A stretch of 64,000 nt of DNA from Usitatibacter palustris (GTDB lineage: Bacteria; Pseudomonadota; Gammaproteobacteria; Burkholderiales; Usitatibacteraceae): contig NZ_CP053073.1 in the NCBI RefSeq assembly GCF_013003985.1, positions 3,038,001 through 3,102,000 on the forward strand. Reading direction: 5' to 3'. The notes beneath the pieces are model-generated. The model saw only the letters and a list, made by a program, of their open reading frames with translations, had not been told where the DNA came from and did not search any database. The position numbers and the translations under genes are program-made. Of this stretch, positions 1 through 64,000 are shown in pieces (positions within the stretch are counted from its first letter, which is position 1; each line of letters opens with the position of its first letter).

Positions 1-2581
1 GCGCGGGATCCCCGAGCACGAGTTCCTTTGTCGCGCCCTCGAGCAGCGACAGCACGCGCGGCGCGATCTCCTTCTGCAGGCAGAGCACGCGCAATGCCGA
101 ACAGCGCTGCCCCGCGCTGTTGAACGAAGAGGCGATCACGTCGGCGACGACTTGCTCGGGCAGCGCACTCGAATCGACGAGCATCGCGTTGAGGCCGCCC
201 GTTTCAGCGATGAAAGGAACGATGGGACCCTCGCGTGCGGCGAGCGCGCGATTGATGGCCCGTGCGGTTCCGGTGGAACCCGTGAAGGCCACGCCCGCCG
301 TGCGCGGATCGGCCACCAGCATCGCTCCCAACGTTTCTCCGCGCCCAGGCAGTAGTGCGAGTGCATCAGGCGGCACGCCGGCTTCGAGCAGGATGCGAAT
401 CGCCTGGAACGCGATGAGTGGTGTTTGCTCCGCGGGCTTCGCGATCACGGGATTGCCGGCGGCGAACGCAGCGGCGACCTGCCCCACGAAGATCGCCAGC
501 GGGAAGTTCCAGGGGCTGATGCATACGAAAGGCCCGCGGCCCGCGAGTCGCAGGTCGTTGGATTCGCCGGTCGGCCCGGCCAGGGTTTCGGGCGCAGCGA
601 AGTGGCGCCGCGCGAGCAACGCGTAGTAGCGGCAGAAGTCGGCTGCCTCGCGTACTTCGCCCAACGCATCGGGCAGCGTCTTGCCGGCTTCGCGCGCGAG
701 CAACGCGATCAACTCGACGCGCTTGGCTTCCAGCTTGTCGGCGGCGGCCTCGAGGATCGTCGCGCGCGCCTGCGCGTCGGGCATCGTCGCCGCAACAGCC
801 GCGGAGAACGCCTGGTCGACGAGCTTGGTCTCGGCTTCCATCACCGAACCGACGGCACGGCCATTCGATGGATCGCGAATCTCGACCTTCGTGCCGGGCC
901 ATGCGCGGCCCTTCACCAGCGGAGCGGCCGTCCAGTCGGTGCGCGCGAGCAGCGGCTCGAGCGCGGCGAGGAACGGCGCGCTGGTCGCCTCGTCGGCGAA
1001 AACAAATCCGCCGGAATTGCGCCGGTCGCCGTAGAGGTTCGCGGGCAGCGGGATGCGCGGGTTGCGCTTGTCCGCGTTCGCCGAGGCCACCACGACCGGA
1101 TCGGCGATCACGCTCTCCACGGGCACCGCGGAGTCGGCGATGCGGTTCACGAATGAGGTGTTGGCGCCGTTCTCGAGCAGGCGTCGCACGAGATACGGCA
1201 GCAGGTCCTCGTGGCTTCCCACGGGGGCGTAGACGCGGCATGCGTGGCCCAGCGCACCGGTGACTTCGGAGTAGAGCTCGTCGCCCATGCCGTGCAGGCG
1301 CTGGAACTCGAAGGCCTGGCCTTCCTTCGCGCGCTCGAGAATGGTCGCGACCGTGTGTGCGTTGTGCGTCGCGAACTGTCCGTAGAACGCGTCGGGCGCT
1401 GCAAGCATGCGAGCCGCACACGCGAGGTAGGACACGTCGGTGTTGCACTTGCGCGTGTACACCGGGTACTCGGAGAGGCCCGCGGCCTGCCCACGCTTCA
1501 CTTCGCTGTCCCAGTACGCGCCCTTCACGAGGCGGACCATGATGCGGCGCCCGCCCTTGCGCGCGACAGCCGCGAGCGCGTCGATCACGAACGGCGCGCG
1601 CTTCTGGTACGCCTGCACCGCGAGGCCGAACCCCTCCCAGCCGGCGAGGGCTTCGGATGCAAATACGCGCTCGAAGATGTCGAGCGAGAGATCGAGGCGG
1701 TCGGCTTCCTCGGCATCGAGCGTGACGCCGATGTCGCCCTTGCGCGCGCGCTCGGCAAGCGCCGCAATGCGCGGCGTGAGCTCCGCCATCACGCGCTCGC
1801 GCTGCGCATGCTCGTAGCGCGGGTGCAGCGCGGAAAGCTTGATCGAGATCCCGGGCTTCGCGAAGACGTGCGCGCCGGCATTACGTTGCGCAGCAGAAGC
1901 AGCGATCGCATCGATCGCGCGTTCATAGGCCACGAAGTAGCGCTCGGCATCTTCCGCCGTGAAGGCGGCTTCACCCAGCATGTCGTAGGAGTGGCGGTAG
2001 GCCGCGTGGTCCGCGGTCGCCGCCCGCGCGAGCGCATCCTCGATCGTGCGGCCCATCACGAACTGCTCGGCCATGAGCTTCATCGCCTGGCGCAGCGCAA
2101 GGCGCACCACGGGCTCGCCGGCCCGGGCAGCCAGCGACGCGACCCAGTTGCCGATCCCGGCCGGCGCATCGTCGACGCTCACGATGCGGCCGGTGAGCAT
2201 CATTCCCCACGTGCCCGCGTTCACGAGCAGCGACGTGCTCTTGCCGAAATGGCTGTCCCATTCGCCCTGGGAGAACTTGTCGCGGATCAGCGCATCGGCC
2301 GTCGCGGCGTCGGGAATGCGCAGCAGCGCTTCGGCCACGCACATGAGGAGCACGCCCTCGCGCGAGGAGAGGTCGTATTCCTGGAGGAAGGACTGCATGC
2401 CCGCCGAAGCCTTCTGCTTCGCGCGGACCGTTTCGACGAGCTCGCGGGCGCGTGATGCGACGCGGGCTTCGGCGGCGGGATCGAGGCGGGCGATCGCGAG
2501 GAGCTCGGCAACGGCCTCGCCCTCGTCACGCAGGTAGTTCGCGCGAATGCTCTCGCGCGGGTCGCTGGGGGTTTGATTCAT
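1..2581 (-). CDS. putA: Bifunctional proline dehydrogenase / L-glutamate gamma-semialdehyde dehydrogenase PutA, 3' end outside window
   Basis: Oxidises proline to glutamate in two steps with FAD then NAD. About 860 residues are visible; the C-terminus lies beyond base 1. The FAD-dependent proline dehydrogenase half carries the PutA signature KPGISIKLSALHPRYE near residue 240 and YPVYTRK..NTDVSYLACA near 375. The aldehyde dehydrogenase half shows SPWNFP near 692, ETGGLNAM near 785 and the catalytic cysteine in SAGQRCSA near 829. The protein starts MNQTPSDPRES and goes directly into the PutA helical arm, so the ribbon-helix-helix DNA-binding domain of E. coli-type PutA is absent; it should be enzyme only, not autorepressor. 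It starts 30 bp after the thioredoxin stop on the same strand, so the two may be co-transcribed. The upstream ribosome site is weak. Confidence 0.95.
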   Translation of the reverse strand, partial: MNQTPSDPRESIRANYLRDEGEAVAELLAIARLDPAAEARVASRARELVETVRAKQKASAGMQSFLQEYDLSSREGVLLMCVAEALLRIPDAATADALIRDKFSQGEWDSHFGKSTSLLVNAGTWGMMLTGRIVSVDDAPAGIGNWVASLAARAGEPVVRLALRQAMKLMAEQFVMGRTIEDALARAATADHAAYRHSYDMLGEAAFTAEDAERYFVAYERAIDAIAASAAQRNAGAHVFAKPGISIKLSALHPRYEHAQRERVMAELTPRIAALAERARKGDIGVTLDAEEADRLDLSLDIFERVFASEALAGWEGFGLAVQAYQKRAPFVIDALAAVARKGGRRIMVRLVKGAYWDSEVKRGQAAGLSEYPVYTRKCNTDVSYLACAARMLAAPDAFYGQFATHNAHTVATILERAKEGQAFEFQRLHGMGDELYSEVTGALGHACRVYAPVGSHEDLLPYLVRRLLENGANTSFVNRIADSAVPVESVIADPVVVASANADKRNPRIPLPANLYGDRRNSGGFVFADEATSAPFLAALEPLLARTDWTAAPLVKGRAWPGTKVEIRDPSNGRAVGSVMEAETKLVDQAFSAAVAATMPDAQARATILEAAADKLEAKRVELIALLAREAGKTLPDALGEVREAADFCRYYALLARRHFAAPETLAGPTGESNDLRLAGRGPFVCISPWNFPLAIFVGQVAAAFAAGNPVIAKPAEQTPLIAFQAIRILLEAGVPPDALALLPGRGETLGAMLVADPRTAGVAFTGSTGTARAINRALAAREGPIVPFIAETGGLNAMLVDSSALPEQVVADVIASSFNSAGQRCSALRVLCLQKEIAPRVLSLLEGATKELVLGDPA

Positions 2582-2611
2582 GGCGCGCAATTCTACGCCG
2601 CGCCAGCCCCC

Positions 2612-2983
2612 TTACGCCGCCGACGACTCCTTGTCGGCCATCTGCTTGCGGACGTCGTCCATGTCGAGGGCCTTGGCGCGCTCCACGACCTGCTCGAGCG
2701 CGCTCTTGGGAAGCGCCCCGGGCTGTGCGAAGACGATGATCGAATCGCGGAAGACCATCAGCGTCGGGATCGAGCGAATCTGGAAGTGCGCCGCGATCTC
2801 GGGCTCGGCCTCGGTGTTCACCTTGGCGAACACGATATCCGTGTTCTTCTCGGCGACGCTCTCGAAGACCGGCGCGAAGGACCGGCAGGGCCCGCACCAT
2901 GGCGCCCAGAAGTCCACGACCACCGTGGGGTTGCCTGTGACGACGGACTCGAAGTTCTCTTTGGTCAGCTCTACATGCGCCAT
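2612..2983 (-). CDS. Thioredoxin family protein
   Basis: A 123-residue single-domain thioredoxin, presumably a cytoplasmic disulfide reductase since no signal peptide is seen. It has the fold order VVVDFWAPWCGPC with active-site cysteines 30 and 33, and the cis-proline in RSIPTLMVF near residue 73. It carries about 15 extra charged residues at the C-terminus (KALDMDDVRKQMADKESSAA) compared with typical 108-residue TrxA. The ATG at 2983 lies 5 bp after the dps stop, so it is very probably translated from the dps message. The pairing of a ferroxidase/DNA-protection protein with a thioredoxin suggests an oxidative-stress unit. It is probably a secondary thioredoxin rather than the housekeeping copy, given the context. 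Confidence 0.93.
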   Translation of the reverse strand: MAHVELTKENFESVVTGNPTVVVDFWAPWCGPCRSFAPVFESVAEKNTDIVFAKVNTEAEPEIAAHFQIRSIPTLMVFRDSIIVFAQPGALPKSALEQVVERAKALDMDDVRKQMADKESSAA

Positions 2984-2988
2984 GTCAT

Positions 2989-3477
2989 TTAATCCAGGAG
3001 TGAACGGAGCATCCACGCCGTCTTCTCGTGGACCTGCAGGCGCTGCGTCAGGAGATCGGCCGTGGGCTCGTCGCTCGCTTTCTCCGCGGCGGGGAAGACC
3101 TTGCGCGCGGTGCGCGCCACGGCTTCCTGTCCCTCGACCAGCAGCTGGATCATCTTTCGCGCGTCCGGTACTCCTTCGGTTTCGGAAATCGAGGAAAGTT
3201 TCACGAAGGCCGCGTAAGTGGCCGGCGCCGGGAAGCCCAGGGCGCGAATGCGCTCGGCGATCATGTCGACGGCCAGCGCGAGCTCGTTGTACTGCGTCTC
3301 GAACATCAGGTGCAGCGTCTGGAACATCGGGCCGGTCACGTTCCAGTGGAAGTTGTGGGTCTTCAGGTACAGGGTGTAGGTGTCGGCGAGGAGGTGGGAA
3401 AGCCCCTTCGCGATCTTCTCGCGGTCCTTCGCGGTGATCCCGATGTCGATCGGCTGTGCGGCGCTCTTGCGGGCCAT
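2989..3477 (-). CDS. dps: Dps-family DNA-binding ferritin (starvation/stress protection)
   Basis: A 162-residue Dps/miniferritin that oxidises and stores iron and protects DNA. The ferroxidase ligands fit the family spacing H-x26-D-x3-E: H44 (in [10 protein letters not shown]), D71 and E75. The short N-terminus [13 protein letters not shown] is basic and could bind DNA. Although the frame extends further upstream, I chose the ATG at 3477 because AGGAG lies about 7 bp before it and the protein then begins like other Dps proteins. It heads a leftward group with the thioredoxin (5 bp gap) and perhaps putA. Its promoter must lie between 3478 and the palindromic repeat that starts at 3559. No OxyR-type site was recognised by eye. 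Confidence 0.95.
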
Positions 3478-3558
3478 GCGCGTTCTCCTGGGTGGGTTGC
3501 TTCGTATTTTCCGCGCGCCCGGCGGCGGGCGCCAATGAGTTTTTTCAATGCGCCTCAT

Positions 3559-3657
3559 TGTCATCCTGAGGAGCGAAGCGACGAAGGACCCGCTTTAGGG
3601 TTTTAACTGTTAAACCACTCAAGCAGGTTCTTCGGGCCTGCGGCCCTCAGGATGACA
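3559..3657. repeat. Dispersed palindromic repeat, copy 1 of the GTCATCCTGAGG family
   Basis: Outer arms TGTCATCCTGAGG (3559-3571) and CCTCAGGATGACA (3645-3657) are perfect inverted repeats around a partly palindromic interior (GGCCTGCGGCC at 3637-3645). Related copies occur at 45364-45446 and 45944-45992. It fills the gap between the dps promoter side and the end of the FMN reductase gene, so it could also act as a 3' hairpin for the reductase operon. Confidence 0.85.
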
Positions 3658-3661
3658 GCTT

Positions 3662-4237
3662 CTAACGGCCGGCCGCCTTCACCAGGGCCTCCGCGAGCGA
3701 TTTCACCGCGGCGGCAATCTTCGGATCGCTGATCGCGCCCTCGGCATCGAACACCTTGTGCGCTCCGCCCACGGGAACCTGGCGGCCGAGCACGTTCGCG
3801 CCCAGCGCCGAGAGGATCTGCCGCAGGTGCGGCATCGCGCGCACGGTGCCGAAGGCCCCCGGCGAGGCGCCCATCATGGCCACGGTCTTGCCGGTGAACG
3901 GCGCATAACCGCTGTTGTTTCCCTTGCCGTCGCCGATATCGCGCGAAAGCCAGTCGATCGTGTTCTTCAGCAGCGAGCTCACCGACGAGTTGTTCTCGGG
4001 CGAGGCGATGATGAAACCGTCCTGGGCAATGAAGAGGTCGCGCAGCTTCACCGCGTTCTCCGGCATGCCCTCCTTCGCCTCGAGGTCGCCGTGATAGAGC
4101 GGGATCGGATACTCGTCGAGGTCGACGTACGTGACCTCGCCGCCGGCGTCGCGCGCGTTCTGTGCGGCGACACGCGCGAGCTTCTTGTTGAGTGAATCGC
4201 GCCGCGCGCTGCCGGCGAAAACGAGGACCTTGCTCAA
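3662..4237 (-). CDS. NADPH-dependent FMN reductase family protein (quinone/azo/chromate-type reductase)
   Basis: A 191-residue flavodoxin-like NAD(P)H:FMN oxidoreductase. The FMN phosphate loop GSARRDSLNKKLA is at residues 9-21 and the second flavin/dimer segment SPENNSSVSSLLKNTIDWLSR lies near residues 79-99, both typical of the ArsH/ChrR/NQR-like family. It is the last gene of the pirin operon and overlaps the upstream pirin by 4 bp (ATGA at 4234-4237), so translation is coupled. With two quercetinase-like pirins and a DoxX protein upstream, reduction of quinones or other electrophiles is the most reasonable role. The exact substrate cannot be read from sequence. Confidence 0.9.
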   Translation of the reverse strand: MSKVLVFAGSARRDSLNKKLARVAAQNARDAGGEVTYVDLDEYPIPLYHGDLEAKEGMPENAVKLRDLFIAQDGFIIASPENNSSVSSLLKNTIDWLSRDIGDGKGNNSGYAPFTGKTVAMMGASPGAFGTVRAMPHLRQILSALGANVLGRQVPVGGAHKVFDAEGAISDPKIAAAVKSLAEALVKAAGR

Positions 4238-5097
4238 TGCAGCTCTCCCATGCGCCCGGAGCGATACGCGACTTCCGCGGCCCGCACCTGTTCGACGCTG
4301 TTCATCACGAAGGGTCCATGGAACACGAGCGGCCCTTCGGCCGGCGCGCCTCCGAGCACCATCACGTCGAGGGTATCAGCCCCCGGGTTGGCGACGCGGA
4401 TCGTGCCCTCGACGTTTTCCCAGACGACCATCTCGCCCAGGCCGGCATGCGTCACGTCATCGGGCGCGCCGAAGGCGCCCTGACCATTGATCACGTACGC
4501 CGCGACTTCGAAGGCACCCGACACGTTCGTCGCGAGCTCGGCGCCGGGCGCGAGCGTCACGTGCCAGAGGAAGAGCGGCATCAACACGTCCGCCGGACCC
4601 TTCGTATCCTCGAAGTTGCCGCCGATCACCCGCACGGTCACGCCGTCGCGCTTCACTTCGGGGATGGCGCCCGCTTCGATGCGCTGGTAGCGCGGCGGCA
4701 TCATCTTCAACGCGCGCGGCAACGACGTCCAAAGCTGGATACCGTGCTGCGTGAGCTCTTCCTTGCCTTCGGCCAGCGGCTTCTCCGCATGCACGACGCC
4801 GCGGCCCGCGGTCATCCACTGCGCACCGCCCGCCGCGACGATGCCGGTGTGGCCGGCGGAATCGCGATGCTCGTTGCGGCCAGTGAGCAGATACGTGACC
4901 GTCTCGATACCAGCGTGCGGATGCGCGCCGACCCCGTCGTCACCCGGCTTGATCGGGAAAGGCCCGAAGTGGTCGAGAAAAACCCAGGGCCCGACCGAGT
5001 GGCGATGACGGTCCGGAAGCGCGCGGCGCACGGTGAACGTGCCGACCGGCGCGATCTGCGAAGCCACGCTGCGTTCAACGGGTCTGAAGGTCGTCAT
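4234..5097 (-). CDS. Pirin family bicupin protein (287 aa)
   Basis: A two-cupin pirin. The metal site of the N-terminal cupin is intact: H59 and H61 in GAHPHAGIET, H103 and E105 in GVVHAE, matching the His/His/His/Glu set of human pirin and bacterial quercetinases. Pirins are metal (usually Fe)-dependent proteins and several oxidise quercetin. It starts 13 bp after the DoxX gene and overlaps the FMN reductase gene by 4 bp, so it sits inside a four-gene operon. It is the longer of two divergent pirin paralogues here; the second (5543-6241) has the shorter YhhW-like form. Enzyme activity is inferred from ligands, not proven. Confidence 0.93.
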   Translation of the reverse strand: MTTFRPVERSVASQIAPVGTFTVRRALPDRHRHSVGPWVFLDHFGPFPIKPGDDGVGAHPHAGIETVTYLLTGRNEHRDSAGHTGIVAAGGAQWMTAGRGVVHAEKPLAEGKEELTQHGIQLWTSLPRALKMMPPRYQRIEAGAIPEVKRDGVTVRVIGGNFEDTKGPADVLMPLFLWHVTLAPGAELATNVSGAFEVAAYVINGQGAFGAPDDVTHAGLGEMVVWENVEGTIRVANPGADTLDVMVLGGAPAEGPLVFHGPFVMNSVEQVRAAEVAYRSGRMGELH

Positions 5098-5110
5098 GTG
5101 TTTTCTCCAG

Positions 5111-5515
5111 TTACTTCCGGTCGAGGCTCCATGCGCCCGGCCCGAAGATCACCACCATGAGCATGCCGCCCATGATTGAAAGGTTCTTCATGAAATGAAT
5201 CGTCTGGTCCTGGGCCGCCTGGGCCGCGAGCCCCGCCGGGTTGTGGAAGATCAGCGTCGTCGGGATCAGGAACAGGAAGATCGCGAGGGCGGCCCAGCGC
5301 GCCTTGAATCCGGCCACGAGCAGCAGGCCACCGAGAAGCTCGACCACGATCGCGCCGACGAGGAGCACTTCCGCAAACGGCATGCCCTTCGAGGTCATGT
5401 AGCCCGCCGTCGCGGCAAAGCCGGTGATCTTGCCGAAGCCCGAGACGATGAACAGGAGTGCCAGCAGCGAACGGCCGACGAGGGCCGCGAAGTTGGTGAG
5501 GGTGGGGTTGTTCAT
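5111..5515 (-). CDS. DoxX family integral membrane protein
   Basis: A 134-residue protein with four predicted membrane helices: about residues 10-30 (ALVGRSLLALLFIVSGFGKI), 47-67, 70-90 and 105-125. The opening LLFIVSGFGKITGF is characteristic of the DoxX/YphA/SURF4-like family. Members have been linked to quinol/thiosulfate chemistry and to oxidative stress, often next to flavin reductases and pirins. It lies 27 bp downstream of the first pirin and 13 bp upstream of the second, so it is part of the same operon. The function is not established for this subgroup. Confidence 0.9.
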   Translation of the reverse strand: MNNPTLTNFAALVGRSLLALLFIVSGFGKITGFAATAGYMTSKGMPFAEVLLVGAIVVELLGGLLLVAGFKARWAALAIFLFLIPTTLIFHNPAGLAAQAAQDQTIHFMKNLSIMGGMLMVVIFGPGAWSLDRK

Positions 5516-5542
5516 TTTTTTCTCCTTTGGGTCGTGTTGGAT

Positions 5543-6241
5543 TCAGGCGAGGTCGAAGACGAGCACTTCGGCCTGGCGCGCGTTGTCGAGTCGCACCGTG
5601 GTGTCGTTGCCGCCGAGCTTCGCGGCATCTCCCGCGGAAAGGGGCTGACCGTTCACGGTCACGTCGCCGCGAATGACATGAACGTAGGCGCGGCGGCCGG
5701 CGGCGACCTTGTGTTCAACGGTGTCGGCGCCATCGAGGATCGTCGCGTAGAGGCTCGCGTCCTGGTGAATCAGCACCGAGCCCTCGCGGCCATCGTTGGA
5801 GGCGATGAGGCGCAGCGCTCCGCGCTTGGAAGCGGCATCGAAATGCTTCTCTTCGTAGCCGGGCTTCACCCCACGCGCGCTCGGCTCGATCCAGATCTGC
5901 AGGAAATGCACGGGCTCCTTGTCCGAGGCGTTGAACTCGCTGTGCTGCACGCCCGTGCCCGCGGTCATGCGCTGCACGTCGCCCGGGCGGATCACGGAGC
6001 CGTTGCCCATCGAGTCCTTGTGCGCGAGCGCGCCTTCCAGGACGTAGCTCACGATCTCCATGTCGCGGTGGCCGTGAGTTCCGAATCCCTTGCCCGGCTG
6101 GACGCGGTCTTCGTTGATGACCCGCAGGCTCCCGAACCCCATGTGGGCGGGGTCGTAGTAGTCGGCGAAGGAAAAGCTGTGGAAGGAGTTCAACCAGCCG
6201 TGGTCGGCGTGTCCTCTTTCGTTGGCGCGGCGGATATCCAT
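5543..6241 (-). CDS. Pirin family protein, YhhW/quercetin 2,3-dioxygenase type (232 aa)
   Basis: A short-form pirin (bicupin) starting MDIRRANERGHADHGWLNS, the classic N-terminus of YhhW-like quercetinases. The metal ligands are present: H56 and H58 (GTHGHRDME), H100 and E102 (GVQHSEFNAS). It is the first gene of the leftward operon pirin-DoxX-pirin-FMN reductase. Its start is about 106 bp from the divergent LysR gene, and the shared gap holds a dyad that looks like a LysR operator (6303-6319). GGAG is visible just upstream of the start. Likely induced by a phenolic or quinone compound through that regulator (inference). Confidence 0.93.
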   Translation of the reverse strand: MDIRRANERGHADHGWLNSFHSFSFADYYDPAHMGFGSLRVINEDRVQPGKGFGTHGHRDMEIVSYVLEGALAHKDSMGNGSVIRPGDVQRMTAGTGVQHSEFNASDKEPVHFLQIWIEPSARGVKPGYEEKHFDAASKRGALRLIASNDGREGSVLIHQDASLYATILDGADTVEHKVAAGRRAYVHVIRGDVTVNGQPLSAGDAAKLGGNDTTVRLDNARQAEVLVFDLA

Positions 6242-6302
6242 GTTTGCTCCTTGTCTGTGTGCTGTGCTGAATCTGTGAGTCCATGATGCGATTGAAGTTT
6301 TT

Positions 6303-6319
6303 GTATTTCTAGCGAATAC
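6303..6319. promoter_or_regulatory. Putative LysR-type operator between the pirin operon and its divergent regulator
   Basis: GTATTTCTAGCGAATAC is a 17-bp interrupted dyad (GTATT-7-AATAC) that contains the T-N11-A core (T6304, A6316) favoured by LysR regulators. It is centred 37 bp upstream of the LysR start and 70 bp upstream of the first pirin, the usual place for a shared autoregulatory and activation site. No binding data exist here; one dyad of this length can arise by chance. Confidence 0.55.
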
Positions 6320-6347
6320 TTTTGACCATCTTGTTCAGATCGCCTGA

Positions 6348-7250
6348 ATGAAACTCTCCCTGGAAGCGCTGCAGGTTATCGATGCCATTGATCGGAAAGG
6401 CTCTTTTGCCGGTGCCGCCGATGAATTGCACCGGGTTCCGTCAGCGATCACTTACTCTGTCCAGCAGCTCGAGGAGGGCTTGGACGTCCTTCTTTTCGAT
6501 CGAACGGGGCACCGGGCGAAGCTCACGGAAGCGGGGCGCGAGCTCCTGAAGGAAGGCCGGCACCTGCTGCGTGCCGCGGCCGACCTGGAATGCCGGGTGC
6601 AGCAGGTCTTCAAGGGATGGGAAAGCGAGCTTCGGATCGCGGTCGACACGATCGTCGGGTTCGAGAAGCTGTTCGGTCTCGCCACCGAGTTCTACGGCCA
6701 GAACGCCGGCACGCGCCTCAAGTTTCTTCAAGAGGTTCTCGGCGGAACCTGGGACGCGCTGGCGTCCGGGCGGGCCGACCTCGCGATCGGCGCCTCGGGC
6801 GATGCGCCGTCCGGTGGCGGCTATACCGCGCGACCGTTCGGCCATGTCGAGATGGTGTTCGTCGCGGCCCCCTTCCATCCGATCTGCCGCGAGCCCGAGC
6901 CGCTCTCCGAAGCGACGATCCAGCAACATCGCGCCGTGAGCATCGCCGACAGCTCGCGCCTTCTGCCTCCGCGCACCGTCGGGCTCCTCTCCGGTCAGGA
7001 AGTGCTCACCGTCCCGCACCTCGAGGCGAAGGTCACCGCGCATGTGGCGGGCCTGGGCGTGGGTTTCCTGCCGAAGTGGGTCGCCGAGCGCGAGCAGTAC
7101 GCGGGGCGCCTTCGCATCCTCAAGGTGCAAGAGCCCCGGCGCCCTGCGGAGATCGTCATCGCCTGGCGCCCGGACCATACGGGCAAGGCGCTCAAGTGGT
7201 TCGTGAAGCGCCTCGACGATCCGCTCGTCGCGGCCTCCCTCCTGACATGA
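6348..7250 (+). CDS. LysR family transcriptional regulator
   Basis: A 300-residue LysR regulator. The N-terminal winged helix-turn-helix (residues 1-60) reads LEALQVIDAIDRKGSFAGAADELHRVPSAIT with the typical DRTGHRAKLTEAGREL tail. The remaining 210 residues form the periplasmic-binding-protein-like effector domain. It is divergent from the pirin/DoxX/FMN reductase operon, the standard arrangement for a LysR protein controlling that operon, and a T-N11-A dyad lies in the gap. Its TGA overlaps the ATG of gluQ (ATGA at 7247-7250), so it is also translationally linked to an unrelated gene. Confidence 0.95.
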   Translation: MKLSLEALQVIDAIDRKGSFAGAADELHRVPSAITYSVQQLEEGLDVLLFDRTGHRAKLTEAGRELLKEGRHLLRAAADLECRVQQVFKGWESELRIAVDTIVGFEKLFGLATEFYGQNAGTRLKFLQEVLGGTWDALASGRADLAIGASGDAPSGGGYTARPFGHVEMVFVAAPFHPICREPEPLSEATIQQHRAVSIADSSRLLPPRTVGLLSGQEVLTVPHLEAKVTAHVAGLGVGFLPKWVAEREQYAGRLRILKVQEPRRPAEIVIAWRPDHTGKALKWFVKRLDDPLVAASLLT

Positions 7251-8176
7251 CCGAAAAAGGGGACAGTCCCCATTTCCGAAAAGGGGACAGTCCCCTTTAT
7301 CGGGGACGCTTCGCGCCCTCGCCCACCGGGCCGCTGCACTTCGGCTCGCTGGTCGCGGCCGTCGCGAGCTGGCTTGATGCGCGTGCCGTGGGTGGCGAGT
7401 GGCTCGTGCGAATCGAAGACGTGGATGCCACCCGGACCGTGCCGGGCGCGGCCGAGGACATCCTCCGGACGCTCGAAGCGTTGGGCCTGACGTGGGATGG
7501 CGCGGTGGAATGGCAGGGAAATCGCAAGGCAATTTACGACAACTTCCTCGAACGCCTGCGATCAAGCGGCTACCTCTACCGCTGCCGCTGCTCGCGCAAG
7601 GAGATTGCGGACTCCGGAGCGCAAGGCCTGGAGGGCGTCGTGTACCCGGGGACGTGCCGGAATCTCGGGCTTCCGCCTGCGGTCGCGGGTGCCGACCGGA
7701 TTCGCACCAACCCCGGGAATATCGACTTCGAGGACCGCCTTCAGGGGCCGATCGTGCAGGATCTTGCTGCGAACATCGGCGATTTCGTCCTAAAGCGCAG
7801 GGATGGCCTCCACGCTTACCAGCTGGCCGTCGTCGTCGACGATGCCGAGCAGGGAATCACAGACGTCGTGCGGGGCGCGGACCTTCTGCTGTCGACGCCG
7901 CGACAGATTCTCCTCCAGCGCCTGCTCGACCTGCCGACGCCACGATACCTGCACACCCCTGTCGCCACGCGCGGGGGCATTAAGCTTTCCAAGCAAACGC
8001 AAGCGCCGGCCCTCGACGCGCGGGAAGCGGTTCCGGCGCTGAAGGCGGTGCTGGCATTTCTCGGCCAACCCGCGGTGCCCGGCGCGACCGCCGCCGAAGT
8101 GCTGGCGCACGCCCGGGCCGCGTGGGACCCTCTTCTCATTCCCGTCTCCCGGCAACTGGAAGCGCCTACCTTATGA
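7247..8176 (+). CDS. gluQ: Glutamyl-Q tRNA(Asp) synthetase GluQRS with a repeat-derived N-terminus
   Basis: A 309-residue paralogue of the GluRS catalytic core that activates glutamate and attaches it to queuosine in tRNA(Asp). The ATP-binding GRFAPSPTGPLHFGSL motif starts near residue 20, zinc ligands are in YRCRCSRKE...YPGTC, and the KMSKS-equivalent is GIKLSKQ. It lacks the anticodon-binding domain, as the family does. The ATG at 7247 overlaps the LysR stop. The first 18 or so residues (MTEKGDSPHFRKGDSPLY) are not GluQRS-like: they are translated from two copies of GGGGACAGTCCCC (7259-7271, 7283-7295), a dispersed palindrome. E. coli YadB begins only about 8 residues before the GRFAPSP motif, so the repeat appears to have replaced the original start. 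Confidence 0.95.
   Translation: MTEKGDSPHFRKGDSPLYRGRFAPSPTGPLHFGSLVAAVASWLDARAVGGEWLVRIEDVDATRTVPGAAEDILRTLEALGLTWDGAVEWQGNRKAIYDNFLERLRSSGYLYRCRCSRKEIADSGAQGLEGVVYPGTCRNLGLPPAVAGADRIRTNPGNIDFEDRLQGPIVQDLAANIGDFVLKRRDGLHAYQLAVVVDDAEQGITDVVRGADLLLSTPRQILLQRLLDLPTPRYLHTPVATRGGIKLSKQTQAPALDAREAVPALKAVLAFLGQPAVPGATAAEVLAHARAAWDPLLIPVSRQLEAPTL
7259..7299. repeat. Tandem GGGGACAGTCCCC palindromes inside the 5' end of gluQ
   Basis: Two perfect 13-bp palindromes at 7259-7271 and 7283-7295, the second extended to AAAAGGGGACAGTCCCCTTT. They are read in frame as part of gluQ. Similar short palindromes with the same logic occur at 29737-29753 (GGGGTCAGACCCC) and in the arms at 53711-53802, so they seem to belong to one repeat superfamily. 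Confidence 0.9.
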
Positions 8177-8898
8177 AGCACTTCGGGGCGATGTTCGTCG
8201 TCGCACTGCTTGCGTTTCCCGTCCATGCCGACCCCTTCCAGGTGGAACGCGACAAGGCCCTCAAGCTTGGCCAGGAAGGGAAGTTCAAGCCCTACGAGAA
8301 AGCCATCCACGCGCTCGCAAGGAAAGGCGACCCGGTCTCGCAAATGGCGATGGCCAAGATCGCTCGCGACCGGGGGAATTTCGCGGAGGCGGAGCAATGG
8401 CTCCTGCCGCTGGCCAAAAAAGGGGACGCCTCGGCCCAATTCCACCTGGGCGCCCTCTACGCGTTCTCGATGAGCCGTGACGCGGAGGGACGCCGGTGGC
8501 TCGAGAAATCCGCGGCCAATGGCAGCAAGCGCGCCCGGTACGTGCTCGATCACTGGGACAAGCCTTCGTCCCTCGACCTCGGGCCCGAAGCGGTCGCCGG
8601 CCAGATCCCCACGGCCCGGATGGTCGACGCGACCTGGGGGCAGATGAAGTACTCGATGGGTTCGATCGAGGGCCTCGCGGCCTGCTACCGGGTCGAGGCC
8701 AAGGACATCGACAAGGATTTCGCGGCCGCCCGAGACGGTTGCAGGGCCGGCGCGCTGGAGGAGTACGGACCGTCGTTTCCGGAAGCCAAGGCAAACGAAG
8801 TGCGCAGGGTGGTCCTGGCCTGCTTTCGAACCGAAATGATGGAAATCCGTGGGATCACGGCCAAGGAACTGGTCGCCTGCACCCGAAAGACCCGCTAG
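8173..8898 (+). CDS. Secreted Sel1-like/TPR repeat protein of unknown role
   Basis: A 241-residue protein with a signal peptide (MKHFGAMFVVALLAFPVHA, cleavage after residue 19), so periplasmic. Residues about 45-130 contain two to three Sel1-like helical repeats (DPVSQMAMAKIARDRGNFAEAEQWLLPLAKKG, then DASAQFHLGALYAF...), which normally mediate protein contacts. The C-terminal 100 residues contain several cysteines (ACYR, GCRAG, ACFR, ACTR) and match nothing I recognise. I chose the ATG at 8173, overlapping the gluQ stop, because it gives a clean signal peptide; a longer in-frame start at 8122 would put 17 extra residues ahead of it. Function unknown. Confidence 0.8.
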   Translation: MKHFGAMFVVALLAFPVHADPFQVERDKALKLGQEGKFKPYEKAIHALARKGDPVSQMAMAKIARDRGNFAEAEQWLLPLAKKGDASAQFHLGALYAFSMSRDAEGRRWLEKSAANGSKRARYVLDHWDKPSSLDLGPEAVAGQIPTARMVDATWGQMKYSMGSIEGLAACYRVEAKDIDKDFAAARDGCRAGALEEYGPSFPEAKANEVRRVVLACFRTEMMEIRGITAKELVACTRKTR

Positions 8899-8982
8899 GC
8901 GGGCGCTTGCTGCAGCCTGGGCGCCGTCCGCCCGAAGTCACACTCGTCACATCCGGCAACGAGATCGATACATACCGCAGCG

Positions 8983-8988
8983 TATAAT
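8983..8988 (+). promoter_or_regulatory. Possible -10 element upstream of the RND efflux operon
   Basis: A perfect TATAAT sits in the 186-bp gap before the efflux operon, about 117 bp upstream of the preferred adaptor start. No good -35 hexamer is seen 16-18 bp before it. A short hairpin GGCAC-TTTTTTC-GTGCC follows at 8991-9007. The rest of the gap shows nothing I can name. Confidence 0.35.
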
Positions 8989-9084
8989 TCGGCACTTTTT
9001 TCGTGCCTCGAGCCAATCCGTTCGAGCATGTCCCGGCATCCAAGTTGGACATGAGCGCCTCCCGGCCCGGGAGCCGCGCAAACG

Positions 9085-10266
9085 ATGCCCGAGAGCCCTA
9101 TGACCATGAAGAAAAAGATCGTCATCGCTACCGTCGCCATCCTCGCGATCGCCGGCACCGCCTTTGGCATCACCGCCATGCAAGGCGGAGGCGGCAAGGA
9201 CAAGAAGGACGCCAAGAAGGACCAGAAGGTCACCCTCGAATTCACCCCGGCCGACGTGGCCGTCGTCGAGGTGCGCGAGCTCACTCGCTCGATCGCCTTC
9301 TCCGGCTCGCTTTCGCCCGTCGTGCAGACCACGGTGAAGGCCAAGGTCGCGGGCGACATCAATAAGGTGTTCGTCCGCGAAGGCGAGACGGTCGCGCAGG
9401 GCCAGCCCCTCGCGCAGATCGACACGGCCGATCACCAGGCCCGTCTCGACTCCGCTGCCGCCCTGCATGCCGAATCGAAGGCGAAGCTCTCGATCGCCGA
9501 GAAGAACCGCGAGAACAACCAGGCCCTGCTCAAGCAGAAGTTCATTTCGCAGAACGCCTACGACACGACGAACAGCACGTACGAAGGCGCGGCCGCGTCC
9601 GTGCGCTCGGCCGAGGCGCAGCTTCGAATCGCCCAGCGGGCGATGGATGACGCGGCAGTGCGCGCGCCCTTCGCCGGGATCGTCTCCAAGAAGATCGTGA
9701 ACCCGGGTGAAAAGGTCGCCATCGACAGCCCGCTGTTCGGCCTCGTCGACCTGGGCCGCATGGAAATCGAAGCGCCCGCACCCGCCTCCGAAATCCCCTC
9801 GGTGAAGCCCGGGCAGGCCGTGACGTTCCGCGTCGACGGCTTCGATCGCACCTTCGAAGGCCGCGTCGAGCGCATCAACCCGACGACGGAAGCGAATTCG
9901 CGCGCGATCATGCTCTACATCTCGGTCGCCAACCGCGACGGCGCCCTGAAGGGCGGCATGTTCGCCAAGGGGCAGATCGTCCTCGACAAGACACAACCCG
10001 CGGCGCTGATTCCCGCCACCGCGGTCCGTGATGAAGCAGGCCAGTCGTACGTGTTCACGATCGAGGACGGCAAGATCGTGAAGCGCGCCGTGAAGGTCGG
10101 CGCCACGGAGACGCAGCAGGGCCTCATCGAAGTGAAGAGCGGCCTCGAGCGCGGCCAGAACGTGGTGAGCGCGCGGGTGAGCGGCCTGAAGGATGGGCAG
10201 CCGGCGATCATGAAGCCCGCGATGGCCAAGCCGTCCGAGAACGCCAAGACGCCGAAAGCCGGCTAA
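9085..10266 (+). CDS. RND efflux periplasmic adaptor (membrane fusion) subunit
   Basis: Links the inner-membrane RND pump to an outer-membrane channel. An uncleaved or cleaved membrane anchor (KKKIVIATVAILAIAGTAFGITA) is followed by the barrel-sandwich half LSPVVQTTVKAKVAGDINKVFVREGE, a coiled-coil hairpin (about residues 115-190, DSAAALHAESKAKLSIAEKNRENN...), the second lipoyl half VRAPFAGIVSKKIVNPGEKV, a beta-barrel, and the membrane-proximal domain ending in a Lys-rich tail. The frame opens at 9085, but the ATG at 9100 (MTMKKK...), preceded by CGAGAG, is the more likely start. The RND pump follows after 11 bp. No outer-membrane factor gene is adjacent, so a shared TolC-like partner is likely. 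Substrate unknown. Confidence 0.93.
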   Translation: MPESPMTMKKKIVIATVAILAIAGTAFGITAMQGGGGKDKKDAKKDQKVTLEFTPADVAVVEVRELTRSIAFSGSLSPVVQTTVKAKVAGDINKVFVREGETVAQGQPLAQIDTADHQARLDSAAALHAESKAKLSIAEKNRENNQALLKQKFISQNAYDTTNSTYEGAAASVRSAEAQLRIAQRAMDDAAVRAPFAGIVSKKIVNPGEKVAIDSPLFGLVDLGRMEIEAPAPASEIPSVKPGQAVTFRVDGFDRTFEGRVERINPTTEANSRAIMLYISVANRDGALKGGMFAKGQIVLDKTQPAALIPATAVRDEAGQSYVFTIEDGKIVKRAVKVGATETQQGLIEVKSGLERGQNVVSARVSGLKDGQPAIMKPAMAKPSENAKTPKAG

Positions 10267-10277
10267 GGGAGCGCCCC

Positions 10278-13200
10278 ATGTTCATCACGCGCGTTTCGAT
10301 CAACAACCCGGTCTTCGCCACCATGATGATGGTGGCGTTGTGCGTCCTCGGGATCTTCTCGTACAACCGGCTGCGCGTGGAGCGCATGCCCGACTTCAAC
10401 AACCCGAACGTCTACATCTCGGTCGCCTATCCCGGCGCCGCGCCCGAAGCGATCGAGAACGACATCACCAAGCCGATCGAGGAAGCGATCAACTCCGTCA
10501 ACGGCGTGAAGATGATCCGCTCGAACACGCTCGAAGGCCGCGCCGAGACCTACGTCGAGTTCCGGCTCGACGCCGACATGGCGCGCTCGATCCAGGACGT
10601 GCGCGACAAGATCGCGGCGATCCGCCCGGGCTTCCCGCGCGACGCGAAGGAGCCGCTCGTCGTTCGCAGCGACTCCGAGAATTCGTCGCCCGTGATGTGG
10701 CTCGCGGTCACCTCGCCCACGCGCAGCCTGCGGGAGCTCTCCACGCTCACCGACCAGGTCATCGTGAAGCGCCTGCAGAACGTGGCGGGCGTGGGCCAGA
10801 TCGATTCCGGTGGCGGCGTCACGCGCCAGGTGCAGATCCAGCTCAAACCCTCGCAGATGCATTCGCAAGGCGTGGGCGTGGACGAGATCATGGGTGCGAT
10901 CCGCGCCGCCAACATGGATGTTCCCGCCGGACGCGTCGAGAACGGCCCGACCGAGCAGCTCGTGCGCGTCGAAGGCAAGATCAAGAATCCCGCGGGATTC
11001 GGACGGATCATCGTCGCGCGCCGCGCCAATGGCCCGGTCTACCTCGAGCAGGTCGCCGACATCGTCGATGGCGAGCGCGAAGCGAGCTCGCTTTCGCGGC
11101 TCAACGGCACGCCCGCGATCACGATCGACGTGCTGAAGGTCCAGGACGCGAACATCGTCGAGGTGGGCAACGGCGTCAAGAAGGCCCTCGAGGATCTCAA
11201 GAAGGTGCTGCCGCCCGACGTGAAGATCCAGATCACGGGTGCCAGCGTCGACTGGATCGAGAAGGCGTTGAGCGGCATGAAGACGACGATCCTCGAGGGC
11301 GCGCTCCTCACGATCTTCATCGTGTTCCTGTTCCTGCACTCCTGGCGCAGCACGATCATCACCGGCCTCACGCTGCCCATCGCCGTGATCGCGACGTTCG
11401 TGGCCGTGTACGTGTTCGGCTTCACGCTGAACTTCCTCACGCTGATGGCGCTGTCGCTGTGCATCGGCCTGCTGATCGATGATGCGATCGTGGTGCGAGA
11501 GAACATCGTGCGCCACCTCGCCATGGGCAAGGATCACTACCGTGCCGCGAAGGAAGGCACCGAGGAAATCGGGCTCGCCGTCATGGCGACCACGTTCGCG
11601 ATCGTCGCGGTGTTCATCCCGGTGGCGTTCATGTCGGGCTTCATCGGCAAGATCTTCTTCCAGTTCGGCATCACCGTCGCCGTGGCGGTCCTCGTGTCGC
11701 TCTTCGTGAGCTTCACGCTCGACCCGATGCTCTCGGCGATCTGGCACGACCCGCCGGGCAACCGCTTCAAGCGGCTCCCGTGGCTCGCGAAGGTCATGGA
11801 CAAGGTCGAGGCGGGCATCGAGTGGGCGCACCACCGCTATGGCGTGCTGCTCGAGTGGTCGCTCCTCAACCGCCTGAAGGTCCTCGCGACCGCGCTCGTG
11901 ATCTTCATCTCCAGCTTCTTCGTCCTGCCCCTGATCGGCACGGAGTTCGTGCCGGAGACCGACGAGGGCTTCGTCTCCTTCCGCCTCACGACACCCGTGG
12001 GCTCGAGCCTCGAGTACACCGACGCGAAGACGCGCCAGGTCGAGGAGATCGTCCGCACCTTCCCCGAGGTCGAATTCATGACCGCGCGCGTCGGCGCGTG
12101 GGAAGGCCGCAACTCCGCGCGCGTCAATGTGCAGCTCGTCGATCGCCACAAGGTGAAGCGGCCGAGCCAGAAGGATTTCGAGACCAAGGCGCGCAAGAAG
12201 ATCCAGACGATCCCGGGCATCGAGCTCTCGGTCGGCTGGAACCGCCCGATCTGGATCAACATCCTCGGCAACAACAACGAAGCCCTGCAGAACCTCTCGG
12301 ACGAGCTGCTCGAGAAGATCGCGAAGATTCCGGGCATCGTCGATCTCGAGTCGAGCCTCAAGGCGAGCAACCCGGCGATCACGATGAAGGTGAACAACGA
12401 GCTCGCGAGCGACCTCGGCCTCACCGTGCAACAGATCGGCAATGCGGTGCGTCCGTTCGTCGCCGGCGATGTCGTCAGCTACTGGCTGGCACCCGACGGG
12501 CAGAACTACGAAGTCAACGTGCAGCTGCCGCGTGATGGCCGGCGCATCGCGTCCGACCTCGGCGACCTGCGCGTCGTCTCCAGCAAGCCCGCCGCCGACG
12601 GCTCGCCGGTGCTGATCCCGCTTCGCCAGGTTGTCGACTTCCAGAATTCCACGAGCCCGCAGATCATCAAGCGCCAGGAGCTGCAGCGGCGCGTGGGCAT
12701 CTACGCGAACGTGGAAGGTCGCCCCTCGGGCACCGTGGGCGATGAGGTGAAGGCGCTCCTGAAGACGATCGAGCTTCCGCCCGGCACCCGCTTCGACGTC
12801 GCGGGCCAGCAGCAGGAGATGCAGGAGTCGTTCCAGGCCGCGGTGGCGGCACTGGGCATGGCGGTGATCTTCATCTACATCATCCTCGCCTCGCAATTCG
12901 GCAGCTTCCTGCAGCCGGTGGCGATCATGGCCTCGCTCCCGTTCACGCTGATCGGCGTGTTCCTCGCGCTGCTGCTGACGGGAACCACGCTCAATGTGTT
13001 CTCGGTGATCGGCATCATCATGCTGATGGGCCTCGTCACGAAGAACGCGATCCTGCTCGTGGACTTCACGAACCAGGGCATGAAGGCGGGCAAGTCGCGC
13101 CACGACGCGATCCTCGAAGCGGGCCAGGTGCGCCTGCGGCCGATCCTGATGACGACGGCGGCGATGGTCTTCGGCATGTTGCCGATGGCGATCGGCTCGT

Positions 13201-13391
13201 CGGACGGCGGCGAGCAGAACGCGCCGATGGGCCGCGCGGTGATCGGCGGCATCATCACCTCGACGCTGCTGACACTTGTCGTGGTGCCGGTGATCTTCAC
13301 CTACCTCGACTCGTTCGGGCGCTGGGTCAGCGCACGCCTCACGCGCTCGCGTCCTACACACGCGGCGGTGCCCCAGGAAGGTGACGACTAA
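10278..13391 (+). CDS. RND efflux inner-membrane transporter (HAE1-like)
   Basis: A 1037-residue proton-driven exporter of the AcrB/MexB class. It opens with MFITRVSINNPVFATMMMVALCVLG, the standard TM1, followed by the large periplasmic porter loop, TM2-6, a second periplasmic loop and TM7-12. The proton-relay acidic pair is present in TM4 (GLLIDDAIVVRENI, near residues 400-413), and the second half has the expected IMLMGLVTKNAILLVDFTNQ helix. GGGAGC precedes the ATG. It is the second gene of a two-gene pump operon with the adaptor. A hairpin 5 bp beyond the stop (13396-13430) may end transcription. Drug specificity cannot be deduced. Confidence 0.97.
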   Translation: MFITRVSINNPVFATMMMVALCVLGIFSYNRLRVERMPDFNNPNVYISVAYPGAAPEAIENDITKPIEEAINSVNGVKMIRSNTLEGRAETYVEFRLDADMARSIQDVRDKIAAIRPGFPRDAKEPLVVRSDSENSSPVMWLAVTSPTRSLRELSTLTDQVIVKRLQNVAGVGQIDSGGGVTRQVQIQLKPSQMHSQGVGVDEIMGAIRAANMDVPAGRVENGPTEQLVRVEGKIKNPAGFGRIIVARRANGPVYLEQVADIVDGEREASSLSRLNGTPAITIDVLKVQDANIVEVGNGVKKALEDLKKVLPPDVKIQITGASVDWIEKALSGMKTTILEGALLTIFIVFLFLHSWRSTIITGLTLPIAVIATFVAVYVFGFTLNFLTLMALSLCIGLLIDDAIVVRENIVRHLAMGKDHYRAAKEGTEEIGLAVMATTFAIVAVFIPVAFMSGFIGKIFFQFGITVAVAVLVSLFVSFTLDPMLSAIWHDPPGNRFKRLPWLAKVMDKVEAGIEWAHHRYGVLLEWSLLNRLKVLATALVIFISSFFVLPLIGTEFVPETDEGFVSFRLTTPVGSSLEYTDAKTRQVEEIVRTFPEVEFMTARVGAWEGRNSARVNVQLVDRHKVKRPSQKDFETKARKKIQTIPGIELSVGWNRPIWINILGNNNEALQNLSDELLEKIAKIPGIVDLESSLKASNPAITMKVNNELASDLGLTVQQIGNAVRPFVAGDVVSYWLAPDGQNYEVNVQLPRDGRRIASDLGDLRVVSSKPAADGSPVLIPLRQVVDFQNSTSPQIIKRQELQRRVGIYANVEGRPSGTVGDEVKALLKTIELPPGTRFDVAGQQQEMQESFQAAVAALGMAVIFIYIILASQFGSFLQPVAIMASLPFTLIGVFLALLLTGTTLNVFSVIGIIMLMGLVTKNAILLVDFTNQGMKAGKSRHDAILEAGQVRLRPILMTTAAMVFGMLPMAIGSSDGGEQNAPMGRAVIGGIITSTLLTLVVVPVIFTYLDSFGRWVSARLTRSRPTHAAVPQEGDD

Positions 13392-13395
13392 TACC

Positions 13396-13430
13396 ACTTT
13401 GCCGGTGGGGCCGGCCTCCATCGGCAAAGT
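13396..13430 (+). terminator. Candidate terminator hairpin after the RND operon
   Basis: ACTTTGCCG (13396-13404) pairs with CGGCAAAGT (13422-13430), enclosing a GC-rich loop with its own GGCCGGCC palindrome. There is no clear U-tract after it, so it is a weak or factor-assisted terminator at best. The rest of the 177-bp gap to 13568 holds a second short palindrome (GCGGCCATTCCGGCCGC near 13458) and no gene. Confidence 0.5.
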
Positions 13431-13568
13431 TTGTAACAGTCGATCAATTCTTGCTCGCGGCCATTCCGGCCGCGGCTTCCTTGGTGCTACGATCCCCTTC
13501 GCCATGGCGCCGATGGTCGTTCTCGGGTCCGCCTAGCCTAAGAAGCAACCACAAAAAAAGGCTTTCCG

Positions 13569-14513
13569 ATGAATCCCAGGGACGCAACGCTGCAAGGCGT
13601 GATGAGTCACGTCGCCCTATTGGATGGCATCTACAACGAGATGCGTTCGGGTTCGGTCGAGCTCGGCCTCGATCGCCTGCGCGCGACCCTCGCCGACGCC
13701 CGCCGGCGCGCATCCCCCGAGGAATGGAGCGCACTGATCCAAGGCGCGCGGGCACACCCGCTGCGTGAAGTGCTGCACCAGGATCCGTTCATGCAGCGCT
13801 GCTACGCCAGGCCGCGCGGCTATCCGGGAGATCCCAGCGCGCTCGACTTCGTGCTGCGCGCGCGGACCGTTTCATCGTTGCCGCGCGACCGCGTCGGCCA
13901 GATCCACGTGTTGATGACCACCGGCCCGCTCGCGAACGCGCTGCGCTTCCGGCGCGATTGCCTCGCGCGCACCGTCGATGACATCGCGAAGAATTCCGCA
14001 CGCCCCCTGCAGGTGCTCGCCGCGGGTGCGGGCCACCTGCGCGAGATCGAGCGCATGCGCTCGGTCGTCGAGGGCCGCATCGCGCGGCTCGTCGCCTACG
14101 AGTCCGATGACGCGTGCCTCGATACGATTCGCCGCGACTACGCGCACCTGCCGGTGCTCGCGCGCCAGGGCACGGTGCAGCAGCTCGTCGAACAGCCGCT
14201 GTTCGAGGACATGGATATCGCGTATTGCGCGGGACTGCTCGAAACGCTCGGACAGGCGCAGGCTGCCGGGCTCGTGCGCGCGCTGTTCCGCACGCTGCGT
14301 CCGGGCGGCACGCTGCTGCTCGCGAACTTCCTCAGGACCCTGCCCGACCTCGGCCTGCTCGAGACCTTCATGGACTGGCGCATGGTCGTGCGCACGGAAG
14401 GCGAGCTCTTCGACCTCGTGAAGCCGCTGGCCGAAGATTCGACCGCGGCCTGGACCTACAACGCCGATCCCGACTCGACGATCGGGATCCTCAGGCTCAC
14501 GCGGCGCGGCTAG
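13569..14513 (+). CDS. Class I SAM-dependent methyltransferase-like protein (PhcB-like architecture)
   Basis: A 314-residue soluble protein. The N-terminal helical region ends in HPLREVLHQDPFMQRCYARPRGYPGD (residues about 58-83); the RPRGYxGD motif recurs in a family of methyltransferases that includes extracellular-factor (3-hydroxy fatty acid methyl ester) synthases. A Rossmann methyltransferase core follows, with a degenerate SAM loop VLAAGAGHLREIE (near 140) and a LRPGGTLLLANFL strand (near 240). The glycine-rich loop is atypical (AAGAGH, not E/DxGxGxG), so activity is uncertain. It stands alone after the efflux operon and shares a CTAG stop overlap with the convergent gamma-glutamyltransferase. 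A signalling-lipid role is a guess from the motif only. Confidence 0.7.
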   Translation: MNPRDATLQGVMSHVALLDGIYNEMRSGSVELGLDRLRATLADARRRASPEEWSALIQGARAHPLREVLHQDPFMQRCYARPRGYPGDPSALDFVLRARTVSSLPRDRVGQIHVLMTTGPLANALRFRRDCLARTVDDIAKNSARPLQVLAAGAGHLREIERMRSVVEGRIARLVAYESDDACLDTIRRDYAHLPVLARQGTVQQLVEQPLFEDMDIAYCAGLLETLGQAQAAGLVRALFRTLRPGGTLLLANFLRTLPDLGLLETFMDWRMVVRTEGELFDLVKPLAEDSTAAWTYNADPDSTIGILRLTRRG

Positions 14514-16099
14514 TAGCCGATCGCGCAACCATCCTTGCGGTGGTCGGAGGCGGCGACATAGCCGTCCTCGTGGCGGTGAATGAGCTGCGCACCGCCGAAG
14601 CCGAACATCGGCGCATCCGCCGAAACGATGCGATGGCCGCGCCGTGCGAGCTCTTCGCGCACCAGCGGCTTCACGCCATCCTCGATGCTCACCGTGCAAT
14701 CGGGGTTCACGATCCAGCGCGCGCCATCCGAGCACGCTTGCGGATTCTGCTTGTAGTCGACGAGGCGCAGGATCATCTGCAGGTGGCCCTGCGGCTGCAT
14801 TGCGCCGCCCATGACGCCGAAGGCCATCACCGGCTGGCCGTCACGCGTGAGGAAACCCGGGATGATCGTCTGGTACGGGCGCTTGCGCGGACCCACGAGA
14901 TTCGGATGCCCGGGCTTGAGGTTGAAGCCCGCGCCGCGATTCTGCATGCTGATGCCGGTTCCGGGCACCACGACGCCCGAGCCGAAGCCCATGTAGTTCG
15001 ACTGGATGAACGACACCATCATCCCGCGCTCGTCGGCCGTCGTGAGATACACGGTGCCGCCCGCCTTGGGAATTCCCGACACGGGATCGTGCGCGCGCTT
15101 CATGTCGATCAGCTTCGCGCGCTGCGCGAGGTAACCGCGGTCGAGCAGCTCCGCGGCCTTCACCTGCATGGTCGCGGGATCGGCGAGATGCCGCCAGATG
15201 TCGGCGAACGCGAGTTTCATCGCCTCGATCTGCACGTGCAGGCTGTCGGCGCTGTCGCATTCGAGCGCGGCCATGTCGAAGTTCTCGAGGATGCCCAACG
15301 CGATCAACGCGGCGATGCCCTGCCCGTTGGGCGGCATCTCGTGCAGCCGGTAGCCGCGATAGTCGACGTGGATCGGCTCGTCCCACGTGCATTCATGCGC
15401 CGCGAGGTCTTCGGCCGACATGGCGCCGCCTTCGGACGCGCTCGCGAGCGCGATGCGTTCGGCGAGCGCGCCGCGGTAGAAGCTTTCGCCCTTGGTGGTG
15501 GCGATCTCCTCGAGCGTCTCGGCCATTTGCGGACAGTAGAACCGTTCACCCGGATACGGCGCGCGGTCCTTGGGCAGGAACGTCCAGGAAAATTCCGAGA
15601 AGCCCTTGAGGTTCTCCGCCTGGCGCGCCCACGACACCGCCGTGATCGGCGAGACCATGTAGCTCTCGCGCGCGTAGCGAATCGCGGCTTCGAAGAGTTG
15701 CTCGAACGGAAGCTTGCCGTAGCGCTGCGAAAGCGAGACCCACGCGGACACGCAGCCGGGAACCGTCACCGCATCCCAGCCGAGCGTGGGCATGGCGGCG
15801 TGAGCCTGGAAACGCTCGGGCGTCCATCCGGCGGGCGAGCGGCCCGATGCGTTGAGGCCGACGAGCTTCTCGCCGTCCCAGAGAATGATGAACGCATCCG
15901 AACCGATGCCGTTCGACGTGGGTTCGACGACGGTCAACGTGATGGCCGCGGCGATCGCGGCATCAACCGCGTTGCCACCGCGATAAAGCGCCTGCAATCC
16001 TGCCTGCGCGGCGAGCGGCTGCGAAGTCGCCACCACGTTCTTCGCCAGAACGGGCATTCGCTGCGACGGATACGGAAAGTCCCAGGTGAAGCTGCTCAT
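14510..16099 (-). CDS. Gamma-glutamyltransferase family protein, cytoplasmic form
   Basis: A 529-residue Ntn-hydrolase of the GGT family, transferring or hydrolysing gamma-glutamyl groups. The family signatures NAVDAAIAAAITLTVVEPTSNGIG are near residues 43-66, and the candidate autoprocessing nucleophile is T349 in AGGTVYLTTADERG. The small-subunit region continues with SFIQSNYMGFGSG. No signal peptide precedes MSSFTWDFPYPSQR, unlike the second GGT at 40451, so this copy should be cytosolic. The Bug-type binding protein lies 33 bp upstream on the same strand and may be co-transcribed. The substrate could be a gamma-glutamyl compound other than glutathione. Confidence 0.92.
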   Translation of the reverse strand: MSSFTWDFPYPSQRMPVLAKNVVATSQPLAAQAGLQALYRGGNAVDAAIAAAITLTVVEPTSNGIGSDAFIILWDGEKLVGLNASGRSPAGWTPERFQAHAAMPTLGWDAVTVPGCVSAWVSLSQRYGKLPFEQLFEAAIRYARESYMVSPITAVSWARQAENLKGFSEFSWTFLPKDRAPYPGERFYCPQMAETLEEIATTKGESFYRGALAERIALASASEGGAMSAEDLAAHECTWDEPIHVDYRGYRLHEMPPNGQGIAALIALGILENFDMAALECDSADSLHVQIEAMKLAFADIWRHLADPATMQVKAAELLDRGYLAQRAKLIDMKRAHDPVSGIPKAGGTVYLTTADERGMMVSFIQSNYMGFGSGVVVPGTGISMQNRGAGFNLKPGHPNLVGPRKRPYQTIIPGFLTRDGQPVMAFGVMGGAMQPQGHLQMILRLVDYKQNPQACSDGARWIVNPDCTVSIEDGVKPLVREELARRGHRIVSADAPMFGFGGAQLIHRHEDGYVAASDHRKDGCAIGY

Positions 16100-16132
16100 G
16101 ACATCAGATCCTTCGTAGGCTCAGGATCAAGG

Positions 16133-17092
16133 CTATTCAGCCTTGACGTTGGCGTCGCGAATCACCTTCGACCACTTCGCCGACTCGCTCGCCATCACCT
16201 TCGCGAATTCTTCGGAGGTGCCGCCGGTGATCTCGAAGCCCAGCTGGTGGAAGCGTTCCTTGATCGCGGGATCGGACAGGATCTTGTTCATCTCGGTGTT
16301 GATGCGGTCGGTGATCGCCTTGGGCGTGCCGGCCGGCGCGTAGATGCCGAAGTAGTTCCAGCTGTCGAAGCCCTTGAGGCCCGACTCGCTGATCGTCGGG
16401 ATGGCGGGTACCACCGTGGAGCGCGTAAGCGACGAGATGCCCAGCGCGTTGAGGCGCCCCGAGTCGAGGTGCGGCTTCGAGGTCATCACGTTGTCGAACA
16501 GGATCGCGACGTTGCCCTGCACGAGATCGGGGATCGAGAGCTGCGTGCCCTTGTACGGAACGTGCGTGAGCTTGATGCCCGCCTGCGCGGCGAACATCTC
16601 GGAGGTGAGGTGCGCCACGCTGCCGATGCCGGAGGTCGAGTAGTTGTACTTGCCCGGCTCCTTCTTCGCGAGCGCGATGAATTCCTCGACGGTCTTCGCC
16701 GGAACCTTCGGCGAGATGAGCATGATGTTGGTCGCGTAGCCCACGTAGATCACCGGCACGAAGTCCTTCACCGGGTCGTACGGAAGCTTCTGCAGGTACG
16801 GGCCCACCGAATGCGTGCTGCCCGTGGCCATGAGCAGGTTGTAGCCATCGTTCGGGCTCTTCGCCGCGAGGTCGGTGCCGATCGCCCCGCCCGCACCCGG
16901 TTTGTTGTCCACGACGACCGGCTGCCCCAGCGCGGTGCCGAGTTTGTCGGCGAGCGAGCGCGTGAGCACGTCGGTGGGGCCGCCCGCGGGAAACGGCACG
17001 ATCATCTTGATGGGCTTGCTGGGCCACCCCTGCGCCGCAGCGGAGGAGGAGAAAAGCGCCAGGGCCAGGGCCGGCAGCAGCGATCGCAGCAT
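16133..17092 (-). CDS. Bug/TctC family periplasmic substrate-binding protein
   Basis: A 319-residue periplasmic binding protein of the Bug family, which captures carboxylates for tripartite tricarboxylate transporters or as orphans. The signal peptide is MLRSLLPALALALFSSSAAA, then the signature WPSKPIKMIVPFPAGGPTDV and DNKPGAGGAIGTDLAAKSP that line the ligand pocket. No TctA/TctB genes are beside it, so it is an orphan copy, common in Burkholderiales-like genomes. It is upstream of the GGT-family gene in the same direction, which hints that its ligand might be processed by that enzyme (speculative). A divergent dehalogenase gene starts 88 bp away. Confidence 0.95.
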   Translation of the reverse strand: MLRSLLPALALALFSSSAAAQGWPSKPIKMIVPFPAGGPTDVLTRSLADKLGTALGQPVVVDNKPGAGGAIGTDLAAKSPNDGYNLLMATGSTHSVGPYLQKLPYDPVKDFVPVIYVGYATNIMLISPKVPAKTVEEFIALAKKEPGKYNYSTSGIGSVAHLTSEMFAAQAGIKLTHVPYKGTQLSIPDLVQGNVAILFDNVMTSKPHLDSGRLNALGISSLTRSTVVPAIPTISESGLKGFDSWNYFGIYAPAGTPKAITDRINTEMNKILSDPAIKERFHQLGFEITGGTSEEFAKVMASESAKWSKVIRDANVKAE

Positions 17093-17180
17093 GGGGGAGT
17101 GTCTCCGGAAGATTGCGTCCTAGCGTAACCTAGGCGGCGGCAAGCTGGAAGGTCGGCTCGAATATCATCGGATAACAATA

Positions 17181-17858
17181 ATGGCCCTTGAAATCTCCGC
17201 GCTCGTCTTCGACGCCTACGGCACCTTGTTCGACGTGCACAGCGTCGCGCGCAAGGCCGAGGCGCTCTATCCGGGCAAGGGTGACGCGCTCTCGCGCGCA
17301 TGGCGCACGAAGCAGCTTGAGTACACGTGGCTGCGCAGCCTCATGGGCAACTACGAGGATTTCAGCCGCGTGACGCTCGCGAGCCTCGAATGGGCGCTCG
17401 AGTCGCTGAAGATCGTGCCCGGCGATGCCGACAAGAGCGCGCTCTTCGATGAATACCGCAAGCTCGCGATGTTTCCCGAAGTGCCCGCCGCGCTCGATTC
17501 GTTCGCGCGCGCACGACCGCTCGCGATCCTTTCCAACGGGCATCCCGACATGCTCGAAGCCGTCGTCGAGCACAACCGGCTTCGCAACCTGTTTCGCGGC
17601 GGCGTGCTCAGCGTGCACGCCGCCAAGGTGTTCAAGCCCAACCCCGCGACCTATCACCTCGTCGAGGAACGCCTCGGCGTGCCGCGCGCGCTCGTCGGGT
17701 TCGTCTCTTCCAACGGCTGGGACGCCGCGGGCGCGAAGGCCTTCGGCTTCAAAGCCTTCTGGGTGAATCGCACGGGCCAGCCGGTCGAGCGCCTGGGCGT
17801 GCGGCCCGATGCGGTGGTACCCGACCTCGCCTCGCTCGCGGAAATGCTCGCGAAGTAA
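17181..17858 (+). CDS. L-2-haloacid dehalogenase (HAD type II)
   Basis: A 225-residue HAD hydrolase that replaces the halogen of L-2-haloacids with hydroxyl, giving D-2-hydroxy acids. All residues of the L-DEX active site have counterparts at the expected spacing: nucleophile D11 (VFDAYGTLFDV), T15, R42, S118-N119 (LSNG), K152, S176, N178, W180 and D181 (SSNGWD). The length also fits the family. It is transcribed alone, divergent from the Bug protein, and ends 3 bp from the convergent RCC1-repeat gene. Natural substrates may be halogenated acids; the family also contains members of uncertain substrate. Confidence 0.93.
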   Translation: MALEISALVFDAYGTLFDVHSVARKAEALYPGKGDALSRAWRTKQLEYTWLRSLMGNYEDFSRVTLASLEWALESLKIVPGDADKSALFDEYRKLAMFPEVPAALDSFARARPLAILSNGHPDMLEAVVEHNRLRNLFRGGVLSVHAAKVFKPNPATYHLVEERLGVPRALVGFVSSNGWDAAGAKAFGFKAFWVNRTGQPVERLGVRPDAVVPDLASLAEMLAK

Positions 17859-17861
17859 GCG

Positions 17862-19802
17862 TCACGGCACCCGGTAGACCCCGACGAGTCCCACGCCGGT
17901 CCCGCCGGTTCCCTGCACGACCGCGGTGTATGCGCCGGGCGGCAAGGTGAGCTTCACCGCGGGCTCGAGCACGTGCGCGGGCGCAAACCCCGCGGCCTGA
18001 ATCGCCGCGGCGTCAGCCGGATTGGTCTGCGTCTGCCAGTTGTCGTTGGATGCGATCACCGCTCCGTCGGTCGCTCGCACGATGTACAGCGTCGGGTTGG
18101 CGAGCGCGTTCGGAATCCCCGCGGGAATGAGCGACGGCCCGGCCACGGTCACGACCACCGTCTGCGTGCCGGTGCCCTGGACGATGAAGCCCGCGATCAT
18201 CACGTCGTTGCCGGTGAGCACCTGGCCGCGCGTCGAAATATTGGTAAGCGGCACTTCGGGGTGATCGACTTCGTAGACACCGACCAGACCCACACCCGTG
18301 CCTACGCCGCCGGAAGCCTGCACGATCGCCGTGTAGGCGCCGGGAGCGAGCGTCATCATGACCGCGGGCTCCGCCGGATGCGCGGGCGCAAATCCCGCCG
18401 CCTGGATCGCGGCCGCGTTCGGCGCATCGCCCCAGTTGTCGCTGGCACCCATCACAGCACCGTCGGAAGAGCGAATGAGCGTGAGCGTCGGATTGGAGAG
18501 CGCGTTCGGGATGCCAGCCGCCACGAGCGAAGGTCCGGCGACCGTCACCGCGACGGTCTTGGCCGTGGGTCCGCCGATGATGAAGCCCGCGATCATCACG
18601 TCATTGCCGGTCATCACCTGTCCGCGCGTGGAGAGGTTCACGAGCCTCGCATTGTTCACCGGCGGCGCGGGCACGTTCATCACCAGCACCGGCGTGCCGC
18701 TCGAGACCTGGTTGCCGGTGCCGAGCTGGCCGTCGCTGTTGTTCCCCCAGCAATAGATCGCGGTGTCGGTGGAGGCGCACGAATGCAGCCCTCCCGCGGC
18801 AATGTCCTCGACGCCGCCCGGCAGGCCCTGCACGGCCACGGGCACGTTGGTGCCGCCGGGAACGCTCGCGTTGCCGAGCTGCCCGGCGTTGTTCGCGCCC
18901 CAGCACACGGGGCCGGCGTTGCCGAGGCCGCATGCGTGCATGCCGTTGCCCGCCGAAAGCCAGGACACACCACTACCCATCCCCGTCACCGGCGATGGTG
19001 TGTTGATGTTGGACCCGCTGCCGTTGCCGAGCCGCCCCTGCCCGCCGTACCCCCAGCAGTACGCCGCGCCGTTGCTGATGCCGCAGTTGAAGAAGGCCCC
19101 GGTGCTCACCAGCTGGACATCGGATGTCGCACCCGAGACCTGCACGGGTCCCAGGTTGATGTACGTGTTGGTGCCGTCGCCCATCTCGCCCGAATCCCCG
19201 CGCCCCCAGCAGCGCGCCGCGCCGCTCGAGAGCAGCGCGCACGTGTGGTGCCTGCCCGCGTTGACGTCCAGGACACCCGTGCCGAGTCCCGCGACCGCCG
19301 TCGGCACCGCGCTCGAGAAGATCGAGGCGCCCGTGCCGAGCTGGCCGTATCCGCCACTGCCCCAGCACTTGGCGGCACCGTTATGCACCGCGCACGAATG
19401 CAGGTCGCCCACGGCGATCGCAGTCACGCCCGAGCTGAGGCCGCTCACCGCCACCGGCACGGGGCTGGTGGCGCTGCCGTTGTTGCCGAGCTGGCCGTAG
19501 GCGTTGTTGCCCCAGCAATACGCGCCGCCGTTCACGATCGCGCAGGTGTGCGCGCCGCTCGTGACGATCGCCTGCACGCCCGTGGTGAGGCCCTGCACCT
19601 GCGAGGGCGTGGTCGCCATCGAGAAGGTGCCGTTGCCCACCTGCCCTTCGATGTTGGCACCCCAGCAATAGGCGGCTCCGTTCACCGCGGCGCAGGTGTT
19701 GGTGCCGCCGGCCCAGAGGTACGGTGCGGCCGTGGTCGTGGAAGAGGCGCTGAAAAAGGCCGCCGTGGCGGCCAGCGCGAGCAGGGTCCTGGAAATAGTC
19801 AT
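17862..19802 (-). CDS. Secreted RCC1-repeat protein with duplicated C-terminal domain
   Basis: A 646-residue exported protein (signal peptide MTISRTLLALAATAAFFSASSTTTA is 25 residues). Seven RCC1-like repeats of about 50 residues fill residues 30-385; each carries a paired-cysteine core of the form HTCAxxNGxAYCWGxNxxGQLGNG, suggesting a disulfide-stabilised beta-propeller. Two tandem copies of a domain of about 127 residues follow (NxSTRGQVxTGNDVMIAGFI...GAYTAIVQ...GVGLVGVYEV). The same domain pair ends the upstream NHL protein. I chose the ATG at 19802 (GGAGC 6 bp upstream, good signal peptide) over the frame start at 19895. It follows the NHL gene by 19 bp and is the last gene of the ECF sigma/kinase group. 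Function unknown; an extracellular binding or structural role is plausible. Confidence 0.9.
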   Translation of the reverse strand: MTISRTLLALAATAAFFSASSTTTAAPYLWAGGTNTCAAVNGAAYCWGANIEGQVGNGTFSMATTPSQVQGLTTGVQAIVTSGAHTCAIVNGGAYCWGNNAYGQLGNNGSATSPVPVAVSGLSSGVTAIAVGDLHSCAVHNGAAKCWGSGGYGQLGTGASIFSSAVPTAVAGLGTGVLDVNAGRHHTCALLSSGAARCWGRGDSGEMGDGTNTYINLGPVQVSGATSDVQLVSTGAFFNCGISNGAAYCWGYGGQGRLGNGSGSNINTPSPVTGMGSGVSWLSAGNGMHACGLGNAGPVCWGANNAGQLGNASVPGGTNVPVAVQGLPGGVEDIAAGGLHSCASTDTAIYCWGNNSDGQLGTGNQVSSGTPVLVMNVPAPPVNNARLVNLSTRGQVMTGNDVMIAGFIIGGPTAKTVAVTVAGPSLVAAGIPNALSNPTLTLIRSSDGAVMGASDNWGDAPNAAAIQAAGFAPAHPAEPAVMMTLAPGAYTAIVQASGGVGTGVGLVGVYEVDHPEVPLTNISTRGQVLTGNDVMIAGFIVQGTGTQTVVVTVAGPSLIPAGIPNALANPTLYIVRATDGAVIASNDNWQTQTNPADAAAIQAAGFAPAHVLEPAVKLTLPPGAYTAVVQGTGGTGVGLVGVYRVP

Positions 19803-19821
19803 TGTCAGCTCCGGTTGTTTG

Positions 19822-22800
19822 TCACTGCACCTTGTAGACGCCCACGAGTCCCACGCCGGTGCCGCCGCTGCCCTGGACGATCGCCGTGTAGGCACCCGGC
19901 GGTAGCGTGAGGATCACCGCGGGCTCGAGCACGTGCGCGGGCGCGAAGCCTGCGGCCTGGATCGCCGCCACGTGCGCGGGGTTCGCCTGCGACTGCCAGT
20001 TGTCGTTGCTCGCGATCACCGCACCATCCGACGAGCGCACGATCGTGAGCACCGGATTGGCGAGCGCGTTGGGGATGCCTGCGTTCACGAGCGAGGGGCC
20101 GGCGACCGTGATCACCACTTGCTGCGTGTTGTCGCCGTAGACGATGAGTCCCGCGATCATCACGTCGTTGCCGGTGAGGACCTGGCCGCGCGTCGAGATG
20201 TTGATGAGCGGCACCTCGGGGTGGTCGACTTCGTAAACACCGACCAGCCCCACGCCCGTCCCGCCGGCCCCCTGCACGATGGCGGTGTAGGCGCCGGGCG
20301 CGAGCGTCGCGATGATCGCGGGCTCGAGCGCGTGCGCGGGCTCGAAGCCGCTCGCATGCAGCGCCGCACTGTCGGTCGGATTCGCTTGCGCTTGCCAGTT
20401 GTCGTTGCTCGCGATCACCGCACCATCCGACGAGCGAATCAACGTCAAGGTCGGATTGGCGAGCGCATTGGGGATCCCCGCGTTGACGAGCGACGGCCCC
20501 GCGACGGTCACCACCACCGTCTTCGCGCTGGGTCCGCCGATGATGAAGCCCGCGATCATCACGTCGCCACCGGTGAGTACCTGGCCGCGCGTGGAGAGGT
20601 TGGCAAGGCGCGGCGGATTGTTGTTGAGGAAGGTGACCGTCACCGTGGTCGCCGCGCTCAGCGGCACTTCGCACACGGCGGCAGTGCCGCTGCAATAGCT
20701 CCAGCCGGCCACCGTCGATCCGTTGGCCGGTGTCGCGGTGAGCGTCACGGTGGAGCCGGCGGCCACGGACTCGGTGCAATCCGATCCGCAGTTGATGATC
20801 GTCGGACCGCCATTGATGCTGCCGGTCACGATGCCCCCACCCGTTCCCGCCTTCGCGACCGTGAGCACGTGCGTGCCCGCCGATGCCGTGGTGCTCGTGA
20901 AGTTCGCGGAAACGCCCTCGATGGTGATCGTCGTGGTCGTCACCGTCGCGGGTGAAGCCGACGACGTATGCCGGACGCAGAGGGTCTGGCCACCCGTGAT
21001 CTGCATGGCCGTCGTGACGAAGGTGCCGGTGCAACCGATCGAGTAGCTCCCGCCCGTGACATTGACCCACGTGGGCGCGTTGTTCCCCGTGATCGTCACC
21101 GGGCTGGAGGTCACCACGGTGCCGGGCGCGACATTGACCGCCGGCGTGAACGAGAACGCGTTGGGCACGTAGTTATTCAGCACCGTCGTGCTGGTGAAGT
21201 TCGCCGCGACGCCACCGATCGTGAGTGTCGTCGTCGTCACCGTGCCGATCGCGCCTGCCGAGGTGTGGCGCACGCACACCGTCTGGCCGTTGGAGATCGT
21301 GCCCGCGGTCGTGACGAACGTGCCGGTGCAGCCGATCGAATAGCTGCCGCCCGTGACGCTGATGGGCGATGCGGCCTCGATGCCGGTGATCGTGACGGCG
21401 TTCGACGTGACGACCGTGTTGAGCTCGATGAAGCTCTTCGGCGTGAACGAGAAGGCATCGGGCGCGAGGTCGAGCAGCACGAAGTTCGCCTGCGGTTCCG
21501 CGCCTTCGGCCGGAAACCACGGTCCGATGCCCGCGTAGGTCATCGTCACGTTGCAGGTGCCCGTGCCCGAACAAACGTTCGACCAACCGGAGAACCGCCA
21601 ACCCGGCGCAGCCACCGCCGTCAGCGTCACGTTCGTTCCCACCGAGTACGCCTTTTCCGCCGAGGTGCACGCAGGCCCGCACGAAATGCCCGCCGGCGAG
21701 CTCGTCACCGTGCCCGTTCCCGTCTTGGTGACGGCCAGCCGGTGTCCGAACTCCACGGTCGCGGCCGCATTGCCGGTGACCGTGAATGCGCATTGCCCGT
21801 TGAAGAGGTTGCCCGTGCCGCCCTCGCAGGTGACACCGCTGAACCCCACGACCGCCGCGCCGGACTGGGCCGTGCCGCCGAGAAACACCTGCGACCCCTT
21901 GATCGCGGTGGCCGTGCAGGCGCTGCCGCTGCTGCACGAATCGAGAGGCGACATGCCGATGAGGCCGGCACTGCCGAAACCCGTGAACGTGATCGTGTGC
22001 ATCGTGTTCGGCGTCGCGCTGCCCGACGCATTCGAGAGGGCACTTGTTCCGACGCCGTTCGCGGCGACCACGCGGCAGGTGTAGGGCGTGCCGTTGACGA
22101 GGCCGGTGACCAGGATCGGAGACGACAGGCCCGACGCGCTCTGCGCGCCGCAGGTCACGGTGTAAGTCGCCATCCAGCCGCCGTCGCTCTGGGGGTAGAA
22201 CTCGACGCTCAGCTGCCCGTTGCCGGGCGTGACCGAGCCGATGATCGGCGTTTGTGGAGCCGTGGCCGGGGGCGTGGGCGTCGTGACTTTGCGCACGCGA
22301 TGGTTCTGGCGATCCACGATGAGGAGGCTGCCGTCGGTATCGAGTGCAACGCCGTCCGGACCGAAGAGCTGCGCATTCGCAGCCGCTCCACCATCGCCGC
22401 CGAACCCGCCGAAGGAACCTCCGGCGATCGTGCTCACGATGAAGTTGGTCGCCACGTAGCGAACCTTGTTCTCGTGGGCGATGTAGAAGCCGCCCGAGGG
22501 AGCCACCGCCACCCCGCGCGGGTTGTCGATTCGCGTCTGCAGGGACGAGCTGCCATCGCCGAAGTACGAGGATCCGGTATTGCCGGCGACCCACCAGATC
22601 GTGCCCGACGGGTCGACCCTGCGAATGGCGCTGTTGCCGTGATCGGCGATGAAGACGCGCCCGAGGCTGTCGACCGCGACGTCCATCGGGTCGTTGAGCG
22701 GTGCGGTGTTCGCGGGTCCGACGTCGTAGCCGTAGCCGGGGACGCCCGTGCCCGCGAGCGTCGTGATGACGCCGTTGAAGATTCGGCGCACGCGATGCCC

Positions 22801-23337
22801 GAGGCCTTCGACGACGTAGAGGCTTCCATCCGTGTGCCAGGCCAGGGCCCGGGGTCCGTTGAGCCGCGCGAAGATCGGCGAGCCGCCGTCGCCGAGGCTG
22901 CCGGGAATGCCGTTGCCGGCGATGGTGTCGATGTTGCCGCTCGTATCGATGCGCCGGACGCGGTGATTGTTCGTGTCCGCGATGTACAGGTTGCCCGCGG
23001 CATCCCGCGCGATGCCCTGCGGATTGTCGAGCTGTGACGACGTGGCGCTCATGCCATCGCCGAAGAAGCCGGCGAAGCCGTTGCCTGCGAGCGTGGTGAT
23101 GACCCCGAACCGGTCGATCTTGCGGATGGCGTGATTGGACGAGTCGGCGACGTAGATGTTGCCGTCGCTGTCCGCAACCGTGGCCGAAGGAAGATTCAGC
23201 TGCGCGAACCGCGCCTGCCCGCCATCGCCACCGAAGAAGTTGTTGCCGTCACCCGCGATCGTGGTGATGGTGCCCGCGTACGCGGTAGACCCTGCGAAAA
23301 ACAGCACCGCCAGCGACTTCGCCCAGTTGCGCACCAT
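19822..23337 (-). CDS. Large secreted NHL-repeat/FnIII/repeat-domain protein
   Basis: A 1171-residue exported protein with signal peptide MVRNWAKSLAVLFFAGSTAYA. Residues about 25-350 are NHL propeller blades (LxxPxGIAxDAAGNLYIADTNNHRVRRID and relatives). A fibronectin type III-like segment (about 360-445) and an InlB-like divergent repeat with GTGTVTSSPAGISCGPACTS follow. Next come two copies of a 90-residue module FSFTP...GGSYSIGCTGTFVTTAG...CVRHTS, and another CxxxC repeat (GPTIINCGSDCTESV). The last 250 residues are two copies of the same STRGQVLTGxDVMIAGFI domain found in the RCC1 protein. It sits 63 bp after the kinase gene. Such architectures fit a large cell-surface or released adhesive/sensory protein; no catalytic motif was seen. 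Confidence 0.9.
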   Translation of the reverse strand: MVRNWAKSLAVLFFAGSTAYAGTITTIAGDGNNFFGGDGGQARFAQLNLPSATVADSDGNIYVADSSNHAIRKIDRFGVITTLAGNGFAGFFGDGMSATSSQLDNPQGIARDAAGNLYIADTNNHRVRRIDTSGNIDTIAGNGIPGSLGDGGSPIFARLNGPRALAWHTDGSLYVVEGLGHRVRRIFNGVITTLAGTGVPGYGYDVGPANTAPLNDPMDVAVDSLGRVFIADHGNSAIRRVDPSGTIWWVAGNTGSSYFGDGSSSLQTRIDNPRGVAVAPSGGFYIAHENKVRYVATNFIVSTIAGGSFGGFGGDGGAAANAQLFGPDGVALDTDGSLLIVDRQNHRVRKVTTPTPPATAPQTPIIGSVTPGNGQLSVEFYPQSDGGWMATYTVTCGAQSASGLSSPILVTGLVNGTPYTCRVVAANGVGTSALSNASGSATPNTMHTITFTGFGSAGLIGMSPLDSCSSGSACTATAIKGSQVFLGGTAQSGAAVVGFSGVTCEGGTGNLFNGQCAFTVTGNAAATVEFGHRLAVTKTGTGTVTSSPAGISCGPACTSAEKAYSVGTNVTLTAVAAPGWRFSGWSNVCSGTGTCNVTMTYAGIGPWFPAEGAEPQANFVLLDLAPDAFSFTPKSFIELNTVVTSNAVTITGIEAASPISVTGGSYSIGCTGTFVTTAGTISNGQTVCVRHTSAGAIGTVTTTTLTIGGVAANFTSTTVLNNYVPNAFSFTPAVNVAPGTVVTSSPVTITGNNAPTWVNVTGGSYSIGCTGTFVTTAMQITGGQTLCVRHTSSASPATVTTTTITIEGVSANFTSTTASAGTHVLTVAKAGTGGGIVTGSINGGPTIINCGSDCTESVAAGSTVTLTATPANGSTVAGWSYCSGTAAVCEVPLSAATTVTVTFLNNNPPRLANLSTRGQVLTGGDVMIAGFIIGGPSAKTVVVTVAGPSLVNAGIPNALANPTLTLIRSSDGAVIASNDNWQAQANPTDSAALHASGFEPAHALEPAIIATLAPGAYTAIVQGAGGTGVGLVGVYEVDHPEVPLINISTRGQVLTGNDVMIAGLIVYGDNTQQVVITVAGPSLVNAGIPNALANPVLTIVRSSDGAVIASNDNWQSQANPAHVAAIQAAGFAPAHVLEPAVILTLPPGAYTAIVQGSGGTGVGLVGVYKVQ

Positions 23338-23400
23338 GTCCGACTCCCGCCGGGCCGTAGGGCCCCTGCCTGCTGGAACGGGAAACGGACGGAAATCCGG

Positions 23401-25986
23401 TCAACGCGGCGGCGAGGTCCCCGGCGCACCGCGATCGAGGGCGGCCAGCTGCTGGTCCACCGAGAGGGCGGCCGCGCGCAGCTCCGCGACGTATTTCACG
23501 GGAACATCGCCCCATTTCTCGGCGATCGCCCGGTCGATGAAGGCCAACCCCGCCGCGTAAAGGATCTTCGCCTCGGCGAGGTCCGCGCGCCGCGCCGCCG
23601 GGGACGCCTTCGCGCTTCGCGCACGGGTGATGAGGGCATCGGCCAGCGAGATCTGCGCTTGCGATTGGACGTTGCTTGCGTCGCGGGCGCGCTGCGCATC
23701 CGGGGGGATCCTCGCGAAGATCGCATTGGCCTCGCGGCCGTGCTCGATCGCAAGATCGAGGTGACCGAGCGTCATCGCGCCAACCGCCGCCCGCCCGAGG
23801 GTGAAGGCGTGCCAGACGAGGACCTGGGCGTCGCCCGGCTCGGCGGCGAACATGGTGCGCGAGTTCGCCAGGGCCTCGTTGATCGCGGCATAGGCGGCTT
23901 CGGTCTTTCCCGACCAGAACAGGGCCTCGGCATACTCGCCCAGCGTGAACGTCAGGGTCATGCGCATGCTGCGCGTGGCCGCGGGCGACACCACGAGCTC
24001 GTGCAGCAGCGCAAGCGCCCTTTCACTGAACGGCAGGGCCGCCGGCGCCGTCTCGAACCGCCGCTGCGGATCGATCGTCGCGACCGCCGCGCGGCGATTG
24101 GCGTAGGCCAGCACCAGGCGCGCGCGAAGACTCTCCGGATGCGCCCGCACCAGCGCTTCGAGCTCCACCATCACCGGACGCAGCTCCGCCAACGCGCCGG
24201 GGCGATTGGCGGACACGACGTCCGTGAAGGCCGCGCGATTGGTCCGGACGTCGAGCCACGCGAGGCGATCGTCCAGCGTCGCACCCGGCTGCTTCATGGC
24301 GTGCTCGGCCACGCGGACGGCGGAGGTAATCGTCTCGTGCATCCGCGCGTCGCTGCGCTGCGCGAGGAAGTTGGCGCTGTGGTCGAGCACCGTCCGCAAC
24401 TCCCGCAGCAAGGCGAGGTCGTCCGGGTGCCTCGCCTCGAGCGGCGTGAGGATCGACCGCGCCTTGGCAATCACCTGCGCGGCGCGCTCGGGCTCGCCGA
24501 GGTTCGCGCGATTGGGCTGGCCGAGGATCTCCGACACTTTTCGATACGCCGTGGCGAGCTCGAGCTGCAGGGAATCGTCGCCGGCCGATTCCGCGGCGAG
24601 GTTGTCGAGATACTTGAGCGACGTGTCCGCGAGCAGGCGGCGCGCGGCCAGCGTGCCGTCGACCTTGTCGATCGCATCGTAGAGGTCGAACATGATCGTG
24701 TTCGCGAGGCTTCGCACGCTCGCGAAGTGGCGCTCCGCCCGTTCGCGCTGGCCGATGGCGATCACGAGGCCCACCGCGAGCGCGATCACGACGCCCGCGG
24801 CCGTGGCGATCGGCAGTCGATGACGGCGCACGAAGCGGCCGGCGAGATAACGCCAGGTGCCGGCGCGCGCAGCCACCGGCCGGTGTGCGAGATGCGCGGC
24901 GAGGTCGGTGTCGAACGCTTCGATCGACGCATAGCGCGCGGCCGGATCGCGACGCAATGCCTTGAGGAGGATCGCATCGAGATCGCCCGCAAGGGAGCGC
25001 GCTGAAGCAATGGACGATGGGGCCGTGACCTCGGACTGCAGCAGCGTGGCCTCGTGGAAGCTGCGCCCCTCGCGCACTGCCGTATAGGGCGACGCTCCCG
25101 AGAGCAGTTCGTAGAGCAGCACACCCAGCGCGTAGATATCCGTGGCGGTCGTGATTGCTTCGCCCGCGGCCTGCTCGGGTGCGGCGTAGCGCAGCGTCAT
25201 CACACGGCCCCCAAGCCGGGTGAGATCGCGTGCGCCTTCCGGAACCTCCGCCTCATCGAGAAGCTTCGCGATCCCGAAGTCGAGCAGCTTCACCTGGCCC
25301 GACGCGTCGACGAGGATGTTGGCGGGCTTCAAGTCGCGATGCACGACGAGGTGGCGATGCGCGTGCGAAACCGCCGCGAGCACCTGCCGGAAGAGCGCGA
25401 TGCGCGCATTCGTATCGAGGCTGCGGGCCTTCGCCGCGTCGAGCAGCGAATGGCCGTCCACGTACTCCATCGCGAGCCACGGCTGGCCCGCGTCCGTCAC
25501 GCCCGCATCGTAGAGCCGCGCGATGTTCGGATGCGTGAGCTTCGCGAGGATGTCGCGCTCGCGGCGGAAGCGCTCCTGCCAGTGCTCGCCGGAAAGCCAC
25601 GCGGCGGGGAGCTTCAGCGCGACGTGACGCGTGATGCGGCCATCGGATTGCTCCGCAAGCCAGACCTCGCCCATGCCGCCGCGGCCGAGGGGCCGCTCGA
25701 GCGTGAACGGACCGATGCCCTGGCCCGCGGTCCACGCGCTGTGCGAAGGCGGCGGCGGCGCGAGCTTGGGCACCGTCTCCAGCGATCCGGAGTGTTCCGC
25801 GCGAATGTGGTTCGCGACGAGGCGTCGCAGCATCGGTGCGAGCTCGGGCTCGGTGGCATCGAGCCCGGCGAGCCAGCGCTCGCGCGCCTCGGCTTCCATG
25901 TCGAATGCCGAGGCGAGCAAGGGCTCGAGGCGCTTCCAGGTTTCGCGCGAGAGGTTCACCGCCGCCTCAGGAGAAGAATCGGCCAT
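23401..25986 (-). CDS. Transmembrane serine/threonine protein kinase with C-terminal TPR-like sensor region
   Basis: An 861-residue Hanks-type kinase. Residues 1-80 form an N-terminal helical region common in sigma-linked kinases. The kinase domain (about 94-370) has the glycine loop GRGGMGEV at 101-108, K125, HRDLKPANI with D218, DFG at 236-238 and APEQ near 269. A single membrane helix follows at about 391-412 (LPIATAAGVVIALAVGLVIAIG), then about 450 residues of helical TPR-like repeats outside the membrane. The ECF sigma gene is 39 bp upstream, the arrangement known for ECF43-type sigma factors whose activity is controlled by a kinase. It probably phosphorylates the adjacent sigma factor (inference). 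The NHL and RCC1 proteins downstream may be its regulon or its sensory partners. Confidence 0.95.
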   Translation of the reverse strand: MADSSPEAAVNLSRETWKRLEPLLASAFDMEAEARERWLAGLDATEPELAPMLRRLVANHIRAEHSGSLETVPKLAPPPPSHSAWTAGQGIGPFTLERPLGRGGMGEVWLAEQSDGRITRHVALKLPAAWLSGEHWQERFRRERDILAKLTHPNIARLYDAGVTDAGQPWLAMEYVDGHSLLDAAKARSLDTNARIALFRQVLAAVSHAHRHLVVHRDLKPANILVDASGQVKLLDFGIAKLLDEAEVPEGARDLTRLGGRVMTLRYAAPEQAAGEAITTATDIYALGVLLYELLSGASPYTAVREGRSFHEATLLQSEVTAPSSIASARSLAGDLDAILLKALRRDPAARYASIEAFDTDLAAHLAHRPVAARAGTWRYLAGRFVRRHRLPIATAAGVVIALAVGLVIAIGQRERAERHFASVRSLANTIMFDLYDAIDKVDGTLAARRLLADTSLKYLDNLAAESAGDDSLQLELATAYRKVSEILGQPNRANLGEPERAAQVIAKARSILTPLEARHPDDLALLRELRTVLDHSANFLAQRSDARMHETITSAVRVAEHAMKQPGATLDDRLAWLDVRTNRAAFTDVVSANRPGALAELRPVMVELEALVRAHPESLRARLVLAYANRRAAVATIDPQRRFETAPAALPFSERALALLHELVVSPAATRSMRMTLTFTLGEYAEALFWSGKTEAAYAAINEALANSRTMFAAEPGDAQVLVWHAFTLGRAAVGAMTLGHLDLAIEHGREANAIFARIPPDAQRARDASNVQSQAQISLADALITRARSAKASPAARRADLAEAKILYAAGLAFIDRAIAEKWGDVPVKYVAELRAAALSVDQQLAALDRGAPGTSPPR

Positions 25987-26025
25987 CCATGCCTTCCTAA
26001 CGCAGTGCCGCCGGAAATCCGGCCA

Positions 26026-26577
26026 CTAGTCGCCGATCAACGTGAGCAGCAGGGCGCGCGCCTTCTGCCATTCGCGGCGCACGGTTCGCTCCGAGATGCC
26101 CAGGGCGGTGGCGACCTCAGGCTCGGTGAGGCCACCGAAGAAACGCATCTCCACCAGGCGCGCGAGCGGCGGGTCGATGGTGGCAAGGCTGGTGAGCGCA
26201 TCGTCGACGCGCTCGAGGTCGAGCGAAGGCGGGAGGCCCGCGCCCGCGGCCGTATCGAGGGTGACGATCTCGGCGCCGCCGCCCCGGCGCAACGCGCGCT
26301 CCTCGCGAACCGCATCGATGATGAGGGTTCGCAGCGTGCGCGCGGCGTAGGCGATGAAATGCAGGCGATCGGGAAAGGCCCGTGTCGGGCCGGAGGCGAG
26401 CTTGAGGTAGCTCTCATTGACCAGCGCCGTGGTCTGCAGCTGCCCGTTGAGGCCCGTGCCGCGCAACCGCGCGTGGGCAATGCGCTTGAGGTCCGGGTAG
26501 AACGCCTCGAAGGCCCGGTCGAGGGCCGCCCGGTCCCCGCTTTCGAGGCGCTCAAGGGCCGAAGCGATTTCGCTCAC
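26026..26577 (-). CDS. ECF RNA polymerase sigma factor (TIGR02999/ECF43-like, kinase-associated)
   Basis: A 183-residue sigma-70 ECF protein. Region 2 includes LKRIAHARLRG and the hallmark QTTALVNESYLKL (residues about 47-60), followed by FPDRLHFIAYAARTLRTLIIDAVRE. Region 4 has the helix-turn-helix GLTEPEVATALGISERTVRREWQKAR. This subfamily typically sits beside a Ser/Thr kinase and lacks a classical anti-sigma factor; here the kinase gene follows after 39 bp. No anti-sigma gene is seen nearby. It starts only 25 bp after the tctA stop, so it may be transcribed with the transporter as well as from its own promoter. Target promoters were not identified. Confidence 0.93.
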   Translation of the reverse strand: MSEIASALERLESGDRAALDRAFEAFYPDLKRIAHARLRGTGLNGQLQTTALVNESYLKLASGPTRAFPDRLHFIAYAARTLRTLIIDAVREERALRRGGGAEIVTLDTAAGAGLPPSLDLERVDDALTSLATIDPPLARLVEMRFFGGLTEPEVATALGISERTVRREWQKARALLLTLIGD

Positions 26578-26602
26578 GGCCGTCTCCCGATGGGCTCCCC
26601 GG

Positions 26603-28117
26603 TCAAACCGGGGGCGGTTCCTGGAACGCTTCCTCGCGCTTCTTCGAGATGGACGGCGCGAACACGATGACCAGCAGCAGGCCGGCGATCACGAGCAGCG
26701 TGGCGCTGATGGGCCGCGTGAAGAACACCGCGGGATCGCCGCGCGAGAGCAGGAGTGCACGCCTCAGGTTCTCTTCCATCATCGGCCCCAGCACGAAGCC
26801 CAGCAGCAGCGGCGCGGGCTCGCAGTCGAGCTTGATGAAGACGTAGCCGATGAGGCCGAAGAGCGCCGTGAGGTAGACGTCCATCGTCGCGTTGTTGATC
26901 GAGTACACGCCGATGCAGCAGAACACGAGGATCGCGGGATAAAGGAAGCGGTACTGCACGGAAAGGAGCTTCACCCACAGGCCGATCAGCGGGAGATTCA
27001 GCACCACGAGCAGGAAGTTGCCGACCCACATCGAGGCGATCATTCCCCAGAAGAGCTCGGGCTTCGCGGTCATGATCTGCGGGCCGGGCTGGATGCCGTG
27101 GATGATCATCGCGCCGATCATCAGCGCCATCACCGGGTTGGACGGAATGCCCAGCGTGAGCAGCGGGATGAACGAGGTCTGCGCCGCCGCGTTGTTCGCC
27201 GACTCCGGAGCCGCGACGCCTTCGATGGCGCCCTTGCCGAAGCGGCTCGGATCCTTCGCGAGCTTCTTTTCCAGCGTATAGGCCGAGAACGCGCCGAGCA
27301 CCGGCCCACCGCCGGGGAGGATGCCCAGCATCGCGCCCAGCGTGGTTCCGCGAAGAGTTGGAAGGGACGCCTGCTTGATGTCCGACCAATTGGGCAACAG
27401 GCCGTGGATGCTCTTCGTGAACACCTCTCGCTTCTCCCCTTGCTCGAGGTTGCGAATGATCTCCGCGAAGCCGAACACACCCATCGCGACCACGCCGATG
27501 CCCACGCCATCGATCAGCTCGGGCATGCCGAGGTTGTAGCGCGCGACGCCGGAATTCACGTCCGTGCCGATGAGGCCCAGCAGCAGTCCGAGAAGGATCA
27601 TCGCGATCGCCTTGATGAGCGAGCCGTGCGCCAGAACCACGGCCGCTATCAATCCGAGCACCATGAGCGAGAAGTAGTCGGCAGGACCGAATTTCAGCGC
27701 GAGCTCGGCGAGCGGCGGGGCGAACCCCGCGATCAGGAACGTGGCCACCGTGCCGGCGAAGAACGACGAAAGCGCCGAGATGCCCAGCGCCTTGCCGGCG
27801 TTGCCCTGCCTCGCCATCTGGTAGCCATCGAGACAGGTGACCACCGATGAGACCTCCCCGGGGAGGTTCACGAGGATCGCGGTCGTCGAGCCGCCGTATT
27901 GCGCGCCGTAGTAGATGCCCGCGAGCATGATCAGCGCGGAGACCGGCGGCAGCACGAACGTTGCCGGCAGCAGCATGGAGATCGTCGCGATCGGTCCGAT
28001 GCCGGGAAGGACGCCGATCAGCGTGCCGAGCATCACGCCGATGAAGCAGTACATGATGTTCGTGAACGTCAGCGCGACGCCGAAGCCCATTGCGAGGTTG
28101 CCGAAGATTTCCATCAT
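26603..28117 (-). CDS. tctA: Tripartite tricarboxylate transporter large permease TctA
   Basis: A 504-residue inner-membrane permease with about a dozen hydrophobic helices. It shows the TctA signatures GVLPGIGPIATISMLLPATF (near 37-56), GIYYGAQYGGSTTAILVNLPGE (near 68-89) and GILPGGGPVLGAFSAYTLEK (near 263-282). It transports a carboxylate delivered by the TctC protein, with TctB as small subunit; the order here is tctC-tctB-tctA, and TctB is 12 bp upstream. With the tartrate-dehydrogenase-like gene just before tctC, a dicarboxylate such as tartrate or malate is the best guess for substrate. Confidence 0.96.
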   Translation of the reverse strand: MMEIFGNLAMGFGVALTFTNIMYCFIGVMLGTLIGVLPGIGPIATISMLLPATFVLPPVSALIMLAGIYYGAQYGGSTTAILVNLPGEVSSVVTCLDGYQMARQGNAGKALGISALSSFFAGTVATFLIAGFAPPLAELALKFGPADYFSLMVLGLIAAVVLAHGSLIKAIAMILLGLLLGLIGTDVNSGVARYNLGMPELIDGVGIGVVAMGVFGFAEIIRNLEQGEKREVFTKSIHGLLPNWSDIKQASLPTLRGTTLGAMLGILPGGGPVLGAFSAYTLEKKLAKDPSRFGKGAIEGVAAPESANNAAAQTSFIPLLTLGIPSNPVMALMIGAMIIHGIQPGPQIMTAKPELFWGMIASMWVGNFLLVVLNLPLIGLWVKLLSVQYRFLYPAILVFCCIGVYSINNATMDVYLTALFGLIGYVFIKLDCEPAPLLLGFVLGPMMEENLRRALLLSRGDPAVFFTRPISATLLVIAGLLLVIVFAPSISKKREEAFQEPPPV

Positions 28118-28129
28118 GTCGTTGTCTTT

Positions 28130-28642
28130 CTAGCCGCGGCAGAGCCGCAGTTCCTGGAGGGAATCCAGGTTCGGGCACAGCGGAATCGGGAGCTTCAGTC
28201 CGTAGACGAACACCGCGGCCGAGAAGACGATCAGGCCCAGCGCGAGGAAGATCACGGGCTTCCACTTGAAGTCGTGGCTGCCCATGCTGGCGACGACCAC
28301 GAGCACGAGCGCGGCCACCGGCATGCCCATGGGCTTGAGCAGCACGCCGAAGAGGCACACGCCCCCGAGGACGAACCCGATCGGGCCCCAGTGGAATTTC
28401 TCCACCGTCTTGCCTTTCCCCTTGAGGCCGGGGAGCGCGATCATGACGCCGATGATGAAAAGGATGACGCCGAGCCAGAAGGGGAAGTAGGCGGGGCCCA
28501 TCCGCGCCGCGGTGCCCATCGCGTAGCCGGGGAGAATCACGATGTCGCCGAGCTTCACGCCGAACGCGATGACCGCGAAGACGAGGCCGATCGCGGCGAA
28601 CATGACGCCGCCCCAGAAATCCGTGGATTTGTTGATCTTCAT
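28130..28642 (-). CDS. tctB: Tripartite tricarboxylate transporter small permease TctB
   Basis: A 170-residue membrane protein with four predicted helices (about residues 10-30, 51-70, 87-120 and 130-150). It begins MKINKSTDFWGGVMFAAIGLVFAVIA and contains the GTAARMGPAYFPFWLGVIL segment typical of TctB. It lies between tctC (84 bp upstream) and tctA (12 bp downstream). TctB is the poorly conserved membrane partner of TctA, needed for transport. Confidence 0.93.
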   Translation of the reverse strand: MKINKSTDFWGGVMFAAIGLVFAVIAFGVKLGDIVILPGYAMGTAARMGPAYFPFWLGVILFIIGVMIALPGLKGKGKTVEKFHWGPIGFVLGGVCLFGVLLKPMGMPVAALVLVVVASMGSHDFKWKPVIFLALGLIVFSAAVFVYGLKLPIPLCPNLDSLQELRLCRG

Positions 28643-28726
28643 GGGAGCTCGATTTTCAAGGTGCGCAACGGACCGATTATGTCAGCATCGGGCCGTCGCG
28701 CAATGACGCAGTGCAACAGTCGCGCC

Positions 28727-29680
28727 TTATTTAGCCAGGCCCATCAGCTTCGCGACCTCCAGGTACTTCTTCGTCCGTTCCGCCACGAAAGCGGGCATCT
28801 TGTCGTAGGTGATGTCGGCGAGCTCGAAGCCCCCGTCGAGCATGTTCTTCCTGAACTCCGGATCGGCGTTCACCGCGGCGAACATGTCCGAAAGGCGCTT
28901 GCGAAGATCCTCCGGCGTCGACTTGGGAACGCCGATGCCGCGGAAGGCCCCGTCGACCCAGTCGGTCATGCCGAGCTCCTTGAACGTGGGCGTGTCCGGG
29001 AAGAGCGCGAGGCGCTTTTCCGTCGCGACCGCGAGCACGCGGCACTTGCCCTTCTGCAGCAGGGCGAGCGTCGAGTACGACATCGCGCCATCGACGTGGC
29101 CGCCCAGGAGCGAAGCGACGAGGTCGCCCGTGCCCTTGAAGGGAACGTACGTGGTCTTGATGCCCGCGGCGTGATTGAGACGCTCGTGCGCCGCGTGGTT
29201 CGCGGAGTTCGTCCCCGAGCCGGCGAAGTTGAGCTTGCCCGGCGCGGCCTTCGCCGCCGCCACGAGGTCCGCATACGTCTTGAACGGCGACTCGTTCCTC
29301 ACGATGATCGCGTCGGGCGTGTACTGGAAGAAGTGGATGTTGGTGATGTCCTCGGTCTTGTACTGCACGTTGCCTTCGAGGGGCTGGAGCACGATGTGCG
29401 GCAGGTTCGTGCCCATCACCACGTAGCCGTCACCGGGGAACGTGTTGAGCTGGGACCACGCGAGCGCGCCGCCCGCACCGGGCTTGGACTCGACCACCAG
29501 CTCCTGGCCGAAGAGCTTCCGGAACGGCGCCTGCTGGAAGCGCGCCGCCACGTCCGACTCGCCGCCAGGCGCGAAGGGAATGATGTAGCGGACCGGTTTT
29601 TCGGGAAAGGCTGCCCGCGCAGGGAAGGCCAGCGAAGTGGCGAGCGCGCCGCCTGCCACCATGAAGTCGCGTCGTTTCAT
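28727..29680 (-). CDS. tctC: Tripartite tricarboxylate transporter substrate-binding protein TctC (Bug family)
   Basis: A 317-residue periplasmic binding protein. The N-terminus MKRRDFMVAGGALATSLAFPARA has a twin-arginine-like KRRDF motif, so it may use the Tat route, unlike the Sec-type Bug protein at 16133. The Bug pocket motifs are FPEKPVRYIIPFAPGGESDV and ESKPGAGGALAW. It feeds TctAB encoded immediately downstream. Upstream is a gene for a tartrate-dehydrogenase-like enzyme, so uptake and catabolism of a hydroxy-dicarboxylate are likely linked. The 84-bp gap to tctB shows nothing notable. Confidence 0.95.
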   Translation of the reverse strand: MKRRDFMVAGGALATSLAFPARAAFPEKPVRYIIPFAPGGESDVAARFQQAPFRKLFGQELVVESKPGAGGALAWSQLNTFPGDGYVVMGTNLPHIVLQPLEGNVQYKTEDITNIHFFQYTPDAIIVRNESPFKTYADLVAAAKAAPGKLNFAGSGTNSANHAAHERLNHAAGIKTTYVPFKGTGDLVASLLGGHVDGAMSYSTLALLQKGKCRVLAVATEKRLALFPDTPTFKELGMTDWVDGAFRGIGVPKSTPEDLRKRLSDMFAAVNADPEFRKNMLDGGFELADITYDKMPAFVAERTKKYLEVAKLMGLAK

Positions 29681-29700
29681 CGTTCATCTCCTCGAGTTGA

Positions 29701-29753
29701 TGGGGTGATCCCCCAATTTCTTGTTACAAAAAAATAATGGGGTCAGACCCCAT
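29701..29753. repeat. Two short palindromes, GGGGTGATCCCC and GGGGTCAGACCCC types
   Basis: TGGGGTGATCCCCCA (29701-29715) and the perfect 17-bp ATGGGGTCAGACCCCAT (29737-29753) occupy the gap between the tartrate-dehydrogenase-like gene and tctC. The second shares GGGGTCAGAC with the arms of the 53711-53802 palindrome and resembles the gluQ repeats. They could also give hairpins that shape the operon transcript. Confidence 0.8.
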
Positions 29754-29761
29754 TCATTTGT

Positions 29762-30817
29762 CTAGATCGCCGCGGCGATGGCCTTGCCGACCTCCACGGT
29801 GTTGGCCGTGCCGCCCATGTCGCGCGTGCGCGGCCCGTCCTTCAGGACCTTCTCGATGGCGGCGACGATCGCGTCGGACGCATCGCCGTGGCCCAGGTGA
29901 TCGAGCATCATCGCGCCCGACCAGATCTGCCCGATCGGATTGGCAATGCCCTTGCCCGCGATGTCCGGCGCGCTGCCATGCACCGGTTCGAAGCACGACG
30001 GGAATTCCTTTTCCGGGTTGATGTTCGCGCCCGGCGCGATGCCGATCGTTCCGGTGCACGCGGGGCCGAGGTCGGAAAGGATGTCGCCGAAGAGGTTCGT
30101 GCCCACGACGACGTCGAACCAGTCCGGGTGCTGGACGAAGTGCGCCGTGAGGATGTCGATGTGGTACGACGAGGTCTTGATGTCCGGGTATTCGGCGGAG
30201 ATCGCCTTGAAACGCTCGTCCCAGTACGGCATGGTGATCGCGATGCCGTTGGACTTCGTGGCGGACGTGACGTGCTTGCGCTTGCGCTTCTTCGCGAGCT
30301 CGAAGGCGAAGCGCATGATGCGGTCCGTTCCCTTCTTGCTGAGAATGGTGAGCTGCGTGACGAACTCCGATTCCAGGCCGGCGTACATCTTTCCGCCGAT
30401 CGACGAATACTCGCCCTCGTTGTTCTCGCGCACGACCCAGAAGTCGATGTCCCCGGGCTTGCGGTTGGCGAGCGGCGAAGGCACGCCGGGCATCAGGCGC
30501 ACCGGCCGCAGATTCACGTACTGCTGAAACTCGCGGCGGATCGGGATGAGCAGTCCCCACAGCGACACGTGGTCGGGCACGCCGGGAAAGCCCACGGCCC
30601 CGAGGTAGATCGCGTCGTGGTTGCGGATCTGCGCGAGGCCATCGGCGGGCATCATGTGGCCGTGCTTCGCGTAGTACTCGCAGCTCCACGGCTTCTCGTC
30701 CCAATGGAAACCGAAACCGTACTTGCGGCCCACGGCATCGAGCACGCGGATGCCCTCGGGCATGACTTCGTTGCCGATGCCGTCCCCGGCGACGACGGCG
30801 ATGCGGTACGTCTTCAA
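29762..30817 (-). CDS. Tartrate dehydrogenase/decarboxylase-like enzyme (isopropylmalate dehydrogenase family)
   Basis: A 351-residue NAD-dependent beta-decarboxylating dehydrogenase. It starts LKTYRIAVVAGDGIGNEVMPEGIRVLDAVG. It has the substrate loop GGKMYAGLESEF replacing the isopropylmalate arrangement, the catalytic segment with lysine at SATKSNGIAITMPYWDE, the metal aspartates in TNLFGDILSDLG and the NAD motif PVHGSAPDIAGKGIANP. This combination is typical of TtuC-type tartrate/D-malate dehydrogenases. The start is a TTG at 30817, chosen because GAGGAG lies 7 bp upstream and the alignment begins there; an ATG further up would add 52 unrelated residues. It lies 10 bp after the hydrolase gene and upstream of tctCBA. 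D-malate and meso-tartrate are alternative substrates. Confidence 0.92.
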   Translation of the reverse strand: MKTYRIAVVAGDGIGNEVMPEGIRVLDAVGRKYGFGFHWDEKPWSCEYYAKHGHMMPADGLAQIRNHDAIYLGAVGFPGVPDHVSLWGLLIPIRREFQQYVNLRPVRLMPGVPSPLANRKPGDIDFWVVRENNEGEYSSIGGKMYAGLESEFVTQLTILSKKGTDRIMRFAFELAKKRKRKHVTSATKSNGIAITMPYWDERFKAISAEYPDIKTSSYHIDILTAHFVQHPDWFDVVVGTNLFGDILSDLGPACTGTIGIAPGANINPEKEFPSCFEPVHGSAPDIAGKGIANPIGQIWSGAMMLDHLGHGDASDAIVAAIEKVLKDGPRTRDMGGTANTVEVGKAIAAAI

Positions 30818-30827
30818 TCGCTTCTCC

Positions 30828-31703
30828 TCACGTAAAGAATTCCTCGAAGGCTCCGGCGACATCGTCGGGCCTTTCTTCCGGCAGATAGTGCCCGCCTGCG
30901 AGCGCGCGCCCGCGGACATCGTCCGCGACCTTGCGCCATTCGTCGAGGGGCTTGAAACAGCGCTCGACCACACCGTTCGCGCCCCAGAGCGCCAGGAGCG
31001 GGCACGCGAGCTTGCGCCCCGCGGTGCGGTCGGCGCGATCGTGCTCGAGATCGATGCCGGCGGCGGCGCGATAGTCCTCGCAACTTCCGTGGATCGTCTC
31101 CGGCGTGAAGCAGCGCTCGTACTCGGCCATCGCCTCGGGCGCGATGAACGCCGCCCCGGCGCCGAACTTCGCGCGCAGGAAGTAGATCGCGTCCGCGCCG
31201 ATCGCTTTCTCCGGCACGGGTGGGGGCAGGATCAGGAAGAACCAGTGCCAGTAGGCGCGCGCGAAGGCTTCCGTGGTCTGCTCGTACATCGCGAGCGTGG
31301 GCGCGATGTCGAGCACCGCGACTTTCGTGACTGCCGCGGGATGATCCATCGCCAGGCGATGCGCGACACGGCCCCCGCGATCGTGGCCCGCGAGGAAGAA
31401 CCGCTCGTGGCCCAGGTGCTTCATGGCCGCGACCATGTCCGCGCCCATCGTGCGCTTGGAATAATTCGCGTGATCCGCGGTTCCCCTGGGCTTGCCCGAA
31501 TCGCCGTACCCGCGCAGGTCGGGGGCGACGACCGTGTAGCGCTTCGCGAGCCGCGCACCAATCCTGTGCCAGATCGCATGGGTCTGCGGATAGCCGTGAA
31601 GAAGGAGCAGCGGCGGGCCGGCACCGCCCGTGACGCCCGCGACGTCGATGCCGTCGCCGGGAGCGCGGAAGCTGCGGAAACCCTCGAAAAGCGGACTCGT
31701 CAT
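30828..31703 (-). CDS. Haloacetate (fluoroacetate) dehalogenase-like alpha/beta hydrolase
   Basis: A 291-residue alpha/beta hydrolase. The oxyanion segment LLLLHGYPQTHAIW is at 32-45, the nucleophile is D108 in AGHDRGGRVAHR, and the catalytic histidine is H272 in GGHYLPEE. The fluoroacetate-dehalogenase signature is complete in this part: R109 and R112 hold the carboxylate at the same spacing from the aspartate as in the characterised enzyme. H153-W154 (in YWHWFFL), 45 residues after D108, match the halide pocket. An epoxide hydrolase is less likely because the paired lid tyrosines are not evident. It overlaps the acyl-CoA ligase gene by 4 bp and precedes the tartrate-dehydrogenase-like gene by 10 bp. 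Confidence 0.85.
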   Translation of the reverse strand: MTSPLFEGFRSFRAPGDGIDVAGVTGGAGPPLLLLHGYPQTHAIWHRIGARLAKRYTVVAPDLRGYGDSGKPRGTADHANYSKRTMGADMVAAMKHLGHERFFLAGHDRGGRVAHRLAMDHPAAVTKVAVLDIAPTLAMYEQTTEAFARAYWHWFFLILPPPVPEKAIGADAIYFLRAKFGAGAAFIAPEAMAEYERCFTPETIHGSCEDYRAAAGIDLEHDRADRTAGRKLACPLLALWGANGVVERCFKPLDEWRKVADDVRGRALAGGHYLPEERPDDVAGAFEEFFT

Positions 31704-33256
31704 GGAGCGGCCAGTTTACGCAACTCGGTCTTGAGGACCTTTCCGTAATTGTTCTTGGGCAGCGCATCCAGATAGCGGTAATCCTTGGGCCGCTTGAAGC
31801 GCGCGATGCGCTCGAGACACAGGCGGTCGAGTTCCTCGACGGGCGGGCGCGGGCCGCGCGCCACGACGAAAGCCACGACGACTTCACCCCACTCCGGATC
31901 GGGCCGGCCGACGACCGCGACTTCCGCCACCGCCGGATGGGTGAGGAGCACTTCTTCCACCTCGCGCGGATAGATGTTCGAGCCGCCGCTGATGATCACG
32001 TCCTTGCTGCGGTCCTTGAGCGTGAGGAAGCCGTCGGCATCGAGAGCGCCGATGTCGCCGGTCCACAGCCAGGTGTCGCGCAGGGCTTTCGCGGTCGCGG
32101 CCGGATCGTTCCAGTAACCCGCCATCACGGTGGCGCCACGCACGCAGATTTCGCCCACGTCACCCGCGGGCAGGTCGCGTCCCTCGCCATCGCGAATCGC
32201 GACCTCGGTGCCGGCGTGCGCGATACCGACCGACGCCAGGCGCTGCGCGTAGCGCGGATGTGCGGTGTCACCGTGATGGGATTTCGAAAGCGCGGTGATG
32301 GTCATCGGGCTCTCGCCCTGCCCGTAGATCTGCGCGAAGCGATTGCCGAACACGCGCATCGCGGCCCGGATGTCCGCGGTGTACATCGGCCCGCCTCCAT
32401 AGATGAGTGTCTGGAGACCGGGAGCGCGCGCGCCGGAGGCCATGCCTGCGTCGACGAGCCGCCGCACGATCGTGGGTGCCGCGAACATCGACACGTTCTC
32501 GTGGCGCTCGAGGAGCTCGAGCACCTCGGCGGCATCGAACCCGCCCGATTCCGGGATCACCTGCGCCGCGCCGCGCGCAAGGTGCGTGAACGTGTAGAGA
32601 CCCGAGCCATGCGAAAGCGGCGCGGCGTGCAGCAGCCGGCCCTGCACGAGCACTTCATCGACGCTCGCGAAATACGCCTGCGTCATCGCCGCGAGGTTTG
32701 CATGCGAGAGCATCGCGCCCTTGGGCCGGCCGGTCGTGCCGCTCGTGTAGAACAGCCACGCCAATGCATCGGCGGCAGCCGGTGACGCTGCCATGGGTGC
32801 GCTTGCCGCGAGGCGATCGTATTCGCGCGAGCCCGCTTCGATCACCGGAACGGTGGCAGCCGAAAGGCCCTCCCGCCAGTCGTCGCTCGCGAACACCGCG
32901 CGCGCGCCGCTGTGCTCGAGGATGTAGGCCACCTCGCGCGCATGCAGTTTCGAATTGACCGGCACGGCCGCGAGCCCGGCCCACCACGCGGCGTACATCG
33001 CCTCGAGATATTGCGGAAGGTTGCGCATGACGATCGCCACGCGGTCGCCGGCGGCCAGGCCCATCGGTCCGCGCAGGGCGGCGGCCAGCCCGCCGACGCG
33101 CCCGGCCAGTCGCCTGTAGGAGGCCCACGGCGCCGCACCGCGGTACACCGCCACCGCGTCAGGTGTGTGACGGACCGCACTATCGAGCCAGGAAACGGGA
33201 TTCACGGGGTGTCTGGGGGGCCGGAATGCCGAATATTCCGGGGTAAACGGGCGCAT
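31700..33256 (-). CDS. AMP-dependent acyl-CoA synthetase/ligase
   Basis: A 518-residue ANL-family enzyme that activates a carboxylic acid to an acyl-adenylate and then to its CoA thioester. The P-loop-like motif FYTSGTTGRPKGAML is near residue 170, the YGQGESPM motif near 314, the ATP-binding TGDIGALDADGFLTLKDR segment near 395 and the catalytic-lysine region near the C-terminus (LPKNNYGKVLKTEL). It resembles medium/long-chain or aromatic acid ligases; the substrate is unknown. The frame opens at 33256, but a GTG at 33205 (VNPVSWLDS) is an alternative start. It overlaps the downstream hydrolase by 4 bp (31700-31703) and heads the long leftward run. A divergent sensor gene starts 45 bp away. 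Confidence 0.92.
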   Translation of the reverse strand: MRPFTPEYSAFRPPRHPVNPVSWLDSAVRHTPDAVAVYRGAAPWASYRRLAGRVGGLAAALRGPMGLAAGDRVAIVMRNLPQYLEAMYAAWWAGLAAVPVNSKLHAREVAYILEHSGARAVFASDDWREGLSAATVPVIEAGSREYDRLAASAPMAASPAAADALAWLFYTSGTTGRPKGAMLSHANLAAMTQAYFASVDEVLVQGRLLHAAPLSHGSGLYTFTHLARGAAQVIPESGGFDAAEVLELLERHENVSMFAAPTIVRRLVDAGMASGARAPGLQTLIYGGGPMYTADIRAAMRVFGNRFAQIYGQGESPMTITALSKSHHGDTAHPRYAQRLASVGIAHAGTEVAIRDGEGRDLPAGDVGEICVRGATVMAGYWNDPAATAKALRDTWLWTGDIGALDADGFLTLKDRSKDVIISGGSNIYPREVEEVLLTHPAVAEVAVVGRPDPEWGEVVVAFVVARGPRPPVEELDRLCLERIARFKRPKDYRYLDALPKNNYGKVLKTELRKLAAP

Positions 33257-33301
33257 CCAGAGCGTACTATGTCGCGTAATTGGGGCTTACCGGGAGGGAA
33301 A

Positions 33302-34177
33302 ATGGGCCTGCGACTCAAGTTCAACATCGTTTTGTTCCTCGTTTTTGCGGCGGGCATGGCCGTTTCGGCCTACGTCTCGCATCGCCTGCTCCAGAACAAC
33401 GCCAAGCAGGAAGTCCTGCGCTCGGCCGGCCTGATGCTGGAAGCGGCGCTCTCCGTGCGCGGCTATACGGTTTCGCAAGTGAAGCCGCACCTGGAATCCC
33501 AGCTCGCGGAGAATTTCCTGCCGCAATCGGTGCCTGCGTATGCCGCCGCCGAGACATTCACGACTCTGCGTAAAAAGTATCCCGACTACAGCTACAAGGA
33601 AGCCACGCTCAACCCGACGAACCCGCGCAACCGTGCGGTGGAGTGGGAAACGGATGTGGTGAATGCGTTCCGCAACGCTTCCGGGACGCTGAGCGAGCTT
33701 ACCGGCGAGCGCGACACCCCGACCGGCCCGATGCTCTATCTCGCGCGTCCCATCCAGATCAAGGACAAGGCCTGCCTCGCCTGCCACACGACGCCCGCGG
33801 AAGCCCCGGCCTCGATGGTGAAGCTCTACGGCGAGAACAACGGCTTCGGCTGGAAGCACCAGGAGATCGTCGGCGCGCAGGTCGTGTCGGTGCCGATGTC
33901 GCTGCCGATCAAGAATGCGGACCAGGCCTTCATCACGTTCATGGGCTCACTCGCGGGCATCTTCGTGGTGACCTTCATCGTGTTGAACATCATGCTGTCG
34001 GTGATGATCATCCGGCCCATCTCGATCCTCTCGGAGGCTGCCGACAAGATTTCCACCGGCGACTTCGACGTGCCCGAGTTCAAGGGCAGCGGCAAGGACG
34101 AGATCAGCACGCTGTCGACTTCGTTCAACCGCATGCGCCGCAGCCTGCAGAAGGCGATGAAGCTGATCGAACGCTGA
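33302..34177 (+). CDS. Membrane haem-binding (CxxCH) Tll0287/DUF3365-like sensor with HAMP domain
   Basis: A 291-residue two-helix membrane protein: TM1 at about 8-27, a periplasmic domain of about 180 residues, TM2 at about 212-236 and a HAMP domain at 237-290. The periplasmic part contains KACLACHTTP (C158, C161, H162), a c-type haem attachment site, in the DUF3365/Tll0287 context (FTTLRKKYPDYSYKEATLNPTNPRN). There is no output domain after HAMP, so the signal must pass to another protein; the kinase gene 10 bp downstream is the obvious partner. GGGAGG precedes the ATG at 33302. Haem-based redox or gas sensing is inferred. Maturation would need the cytochrome c (Ccm) system. Confidence 0.88.
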   Translation: MGLRLKFNIVLFLVFAAGMAVSAYVSHRLLQNNAKQEVLRSAGLMLEAALSVRGYTVSQVKPHLESQLAENFLPQSVPAYAAAETFTTLRKKYPDYSYKEATLNPTNPRNRAVEWETDVVNAFRNASGTLSELTGERDTPTGPMLYLARPIQIKDKACLACHTTPAEAPASMVKLYGENNGFGWKHQEIVGAQVVSVPMSLPIKNADQAFITFMGSLAGIFVVTFIVLNIMLSVMIIRPISILSEAADKISTGDFDVPEFKGSGKDEISTLSTSFNRMRRSLQKAMKLIER

Positions 34178-34187
34178 GCGAATCCGC

Positions 34188-35597
34188 ATGGCCGACACCA
34201 TCCCGCCGAAGATCGGCAAGTACAAGATCACTCGCGCCCTGGGCAAGGGCGCGATGGGGATGGTCTACGAGGGCTTCGACCCGATCATCGAACGCCGGGT
34301 CGCGGTAAAGACGATCCTCGCGGAGTACCTCGAGGCCGCGGAGATGCAGGAAGCCATCGCGCGCTTCAAGCGCGAAGCGCAGGCCGGCGGCCGGCTGCAG
34401 CACCCGGGCATCGTCGGCGTCTACGAGTACGGCGACGAAAACGACATGGCCTACATCGTCATGGAGTACGTCGACGGCCAGGAGCTGCGCAGCTTCTTCA
34501 AGGAACAGCGCCGCTTCGAGCTGATCGACATCTTCGAGATCATGAAGCAGCTGCTCGCCGCCCTCGACTATTCGCACAAGCAGGGCGTGGTGCACCGCGA
34601 CATCAAGCCCGCGAACCTCATGATCATGCCCGGCCCGAAGGTGAAGATCATGGACTTCGGGATCGCGCGGCTCGAATCGTCTTCGCTCACGCAGGTGGGC
34701 ACGGTCGTGGGCACGCCCACGCACATGGCGCCCGAACAACTGATGGGCATTCCCGCCGACGGCCGCGCCGACCTCTGGTCCTCCGGCGTGATCCTCTACG
34801 AGCTGCTCACCGGCCGCAGCCCGTTCATCGCGGAGACGCCCGCCGCGGTGATGCACAAGGTGCTGCAGGTTTCGCCCGAACCGCCCTCGTCGATCAATGC
34901 GGCGCTGCCCCAAGGCTTCGATGCCGTGGTCGCCCGCGCCCTCGCGAAGAAGGCCGACGATCGCTTCCCCGGCGCGAAGGAATTCCAGATCGCGCTGCTG
35001 CAGGCGCTGCAGGGCAAGACCGTGAGCGGCGCGCCGGTGCGTTCCGATCCCGAGCGCACGCTCGCCCCCCATGCGGCCGCGAAGGCGGAGCTCACGCGCA
35101 CGAAGATGCCGATGCCGCCGCCGGCGAAGGCCGAGCTGTCGCTGTCGCCCGAAACCATCGCCGAGCTCGAACGCTCGCTCTCGCGCCACATCGGCCCGCT
35201 CGCGAAGGTGCTGATCAAGCGCGGGCAAGGCGAAGCCACCAGCATCGAGGACTTCTGCCAGATGCTCGCGGAGAACATTCCCACGGGCGAGGAGCGCAAG
35301 GCCTTCCTCGCCAAGGTCTCGAAGCTGCGCGCCAGCGAGCCGGGCAAGACCCAGCCCTTGCCGTCGAGCACGCAGACCGCCACGCCGCCCAGCCACCGGA
35401 CGCGCATCAACTTCACGCCCGAGACGCTCGCGCGGGCGGAAAAGCAGCTCGCGAGCTATGTAGGACCGCTCGCCCGCGTGCTCATCAAGGAAGCGGCCAG
35501 CAAGTCGGGCAACATGCGTGAGCTCTACACCCAGCTCGCCGCCCACATCGACTCCGACGAAGAGCGCCAGGCCTTCCTCGCCGAGCTGGGCCAGTAG
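34188..35597 (+). CDS. Cytoplasmic serine/threonine protein kinase with duplicated C-terminal domain
   Basis: A 469-residue soluble Hanks-type kinase. It has the glycine loop GKGAMGMVYEG at 19-29, K41, the catalytic HRDIKPANL with D138, DFG at 156-158, and APEQ near 181. After a Pro/Ala-rich linker come two homologous units of about 60 residues (318-378 and 408-468), each with the pattern LExxLxxxIGPLAKVLIK and EERxAFLAxL. This unit recurs at the C-terminus of other bacterial kinases and may be a docking module. There is no membrane helix. It is sandwiched between the haem/HAMP sensor (10 bp) and the proteasome-like hydrolase (9 bp), suggesting one signalling unit. Confidence 0.94.
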   Translation: MADTIPPKIGKYKITRALGKGAMGMVYEGFDPIIERRVAVKTILAEYLEAAEMQEAIARFKREAQAGGRLQHPGIVGVYEYGDENDMAYIVMEYVDGQELRSFFKEQRRFELIDIFEIMKQLLAALDYSHKQGVVHRDIKPANLMIMPGPKVKIMDFGIARLESSSLTQVGTVVGTPTHMAPEQLMGIPADGRADLWSSGVILYELLTGRSPFIAETPAAVMHKVLQVSPEPPSSINAALPQGFDAVVARALAKKADDRFPGAKEFQIALLQALQGKTVSGAPVRSDPERTLAPHAAAKAELTRTKMPMPPPAKAELSLSPETIAELERSLSRHIGPLAKVLIKRGQGEATSIEDFCQMLAENIPTGEERKAFLAKVSKLRASEPGKTQPLPSSTQTATPPSHRTRINFTPETLARAEKQLASYVGPLARVLIKEAASKSGNMRELYTQLAAHIDSDEERQAFLAELGQ

Positions 35598-35606
35598 AAT
35601 AGGGGC

Positions 35607-36179
35607 ATGACCACCATCGTCGTCGTCCGCAAGGGCGAGGAAGCCGTGATCGCTTCCGATTCGCTGACCACCTTCGGGTCGACGCGCCTCGCGCCCGCCT
35701 ACGATCGCAGCCCGCACAAGATCGTGGAATACAACGGTTCGTTCATCGGTGTTGCCGGCAGCGCGGCCCACCAGCTCGTGCTCGAGAACCTGCTCGCGCG
35801 CACCAAGGGGCTGGACCTCAACGGCAAGACGGCGATCTACGAATCGTTCCGCAAGCTCCACCCGATGCTCAAGGACGAAGCCTTCCTCAATCCCAAGGAG
35901 GAAGACGACGATCCCTACGAGTCGAGCCAGATGACGCTGATGATCGCGAACCCCTCGGGGATCTTCGCGGTGTACTCGATGCGCGAAGTGTTCGACTTCG
36001 ACCGTTTCTGGGCGATCGGCTCGGGCCGCGACTTCGCGCTGGGCGCGATGTTCACCACGTACCCGAAGGCGAAGAGCGCGGCGGCGGTTGCCGAGGCCGC
36101 GGTCACCGCGGGCGCCGAGTTCGACACGGGCACCGCGCTGCCGATGGCCCTGCACACGGTGAAGCTCACCGCGGCGTGA
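35607..36179 (+). CDS. HslV/proteasome-like N-terminal nucleophile hydrolase, stand-alone
   Basis: A 190-residue protein of the proteasome beta/HslV fold. It begins MTTIVVVRKGEEAVIASDS, so removal of Met would expose the threonine nucleophile T2. D18 is at the same place as HslV Asp17, K38 (PHKIVEYNG) corresponds to the active-site lysine after a four-residue insertion, and the GSG loop is at 138-140 (WAIGSGRDFALGAM). It also carries an acidic insertion EEDDDP (98-103) not found in HslV. No hslU lies beside it, so it may be a distinct peptidase or a non-peptidase Ntn hydrolase. It follows the kinase gene by 9 bp and overlaps hslR by 4 bp. Confidence 0.82.
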   Translation: MTTIVVVRKGEEAVIASDSLTTFGSTRLAPAYDRSPHKIVEYNGSFIGVAGSAAHQLVLENLLARTKGLDLNGKTAIYESFRKLHPMLKDEAFLNPKEEDDDPYESSQMTLMIANPSGIFAVYSMREVFDFDRFWAIGSGRDFALGAMFTTYPKAKSAAAVAEAAVTAGAEFDTGTALPMALHTVKLTAA

Positions 36180-36559
36180 GCGCGGTCCGGCTCGACAAGT
36201 TTCTCTGGGCGGCGCGCTTCTTCAAGACGCGCACGCTGTCGGTCGAGGCCATCACGGGCGGGCGCGTCTCGATCAACGGCGAACGCGCGAAGCCGGCAAA
36301 GACCGTGAAGATCGGCGACACGCTCGCGATTCGCCGCCCGCCCTTCGAATTCGTCATCGTCGTGCGCGCGCTCTCCGAGAAGCGCGGCGGCGCGCCGGAA
36401 GCGCAGGCGCTGTACGAGGAAACCGCGGCGAGCAAGGCGAAACGCGAAGCGATCGCCACGGAGATGAAGGCCGCGGGACCGCCGGTCTTCAAGGGGCGCC
36501 CGACGAAGAAGTCGCGGCGCGACTACGAGAAATGGCTGTATTCCCAGGACGAGGAATGA
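36176..36559 (+). CDS. hslR: S4-domain RNA-binding protein, HslR/Hsp15 family
   Basis: A 127-residue protein with an N-terminal S4 RNA-binding domain (RLDKFLWAARFFKTRTLSVEAITGGRVSINGERAKPAKTVKIGD, about residues 5-48) and a basic C-terminal tail (KGRPTKKSRRDYEKW). Hsp15 binds free 50S ribosomal subunits carrying nascent chains after heat shock and helps recycle them. The GTG at 36176 overlaps the TGA of the preceding gene, so translation is coupled to the proteasome-like hydrolase; both point to protein quality control. Confidence 0.92.
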   Translation: MSAVRLDKFLWAARFFKTRTLSVEAITGGRVSINGERAKPAKTVKIGDTLAIRRPPFEFVIVVRALSEKRGGAPEAQALYEETAASKAKREAIATEMKAAGPPVFKGRPTKKSRRDYEKWLYSQDEE

Positions 36560-36560
36560 C

Positions 36561-36902
36561 ATGAACCGTCCCTTCATCACCGCTGCATTCTCGCTGGCCC
36601 TGCCGGCAATGGCCCATCACGGATGGAGCGAGTACGACTCGTCGAAGACGCTCACTCTCACCGGCAAGGTCATCGCCTCCGGCTACGAGCACCCGCACGG
36701 CCACGTCCGCCTCGAGGCCGACGGCAAGACCTGGACCGCGGTCCTGGCGCCGCCCTCGCGCATGGAAAACCGCGGTCTCGCGCCCGATGCCATCAAGCCG
36801 GGCAGCACGGTCACCGTCGTGGGCTACCCCAATCGCGAGAAGCCCACGGAAATGAGGGCCGAGCGCATCACCGCGGGCGGCAAGACGATCGAGTTGCGAT
36901 GA
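36561..36902 (+). CDS. Small exported DUF6152-like protein
   Basis: A 113-residue protein with a short signal peptide (MNRPFITAAFSLALPAMA) and a beta-rich body starting HHGWSEYDSSKTLTLTGKV. The HHGWSxYD start and the ending EMRAERITAGGKTIELR match the DUF6152 family of small periplasmic OB-fold-like proteins of unknown function. GAGGA is 6 bp before the ATG. It overlaps the next membrane-protein gene by 4 bp, and the two are probably a functional pair. Confidence 0.8.
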   Translation: MNRPFITAAFSLALPAMAHHGWSEYDSSKTLTLTGKVIASGYEHPHGHVRLEADGKTWTAVLAPPSRMENRGLAPDAIKPGSTVTVVGYPNREKPTEMRAERITAGGKTIELR

Positions 36903-37378
36903 CGCCATCGGACAATCCCATCGAGCAGCTGGCCTTCGCCCGCGCGATGCGGGAGATGCTGTGGCTCTACCCGGCGGTGGAGATCGCGCACATCGTGGGC
37001 TTCGTCCTGCTGGTGGGCAGCGTGGTGATGTTCGACCTTCGCGTGCTGGGCCTCTCGAAGCAGATCTCGGTACGCGCCCTCTCCCGCCACTTGCTGCCGT
37101 GGAGCTGGGGCGCGCTCTTGATCATCGTCCCGACGGGTTCGGCGATGTTCTCCGCCCACGCGAGCGACTTCATCGGCAATCGCGCGTTCCAGGTGAAGAT
37201 GGGCCTGCTGCTGCTCGCGGGCATCAACGCGGCGATCTTCCACACGGGCCCGTATCAATCCGTGAAGGACTGGGACACCGGTGTAGCCGCTCCGTGGGGC
37301 GCGAAGCTCTCGGTCGCGGTGTCGCTCGTGATCTGGCTGGGCGTGATCAGCTGCGGCCGGCTGCTCGCCTACCTCTAG
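36899..37378 (+). CDS. Integral membrane protein, DUF6644-like
   Basis: A 159-residue protein with four predicted membrane helices (about 22-45, 64-85, 98-117 and 135-157). The first helix contains YPAVEIAHIVGFVLLVGSVVMFDLRVLG, a His-bearing helix as in small b-type cytochrome-like or sugar-transport-associated membrane proteins. It starts at the ATG overlapping the stop of the DUF6152 gene. Genes of these two families are often paired. Function unknown. Its TAG overlaps the TAG of the convergent phosphatase gene in the tetranucleotide CTAG at 37375-37378. Confidence 0.8.
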   Translation: MTPSDNPIEQLAFARAMREMLWLYPAVEIAHIVGFVLLVGSVVMFDLRVLGLSKQISVRALSRHLLPWSWGALLIIVPTGSAMFSAHASDFIGNRAFQVKMGLLLLAGINAAIFHTGPYQSVKDWDTGVAAPWGAKLSVAVSLVIWLGVISCGRLLAYL

Positions 37379-37953
37379 ACCTTCAGCCGCCCCACCACCT
37401 TGAAGCTGCAGCATCCGTCGGGCCGCACGACGACGATCTCGCCCTGCGCGACGGAAAGCTTGGTGAGCGCGGCGATGTTCACGTTGTGCGTGACCATCAC
37501 GACGTTGCCCTTGGGCTTGTGCACGCCGTACTGGCTCACGCGCTTCTTCACGCGCTCGGTGTAGTCGGTCTCGCGGTCGGGGAAATCGAAGATCGACGAG
37601 AGCGGGCTCCAGTCCTCGCTCTTGCCGAACGCGAGCGTGCCTGTGTCGCGGCAGCGGCACCAGGGGCTCGAATACACGCGCTCGACATGCACACGTTCCT
37701 TCTTGAAGCGCGCGCCCATGCGCTTCGCGTGATCGCGGCCTTCATCGGAAAGATTGCGTTGCGTCGCGCAGTCGTCGAGCTTGTAGCCCGCCGGATCGCC
37801 CATCCCCGGCACCGTCTCCGCGTGGCGGATGAAGAGCACGTAGCCGCCTTCGCGCAAACGCTTCCACAGTGCGGCTTCGTCAGCGTCCGCCGAGGCCGCG
37901 CTAGCCGCGGCCAGCAGCATGCCGGCCAGCAGCGCCTGCAGCGCGACTCGCAA
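37375..37953 (-). CDS. Secreted histidine phosphatase superfamily protein
   Basis: A 192-residue protein with a signal peptide (LRVALQALLAGMLLAAASAASA) and a phosphoglycerate-mutase-like fold. The phosphoacceptor motif is FIRHAETVPGMGDP, followed by LSDEGRDHAKRMG and YSSPWCRCRDTGTLAFG, then the second catalytic histidine in VMVTHNVNIAAL. It probably dephosphorylates an unknown small molecule in the periplasm. I set the start at the TTG at 37953 because it gives a full signal peptide. An ATG at 37920 would leave a shorter one; an ATG much further upstream lies inside the YidB-like gene in another frame. Confidence 0.82.
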   Translation of the reverse strand: MRVALQALLAGMLLAAASAASADADEAALWKRLREGGYVLFIRHAETVPGMGDPAGYKLDDCATQRNLSDEGRDHAKRMGARFKKERVHVERVYSSPWCRCRDTGTLAFGKSEDWSPLSSIFDFPDRETDYTERVKKRVSQYGVHKPKGNVVMVTHNVNIAALTKLSVAQGEIVVVRPDGCCSFKVVGRLKV

Positions 37954-37957
37954 CGTC

Positions 37958-38314
37958 TCAGCCCTTCCGGTTGCGCAGTGAACCGAGCTGTTGTTCGAGG
38001 CCGCTCGCATCGGGCAACTTGCCGCCGGGCGTGAGCGTGTCGACAACGCCGGGAAGCAGCTGCGAAAGCTTCGACGAGAAATCGTCGTTGGACATGCCCA
38101 GGCCCTTCGCGAGCGAGCCGAGCCGGTCGTGGCCGAGCACCTGCTGCAATTGCTCGGCGGAGATGGGAAGGTTGCGTCCCGTCGAGACCCACGAATCGAC
38201 GAGGCCGCCGAGGCCGCGATCCTGGAACATGCGCACGAGGCCTTCAAGCCCACCGTTGCGCGGGTCGTTCACCATGTCGAGCACACCATCGAACAGTTGA
38301 TCGAGCAGTCCCAT
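37958..38314 (-). CDS. YidB/DUF937 family protein
   Basis: A 118-residue soluble protein beginning MGLLDQLFDGVLDMVNDPRNGG and containing LPISAEQLQQVLGHDRLGSLAKGLGMS and LSQLLPGVVDTLTPGGKLPD. This pattern (a helical unit ending in a Leu/Pro-rich SQLLPxxVDxLTPxG segment) defines the YidB family; its role is not established. AGGAGGT lies 6 bp before the ATG at 38314, an unusually strong ribosome site for this window, so it is probably well expressed. It is followed after 4 bp by the phosphatase gene. Confidence 0.9.
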   Translation of the reverse strand: MGLLDQLFDGVLDMVNDPRNGGLEGLVRMFQDRGLGGLVDSWVSTGRNLPISAEQLQQVLGHDRLGSLAKGLGMSNDDFSSKLSQLLPGVVDTLTPGGKLPDASGLEQQLGSLRNRKG

Positions 38315-38337
38315 GGCTACCTCCTGACGTTGGACGA

Positions 38338-39093
38338 CTACCGGCGCGGGGGCCGGTCGGTGAAATCGTAGCCCAGCTTCGCGACTTCGGCGCGCACGTA
38401 GGCCATCGCGATGGGGACGCGCGCAGGATCGCCGCGCACGGAGAGCTCGACGCGATAGCCGCCATCCACGTTCTGCGGAAGGCTCGCGAGCTTGAGGTCG
38501 GGATAGTCGCGCACCACGGCATCCATGATGTCGATCAGCTTCGATTCGCCCACCTGCACGATGATCGCTTCCTCGAGCGGCTTCACCGCGCGATGCAGGT
38601 GCGCGTACTTGGTGTCGAGCACCCACTCCATCATCGGCCAGGCCATCTCGGGAAACCCGGGCACGAAGTAATGCGAGTTCACGCTGAACCCCGGAATACG
38701 GTTGAACGGGTTCGGGATGATCGATGAGCCCACCGGGAACGTCACCATGTTCACGCGGTGCGGCGTGATCTGCGCCGGATCGTTCGGGAACCGCGCTTCC
38801 AGCTCCTTGAGCCCGTCGGGATGCGCCGCGAGCTCGCGCCCGAGCGCCGCCGCCGCGCACTGGCGCGTGTGGTCATCGGGCGTGGCGCCGATGCCCCCGA
38901 AGGAAAACACGATGTCGGTCGTGGCGAGCGTGCGCCGCAGCGTCGCGGTGATGAACGCGGGATCGTCGCCGAGGTACTGGGCCCACGCGAGCTCCAGCCC
39001 CCGCGCGCCGAGGATCTCCACCGCTTTCGCGAAATGCTTGTCCTGCCTTTTGCCCGACAGGATCTCGTCGCCGATGATGAGGATGCCGATCAT
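38338..39093 (-). CDS. CinA/MoaB-like molybdopterin-binding domain protein
   Basis: A 251-residue protein whose first 170 residues are the MoaB/MogA-like fold seen at the N-terminus of CinA: IGILIIGDEILSGKRQDKHF, then TDIVFSFGGIGATPDDHTRQ (the GGxGxTxDD substrate loop) and GFSVNSHYFVPGFPEMAWPM. It lacks the C-terminal nicotinamide-mononucleotide deamidase half of full CinA. Such stand-alone proteins are annotated as competence/damage-inducible A domain proteins; the reaction is uncertain. It starts 20 bp before the repeat at 39113 and is 23 bp upstream of the YidB-like gene. Confidence 0.88.
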   Translation of the reverse strand: MIGILIIGDEILSGKRQDKHFAKAVEILGARGLELAWAQYLGDDPAFITATLRRTLATTDIVFSFGGIGATPDDHTRQCAAAALGRELAAHPDGLKELEARFPNDPAQITPHRVNMVTFPVGSSIIPNPFNRIPGFSVNSHYFVPGFPEMAWPMMEWVLDTKYAHLHRAVKPLEEAIIVQVGESKLIDIMDAVVRDYPDLKLASLPQNVDGGYRVELSVRGDPARVPIAMAYVRAEVAKLGYDFTDRPPRR

Positions 39094-39112
39094 GTTGGGA
39101 TTAGTTCAAAAC

Positions 39113-39272
39113 CTTGAAACACGGAGGACACAGAGGACACGGAGGGAAGGAGGTCTACGGAGAAGATGGAAGCGGCACGAGGGTTTCGACACTTTCGCTA
39201 CCGGTCGCACGATGCGCGCTAACCTCCCATCCTCCGTGCCCTCCGTGCCCTCCGTGCCCTCCGTGTTTCAAG
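39113..39272. repeat. Inverted dispersed repeat with tandem CTCCGTGCC units
   Basis: CTTGAAACACGGAGG begins the left arm at 39113 and CCTCCGTGTTTCAAG ends the right arm at 39272. The arms continue as tandem 9-bp units (GGACACAGA/GGACACGGA on the left, CCTCCGTGC repeated on the right) around an unrelated centre. It fills the 188-bp gap between the CinA-like gene and the YbhB gene; nothing else is seen there. Confidence 0.88.
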
Positions 39273-39281
39273 ATTTTCGCC

Positions 39282-39911
39282 TTAGAACTTCACCGCAGGG
39301 TTGAGTGAGTACAGCCCCGTGATCGCGGCCTGCGCAAGCACATGACCCTCCATCGCCTTGCGCACGTCGTGCCCGGTGAACGCGCCATCGACGGCGAGCC
39401 GCTCGACGTCGAGCGCGAACACGGTGAAGACGTAGTGATGGACGATCGCGTCGTTCCACGGCGGGCACGGACCGTCGTACCCGTAGTAGTTTCCGCCCAT
39501 GTCCTTGTCGCCCGCGAACCAGCCGGTGTAGTCGTTGATGCCCTGGCGCGAGCCGTACGCTGCGTTCGGACCCGGCTTGCCCTTCGCGGTGACGCTGGAG
39601 GCGAACTCGCCTTCCGCGATCGCCGTGACGGACGCGGGAAGGTCCACCAGGACCCAATGGAAGAAGTCCACGCGCGGAAGCGATGCCGGGACCACGCGCC
39701 CTTCCTTGTTCACGTCGTCGCCCTTGCTGGGCACGTCCGGGTCGTGGCAGATCACGACGTAGGACTTCGTGCCCTCCGGAGCGGTGTCCCACGTGAGATC
39801 GGGGTTGCGGTTCTGCGAGAGCGTCGCGTGGGTCGTCGCATCCGGCGCGCAGAACGCGAGCGGCGCGGGAATCGCGCGGCCGTCCTGGAAGCTGCGCGAG
39901 GTGAGTCTCAT
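39282..39911 (-). CDS. YbhB/YbcL family Raf-kinase-inhibitor-like protein
   Basis: A 209-residue phosphatidylethanolamine-binding-protein fold. It has NPDLTWDTAPEGTKSYVVICHDPDVP (the DPDxP anion-binding motif near residue 60), DFFHWVLVDLPASVTAI, then GINDYTGWF and the late YxGPCPPWNDAIVHHYVFTVFAL signature. The ATG at 39911 overlaps the stop of the FKBP gene by 4 bp, so the two are coupled. The bacterial members are of unknown ligand. Compared with E. coli YbhB it has a longer central loop (KGDDVNKEGRVVPASLPR). Confidence 0.92.
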   Translation of the reverse strand: MRLTSRSFQDGRAIPAPLAFCAPDATTHATLSQNRNPDLTWDTAPEGTKSYVVICHDPDVPSKGDDVNKEGRVVPASLPRVDFFHWVLVDLPASVTAIAEGEFASSVTAKGKPGPNAAYGSRQGINDYTGWFAGDKDMGGNYYGYDGPCPPWNDAIVHHYVFTVFALDVERLAVDGAFTGHDVRKAMEGHVLAQAAITGLYSLNPAVKF

Positions 39912-40414
39912 CGCTTGCTCTCTTCGTCGCTCGGGTAGTGCACGAACGCGTGCATGTAGATCTCGAAGACGAGCGTGGCGTTGGGCGGAATCTTGCCCGG
40001 ACGGCCCTCGGCGCCATACGCCTTGTCCGGCGGGATGATCAGCACGCGCGTCGAATCCTTTTCCTTCATGCCGATGAGGCCCTCTTCCCAGCCCTTGATC
40101 ACGCGGCCCGCGCCGATCATGAAGCCGAGCGGTGCGGCGCGGCCCTTGGAGCTGTCGAACTCCTCGCCCTTGAAGTCGGGCTTGCAGCCGTCGTAGAAGT
40201 AGCCGGTGTAACCGACGAGCACAGCCGTGCGGAACTTCGCCGGGCGGCCCGTGCCGGCCTCGATGTCCTTCACGACGAGTTCCTTCGGCGGCGGCTTGGG
40301 GTTGTCGCAGGTGGGCGCCGCGGGCGCCACGGGCGCCTGCGCGATGGCGTTGGTGGCGAAAGCGGTGGCGGCGAAAGCGGCCACTGAGAGGGTGCGGATG
40401 AACAGTTGCTTCAA
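39908..40414 (-). CDS. Exported FKBP-type peptidyl-prolyl cis-trans isomerase
   Basis: A 168-residue protein with a signal peptide (about residues 1-26, ending ATNAIAQA) and one FKBP domain. Typical elements are VLVGYTGYFYDG, EFDSSKGRAAPLGFMIGAGRVIKGWEEGLIGMKE, the IIPPDKAYGAEG loop and IPPNATLVFEIYMHAF. It catalyses prolyl isomerisation in the periplasm. No ATG gives a sensible start: the frame offers TTG codons at 40441 and 40414. I chose 40414 because AAGGAAA lies 6-8 bp upstream and the signal peptide then starts properly. It overlaps the YbhB gene by 4 bp. Confidence 0.9.
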   Translation of the reverse strand: MKQLFIRTLSVAAFAATAFATNAIAQAPVAPAAPTCDNPKPPPKELVVKDIEAGTGRPAKFRTAVLVGYTGYFYDGCKPDFKGEEFDSSKGRAAPLGFMIGAGRVIKGWEEGLIGMKEKDSTRVLIIPPDKAYGAEGRPGKIPPNATLVFEIYMHAFVHYPSDEESKR

Positions 40415-40450
40415 GGGGATTTCCTTCGTAGTTGCGTTCAAGGGGCAATT

Positions 40451-42190
40451 CTACCGGCCGCGGGCCACGCCTTCGCGGCGCGGATCGGCCCCACCTTCCC
40501 AGCCGGCTTTCGTGCGGCGGATGCCCTGCAGGCCGCTGGTCATCTCGATGGCGCGCGCATCGTGGCCCATCGCCTTCAGAGCCGCGATCGTGCCTTCGAG
40601 TTCCGTGCCCTTCTCGACTTCGGTGGGACCGTTGCGGCTGCCGCGGTTCGGAAGGTCGATGGCCGCCTGCATGTCGAGGTTCCAGTCGTACGCGGCGACG
40701 ATGGTCTTGGCGACGTAGTTGATGATGAGGCTGCCGCCGGGACTGCCGATCACCATGTCGAGCGCGCCGCTCGCGGCATCGAACACGAGGAAGGGCGCCA
40801 TGGCGCTGCGCGGCCGCTTGCCCGGTGCGACGCGATTGGCGAGCGCCACGCCGTCCTCGACCGGCGTGAAGCTGAAGTCGGTGAGCTGGTTGTTGAGGAG
40901 AAACCCGCGCACCAGCTGCTTCGCGCCGAAGCCGCCCTCGACGCTCGTGGTGAGCGATACCGCGTTTCCCCAGCGATCGACGATCGCAACCTGGCTCGTG
41001 CCCGACACTTCCTCGTGCCGATCGTCCGCGAAGGCAACCCTCAGGCCTGGCGGCGTTCCGGGTGCGGCCCGGCCCATCGATTTTTCCGGCGCAATCGCTC
41101 GGGCGCGTGCCGCGAGGTAGCCCGCATCGAGCAATCCTTGAACAGGCACGTCGACGAAATGGTCGTCGGCCACGTAGCGCAGGCGGTCGGCATAGGCGAG
41201 GCGGCCGGCTTCCGAAAAGAGGTGCACGGCCTGCGCCGAATCGGGACGAAGGGCCGCGAGGTCTTGCTTCTCGAGGAGCGCCAGGATCTGCAGGACCGCG
41301 ATGCCGCCGGAGGACGAGGGCGGCATGCCGCACAGGTGCAGCTTTCGGTAGTGGCCGCAGAGCGCTTCGACATCGCGCACGCGATAGCCGGCGAGGTCTT
41401 CGAGAGAAAGCTTGCCGGGATTCTTCGGATGGTTGCGCACGGCCGCAACAATGTCCGCCGCGATCTCTCCCGTGTAGAACGCATCGGCGCCTTTCTCGGC
41501 GAGCAATCGCAGGGTCTGCGCAAGCGCGGGGTTGCGCAGGATCGTGCCGACGGCGCGTGGCCGACCTTCGACGTAGAAGTAGTCGCGCGCGGCGGGCTCG
41601 CGGACGAGTTCGCGATCCTGGGCGAGCAGCCGGTTCAGCCGTGGGGAGACCGGAAATCCTTTTTCCGCGAGCTCGATCGCCGGGCGAAAGAGCGTGGCCC
41701 ACGCAAGCTTTCCGTGGCGCGCATGGGCCACCTCGAGAAGCCGCGGAACGCCCGGCGTCCCGACCGCGCGCCCGCCCACGGCGGCCTCGAAGTATCCCAG
41801 CGGCCTGCCGTCCTTCATGAAGAGATCGGGCGTCGCGGCCGCTGGCGCTGTCTCGCGGCCGTCGTACGCCGCGATCGACTTCGACTTCGCATCGTAGTGA
41901 AGGAGGTAGGCGCCGCCGCCGAGGCCGGACGACTGCGGCTCGACCAGCGTGAGCACGAGTTGCGCGGCGATCATCGCATCGATCGCACTGCCACCAAGCT
42001 CCAGCATGCGAAGGCCGGCATCCGTGGCATGCGGGTTCGCCGTCGCGACCATGTGCACGCGCGCATGCGCGAGCTTGTTCGGCGTCCACCCGGTGGCGGC
42101 TTCGGGCTGCGAGGGGCGGAGCTGCGCGTGCGACGCGAGCCCCGCGACTACGAGAAAACCGGCCAGCGCGAGGCGGGCCGGCAAGGTCAC
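40451..42190 (-). CDS. ggt: Gamma-glutamyltransferase, exported form
   Basis: A 579-residue periplasmic GGT that cleaves glutathione and other gamma-glutamyl compounds. The signal peptide is MTLPARLALAGFLVVAGLASHA. Family motifs include ANPHATDAGLRMLELGGSAIDA (52-73), VEPQSSGLGGGAYLL (83-97), MPPSSSGGIAVLQIL (289-303) and the processing threonine T398 in SGTSQVAIVDRWGNAVS. It is only distantly related to the cytosolic copy at 14510. It overlaps the succinate-semialdehyde dehydrogenase gene by 4 bp (42187-42190), suggesting glutamate or GABA release followed by oxidation (inference). Confidence 0.94.
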   Translation of the reverse strand: MTLPARLALAGFLVVAGLASHAQLRPSQPEAATGWTPNKLAHARVHMVATANPHATDAGLRMLELGGSAIDAMIAAQLVLTLVEPQSSGLGGGAYLLHYDAKSKSIAAYDGRETAPAAATPDLFMKDGRPLGYFEAAVGGRAVGTPGVPRLLEVAHARHGKLAWATLFRPAIELAEKGFPVSPRLNRLLAQDRELVREPAARDYFYVEGRPRAVGTILRNPALAQTLRLLAEKGADAFYTGEIAADIVAAVRNHPKNPGKLSLEDLAGYRVRDVEALCGHYRKLHLCGMPPSSSGGIAVLQILALLEKQDLAALRPDSAQAVHLFSEAGRLAYADRLRYVADDHFVDVPVQGLLDAGYLAARARAIAPEKSMGRAAPGTPPGLRVAFADDRHEEVSGTSQVAIVDRWGNAVSLTTSVEGGFGAKQLVRGFLLNNQLTDFSFTPVEDGVALANRVAPGKRPRSAMAPFLVFDAASGALDMVIGSPGGSLIINYVAKTIVAAYDWNLDMQAAIDLPNRGSRNGPTEVEKGTELEGTIAALKAMGHDARAIEMTSGLQGIRRTKAGWEGGADPRREGVARGR

Positions 42191-43674
42191 TGGACGCCGC
42201 CCACCGCGATGTACTTGATGCTCACGAAATCGTCGATGCCGTACTTCGAGCCTTCGCGCCCGATGCCCGACTGCTTCACGCCGCCGAAGGGCGACATCTC
42301 GTTGGCGAGCACGCCGACGTTCACGCCGACCAGGCCCGACTCCAGCGCCTCGGCCACGCGAAACACACGGCCCACGTCACGCGAATAGAAGTAGCTCGCG
42401 AGGCCGAACTCGGACGCGTTGCACAGATCGATGACTTCCTTCTCGCCCTTGAAGCGGTAGAGCGGTGCAACGGGACCGAACGTTTCCTCGCGGGTGACTT
42501 TCATCGCGGGCGTGACTTCGGTGAGCAGCGTGGGTTCGAAGAAGCGGCCGCCGAGCGCGTGGGGCTTCCCGCCGAGGATCAACTTCGCTCCCTTGGCCTG
42601 CGCATCGGCGACGTGGTCCACGACCTTCGCGAGACCCTGCTCATCGATCAGCGGGCCGATGGTCACGCCGGCATCCGTGCCCTTGCCGACCTTGAACGTG
42701 CCGATCTTCGCCGCGAGCTTCTGGGTGAAGACGTCATAGACCGGGTCTTCGACGTAGATGCGGTTGGCGCACACGCACGTCTGGCCGGCGTTGCGGTACT
42801 TCGAGGCGATCGCGCCCTCGACCGCGGCATCGAGGTCCGCATCGGCGAACACCACGAACGGCGCGTTGCCGCCGAGCTCCAGCGAAAGCTTCTTCACCGT
42901 GTCCGCGCTCTGGCGCATGAGGATGCGGCCCACTTCGGTGGAACCGGTGAAGGTGATCTTGCGCACGACCGGGCTCGCGCACAGTTCCTTGCCGATCGTG
43001 GGGCCGTCGCCGGTGATGACGTTGAAGACGCCCTTCGGAATGCCCGCGCGCTCGGCGAGCTCCACGAGGGCCAGCGCGCAATACGGCGTCTGCTCGGCGG
43101 GCTTGAGGACGAACGTGCAACCCACGGCAAGGCCGGGGGCGACCTTGCGGGTGATCATCGCGACCGGGAAATTCCACGGCGTGATGGCACCGACCACGCC
43201 GACGGGCTGCTTGATGACGAGAAGGCGCCGGTCGTTCATCGGCGTGGGAATCACGTCGCCGTAGACGCGCTTGGCCTCTTCCGCGAACCACTCGACGAAG
43301 GATGCGCCGTAGATCACCTCGCCCTTGGCTTCGGCGAGCGGCTTACCCTGTTCCGTCGTGAGCAACAAAGCGAGGTCATCGGCGTTGGCGACGATGAGAT
43401 CGAACCACTTGCGGAGGACCTTCGAGCGCTCCTTGGCGGGAAGGGCGGCCCAGGCGGGGAAGGCGGCCTGCGCGGCGGCGATGGCGCGCTGGGTTTCCGG
43501 CGCACCCATGGAGGGCACGCTGCCCACGAGGGTGCCGTCACCGGGGTTGTCCACGTCGAATCGCTGGCCGGAATCGGCTTCCAGCCACTTGCCGTCGATG
43601 TAGCAACGGTCGCGGAACAGGGTCTGGTCCTTCAGGGCGGGAACGGCAGTGCGGGCCTTGACGACGGCGTTCAT
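42187..43674 (-). CDS. gabD: NAD(P)-dependent succinate-semialdehyde dehydrogenase-like aldehyde dehydrogenase
   Basis: A 495-residue aldehyde dehydrogenase closest in style to GabD. It has ITPWNFPVAMITRKVAPGLAVG (164-185), general base E266 in LELGGNAPF, catalytic C300 in NAGQTCVCANR and the C-terminal SPFGGVKQSGIGREGSKYG. In GABA degradation it converts succinate semialdehyde to succinate. I set the start at 43674 (GAGGAGG 6 bp upstream) instead of the frame start at 43698. No GABA transaminase gene is adjacent; the exported GGT is the following gene, overlapping by 4 bp. Glutarate semialdehyde is an alternative substrate. Confidence 0.93.
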   Translation of the reverse strand: MNAVVKARTAVPALKDQTLFRDRCYIDGKWLEADSGQRFDVDNPGDGTLVGSVPSMGAPETQRAIAAAQAAFPAWAALPAKERSKVLRKWFDLIVANADDLALLLTTEQGKPLAEAKGEVIYGASFVEWFAEEAKRVYGDVIPTPMNDRRLLVIKQPVGVVGAITPWNFPVAMITRKVAPGLAVGCTFVLKPAEQTPYCALALVELAERAGIPKGVFNVITGDGPTIGKELCASPVVRKITFTGSTEVGRILMRQSADTVKKLSLELGGNAPFVVFADADLDAAVEGAIASKYRNAGQTCVCANRIYVEDPVYDVFTQKLAAKIGTFKVGKGTDAGVTIGPLIDEQGLAKVVDHVADAQAKGAKLILGGKPHALGGRFFEPTLLTEVTPAMKVTREETFGPVAPLYRFKGEKEVIDLCNASEFGLASYFYSRDVGRVFRVAEALESGLVGVNVGVLANEMSPFGGVKQSGIGREGSKYGIDDFVSIKYIAVGGVQ

Positions 43675-43742
43675 GGTGACCTCCTCGGAGAACGACAATT
43701 ATAGCTATCATTCATTGGTCCACTTACCCACCGGAGCGTTCC

Positions 43743-45332
43743 ATGCGTCGCCCCTTTTGCCTCGTTGCCTCCCTCCTGATCGCGGTCGTACCGCTCGCGA
43801 ACGCCAAGACCCTGCGCTGGTCGAGCCAGGGCGACTACCTCACCGCCGATCCGATGGCGCAGAACGAGATCCTGACCAACTCCATCAACGGCCACGTCTA
43901 CGAAGGCCTGCTCACGCGCGGCAAGAAACTCGAGCTGCTGCCCGCGCTCGCGGTGAGCTGGAAGCAGGTGAGCCCGACGGTGTGGGTGTTCAACCTGAGG
44001 AAGGGCGTGAAGTGGCACGACGGCAGCGACTTCACCGCCGACGACGTCGTGTTCTCGATCAAGCGCAACCAGGGTCCGAGCTCCAACTTCCGCGTCTACG
44101 GCAATGCCGCCGGCGAGCCGAAAAAGATCGACGACCACACGGTCGAGCTCACGACAAAGGTTCCGAACCCCGTGATGCTCCAGATGCTCTCCAACAGCGT
44201 CTTCATCATGAACAAGGCCTGGTGCGAGAAGCACAAGGTCGAGAAGAGCCAGGACTTCACGAAACAAGAGGAGTCGTACGCCGCCCGCAACGCGATGGGC
44301 ACGGGCCCGTACGTCCTGGTGTCGCGCGATCCCGACGTGAAGAGCGTCTTCAAGAAGAATCCGAACTGGTGGGGCCTCAAGGAAAAGGGCTACTGGGACG
44401 GCAACGTCGACGACATCATCTACACGCCGGTGAAGGAACCCGGAACGCGCATGGCGGCACTCCTCGCGGGCAACCTCGACTTCGTGCTCGATCCTTCGGT
44501 GCAGGACGTCGAGAAGCTCAAGAAGGACAAGGACGTGAAGGTCTATGAAGGCAAGGAGAACCGCATCGTCTTCATGGGATTCGACCAGGCGCGCGACGAG
44601 TTGCTCTACTCCAACGTGAAGGGCAAGAACCCCTTCAAGGACAAGCGCGTTCGCCAGGCGTTCTACCAGGCGATCGACGTGGATGCGATCCACAAGACCG
44701 TGATGCGCGGCCTCTCCGCGCCCACCGCGGTCAACCTGCCCAATCCGACGATCATGGGAATCCCCGCGTCGATGGACAAGCGCTATCCCTACGACGTTGC
44801 CGCTGCCAAGAAGCTGCTCACGGAAGCGGGTTATCCGAACGGGTTCGACCTCACGATCGATTGCCCGAACAACCGCTACATCAACGACGAGAAGATCTGT
44901 GTCGCGATCGCGGGCATGCTCGCGAAGATCGGCGTGAACGCGAAGGTGAACGCCATCCCGCGCTCGCAGTACTTCCCGAAGGCGCAGCGCCTGGAAGTCA
45001 GCATGTACATGCTCGGCTGGGGCGGGGCGACGACGGACGCGTGGTTCACGCTGCAGCCGGTGCTCCACAGCCGCAACGACAAGGGCGACGGCGACTACAA
45101 CTGGGGCAACTACAAGGATCCGGTGTTCGACGCGATGATCGAGGACATCACCGGCGACATGGATGCCAAGCGCCGCCAGGAGACGATCATCAAGGCGATG
45201 AAGTATCACCACGACAACATCTTCCACATCCCGCTCCACGTGCAGGTGATTCCCTGGGCCTCGCGCGCGAACGTGACGGTGATCCACCGCGCCGACAACT
45301 GGCTTCAGGCGACGTGGGTGACGATCAAGTGA
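43743..45332 (+). CDS. Peptide/nickel-type ABC transporter periplasmic binding protein (family 5), orphan
   Basis: A 529-residue family 5 solute-binding protein, exported by signal peptide MRRPFCLVASLLIAVVPLANA. It contains LRWSSQGDYLTADPMAQNE, LAVSWKQVSPTVWVFNLRKGVKWHDGSDFTADDVVFS and NPNWWG, as in DppA/OppA-like proteins. It is the same length as, and clearly homologous throughout to, the protein at 49158-50747. No permease or ATPase genes are nearby, so it must use a transporter encoded elsewhere. It is divergent from gabD (69 bp) and followed by dispersed repeats. Confidence 0.95.
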   Translation: MRRPFCLVASLLIAVVPLANAKTLRWSSQGDYLTADPMAQNEILTNSINGHVYEGLLTRGKKLELLPALAVSWKQVSPTVWVFNLRKGVKWHDGSDFTADDVVFSIKRNQGPSSNFRVYGNAAGEPKKIDDHTVELTTKVPNPVMLQMLSNSVFIMNKAWCEKHKVEKSQDFTKQEESYAARNAMGTGPYVLVSRDPDVKSVFKKNPNWWGLKEKGYWDGNVDDIIYTPVKEPGTRMAALLAGNLDFVLDPSVQDVEKLKKDKDVKVYEGKENRIVFMGFDQARDELLYSNVKGKNPFKDKRVRQAFYQAIDVDAIHKTVMRGLSAPTAVNLPNPTIMGIPASMDKRYPYDVAAAKKLLTEAGYPNGFDLTIDCPNNRYINDEKICVAIAGMLAKIGVNAKVNAIPRSQYFPKAQRLEVSMYMLGWGGATTDAWFTLQPVLHSRNDKGDGDYNWGNYKDPVFDAMIEDITGDMDAKRRQETIIKAMKYHHDNIFHIPLHVQVIPWASRANVTVIHRADNWLQATWVTIK

Positions 45333-45363
45333 CGCGGGAAGGGGCGCTTTCGCGCCCCGGCCT

Positions 45364-45446
45364 CGCGTCATCCTGAGCGATGCGAAGGATCCACCCCTGT
45401 CATCCTGAGGAGCGCAGCGACGAAGGCCCTGCTGTAGGGGGTTAAC
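45364..45446. repeat. GTCATCCTGAG repeat family: a degenerate copy plus a 49-bp copy
   Basis: GTCATCCTGAGCGATGCGAAGG (two adjoining short parts, from 45366) is a partial member. TGTCATCCTGAGGAGCGCAG begins the fuller copy at 45398-45446. That 49-bp copy is present again in inverted orientation at 45944-45992 with two differences. The two bracket a small hypothetical gene of about 0.5 kb. Confidence 0.9.
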
Positions 45447-45609
45447 AGCAGAAATGAACCAGTACCTCCCCATTGACGTGGACCGGTGATCTCACCGCGG
45501 CGCTGGAGTACGCGCACCAAGTGGACCGTCGCATGGCTCGTGGGCATGCCGATCGTGGTGGTGGGACTGAGCGTTTACGGTCCACCACAGAGCGCGAAGC
45601 GAATGCGAC

Positions 45610-45909
45610 GTGACCTCCGCAGTCCCGTCACGCGGTGCGCACATTGCTGCAGCGCCGCTGGTCGCGGCTGGGTGGGTCGAGAGACGACTCGACGGCCAGG
45701 CCTACCGGTACTGCCAGGGGCGCGATCACTGGATCTTCGCGACCGTCCGGGACGTCGATCGGAACGGGGAAGGCTACGTCTACGTGACGGAAGTCCATAC
45801 ACGCACCACGGCCGAAACGCTTCCCCTGGAAACGCAGGATTGCCTGCGCAGCGCGGGCGCGACGTTGAAGCTGGAGGATCTTCGCGGGGGCGGCGCGCCG
45901 CAGAAGTGA
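45610..45909 (+). CDS. Small hypothetical protein, possibly a frameshifted remnant
   Basis: A 99-residue frame starting at a GTG with no clear ribosome site. The middle (VERRLDGQAYRYCQGRDHWIFATVRDVDRNGEG) looks like real protein with a later cysteine (TQDCL), but I recognise no family. The frame ending near 45600 one phase over (GTG at 45486) encodes a basic start and a membrane helix, WTVAWLVGMPIVVVGLSVYG. Joining the two would need one frameshift between about 45570 and 45610 and would give an anchored protein of about 140 residues. It may be an intact gene with a sequencing error or a decayed one. A strong terminator follows directly, and inverted repeats flank it. Confidence 0.4.
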   Translation: MTSAVPSRGAHIAAAPLVAAGWVERRLDGQAYRYCQGRDHWIFATVRDVDRNGEGYVYVTEVHTRTTAETLPLETQDCLRSAGATLKLEDLRGGGAPQK

Positions 45910-45937
45910 AAAGGGCACCGCCTCGGCGGTGCCCTTT
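45910..45937 (+). terminator. Strong intrinsic terminator
   Basis: AAAGGGCACCGCC (45910-45922) pairs perfectly with GGCGGTGCCCTTT (45925-45937), a 13-bp stem with a 2-base nominal loop, beginning right after the TGA at 45907-45909. A-rich 5' and T-rich 3' ends make it usable in both directions, which suits its place between this gene and the convergent diguanylate cyclase gene. Confidence 0.85.
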
Positions 45938-45943
45938 CCTTCA

Positions 45944-45992
45944 GTGAACCCCCTACAGCAGGTCCTTCGTCGCTGCGCTCCTCAGGATGACA
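45944..45992. repeat. Inverted copy of the 49-bp GTCATCCTGAGG repeat
   Basis: Reverse complement of 45398-45446 with 47 of 49 positions identical by eye. Together they form a long inverted pair about 500 bp apart. It ends 10 bp before the stop codon of the diguanylate cyclase gene. Confidence 0.92.
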
Positions 45993-46002
45993 ATCCTCTT
46001 TT

Positions 46003-47724
46003 CTACCGGACGATCCGCAGCAGCCGGTCCTTGCCTTCCTGCTTGCCGGCATACATCGCGGCATCTGCAGCCTTCAGCAACTCACTGCCCTTCCACGAAT
46101 CCGTCGGCGCGAGTGCGTAGCCGATCGTCACGCTCATCCGCAGGTTCTGGTTGTCGAACACGAACGGCGAGTGGAAGGAATCGAGCACCTTGAGACCGAG
46201 GTCGCGCGCCTGCGATTCGTGCGTGAAGCCCGAGGCGATGATCACGAACTCGTCGCCGCCGATGCGCGCGACGCCATCGCCCGAGCGTACCGAGCCGCGC
46301 AGGCGTTGGGCCACCACGCGCAGCAGCTGGTCGCCGACGTCGTGGCCGAAGCGGTCGTTGATGCCCTTGAAGCCGTCGAGGTCCAGCACGTAGAGCGCAA
46401 CCGCACGCTCCGGTGCTGCGCGCTCCAGCGCCGTGAGCAGCGCCTCGTCGAAGCCGCGCCGGTTGAGCAGGCCCGTGAGCGGGTCCGAATGCGCGAGCGA
46501 GTGCAGCGTGTCGCGCTCCTGCGCGGCGCGTTGCGCGGCGCGGTGGCGTGCAGCCGTGCGCAGCGAGGCGATCCGCAGGAACACGAGCATGTCGAGCGTG
46601 GCGCCGATCTGGAAGGAATGCAGCGTCCAGAAGCTCGCGTCGACCACGCCGCGCACGACGCCGACCATGATCGCGCTCGCGATGAAATATCCGACCCACG
46701 CGAGCATGAACCACGCACCGACCTCGTCGCCGCGGCGCGCGCGCGCGAGCGCGCCGGGCAGGCCCATCAGCGAAGGCGCGAGGCCCGTCGTCGTCATGAG
46801 GACCGCCACCACACGTATGTCGATCATGTCGAAGCCGTGCGCGACGGACGCGACCACGTGCACGATCGCCACGCCGCGCAGTCCTTGCCGGAGCCACGGG
46901 TGGAGATCCCCGGCGAGCGCGTCTTCGATGAAGAGCGCCGTGGCCGCCGCCGCCATCAGCGCGGAGACACCGGCCATGTGCGTCTGGAACCAGGCGTTGT
47001 CGGTCCAGATGTACATCTCGCCGATCCCGAAGAAGTGCACCGAGAACGTCGCGCTGCACACCACGAGCAGCGCGTACTTGAGGTACAGGTCCTCGCGCAT
47101 GCTCACCCACTGCGTGAGGCTGTAGAGGATCAGGAACAACGCGAGGCCGCCGAGTGCCCCCTGCAGGAGTTGTTCGCCCAGCGCGCGCGCGTGGAACGCG
47201 GGCAGCCGCGAGAGCGTCATCGGCAGCAGCTTCGCGCCGAAGGTGTCCACGCGCAGCAGCAGCTCGGTCGTGCCCTCGGGCGCGAACTCCAGCGGCACGG
47301 CGTGGGTTCGGCCGCGCAGGGGCCGCGATTCGAACGGCAAGCCGTTGCCGACCTTCACATGCCGGTCGGCCTTGCCGTCGCGCACCATGAAGATGTCGAC
47401 CTGGTGGAGCAACGCGTAGTCGATGTCGAGAAACCAGGTGCCCTCGCCGCCCGGGCCGATCGAGACCGGGATGCGCAGCCACACGATTTCCTTGCCCATG
47501 CCGAGCGTGGCGTAGGCGCCGCCGGGCCGCACGAAATGCTCGCGCGCGGCGATCGCCTTCTCCGGATCGAGCGCGCGGGACGGATCGCCGAGCAGGCGAA
47601 CGTGCGGCCAGAGCTCGTGGGAATCGTCGGCGGAACTGAGCACCAGTTGCGCGCGCGCGCCGTGGGCGAAGGCGAGGAGCGCGAAGCACAGCACGCCGGC
47701 GAGGACGCGCAGTGTCGATCTCAC
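46003..47724 (-). CDS. Membrane diguanylate cyclase with 7TMR-DISM sensor
   Basis: A 573-residue protein that makes cyclic di-GMP. A signal peptide (about 1-25, ending AHGARA) leads a periplasmic 7TMR-DISM extracellular domain (about 30-170), seven membrane helices (about 185-400) and a C-terminal GGDEF domain (about 410-573). The active-site loop is RIGGDEF, and an inhibitory site RxxD (RSGD) lies exactly five residues before it, so product feedback is expected. DPLTGLLNRRGFD starts the domain. I chose the GTG at 47724, overlapping the upstream stop, since it gives a good signal peptide; an ATG at 47742 adds six residues. It is translationally coupled to the MpaB-like oxygenase. Confidence 0.93.
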   Translation of the reverse strand: MRSTLRVLAGVLCFALLAFAHGARAQLVLSSADDSHELWPHVRLLGDPSRALDPEKAIAAREHFVRPGGAYATLGMGKEIVWLRIPVSIGPGGEGTWFLDIDYALLHQVDIFMVRDGKADRHVKVGNGLPFESRPLRGRTHAVPLEFAPEGTTELLLRVDTFGAKLLPMTLSRLPAFHARALGEQLLQGALGGLALFLILYSLTQWVSMREDLYLKYALLVVCSATFSVHFFGIGEMYIWTDNAWFQTHMAGVSALMAAAATALFIEDALAGDLHPWLRQGLRGVAIVHVVASVAHGFDMIDIRVVAVLMTTTGLAPSLMGLPGALARARRGDEVGAWFMLAWVGYFIASAIMVGVVRGVVDASFWTLHSFQIGATLDMLVFLRIASLRTAARHRAAQRAAQERDTLHSLAHSDPLTGLLNRRGFDEALLTALERAAPERAVALYVLDLDGFKGINDRFGHDVGDQLLRVVAQRLRGSVRSGDGVARIGGDEFVIIASGFTHESQARDLGLKVLDSFHSPFVFDNQNLRMSVTIGYALAPTDSWKGSELLKAADAAMYAGKQEGKDRLLRIVR

Positions 47725-49157
47725 TGCCCGAGACCCTTCCATTCGCCCGAGGTCGTGAGCTTGTCCTCGATCGCGTTCATCCACTTGGGCGCATGCGTGT
47801 CCTGCCCCCACGAGGCGATGAGCGAGCGGATGCCCGGGCGAAGCGTCCCCGGAACCGAGAGCTCGCGCGTCTGGCTCATGAGCAGCGCGCAGGTGAGCCG
47901 GTAGCCGATCACGCGCGTGACCAGCCGCGAGATCGAGAACTCCGGGAAGCCGACGCGCACGACGGCGTCGATCACGCGCGACGTCCTCATCAGCATCGAG
48001 AACATCACTTTCGAGATCCACGACACGCGGCCATCGAGGCCCAGCTCGCGGGCACTCGCCTTTTCCATGAGGCGGCGGGTGAGGAGCACGGGGAACGGCT
48101 TGAGCGGGCCGTCCGGAATCACCGATTGCATGGCGGCCATCAGCGCGCCGCCCAGGCTCGGCCGCGGATCGGGGTCGAGCGGATGCTTCACGAAATGTTC
48201 GCGCCCGCGCGCCTGCATCCGCGCGAAGAGCTCCTCGGCCTCCTCCATCGAGTCGACCATCAGCGCGCGCTCGATGCCGAGGAAGTGCCCGGCGACGTTC
48301 CACGCATGAAGGTAGTCGCGCTCGGCTTCGGCCGGATAACCGATGCCCAGGCGCCGGAGGCTGCGCAGGTAGACGTAGCTGAACGTGAGCAGGGTGTAGG
48401 CGAGCTCTTCCTGGTTGTTGGGCAGCGCCCGGCCGGCGAGGTCCCAGCCGTGGAGGAAGAGCGCGTGGTGCATCGAATCGCCGGGCTGGGCGCGCCCCAG
48501 GCACGGGATGACGCCCCCGGGCGCGGCCGCATCCATGAAGCGCATGCGCGCCACCGCCACGTCCGGCGGGCCGCGCAAGATGAGGTTGCGGATCATCGCG
48601 TGGATGAGGCGCACCTTCAGCACCTGGGCGATGCCCGCGCCGTTGGGGGTGGTGAGGCCACCGCGCATCATCACCGGGAAGATCATCGCGCCGGTGGTGC
48701 GGATGCGGTGTTCGGCGCGGTCCTCGAGCTGGCCCGTGGCGTGCAGGACCGACGCGAGGTCGGGAATGACGTAGCACTCGGGCAGGCTCGCGCAGAAGAG
48801 CACGGTCACCGACAACGCGCCCTGGTCCATGAACATCGCCTCGGCCCGCGCGATGCGCGCCGGCTCGGCCCATTCGGGAAGGGACTTGGCCACGCTCAGG
48901 TAAAGCTTCAGCGCCGCGGCGACGTCGGGGGCCGAACCCGCTGCGGCCTGCCCGTTGGCGACCGACGCGTTGTCCTGCCAGGAGCGGATGGCCGCGTTGA
49001 GGGCGTCGATGCGATCGACGGGCGGCTCACCGGTCCAGGGGCCGAGGATCGCGGCGACGGCGGCGTCGGCATGCGGATCGGCGATCCACTGGTGGGCTTC
49101 GAGGACTTCCTCCCCGGGGATGGAGCGCGCTTGTGTAGCCAATTTCGTTAACATCAT
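47721..49157 (-). CDS. Oxygenase MpaB family (DUF2236-like) protein
   Basis: A 478-residue protein of the MpaB/latex-clearing-protein-like haem oxygenase superfamily. Landmarks are KVRLIHAMIRNLILRGPPDV (a conserved His/Arg helix), PNNQEELAYTLLTFSYVYLRSLRRLGI and ERDYLHAWNVAGHFLGIERAL. These fit b-type haem-binding helices in this superfamily, but the substrate is unknown. There is no signal peptide. It ends by overlapping the diguanylate cyclase start. It begins back to back with the binding-protein gene at 49158 with no bases between, and neither gene has an obvious ribosome site; the true start may lie a little downstream. Confidence 0.8.
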   Translation of the reverse strand: MMLTKLATQARSIPGEEVLEAHQWIADPHADAAVAAILGPWTGEPPVDRIDALNAAIRSWQDNASVANGQAAAGSAPDVAAALKLYLSVAKSLPEWAEPARIARAEAMFMDQGALSVTVLFCASLPECYVIPDLASVLHATGQLEDRAEHRIRTTGAMIFPVMMRGGLTTPNGAGIAQVLKVRLIHAMIRNLILRGPPDVAVARMRFMDAAAPGGVIPCLGRAQPGDSMHHALFLHGWDLAGRALPNNQEELAYTLLTFSYVYLRSLRRLGIGYPAEAERDYLHAWNVAGHFLGIERALMVDSMEEAEELFARMQARGREHFVKHPLDPDPRPSLGGALMAAMQSVIPDGPLKPFPVLLTRRLMEKASARELGLDGRVSWISKVMFSMLMRTSRVIDAVVRVGFPEFSISRLVTRVIGYRLTCALLMSQTRELSVPGTLRPGIRSLIASWGQDTHAPKWMNAIEDKLTTSGEWKGLGQ

Positions 49158-50747
49158 GTGATGGCGACTATCCGTAGTGTAGCTGCGCTCCTCGTTCTCG
49201 TCCTAACAGGAAGTGTTAACGCCGCGACGTTCCGCTGGTCGTCGCAGGGGGACTACCTGTCGGCGGACCCGCACGCCCAGAACGAGGGCCTCAACAACAA
49301 CATGAACGACGAGATCTTCGAGCGCCTGACCGACCGCGCCAGGGACCTCACGATGATCCCGGGGCTCGCGACCTCGTGGGAGGCGGTGAGCCCCACGATC
49401 TGGCGCTTCAAGCTGCGCGAAGGCGTGAAGTTCCACGATGGCACCCCCTTCACGGCCGATGACGTGGTCTTCTCCCTCGCCCGCGCCAACCTCCCCAGCT
49501 CCAATTTCAAGGTGTACGCCGCCCAGGTCGGCAAGGCCAGGCGGATCGACGCCCACACGGTCGAGATCGAGCTGCCCAAGCCCACCCCGGCCGCCGTGTT
49601 CCTCGACAGCCTCAATACGGTGCGCATCATGAGCAAGGCCTGGTGCGAGAAGCACGGCGCGACCAAGCCCCAGGACTTCAAGACGGGCGAGGAGACCTAC
49701 GCCTCGCGCAACGCGAACGGCACGGGCCCCTTCACGCTGGTCAAGCGCGAAACCGAGGTCTCGACCGTGCTGAAGAAGAACCCGAACTGGTGGGGCATCG
49801 CCGCCAAGCGCTTCGACAGCAACGTCGACGAGATCGTCTACCGCCCGATCAAGTCGGACGCCACGCGCATGGCCGCCCTGCTCTCGGGCGAGCTCGACCT
49901 CGTGCTCGACCCGTCGCTGCAGGACATCCCGCGCATGAAGACCGACCCGAAGCTGCGCGTGATCGAAGGCGCGGAGAACCGCGTCATCTTCTTCGTGATG
50001 GACCAGTCGCGCGACGAGCTCAAGTACTCGAACATCAAGGGCGCGAACCCGCTGAAGGATCTCCGCGTGCGCCAGGCGCTCTACGCCGCGATCGACATCG
50101 ACGCGATCCAGCGCCAGGTGATGCGCGGCCAGTCGCGGCCGACGGGCGCGATGGTGCCCACCGCCGCGCGCAGCTTCCCCGCGCTCGAGCCGCGCCTGCT
50201 TCCCCATGACCCGGCGCTCGCGAGGAAGCTGCTCGCCGAAGCGGGCTACCCGAACGGCTTCGAGCTGCAGCTCCTCTGCCCGAACAACCGCTACGTGAAC
50301 GACGAGCGCATCTGTGTCGCCGTCGCGGCGATGTTCGCGAAGGTCGGCGTGAAGGCGAGCGTGAACGGGATGCCGCGCGCGCAATTCTTCCAGAAGGTCG
50401 ACAACTTCGACCTCTCGATGCACCTCTATGGCTGGGGCGGACCCGCGACCGACCCGGGCTTCACGCTCACCCCGGTGCTCCACTCGCGCGATGGGACGCG
50501 CGGCGACTTCAACTCCGGGCGCCAGTCCGACCCCGAGCTCGACCGGCTGATCGAAGCGGTCGAAGTCGAGCTCGATGCGACCAAACGCTCGGCGCTCATG
50601 CTGCAGGCGCTCATGCGCGTCCGTGAAAAGGTCTACACCATTCCGCTCCACCGCCAGATCATTCCCTGGGCCGTTCGCGCGAACGTGAACGTCGTGCACC
50701 GCGCCGACAACGTCGTCACGGCGACGTGGGTGCGGATCGCGCCTTGA
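49158..50747 (+). CDS. Peptide/nickel-type ABC transporter periplasmic binding protein, second paralogue
   Basis: A 529-residue family 5 binding protein with signal peptide MATIRSVAALLVLVLTGSVNA (counting from the ATG at 49161, which I prefer to the GTG at 49158). It shares RWSSQGDYLSADPHAQNEG, FTADDVVFSLARANLPSSNFKVY, KAWCEKHG and LKKNPNWWGI with the protein at 43743, so the pair arose by duplication. No permease genes are nearby. Its 3' end overlaps the large BTAD regulator (22 bp from the longer start, 4 bp from the TTG), an unusual pairing that suggests the regulator may respond to the same solute. Confidence 0.94.
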   Translation: MMATIRSVAALLVLVLTGSVNAATFRWSSQGDYLSADPHAQNEGLNNNMNDEIFERLTDRARDLTMIPGLATSWEAVSPTIWRFKLREGVKFHDGTPFTADDVVFSLARANLPSSNFKVYAAQVGKARRIDAHTVEIELPKPTPAAVFLDSLNTVRIMSKAWCEKHGATKPQDFKTGEETYASRNANGTGPFTLVKRETEVSTVLKKNPNWWGIAAKRFDSNVDEIVYRPIKSDATRMAALLSGELDLVLDPSLQDIPRMKTDPKLRVIEGAENRVIFFVMDQSRDELKYSNIKGANPLKDLRVRQALYAAIDIDAIQRQVMRGQSRPTGAMVPTAARSFPALEPRLLPHDPALARKLLAEAGYPNGFELQLLCPNNRYVNDERICVAVAAMFAKVGVKASVNGMPRAQFFQKVDNFDLSMHLYGWGGPATDPGFTLTPVLHSRDGTRGDFNSGRQSDPELDRLIEAVEVELDATKRSALMLQALMRVREKVYTIPLHRQIIPWAVRANVNVVHRADNVVTATWVRIAP

Positions 50748-53710
50748 TCCGGCTGCTCCTGTTCGGCCCGCCGACCGCGGAATCCGGCGGCGACTCCTCC
50801 GCGCTCGCCTTCGAGCGGCGCAACCAGTTGCTCGCGTACCTCGCGCTCAAGGCCACGTGGGTGGGCCGCGCAGAGCTCGCGAACCTGCTGTGGCCCGAGC
50901 AGGAAAGCCATCTTGCGTACGCCAACCTCCGGAAAACCCTCTTTCGCCTGCAGAAGCTGTCGTGGGCCGCGCACATCGAGCTGCAGGCGAGCGCGGTGCG
51001 CTTCGAGGCCGCGACCGATGTGTATGCGTTCGAAGCCGCGCTTCGCGAAGGCCGCATCGCCGATGCGCTGCCGTTGCGCCGCGGCGAATTGCTCGCGGGC
51101 TTCGACGACGATCAAAACGAAGCGTGGTCGAGCTGGCTCGGCTACGAACGCCATCGCCTGCGCGTAGCGTGGCGCGACGCGGTACTCGCTCGCCTTGCGC
51201 TCGAGATCGAGCCCGCCGAGGCGATCGACCTCTCGGCGCGGTTGCTCGACTCCGATCCCCTCGACGAAGCGGCGCTGCGCTCGCGCATGAGCTGGCTCGC
51301 GCGCGGCGGGCAAGCCGCCGCGGCCCGGCAGGCCTATCGCGATTTCGTCACGCGCCTCGCGGCCGATCTCGGGCTCGCGCCGGGCGCGGAGTTGGTCGCG
51401 ATGCACGATGCGCTCGCCACCAAGAACGCGCCGGCTCCGGCGCCACCATCCGCGGCGCCCGACGACGACGGCCTCATCGGCCGCACCGTCGAGATGCGCC
51501 GCATGGGCGAGCAGCTGGCGAAGGCCGACTGCCGCTTGCTCACGTTGGTGGGTGCGGGTGGTGCCGGCAAGACCCGCCTCGCCCGCCGCGCCGTGCTCGA
51601 GCTCGCGTCCTCGTTTTCCGACGGCGCAACCTTCGTCGCACTCGAGGACGTTCCCGCCGCGAGCGACATCGGCCTGCGCCTCGCGCGTGACCTCGGACTC
51701 ACCCTCGCCCGCGGCCGTGAAGCGCTCGAACAGGTGATCGATCACCTGCGCGAGCAGCGCGCGCTGCTGGTGCTCGACAACTTCGAGCACCTGGTCGCGC
51801 AAGCGCCGATGCTCGAACGCCTGCTCGCCGGATGCCCGCACCTGAAGCTCGTGGTCACCTCGCGGGCCCGGCTCGCGCTGCAGCAGGAATGGACGCTGCC
51901 CGTCGAGGGACTGCCCTGCCCCGAGATCGAGGACCGCGCGCGTCTCGAGTCCTTCGATGCGCCGCGACTCTTCATCAAGGCCGCGCGTCGCGCGGGCGCC
52001 ACGATCAATCCGGCCGCCGAGGCCGACGCGATCGTCGCCATCTGCGCCGCCGTCGAGGGCCTGCCGCTGGCACTCGAGCTCGCGGCCACGTGGACCCGCG
52101 TGCTGGGGTGCGAAGCGATTGCGGCGGAGTTGCGCCAGGGCACCGAGATCCTGCGCGCCGCCGATCCGGCCTTCCCCGCGCGCCACGCCAGCATCGAGGC
52201 CGTCTTCGAGCGCTCGTGGCAATTGCTCACGCCTGCCGAGCGCGACGTGCTCGGGCGCCTCTCGGTGCTGCGCGGCGGATTCTCGGCGGAGGCCGCGCGC
52301 GTGGTCGCGTCGGCATCGCTGCCGGTGCTCGCCGCGCTCATGGACAACTCGCTGCTGCGACGCGATGGCGCGCGCATCTTCCTGCATCCGCTGGTGCAGG
52401 AGCTCGCCGGCGCGCGCATCACGCCCGAGGATGCAGCGCAGACCGCGCGGTCGCACGCCCGGTATTTCCACCGCCTCTTCAGCCAGCTGCGGCGCGCGAT
52501 CGACGACGGCGACCGCGATGCGCTGGCCTTCGCCGATGCCGAGTTCGAAAACTTCCGCGCGGCCTGGTGCTGGGCGGCGGAGCACGAGCCCACCTTGCTC
52601 TGCGCGACCACGATGCCGTTCCTCTATTACGTCGATCATCGCCGGCGCAGCGCGGAAGGCCATGCGCTGCTGCGCGATGCCCTCGACTTCGTCGCGGCCG
52701 GTGGGGACAGCGAGATCACGGCGCTGCTCCTGAGCGCCTTCGCGCAGCTCGAGTATCGCCTCGACCGGTACCTGGATGGCGAGGCGACCGCGCGGGAGGC
52801 GCTCGCGCTCACGCATCCCGAGCGCGATCACGAAGCCCGGTTGCAGTGCTACAAGACACTCGGCGTCTGCTATCTCGCGCTCGCGCGTTACCCGGAAGCA
52901 CGCGAGTACCTCACGCTCGCATTGAAGCAGTCGCCCGCGAGCATCGATCCGCGCACGGCCGCGGCGATGCTCGACAACCTGTCCATCGTCGAGAAGGAAA
53001 CCGGCAACCACGACGAGGCGCTGCGCCTGGCGCTGCAGTCGCTCGACCTGCACCGGCGAATCGGCGACCAGAGCGGTGTCGCGCTGGTCCTGAGCAACCT
53101 CGGCTCGAAGTACCTCGCGCGGCAGGAGTGGGACACCGCCAACGTCTACCTGCGCGAAGCGCTCGCGCTCTGCGATCGCCACGGCTTCGTCGGCACGCGC
53201 GCCTACATCCTCGCGAACATGGCCGAGGTGGCGGTCGGCCGCGGAGATGCCGATGCGTCGGACGCGCCCATTCGCGAAGGGCTGGAGGTGGCGCGGGCAA
53301 CGGGCAACCGGGCGCTGGTCGGATACCTCAAGGTCTTCGCCGCGATCGCCGCGCTGCTCCGATCGGACGCGGCAACGGCACGCATGAACCTCGCCGAGGC
53401 ACTCGCGGAAGGGCTCGCGATCGGCCGGCGCAGCCTTCAGATCGAGTGCGTAGTGTGCTTCGGCGAGGTGCTGCTTTCGCAGGGGGAACCGGCCTGCGCG
53501 CTCGCCGTGCTCGACCTCGCAGCCGGCGACCCGCTCACCAACGCGCTGCAGCACGAGGAAATCGGCCGCAAGACCAACCGTGCCCGCGCCGCCTCGGGCG
53601 ACGAGTGCGCGCCGCACGGCCTCACCTTCGAAGAGCTGGTCCACCGGATCGTGGCCGAGAGCCCGATCGCCCACGCCCCCCTGATCGCCACCCTGCGCGG
53701 ATACAAATAA
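50726..53710 (+). CDS. Large BTAD/SARP-like transcriptional regulator with NB-ARC-type ATPase and TPR repeats
   Basis: A 994-residue regulator. Residues about 8-100 are OmpR-like/winged-helix in the BTAD context (LLFGPP...RNQLLAYLALKA...LLWPEQESHLAYANLRKTLFRLQ), about 105-240 the bacterial transcriptional activation domain, and about 250-500 a P-loop ATPase with Walker A GAGGAGKTRLA (near 276) and Walker B LLVLDNFEHL (near 350). The rest is TPR-rich (LVLSNLGSKYLARQEWDTANVYLREALAL). Such proteins are typical of actinobacterial SARP/AfsR activators but also occur in Proteobacteria. The frame opens at a GTG at 50726; a TTG at 50744 overlapping the preceding TGA (TTGA) is the likelier start. A 42-bp perfect inverted repeat begins right after its stop. 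Confidence 0.88.
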   Translation: MGADRALIRLLLFGPPTAESGGDSSALAFERRNQLLAYLALKATWVGRAELANLLWPEQESHLAYANLRKTLFRLQKLSWAAHIELQASAVRFEAATDVYAFEAALREGRIADALPLRRGELLAGFDDDQNEAWSSWLGYERHRLRVAWRDAVLARLALEIEPAEAIDLSARLLDSDPLDEAALRSRMSWLARGGQAAAARQAYRDFVTRLAADLGLAPGAELVAMHDALATKNAPAPAPPSAAPDDDGLIGRTVEMRRMGEQLAKADCRLLTLVGAGGAGKTRLARRAVLELASSFSDGATFVALEDVPAASDIGLRLARDLGLTLARGREALEQVIDHLREQRALLVLDNFEHLVAQAPMLERLLAGCPHLKLVVTSRARLALQQEWTLPVEGLPCPEIEDRARLESFDAPRLFIKAARRAGATINPAAEADAIVAICAAVEGLPLALELAATWTRVLGCEAIAAELRQGTEILRAADPAFPARHASIEAVFERSWQLLTPAERDVLGRLSVLRGGFSAEAARVVASASLPVLAALMDNSLLRRDGARIFLHPLVQELAGARITPEDAAQTARSHARYFHRLFSQLRRAIDDGDRDALAFADAEFENFRAAWCWAAEHEPTLLCATTMPFLYYVDHRRRSAEGHALLRDALDFVAAGGDSEITALLLSAFAQLEYRLDRYLDGEATAREALALTHPERDHEARLQCYKTLGVCYLALARYPEAREYLTLALKQSPASIDPRTAAAMLDNLSIVEKETGNHDEALRLALQSLDLHRRIGDQSGVALVLSNLGSKYLARQEWDTANVYLREALALCDRHGFVGTRAYILANMAEVAVGRGDADASDAPIREGLEVARATGNRALVGYLKVFAAIAALLRSDAATARMNLAEALAEGLAIGRRSLQIECVVCFGEVLLSQGEPACALAVLDLAAGDPLTNALQHEEIGRKTNRARAASGDECAPHGLTFEELVHRIVAESPIAHAPLIATLRGYK

Positions 53711-53802
53711 GTGGGGTCAGACTCGACTTAATTTAATTCTGTGGATAACTGGGTCAGGCTCCAGTTATCCACAGAATTAAATTAAGTCGAGTCTGACCCC
53801 AC
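53711..53802. repeat. Perfect 42-bp inverted repeat containing two DnaA-box consensus sequences
   Basis: Arms 53711-53752 and 53761-53802 are identical as reverse complements over 42 bp, separated by 8 bases. Each arm begins with GTGGGGTCAGAC, akin to the palindrome at 29737-29753, and contains one exact TTATCCACA (53740-53748 on minus, 53765-53773 on plus). The left arm starts directly after the stop codon of the large regulator, so it would also act as a 3' hairpin. The following 118 bp to 53920 hold only the ribosome site of the next gene. Confidence 0.95.
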
Positions 53803-53920
53803 TCCACTTATTTGAGGTGGAACGCCGGTGGAACGGCGCCCTGCCTAAGGTTCGGCCTGAGAACGACGAAGGTGCCCGGCGATTCCGCCCGGCCTCGCGC
53901 GTTTCCAGGAGATTCATTCC

Positions 53921-54889
53921 ATGCAAGCCACCGCCACCGCGGAGCGCAAGAGCGCCGCCTCGCAGGTATCGCAGCGTTACGCGAAGTGCATCGAAGCCTC
54001 GAAGCGCGTCCAGTGGGACATCGACCGTGACGTGATTCGCGGCCGGACCTTCGACTTCACCAAGAAATTCATGCCCGACGGGCTCTCGAAGATCAACGAG
54101 CTCCCGTTCCTCAACGGCGACGAAGCGCGCTTCCTGTCGCAGATCCAGGGCCGCACCTACGCCAACATGTTCGGCCTGGTCGAACGCTTCATCGGCGCGA
54201 AGGTGCTCGAAGTGAGCAAGGCCCACTGGCTCGGCGACCAGGTCGCGCTCGAAGCGCTGATCCGCCTGACCGACGAGGAACTGAAGCACCAGGAGCTGTT
54301 CCGCCGCCTCGAGGTGATGACGGCAGAAGGGATGCCCGCGGGCTACCAGTTCAAGCCGCGGCCCAATGAAGTCGCGCACAACGTGCTCGCGAAGTCCACG
54401 TGGGCCGTGCTGGGACTCACGCTCGACATCGAGATCTTCTCGCAGACGCACTACCGCGCGAGCATCGAGCCCGACACGAACCTCTCGGACCTGTGGAAGG
54501 ACGTCTTCCTCTTCCACTGGAAGGAAGAATCGCAGCACGCAATCCTCGACGAGCTCGAGTGGCGCCGCGAGCACGCGCGCCTGAGCGAAGTCGAACGCGA
54601 CCGCGGCGTGATGGACCTGATCGACCTCGTGGGTGCCGTTGACGGCATCTGCCAGGTGCAGGCCGAAGCCGACGCCTCGTACTTCCTCATGCACGCCGGG
54701 CGCGCTTTCACGTCCGCCGAAGAGAAGGTCATTCGCGACGTCGTCCTCAAGGCCTATCGCTGGCAGTACATCGTGAGCGGCGCGCTCGAACCGCGCTTCG
54801 CCGACGTGCTGAAAGCCCTCGTCACCCCCGCGCAGATGGATCGCATCGGCAAGGCCCTCGGCCCGCTGCTCGAGCACGCTGCCCACTGA
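53921..54889 (+). CDS. Ferritin-like/AurF-type diiron protein
   Basis: A 322-residue helical protein with a duplicated diiron motif at exact spacing: E88-x31-E120xxH123 (DEELKHQ) and E171-x31-E203xxH206 (KEESQHA). This matches ferritin-like diiron oxygenases such as the AurF N-oxygenase group rather than ferritin cages, given the length and long C-terminal helices. It should bind two irons and activate oxygen on an unknown substrate. AGGAG is 9 bp before the ATG. A methyltransferase gene follows after 32 bp and a haloperoxidase gene after that, so it may belong to a small biosynthetic or detoxification operon. Confidence 0.85.
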   Translation: MQATATAERKSAASQVSQRYAKCIEASKRVQWDIDRDVIRGRTFDFTKKFMPDGLSKINELPFLNGDEARFLSQIQGRTYANMFGLVERFIGAKVLEVSKAHWLGDQVALEALIRLTDEELKHQELFRRLEVMTAEGMPAGYQFKPRPNEVAHNVLAKSTWAVLGLTLDIEIFSQTHYRASIEPDTNLSDLWKDVFLFHWKEESQHAILDELEWRREHARLSEVERDRGVMDLIDLVGAVDGICQVQAEADASYFLMHAGRAFTSAEEKVIRDVVLKAYRWQYIVSGALEPRFADVLKALVTPAQMDRIGKALGPLLEHAAH

Positions 54890-54921
54890 ACCCGCAAACC
54901 GACACAAAGGAACGCATCCGC

Positions 54922-55734
54922 ATGAACGCAACGATCGATCTCGCCGCCGTGAAGTCCCGCCAGCAAGTGGCGTGGGCCAGCGGCGACTACGCCGTCATCG
55001 GCACCACCCTGCAGGTCGTCGGCGAGCTGCTCGCCGAGGCCTGCGACCTGCGCTGGGACGAGAAGGTGCTCGACGTCGCGGCGGGCAACGGCAACGCAAC
55101 ACTCGCCGCCGCGCGCCGCGGCTGCCAGGTCGTCTCCACCGACTACGTGGAGTCGCTGCTCACGCGCGGCTCGGATCGCGCAGCGGCCGAAGGCCTCGAT
55201 GTCCAGTTCCGCGTGGCCGACGCCGAAGCGCTGCCGTTCGAGAACGCGAGCTTCGACGCCGTGCTCTCGACCTTCGGCGTGATGTTCTCGCCCGACCAGG
55301 CGAAGGCCGCGGCCGAGCTCGCGCGCGTCTGCCGTTCCGGCGGGCGCATCGGGCTCGCGAACTGGACGCCCGAGTGCCTGGTGGGGCAGATGTTCCGCAT
55401 CCTCGGCCGCTACATGCCGCCGCCCGCGGGCGTGCAGCCGCCGTCGCTCTGGGGCACGGAGCCGTACCTGCGCGCGCTCTTCGGTGACGTGGCCAAGCAC
55501 ATCGCGATCCGCACGCGGGTCTTCAACTTCCGCTACCGCTCGGCCGCGCACTTCATCTCCGTCTTCCGCGATTGGTATGGGCCGGTCCACAAGGCCTTCG
55601 CCGCACTGCCTCTCGAAAAAGCCGTGGAGCTCGAGCGCGACCTCGCCGAGCTGCTCGACACCCTGAACCGCGCCGAGGGCAAGGCTCTCGTCGTTCCCAG
55701 CGAATACCTCGAAGTCGTCATCACCCGCCGTTAA
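54922..55734 (+). CDS. Class I SAM-dependent methyltransferase
   Basis: A 270-residue methyltransferase of the UbiE/type 11 class. The SAM loop is VLDVAAGNGNATLAAARRG (near residues 49-67), followed by the acidic STDYVESLL strand and the DAEALPFENASFDAVLSTFGVMFSPDQ motif (near 95-121). Some family members methylate quinols or phenolic natural products, but the acceptor is not predictable. AAGGA is present before the ATG. It lies between the diiron protein and the haloperoxidase in one direction with gaps of 32 and 10 bp. Confidence 0.92.
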   Translation: MNATIDLAAVKSRQQVAWASGDYAVIGTTLQVVGELLAEACDLRWDEKVLDVAAGNGNATLAAARRGCQVVSTDYVESLLTRGSDRAAAEGLDVQFRVADAEALPFENASFDAVLSTFGVMFSPDQAKAAAELARVCRSGGRIGLANWTPECLVGQMFRILGRYMPPPAGVQPPSLWGTEPYLRALFGDVAKHIAIRTRVFNFRYRSAAHFISVFRDWYGPVHKAFAALPLEKAVELERDLAELLDTLNRAEGKALVVPSEYLEVVITRR

Positions 55735-55744
55735 GGAGAATTTC

Positions 55745-57409
55745 ATGCATCCGATCTACCGCATCATTGCCCTCGCCGTGGCAGCCGCATTCGCCCCGAC
55801 GAGCGCCCAGGCCGACGCCGTGACGGACTGGAACCTCAAGTCCTCCGAGCTCGTGACCGAAGCCAAGCTCGGAACGCCGCCTGCCGTCCGCACGATGGCG
55901 ATCGTGCAAACCGCCGTGTACGAAGCCGTGCTCGACGTGACCGGACCCAAGGCGACGTCGCCCAACGCATCGGTCGATGCCGCGGTCGCCGCCGCGCAAC
56001 GCGCAACGCTCGTGAAGCTCATGCCCGCCGTGCAAGCCTCGATCGACGCCGCGTACGCCGCGGCGATCGCGAAGGTGGCCGATGGCCCGGCGAAGACCGC
56101 CGGCATCGCCACCGGCGAGAAGGCCGCGGCCGCGGTGTTCGCCGCACGCGCCGCCGACACCGTTGCCGCGGAAAGCTATCGCCCGCACACGGCGCCCGGC
56201 ATGTACGTGCCGACCGCCGCGCCCGCCGTACCGACGTGGTCGCAGCGCAAGCCGTGGCTGCTCGCGAGCGCCGACCAGGTCCGTCCCGGCCCGCCGCCGG
56301 CACTGGGAAGCGCGGAGTGGGTTCGCGACTTCAACGAAGTGAAGACGATCGGCGCCAAGGCGAGCACGCAACGCACGCCGCAGCAGACCGACATCGCGCG
56401 CTTCTGGGACTACTCGCTGCCGTCGATCTACTACGGCGTCGTGCAATCGGTGGCCGCGCAACCGGGCCGCACGGTGCTCGACAATGCGCGTCTCTACGCC
56501 GCCGTCGCGCAGTCCATGGACGACGCGCTGATCGCGGTGTTCGACGCGAAGTACCGCTACAACTTCTGGCGCCCGGCGACCGCGATCCGCAACGCCGACC
56601 AGGACGGCAACGACGCCACCGAGCGCGATGCCGGCTGGACCTCGCTGATCGACGCGCCGATGCATCCGGAGTATCCGAGCGGGCATTCCATCCTCGCCAA
56701 CGCCGTGACGAGCGTGCTGCGCGCGGAAGTCGGCAACGGCCCGGTCCCCACGCTGTCCGCCACGAGCCCCACGGCCAAGGGTGCGAAGCGCGAGTGGACG
56801 CGCCTCGACGACTTCGCGACTGAAGTCTCCATGTCGCGCGTCTATGGCGGCATTCACTACCGCACCGCGCTCGACACCGGCGCTGCCATGGGCCGCCAGA
56901 TCGGCGAGATGGCCGCGCGGCGTTTCCCGAGCAGCGCGACGCTCGCCGCGGTTCCCGAGTCGCTCGTCCCCGCGGGCGAGCAAGTCGTCGAGCGCATCGC
57001 CGCGCGCGGCGTGCAGGTCTACGAGTGCCGCGAGCAGCCGAACAACGGCGGCATGGCCTGGGCGTTCGTCGCGCCGGAAGCCGCGCTCTACGACGCGAAG
57101 GGTGACTCGGCCGGCACGCACTACGCCGGTCCGCACTGGGAAGCGACGGACGGCAGCAAGATCGTGGGTGCGGTGAAGGCCAAGGCCGATGCCCCGGTGA
57201 AGGGTGCGATTCCCTGGCTGCTTCTCACGACGCGTTCGGTCGGTAGCGAGGGTCGCTACGCGGGTGTGACGAGCGTGCAGCGGGTCAATACCGTCGGTGG
57301 CGTTGCGCCGGCGAAGACCTGCGACGCGACGAACAAGGGTGCGGTCGAGAAGGTGGCCTATACCGCCGACTACGTGCTGCTCGCGAAGTCGAACGTCGCC
57401 GCGCGCTAG
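55745..57409 (+). CDS. Vanadium-dependent haloperoxidase-like protein fused to a DUF3455 domain
   Basis: A 554-residue exported protein with signal peptide MHPIYRIIALAVAAAFAPTSAQA. Residues about 30-400 are a PAP2/vanadium haloperoxidase domain with the full vanadate-binding set: K269-x6-R276P277 (KYRYNFWRP), P311-S-G-H314 and S364-R365-x5-H371 (SRVYGGIH). Residues about 405-550 form a DUF3455 domain (VPAGEQVVERIAARGVQVYEC, FVAPEAALYD, GTHYAGPHWEATDGSKIVG, IPWLLL, QRVNTVGG, CDA, YTADYVLL). The fusion is unusual in my experience. The enzyme may halogenate with peroxide or act as a phosphatase; the two cannot be told apart from these residues. Its TAG overlaps the convergent flavoprotein TAG. 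Confidence 0.9.
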   Translation: MHPIYRIIALAVAAAFAPTSAQADAVTDWNLKSSELVTEAKLGTPPAVRTMAIVQTAVYEAVLDVTGPKATSPNASVDAAVAAAQRATLVKLMPAVQASIDAAYAAAIAKVADGPAKTAGIATGEKAAAAVFAARAADTVAAESYRPHTAPGMYVPTAAPAVPTWSQRKPWLLASADQVRPGPPPALGSAEWVRDFNEVKTIGAKASTQRTPQQTDIARFWDYSLPSIYYGVVQSVAAQPGRTVLDNARLYAAVAQSMDDALIAVFDAKYRYNFWRPATAIRNADQDGNDATERDAGWTSLIDAPMHPEYPSGHSILANAVTSVLRAEVGNGPVPTLSATSPTAKGAKREWTRLDDFATEVSMSRVYGGIHYRTALDTGAAMGRQIGEMAARRFPSSATLAAVPESLVPAGEQVVERIAARGVQVYECREQPNNGGMAWAFVAPEAALYDAKGDSAGTHYAGPHWEATDGSKIVGAVKAKADAPVKGAIPWLLLTTRSVGSEGRYAGVTSVQRVNTVGGVAPAKTCDATNKGAVEKVAYTADYVLLAKSNVAAR

Positions 57410-58815
57410 ATCACGGCCTTCGTGTGCCGGAACAGGTTCGCCGGATCGAGCTTGCGCTTGAGTCCGGCGAGCCTGCGCAGGTTCTCGGGTCCATAGGCGT
57501 CGGCGATGCGCGCGCCGCCGTCCTCCTCGGTGAGGAAGTTGAGGTAGGTGCCACCGGTCGCGAAGGTCTGCGCGGCCGCGAAGCACTCCCGCGCCCAATC
57601 GCGATTGACCGTGTCATCCTCGGCCCGCTCCCAGGACGAGGAAATATTGAGCACGTAGGTCGCATCTCGATTGCCCGCCGGTGAGTGAGCGGGCGGCAAC
57701 TCGTTCAGCGCGCCGCCGATCTGGAACAGGATGATTCCCGAGTGCGGTGACGGAATGTCCTTGAGGCGCGTCGCGAGCACGTCGATCAGTCCATCGTCGA
57801 TGCGCGCGAGATAGTGCGACTTCCAGTAGTAGCGGCGTCCCCGCGGCTGCGTCGCATCGAGCAGGCTTTGCATCTGGGCATAGGGCCGGCGCGTCACGGT
57901 ATCGGCGATGGGTGGCATGACGGCGCGCAGCTCATTGATCAACGAGTCATCAGCCTCGGCTCCGCAGTGCGTGAGGAACAGCGCGACGATGGGCTGCCCA
58001 TGCACTTCCTTGGGAAGCCACGGTGCCGGCGGGGCCTTGCGCAGGATCGCCACGCACGTGAGATCGCGCGGTGCGCGCGCGCTGATCTCGCGATAGGCGG
58101 CGAGGATGCGCCGCGCGTCCTCGCCACGCCACGCGAGCGCGCCTCCGAGGATCGTCGGGCCGACCGCGTACAAACGGTAATCGAAGGACGTCACGATGCC
58201 GAAGTTGCCGCCGCCACCGCGCAGCGCCCAGAAGAGCTCCGGGTTCTCGTCCGCGGACGCGCGCAGCAGCTTCCCCTCCGCGCTCACCACGTTCATCGCG
58301 ACGACGTTGTCGCACGTCCATCCGTAGCGGCGCGTGAGATAGCCGAAGCCGCCGCCGACGGTCAATCCGGCGATGCCCGTGTCGGAAACGAAGCCCATCA
58401 CGGTGGCGAGCCCGTGAAGCTGCGTCTCGCGATCGACATCACCGAGCGTGCAACCCGCTTGCGCATGGGCCACGCGCCGCTCGGTGTCCACGAACACGCC
58501 GCGCATCAGCGACAAGTCGATCATCACGCCGCCTTCGCAAACCGCGAGGCCCGCGATGTTGTGGCCGCCCGATCGCACCGACGAGAGCAACCCGTGCGCG
58601 GCCACGAACTTCACCGCGGTGATCACGTCGGTTGTGCCGAGGCACCGCAGGATGACACCGGGCCTGCGATCGATCATCGCGTTCCAGATCTTGCGAAGTC
58701 CGTCGTACGCGGGATCATCGGGAAGCACGACCTGGCCCTTGAATGCCAATCGAAATGCCTGGATCGCTTCGGCCGGGATACCGGCCTCCTGCCCATCGAG
58801 GGAAAGCAGCTTCAT
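57406..58815 (-). CDS. FAD-linked oxidoreductase, berberine-bridge-enzyme family
   Basis: A 469-residue flavoprotein with an N-terminal FAD-binding type 4 domain (about 50-230) and a C-terminal BBE segment (NLFRHTKAV). The covalent-FAD histidine is H85 in SVRSGGHNIAGLAV. The position that carries the second cysteine link in bicovalent members is T-rich here (GIAGLTVGGGFGYL), so single histidyl attachment is predicted. Substrates in the family include sugars, alkaloids and phenolics. It is divergent from the HxlR gene 119 bp away, with a 13-bp palindrome between, and is probably its target. Confidence 0.92.
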   Translation of the reverse strand: MKLLSLDGQEAGIPAEAIQAFRLAFKGQVVLPDDPAYDGLRKIWNAMIDRRPGVILRCLGTTDVITAVKFVAAHGLLSSVRSGGHNIAGLAVCEGGVMIDLSLMRGVFVDTERRVAHAQAGCTLGDVDRETQLHGLATVMGFVSDTGIAGLTVGGGFGYLTRRYGWTCDNVVAMNVVSAEGKLLRASADENPELFWALRGGGGNFGIVTSFDYRLYAVGPTILGGALAWRGEDARRILAAYREISARAPRDLTCVAILRKAPPAPWLPKEVHGQPIVALFLTHCGAEADDSLINELRAVMPPIADTVTRRPYAQMQSLLDATQPRGRRYYWKSHYLARIDDGLIDVLATRLKDIPSPHSGIILFQIGGALNELPPAHSPAGNRDATYVLNISSSWERAEDDTVNRDWARECFAAAQTFATGGTYLNFLTEEDGGARIADAYGPENLRRLAGLKRKLDPANLFRHTKAVI

Positions 58816-58896
58816 TGGGTCATGCTCCTGGGTTCGTGTCGCGGGGATGGGTCATCTTCTCGCCGAAGCGTAGGTTCCCCGGACCGGCGTGACTAG

Positions 58897-58909
58897 TTCA
58901 GAATCTGAA
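58897..58909. promoter_or_regulatory. Putative HxlR operator palindrome
   Basis: TTCAGAATCTGAA is a perfect 13-bp palindrome in the 119-bp divergent gap, 26 bp before the HxlR start and about 82 bp before the flavoprotein start. HxlR-type dimers bind such short dyads near their own promoter. No binding evidence; inference from position. Confidence 0.5.
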
Positions 58910-58934
58910 GCGTCGATCGACGAAGGAATGTGGC

Positions 58935-59627
58935 ATGGAAAAAGGCTACGGACAGTTCTGTACGGTGGCGCGCGGCGCGGAGGTCCTGTGCGAGAAGTGG
59001 ACGCCGCTCGTGCTTCGCGAGCTTCTTTGCGGCAGCCGGCGCTTCAACGAGCTTCATCGCGGCGTGCCGAGGATTTCCACGGCGCTCCTGACTCGCCGCC
59101 TTCGCGAACTCGAGAGCGTCGGCGTCATTCGCAGCGTCGAGGCGGGCCGCATTCGCGCCTACGAGCTCACCGCGGCGGGCGAGGAGCTGCGTCCCATCAT
59201 CCTGGGGCTGGGCCACTGGGGCGCGCGGTGGATCGGCAGCCGCCTGCCCAAGGGAGACCTCGACGCGGGCCTGCTCATGTGGGACATCCGCCGCTTCGTC
59301 CGGCTCGACGAGCTTCCACCACGCCGCGTCGTCGTCCACTTCGACTTGCGCGATGCACCGCGCGCGCGCGAGCGGCACTGGTGGCTCGTGATCGAGAACC
59401 GGGTTGCCGACCTTTGCCGGGACGATCCCGGCCATGAGCTCACGCTGGAGGTCGAGGCGACGCTGCGTGCACTCACCGAGATCTGGTCCGGAGACCTGGT
59501 CCCGGCACAGGCCTGCAAAGCCGGGGATGTCCGCGTCAGCGGGGCAAAGCGCGATGCCGATGCGCTCTGGAAGTGGCTGGGCACCAGCGCGTTTGCCGAA
59601 ACGCGCCTCTCCCGCCCGAAGCTATAG
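58935..59627 (+). CDS. HxlR family transcriptional regulator with C-terminal SCP2-like domain
   Basis: A 230-residue regulator, about twice the usual HxlR length. Residues 1-100 are the winged helix-turn-helix (YGQFCTVARGAEVLCEKWTPLVLRELLCGSRRFNELHRGVPRIS...LLTRRLRELESVGVI) with C10 and C19 as possible redox-sensing cysteines. The extra 120 residues (WWLVIENRVADLCRDDPGHELTLEVEATLRALTEIWSGDL) resemble an SCP2 sterol-binding-like fold, which could bind a hydrophobic effector. It is divergent from the BBE flavoprotein, the likely target. Its stop overlaps the phhA stop (CTATAG at 59622-59627). Confidence 0.88.
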   Translation: MEKGYGQFCTVARGAEVLCEKWTPLVLRELLCGSRRFNELHRGVPRISTALLTRRLRELESVGVIRSVEAGRIRAYELTAAGEELRPIILGLGHWGARWIGSRLPKGDLDAGLLMWDIRRFVRLDELPPRRVVVHFDLRDAPRARERHWWLVIENRVADLCRDDPGHELTLEVEATLRALTEIWSGDLVPAQACKAGDVRVSGAKRDADALWKWLGTSAFAETRLSRPKL

Positions 59628-60449
59628 GACTCGGTCCGTGGGCAGGACGGTCGAGGCTTCGTGCGGCGGGCGACCCTGCAGCAACTCGTAGTAAGGCGTG
59701 AAGTCGGGCGCGGTCGCCTCGAAGAGCTCGCTGAAGTCGCGAATCACGAAGTACGTTTCCTGGAACGTGTCGATCTTGTAGCGCGTGCGCATGATGCGAA
59801 GCAGATCGAAGCCGATGCGATTCGGGTTCGGACTGTCGACGCAATACGGCAGCTCGCCCCCTGAAGAAAGAGTGCCGGCGCCGTACGAACGCAGGCCCTT
59901 CGGCGTCTCGATGAGGCCGAACTCCACCGTGTACCAGTAGAGGCGCGCGAGCATCTCGATCGCGCCCAGCGCGTGCGCCTTCAAGCCGCCGCGGCCGTAG
60001 GCCTGGAGGTAATCGGCGAACACCGGCTGGAAGAGCAGCGGCACGTGGCCGTAGAAGTCGTGAAAGATGTCGGGTTCGACGATGTAGTCGAACTCCTTCG
60101 GATCGCGCAGCCACACCGTCACCGGGAAGCGGCGGTTGGCGAGGTGATCGAAGAACGTGATGTCAGGCAGCAGGCCCGGCACGGCAACGAGTTGCCAGTT
60201 CGTCGCGGGCTTCAACTTCGCGTTCACTTCATCGAAGCGCGGAATGCCGTCGCCGAAGTGCAGCTCGGGAAGGATCTCCACGAACTCGTCGCACGCGTAC
60301 TTGGGCGCAAGCGCCACCTGGCGGGCGAAGAGGCGCCGCCACAGGTCGTGCTCCGCATCGCTGTAACCGTCCCACTCCTGCTCGACCGTGTAATCGGGCC
60401 GCATGCGGCTGTAGTCGCCGCGCAGGTTGTGGACGGTCTCTCCGGTCAT
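59622..60449 (-). CDS. phhA: Phenylalanine 4-monooxygenase (phenylalanine hydroxylase)
   Basis: A 275-residue tetrahydropterin-dependent iron enzyme converting phenylalanine to tyrosine. The iron ligands are H130, H135 (FHDFYGHVPLLFQ) and E176 (YWYTVEFGLIE), with the 5- and 41-residue spacing of the Chromobacterium enzyme. The compact bacterial length fits, with no regulatory ACT domain. The ATG at 60449 overlaps the FAH stop; its ribosome site GGGAGGG comes from a palindromic repeat. It is the last gene of the hppD-hmgA-FAH-phhA group. The companion pterin dehydratase gene phhB is not adjacent. Confidence 0.96.
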   Translation of the reverse strand: MTGETVHNLRGDYSRMRPDYTVEQEWDGYSDAEHDLWRRLFARQVALAPKYACDEFVEILPELHFGDGIPRFDEVNAKLKPATNWQLVAVPGLLPDITFFDHLANRRFPVTVWLRDPKEFDYIVEPDIFHDFYGHVPLLFQPVFADYLQAYGRGGLKAHALGAIEMLARLYWYTVEFGLIETPKGLRSYGAGTLSSGGELPYCVDSPNPNRIGFDLLRIMRTRYKIDTFQETYFVIRDFSELFEATAPDFTPYYELLQGRPPHEASTVLPTDRVL

Positions 60450-61471
60450 GACCCTCCCCTGGCCCCTCCCAAGGGAGGGGAATATTTCTCCACCTTCTGG
60501 TCGATGGCGCCGAAGATCGTGGCGCCGTGGTGGTCGAGCATCTCGAGGCGCACGGTGTCGCCGAACTTGAGGAACGGCGTCTTCGGCGCGCCCTGTTCGA
60601 CTTGCTCGACCACACGCGCTTCCATGATGCAGACGTAGCCGGTCGCGGCGTCCTTGTTGGAGACCGTGCCCGTGCCGATGAGCGTGCCGGCCTTGAGCTC
60701 GCGCGTCTTTGCCGCGTGCGAAATGAGATCGAAGAGGCTGAAGGTCGCATCGTCGCCCGCGTTGGGATTGCCGAACCACTTGCCGTTCACGTGGCTCACC
60801 AGCCGCAGGTGAACCTTGCCGGCGTCCCAGGAGCTGCCCAATTCGTCCGGCGTCACCGCCACCGGAGAGAGCGCGTTCGCGCCCTTGCCGTGCACGAAGC
60901 CGAAACCCTTCGCGAGCTCGCCCGGAATGAGCGCGCGATAGGAAACGTCGTTGATGAGCGTGAGCAGGCGAATGGACGCCGACGCTTCCGCGGGTGTCGC
61001 GCCCATGCGCACATCACCCACGATCGCGCCCACTTCGCCCTCGAGGTCGATGCCCCAGTCCTCGCTCGCGGCGCGGATCGGATCCTTCGCACCCATCATG
61101 TCGTCGGCGCCGCCCTGGTACATGAGCGGATCCTTGTAGAAGCTTTCGGGCACCTTGTCCTTGCGCGCGGCGCGAACGCGCTCGACGTGCATGAGATACG
61201 CGGAGCCGTCGAGCCACTGGTAGGCACGCGGAAGCGGCGCGGCCACCTTGCCCGCGGCGAGCGCGTCGGCAAAGCTGAATTCGTGGCGCTCGTTGCCGCA
61301 CTCGAGGCTTTCGTAGGCATCGAGGAGCTTGCCGTGGACCTCATCCCAATGTTCGAGCGCGTACTGCATCGTCGGCGCGATGCCGTCGGCTTTCACCGCG
61401 CGCGTGAGATCGCGGTTGACGAGGATGAGCGTGCCGTCGCGCGTGGGGCCCTTCAGTGATGCGAGCTTCAT
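60446..61471 (-). CDS. Fumarylacetoacetate hydrolase family protein
   Basis: A 341-residue FAH-fold hydrolase. It starts [26 protein letters not shown] and holds the metal site [21 protein letters not shown] (acidic triad), followed by [12 protein letters not shown] and [13 protein letters not shown]. In this operon the expected job is cleavage of fumarylacetoacetate to fumarate and acetoacetate, the last step of tyrosine breakdown. No maleylacetoacetate isomerase gene is present here. The last residues [11 protein letters not shown] come from a palindromic repeat, so the native protein probably ended earlier. It overlaps hmgA and phhA by 4 bp each. Confidence 0.93.
60450..60480. repeat. Palindromic repeat at the FAH/phhA junction
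   Basis: CCCCTCCCAAGGGAGGGG (60463-60480) is a perfect palindrome. With the adjoining ACCCTCCCCTGG it encodes the C-terminus of the FAH protein and supplies GGGAGGG in front of the phhA ATG. The layout is the same as the related element at 61473-61510. Confidence 0.85.
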
Positions 61472-62787
61472 TGTGACCCTCTCCCCGGCCCTCTCCCTGA
61501 GGAGAGGGAGCCCGGCGCAAAGCCGTTCCATGTTGCGTCGTACTGCTTGTCGAGCTGCGGGCTTCCGAGCGCCCAGGATGTGGGTTCGAACACGTAGCGG
61601 CTCTCGAACATGAACGCGAGGGTGTTCGCGAGGCGCTTGGGCTCGAGCTTCGCCGCCACCGCCGCTTCGTACGAGGCGACGTCGGGTCCGTGCGCGCTCA
61701 TGCAGTTGTGCACGCTCGCGGCACCCGGAAGGAAGCCTTCCTTCTTGGCGTCGTACTCGCCGCGCACCAGCCCCATGAATTCGCTCATCACGTTGCGATG
61801 GAAGTACGGCGGACGGAAGGTGTCCTCGGCGACGTTCCAGCGCGGCGGGAAGATCACGAAGTCGACGTTGGCCGTGCCCGGCGTCTCCGAAGGCGACGTG
61901 AGCACCGTGAAGATCGACGGATCCGGATGGTCGAAGCTCACCGTGTTCATCGCGTTGAAGCGCGCGAGGTCGTACTTGTATGGATAGTAGTTGCCATGCC
62001 ACGCGACGACATCGAGTGGCGAATGCTCGAGGTCCGTCGCCCACAGGTGGCCGCCGAACTTCGCGACGAGCTCCGTGCGCGCGGGTTTGTCTTCGTACGC
62101 GGCGACGGGCGCGAGGAAGTCGCGCGGATTGGCGAGGCCGTTGGAGCCGATGGGTCCGAGCTCGGGCAGGCGAAGCGGCGCGCCGTAGTTCTCGCAAACG
62201 TAGCCGCGTGCGGCGCCTTCGACGCCGACGCGAAACTTCACGCCGCGCGGAATGACGGCAATTTCACCGGGGGCGATGGAGAGCATGCCGAACTCGGTCG
62301 CGAGTTCGAGCGCGCCTTCCTGCGGGACGATCAGCAACTCGCCATCGGCGCTGTAGAAGACGCGATTCATCGAGCGGTTGCACGCATACAGGTGCACGCC
62401 CACACCCTGCTGCTTTCGCGCCTCGCCATTCGTGGCGATGGTCGCGAGGCCGGCGATGAAGTCGGTGGGCTGCGAAGGCATCGGCATCGGCGCCCAGCGC
62501 AGCCGATTGGGCGGGCATTCGGCCTCGAGGCAAGGCCCGGTGCGAAGGAGCGCGTCATCGAGGCGGCGGAACGGCGGATGCATTGCGGAGGGTCGCACGC
62601 GATAGAGCCAGGAGCGCTGGTTGGCTGCGCGCGGCGCGGTGAACGCGGTGCCGGAGAGTTGTTCGGCGTAGAGGCCGAAGGCGACCTTCTGGGGCGAGTT
62701 ACGGCCGACGGGGAGCGCGCCCGCGATCGCTTCCGATTCGTGGTGGCTTCCGAAACCCGATAGATACGCTGTCGCTCGTTCAGTCAT
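61468..62787 (-). CDS. hmgA: Homogentisate 1,2-dioxygenase
   Basis: A 439-residue iron dioxygenase opening the homogentisate ring to maleylacetoacetate. The N-terminus [26 protein letters not shown] and the iron region [22 protein letters not shown] plus [10 protein letters not shown] are diagnostic. GAAGGG precedes the ATG at 62787. The last dozen residues ([14 protein letters not shown]) are translated from a CCCTCTCC repeat; the conserved part ends around WNGFAP. It overlaps the FAH gene by 4 bp, while a 196-bp repeat-filled gap separates it from hppD. Confidence 0.97.
61473..61510. repeat. Palindromic repeat at the hmgA/FAH junction
   Basis: Contains CCCTCTCCCTGAGGAGAGGG (61489-61508) preceded by ACCCTCTCCCCGG. 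It is read as the C-terminus of HmgA and provides GAGAGGG upstream of the FAH start. Same logic as the element at 60450-60480 but different sequence, so a second member of the family. Confidence 0.85.
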
Positions 62788-62807
62788 GGGGCCCTTCGGG
62801 GGCTAAA

Positions 62808-62977
62808 GCAGAAAGAATCCGCAGATAAACGCAGATAAACGCAGATAAAACCTGGAGCGGGCGGAATACTCATCGGGCGGAAACTCGTCGGGCTGACCAC
62901 TTCGACTTCTGATGATCTCCAGCCATTCATTGGCCTTTATCCGCGTTTATCTGCGTTTATCTGCGGATTCTTTCTGC
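62808..62977. repeat. Long inverted repeat with tandem CGCAGATAAA units
   Basis: Left arm 62808-62849 and right arm 62936-62977 are 42-bp inverted repeats with one mismatch. Each arm starts GCAGAAAGAATCC and continues with tandem CGCAGATAAA units. The 86-bp centre shows no gene. It fills nearly the whole hppD-hmgA gap and would form a large hairpin in the transcript, possibly attenuating or stabilising it. Confidence 0.93.
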
Positions 62978-62983
62978 CTTTCC

Positions 62984-64000
62984 TTAAATCACGCCGCGAG
63001 CGATCTGGTCAGCCTCGATCGACTCGAACAGCGCCTTGAAGTTGCCCTCGCCGAAGCCCTGGTTGCCCTTCCGCTGGATGATCTCGAAGAAGATCGGGCC
63101 GATCACGGTCTCGGTGAAGATCTGCAGCAGCTTGTCTTCGTGGTGGTCCTTGTCCATCCCCTCGCCGTCGATGAGGATGCGGTTCCTGCGAAGGCGCGCG
63201 AGGTCCTCGCCGTGCCCCTTCACGCGGCTGTCGACGCGCTCGTAGTAGGTCTCGGGCGTATCGAGGAACTTCACGCTCTTCTCGCGCAGCTCCTCCACCG
63301 TCGTGTAGATGTTCGCCGTGGACAGCGCGATGTGCTGGATGCCCTCGCCGTGATACGCGTCGAGGTACTCCTGGATCTGCGACTTCTGGTCCGCGGGCTC
63401 GTTGATCGGGATGCGGATCTTCCCGCACGGGCTGGTGAGCGCGCGCGAGGTGAGGCCGGTCTTCTTCCCTTTGATGTCGAAGTAGCGGATCTCGCGGAAG
63501 TTGAAGAGCTTCTCGTAGAACTGCGCCCACACGTCCATCCGGTTGGGATAGACGTTGTGCGTAAGGTGATCCACCTCGATGAGGCCCGCGCCTTCGGGTT
63601 CCTGGTCGACGCCGTCGAAAGGGACGAAGTCGACGTCATAGATGGAGAGATTGGTATTGTTGCCCGGATAGCGGTCGATCAGATAAATGAGGCTGTCGCC
63701 GATGCCGCGGATCGCCGGGATGTTGAGCTCCATCGGGCCCACGGGGCCGTGATAAGGCTTGGCGCCGAGCTCGATCGCGCGCTTGTAGGCGTGGGCGGCA
63801 TCTTTCACGCGGATCGCGAATGCGCACGCCGAAGGCCCGTGCACGCGGGCGAACGATTGCGCGAACGAATCGGGCTCGCGGTTCACGATGAAGTTCACGC
63901 GTCCCTGGCGATAGAGGATCACGTCCTTCGAGCGGTGGTGCGCGACGGCGGTGAAGCCCATCTGCTCGAAGAGCGTGCCGAGTTGCTCGGGATTCGGGGC
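62984..64000 (-). CDS. hppD: 4-hydroxyphenylpyruvate dioxygenase, 5' end outside window
   Basis: About 338 residues are visible, lacking only the first 20 or so. The enzyme converts 4-hydroxyphenylpyruvate to homogentisate. Landmarks are MGFTAVAHHRSKDVILYRQG, FAIRVKDAAHAYKRAIELGA, the metal His in VDHLTHNV, a second in GIQHIALST, and the Glu in GPIFFEIIQRKGNQGFGEGNF, ending in the typical C-terminal helix FKALFESIEADQIARGV. It is the first visible gene of the tyrosine-degradation group, upstream of hmgA. Confidence 0.97.
   Translation of the reverse strand, partial: APNPEQLGTLFEQMGFTAVAHHRSKDVILYRQGRVNFIVNREPDSFAQSFARVHGPSACAFAIRVKDAAHAYKRAIELGAKPYHGPVGPMELNIPAIRGIGDSLIYLIDRYPGNNTNLSIYDVDFVPFDGVDQEPEGAGLIEVDHLTHNVYPNRMDVWAQFYEKLFNFREIRYFDIKGKKTGLTSRALTSPCGKIRIPINEPADQKSQIQEYLDAYHGEGIQHIALSTANIYTTVEELREKSVKFLDTPETYYERVDSRVKGHGEDLARLRRNRILIDGEGMDKDHHEDKLLQIFTETVIGPIFFEIIQRKGNQGFGEGNFKALFESIEADQIARGVI

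Follow-up and report, generated by a model that had tools for sequence, protein, structure and literature searches.

The closest described relatives of the locus reported here are two ECF43 sigma factors, each paired with a kinase. In the available part of its published account, EcfK of Xanthomonas citri is an ECF43 sigma factor with a phospho-threonine in region 2.2 and an adjoining Hanks kinase, PknS, which consists of an 83-aa N-terminal extension, a kinase domain, a TM helix and a periplasmic TPR region; the output is a type VI secretion system used against amoebae (PMC13147305). In Vibrio parahaemolyticus, the excerpt available describes the ECF43 sigma factor EcfP as inactive for want of acidic region-2.2 residues and as activated by the kinase PknT, which phosphorylates the second Thr of its STTA motif; the regulon concerns polymyxin resistance and exported propeller genes are not mentioned in that excerpt (PMC8999054). 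Few ECF43 outputs are known, namely the type VI system and polymyxin resistance, with no target promoter named in these parts of the two papers (PMC13147305; PMC8999054).

The window, a stretch of 64,000 nt from the genome of Usitatibacter palustris, holds a pair which can be likened to both of these systems, with exported repeat proteins as its predicted output. It is proposed that this ECF43 sigma/Hanks-kinase switch probably starts transcription at a bipartite element, driving the kinase gene and a pair of genes for exported NHL and RCC1 proteins. With a predicted target element and candidate target genes from many genomes, the pathway can be tested directly, and the element also offers a handle on the many large propeller, FG-GAP, collagen-like and S74 proteins exported by these bacteria.

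The sigma factor, its kinase and the surrounding genes

The cluster runs leftward on the minus strand in the order sigma factor, kinase, NHL gene and RCC1 gene, with gaps of 39, 63 and 19 bp (Table 1). This arrangement had been given in an earlier note on this DNA and was confirmed by coordinates and by Pfam and NCBIfam matches. The Pfam matches were Sigma70_ECF for the sigma factor, Pkinase for the kinase, NHL/TEN_NHL and Flg_new_2 for the NHL protein and RCC1, in seven stretches, for the RCC1 protein. An alternative GTG reading of the RCC1 gene, giving 677 aa, would run into the NHL gene.

Table 1. Location of the genes, domains and sites of the cluster within the window
Feature	Position	Strand	Remarks
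Terminator-like hairpin with T-run	29736..29754	-	upstream of tctC
tctC-tctB-tctA (tripartite tricarboxylate transporter)	26603..29680	-	upstream of sigma gene, same strand
ECF43-type sigma factor (TIGR02999)	26026..26577	-	183 aa, GTG start
Bipartite promoter-like element, copy 1	25999..26025	-	behind sigma stop codon, before kinase; model from relatives
Hanks-type Ser/Thr kinase	23401..25986	-	861 aa, ATG start
Bipartite promoter-like element, copy 2	23377..23403	-	overlaps kinase stop codon, 39 nt before NHL start codon
NHL-repeat protein, predicted exported	19822..23337	-	1171 aa, ATG start
CTR, duplicated C-terminal domain of NHL protein	19825..20613	-	sequence and fold comparison
RCC1-repeat protein, predicted exported	17862..19802	-	646 aa, ATG start
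CTR, duplicated C-terminal domain of RCC1 protein	17865..18650	-	sequence and fold comparison

The sigma factor scored 160.5 bits against TIGR02999 (NCBIfam; curated cut-off 126.15) and is the one such sigma factor above the cut-off in the whole genome. It carries the motif QTTA at residues 48–51, which includes T50, and a linker threonine, T106. In the available text QTTA is the consensus of the published ECF43 phospho-motif, which in EcfK reads QATE (PMC13147305). The region-2.2 motif is thus uncharged with a phosphorylatable Thr, rather than DxxD/DAED, and T49, T50 and A51 were invariant in an alignment of 12 members of the sigma subgroup; phosphorylation at T50 would switch the sigma factor on. 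The neighbours identified around the sigma and kinase genes were tctA, exported proteins and a HAD hydrolase, with the Hanks-type kinase gene adjacent and no anti-sigma gene alongside. Judged by sequence, sigma factor and kinase form an ordinary ECF43 pair, and the earlier assignments of the sigma factor to ECF43 and of the Hanks kinase as its partner both hold.

The kinase shows an N-terminal extension of ~90 aa, a kinase domain with the motifs GxGGMG, VALK, HRDLKPAN and DFG (located at 101, 122, 216 and 236), a TM stretch read directly from the sequence and a TPR-like ectodomain at about residues 411–861, a build which places it with the PknS-like kinases. No TPR was found above the cut-off in the kinase with Pfam. 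The structure model of the ectodomain (pLDDT 86.7) was all-helical with a best Z of 25.9 among TPR-type proteins, and supports the external TPR-like region that had been proposed before; this region may sense a signal in the envelope or outside the cell.

Upstream of the sigma gene, on the same strand, tctA ends only 25 bp ahead of the sigma start, a neighbour which the earlier note did not mention, and the sigma gene is therefore not certainly the start of a transcript. The hairpin upstream of tctC may delimit the transcription unit, in a region where 13 terminator-like sites were found against 7.3 expected from shuffles. A scan of positions 17000–30500 detected no consensus sigma-70 site.

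A bipartite element in U. palustris and its relatives

A 29-nt bipartite element with the consensus TGGCSK-N17-CGTTY was detected behind the sigma gene and between the kinase gene and the cargo. The model used to search for it, R1, was built from 14 training sites, all from relatives and none from the window. These sites were chosen by eye from a list of enriched words, and R1 missed one of them (L085) at E<=10. Within the 3.96-Mb genome R1 gave four matches at E<=10, two of which are the sigma-kinase and kinase-NHL gaps. The naive chance of both gaps being among the four is about 1e-9, a figure that should not be read as a proper p-value, since the motif was first noticed in a set of sequences that included the window gaps. 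The two sites score low, with 13.0 and 12.1 bits and genome-wide E values of 0.8 and 1.6.

The phosphorylated sigma factor most likely begins transcription at TGGCSK, 17 nt, CGTTY, the element being a putative promoter used by the ECF43 sigma factor. The copy behind the sigma gene would drive the kinase as positive feedback on the sensor, so that the kinase gene is predicted, from the position of the element, to be a further target of the sigma factor besides the exported proteins, and the copy behind the kinase gene would drive the NHL-RCC1 export pair. R1 found no element in the 19-bp NHL-RCC1 gap and the RCC1 gene is thus presumably co-transcribed with the NHL gene. At the kinase gene 12 nt separate the end of the CGTT box from the start codon, so a transcript from there would be nearly leaderless; the element may act post-transcriptionally.

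Across 28 family genomes, R1 gave 31 matches at E<=0.3, ten of which were training sites. Fourteen of the remaining 21 precede a gene for an exported protein, as judged by eye. Unrelated genes, glyA, ccmF and sdaA among them, contain or adjoin six more, and one is ambiguous. The fourteen include the kinase-RCC1 gap of one genome (G015), the kinase-DUF5122 gap in the second module of another (G010) and sites before a DUF5122 gene standing alone (G018), before an RCC1 gene that follows a degraded sigma gene (G009) and before an FG-GAP/DUF5122 gene (G004). Strain GR16-43 has an orthologous sigma/kinase pair and, apart from it, a stand-alone site in front of an FG-GAP gene. A scripted count placed 12 of 19 refetched non-training sites before an exported gene against 430 of 2950 random positions, or 11 of 19 without one misread ccmF (p 2e-6 to 2e-5). 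Throughout, exported status was assigned either on inspection or with a crude criterion. The reversed motif, run as a control on the same 28 genomes, matched eight times at E<=3, where R1 matched 67 times, and had no match at E<=0.3. Exported genes were not enriched at R1 sites with E values of 0.3–3 (6/32). The earlier note had named secreted proteins as the output from proximity alone; this now has support, as a prediction, from the element itself, which lies before the kinase gene, the NHL gene and exported-protein genes of relatives.

The element could instead be a promoter or regulatory site of another factor, such as another sigma factor, or could work at the RNA level close to ribosome binding sites, with the ECF43 pair as one client. 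Many of the sites do lie near start codons, and four of the sites before exported genes are in genomes in which no sigma factor of this subgroup was detected (G003, G020, G026 and G027), which are MAGs of 73–88% completeness. Two boxes at a fixed spacing are the geometry of known ECF promoters, however, and the fixed 17-nt gap between the boxes, with its looser spacer, fits a sigma-type promoter. Presence of the element also tracks the sigma subgroup, by our own reading, in all 13 near-complete genomes (at least 90% complete): all seven with the subgroup have, at E<=0.3, a non-training site in front of an exported gene, and the six without it have no such site at that threshold (Fisher 6e-4). 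R1 gave one weak match (E 2.8) across the 66 loci treated as non-family, from the best 80 of 453 relatives. Ownership of the element by another factor is therefore considered unlikely, and use by the ECF43 sigma factor is retained.

Exported proteins and gene order in relatives

Both the NHL and RCC1 proteins start with a Sec-type signal peptide, as read by eye from the sequence, and may function extracellularly or on the cell surface. Their last ~260 aa consist of the same duplicated domain, here called CTR, which was absent from the earlier note; the NHL protein has Flg_new_2 stretches and two of these PPC-like domains at its C-terminus and the RCC1 protein likewise ends in two CTR domains. 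The fold of CTR resembles PPC domain 5sv5 (Foldseek E 6e-5) and 9ues_B (VIA, Z 10.7, rmsd 2.9 over 98 residues), in a list of folds that is unable to show absence of a family. PPC/collagen-binding domains are, like CTR, small beta-sandwiches at the C-terminus of exported proteins. Their sequence differs, however, with no match of CTR to the Pfam PPC domain PF04151 even at E 10, and CTR is named PPC-like rather than PPC because the likeness is in fold alone. The CTR sequence was found in one of 28 family genomes (E<=1e-10) and one of 398 genomes sampled from the phylum (E<=1e-8), with no plasmid match and no viral relative to suggest its origin. The U. palustris genome encodes 16 more CTR proteins, distant from its single ECF43 gene. 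CTR was rejected as a mark of the regulon because these other CTR genes lack the bipartite element.

The exact sigma-kinase-NHL-RCC1 order was found neither at the 41 other above-cut-off sites, whose 40 regions are often truncated by a contig end, nor at 79 loci from the best 80 of 453 relatives, and an NHL gene followed by an RCC1 gene occurred in no relative examined. The nearest orders were sigma-kinase-DUF5122-RCC1 (L069/L126) and sigma-kinase-DUF5648 protein-RCC1 piece (L125). As the order is not conserved, the narrow claim of a four-gene unit fails on the ground that the earlier note had itself set for its refutation; the wider claim, of a conserved switch with changing export cargo, stands.

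A large exported propeller protein lies behind the pair in 10 of 27 informative family loci, the window included. With the window left out the count is 9 of 26. Among neighbouring genes it is 8 of 236 (p 2.8e-5), and the 39 informative loci treated as non-family, drawn from the best 80 of 453 relatives, gave none (Fisher 1e-4). The outside set is the 79 loci minus L122–L132 and minus L173 and L175, two contigs also counted among the family loci, and includes L133, which may belong to the family; it was searched by local phmmer against family references, with Pfam for two L133 genes. Pfam on seven larger downstream genes, from six other loci and L154, gave MMPL, UvrD, wax-ester synthase and PEP-CTERM and no propeller.

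These counts bear on whether the NHL and RCC1 genes are merely passive hitch-hikers, mobile cargo read with the tct operon or by a housekeeping sigma factor. The closeness of tctA, the 16 CTR proteins far from the sole ECF43 gene and the commonness of propeller domains in the family would all agree with this. The enrichment behind the pair and the presence of the element at both gaps speak against it, as does the finding that, of the ten other kinase genes of the genome, the seven checked have no propeller within the 12–18 kb retrieved around them, and hitch-hiking is regarded as quite improbable beside control by the switch.

Family members share the switch but differ strongly in their cargo and in the outer kinase ectodomain; compared with orthologues the kinase domain is 67% identical and the outer ectodomain 25%. 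It is tentatively suggested that a kinase-switched sigma circuit with a family-specific promoter element controls exchangeable, fast-changing exported repeat proteins and that the ectodomain diversifies alongside the cargo. If so, the circuit would let bacteria switch their surface or matrix, with sigma factor, kinase domain and promoter fixed and with sensor and product specific to each lineage. The deeper forks in the comparison of cargo with the tree were not settled and cargo swaps were therefore left uncounted.

The same divergence, with sigma factor and kinase domain staying alike, would also be expected if the propeller proteins belonged to the sensor and, once exported, set the kinase by binding its TPR-like ectodomain as partners or ligands, a role compatible with the switch. 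The ectodomain model does resemble peptide- or protein-binding TPR domains such as LGN, Rap and NprR, a shared fold that proves no function. Against such a role, element-bearing genes of the cargo type also occur away from any fetched kinase gene and some pairs have no adjoining cargo. The lack of cargo behind two orthologous pairs (L077/L123 and L087/L132) also weighs against the switch as proposed. The sole apparent kinase-propeller fusion (L069/L126, a 1935-aa ORF) was rejected as a frameshifted kinase gene whose out-of-frame end reads into the next gene, with a new signal peptide following. A sensory part for the propeller proteins appears unlikely.

A second motif upstream of sigma genes

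Aside from the bipartite element, the motif TNGACAA-N14-GCTANNNTC was found upstream of the sigma genes in L072, L077, L088 and L120, in L130 with mismatches, and once before cargo, in L072. It was discarded as a target of the switch, as it fits a housekeeping −35/−10 promoter at 17 nt equally well and has no match in the U. palustris genome. Leave-one-out scores were 20–24.5 against a random maximum of 9.7, and five of its ten exact sites in the 28 genomes are the sigma and cargo sites named. In these relatives it is read as a promoter that probably serves the sigma gene.

The sigma factor/kinase pair and the borders of its locus

The earlier note had read the genes for the sigma factor, kinase, NHL protein and RCC1 protein as one leftward operon. 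All four were recovered at the same positions on the minus strand, with intergenic gaps of 39, 63 and 19 bp, and their identities were matched by Pfam and NCBIfam names. A longer unit may end with this operon, since a tctC-tctB-tctA set precedes the sigma gene with only 25 bp between tctA and sigma, and a convergent HAD hydrolase gene lies 3 bp from the end of the RCC1 gene.

Features of the window, its genome (G000) and fetched loci of relatives (L numbers)
Feature	Location	Strand	Basis or content
ECF43-type sigma gene	26026-26577	minus	gene calls, NCBIfam, Pfam
Hanks-type kinase gene	23401-25986	minus	gene calls, Pfam
NHL protein gene	19822-23337	minus	gene calls, Pfam
RCC1 protein gene	17862-19802	minus	gene calls, Pfam
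CTR copies, RCC1 protein	17865-18650
CTR copies, NHL protein	19825-20613
Terminator-like hairpin, upstream of tctC	29736-29754		motif scan of region
CTR regions of G000	3433517-3480072; 176332-183335; 3533044-3537873 (NHL-CTR protein)
Small exported family	L262 4981-5418 (G000 near 1906970); L249 4933-5379; L259; L075 from 7589		146-149 aa
Cargo behind kinase	L069/L126		DUF5122 then RCC1
Cargo behind kinase	L072 and L120		DUF5122
Cargo behind kinase	L088		RCC1
Cargo behind kinase	L125		DUF5648 then RCC1 piece
Cargo behind kinase	L084		collagen/S74
Cargo behind kinase	L086		beta-helix and collagen
Cargo behind kinase	L077 and L087		none

In a profile search the sigma factor was the sole case above the TIGR02999 cut-off in the 3.96-Mb genome. 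It carries QTTA, a motif of ECF43 factors, in members of which the second Thr is phosphorylated (available parts of PMC13147305 and PMC8999054). Both T50 and T106 are invariant in an alignment of the 12-member subgroup; T106 shares its residue number with the second site of EcfK, a match of numbering only, EcfK being outside the alignment. The kinase shares the architecture described for PknS in the available part of PMC13147305, namely an N-terminal extension, catalytic motifs, a TM helix and an ectodomain. No TPR was found in the ectodomain above the Pfam cut-off; its structure model (9 sequences, pLDDT 86.7, pTM 0.85) is an all-helical repeat with TPR-type proteins as top fold matches (best Z 25.9, at an rmsd of 5.5 across 352 residues). 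Given a TIGR02999 sigma factor with QTTA and a PknS-like kinase with a TPR-like ectodomain model, this half of the locus is an ordinary ECF43 pair. The switch is of a known kind; its predicted output is new and well marked. No prior description was found in searches of an open-licence library, with parts of PMC13147305, PMC8999054, PMC8103513, PMC6653060 and PMC8195603 consulted.

Identity to orthologues was 64% for the sigma factor, 67% for the kinase domain, 52% for the membrane-near ectodomain and 25% for the remaining ectodomain. The sigma factor, the kinase domain and the promoter-like element treated below are retained, while the sensor and the cargo (the exported-protein genes behind the kinase) vary. 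In strain GR16-43 (L123 7706-9967 / L077) a second kinase gene, encoding 753 aa with a related ectodomain, lies upstream of the sigma gene, and two kinases flank one sigma factor.

Genes behind the pair in relatives

Sigma factors above the TIGR02999 cut-off were present in 16 of 61 genomes searched, the window's genome counted, and all 16 belong to the window's family. There were 42 sites in total, 41 of them beyond the window's genome (fetched as 40 regions), and when named genomes were scanned with the alignment of the subgroup, 79 loci emerged, taken from the best of 453 relatives. A propeller was defined as an NHL, RCC1, DUF5122, FG-GAP or Kelch gene at most two same-strand genes past the kinase, and family loci were taken as informative with at least 2 kb of sequence past it. 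Pfam architectures cover 15 neighbouring proteins.

Eight of 25 family loci showed a propeller gene after the kinase, or 10 of 27 once the window and L125 were added, the latter through a 226-aa RCC1 reading 1.5 kb past the preceding gene. By the same criterion, with some genes Pfam-checked as well, none was found in 39 loci taken as outside the family. Without the window, the 9 of 26 family loci compare with 8 of 236 other genes of the local background (p 2.8e-5) and with 0 of 39 other loci (Fisher 1e-4), p-values which are generous because the loci are kin to one another.

Within the closest subgroup the cargo changes nearly from locus to locus; L075, L079 and L085 stop too early past the kinase, two of the three after a signal-peptide-bearing gene begins. 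The four-gene order of the earlier note did not recur, with no second instance of sigma-kinase-NHL-RCC1 among the relatives' loci examined. Another ECF43 sigma gene of the family lies about 92 bp past the end of a 2716-aa protein (L110 1400-9550) that combines a reprolysin-like domain with Kelch and FG-GAP repeats.

A bipartite element at the pair and across the family

Words enriched in the gaps past sigma and kinase genes, the window's gaps included, were aligned by eye to give TGGCSK, 17 nt and CGTTY. Eleven of 13 subgroup loci, window counted, carry this element past the sigma gene; none was found there in L079 and L087, where by our reading the kinase frame follows sigma without a gap. 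Between kinase and cargo it was found in the window, L072, L075 (weak), L079, L086, L088, L120 and L125, and also in a second paralogous module (L118).

A profile model, R1, was trained on 14 sites, none from the window. Applied to the window's whole genome, with 150 of 3473 first-look candidates scored, it gave four sites at E<=10: two are the operon's two gaps, one lies within an unrelated gene on the opposite strand, and the best is about 50 nt upstream of a gene for a 146-aa exported protein. Within the 64-kb window the two gaps ranked 1 and 2 (E 0.013 and 0.026; rank 3, E 2.5), and the same two were ranked on top by a simpler matrix, whose weights excluded the window sites and whose columns were picked after seeing them. 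Homologues of the 146-aa protein stand behind the element in family genomes G004 and G002 (phmmer E 1e-27 and 2e-25) and, in G017 (L075; 1e-14), immediately after the kinase, giving a family with the element in three genomes and a place behind the kinase in a fourth; two members scanned against Pfam gave no match.

Across 28 family genomes R1 detected 67 sites at E<=3, against 8 for a reversed-motif control, which gave none at E<=0.3. The 31 R1 sites at E<=0.3 include 10 training sites; judged by eye, 14 of the other 21 are upstream of an exported protein, 6 are not and 1 is unclear. A scripted signal-peptide rule accepted 12 of 19 newly fetched sites (one wrongly, ccmF, with one site accepted by eye missed); of 2950 positions drawn at random from family loci it accepted 430. 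By this script exported genes were not enriched at sites of E 0.3-3 (6/32). Genes marked by the element include those for RCC1, DUF5122, FG-GAP/DUF5122, collagen-like, S74 with YadA-head-like, and DUF6683 proteins. Among the 66 loci treated as lying outside the family, R1 gave a single weak site.

Among genomes at least 90% complete, a non-training site before an exported gene (E<=0.3) occurred in all seven with the sigma subgroup (G000, G002, G004, G007, G009, G010, G015) and, by our reading, in none of six without it (G006, G011, G012, G013, G014, G022). Against this co-occurrence stand four such sites in less complete genomes lacking the subgroup (G003, G020, G026, G027). We infer that this sigma subgroup uses the element as its target promoter. 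That the switch drives export genes through it is the best explanation and a reasonably probable one, confidence having been lowered slightly because six low-E sites are false and four fall in subgroup-free genomes.

It should also be noted that a degraded ECF43 sigma stretch (L251; G009:C94 28556-28968; 69 bits, one stop codon) retains a downstream copy of the element, and a gene for a 1205-aa RCC1 protein comes next. A sigma-70-like motif, TNGACAA-N14-GCTANNNTC, was seen upstream of sigma genes in L072, L077, L088 and L120 and had no occurrence in the window's genome; L072 carries it at 93-122 and 3382-3411, the repeat copy preceding cargo.

A C-terminal domain on exported proteins

The NHL and RCC1 proteins of the window each carry two C-terminal copies of a domain of about 130 aa (CTR), found in 26-27 stretches of the window's genome and, by our gene calls, in 18 exported proteins, these two counted. 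It was not found in 27 other family genomes (E<=1e-10) or in 397 other genomes sampled from the phylum (E<=1e-8, with up to 6 candidates scored in each), and had no Pfam match near any threshold and no sequence match in PDB. By fold search its model (4 sequences, pLDDT 81.7) is a PPC/collagen-binding-like beta-sandwich. With functions read from sequence, 13 CTR genes at 3.433-3.480 Mb lie among genes resembling those of polysaccharide synthesis, and a further NHL-CTR protein adjoins a response-regulator-like gene. Because CTR is spread through the genome and no R1 site was found at its other CTR genes, the window's lineage has placed one tail on many exported proteins, of which solely the window's pair appears to be wired to an ECF43 switch.
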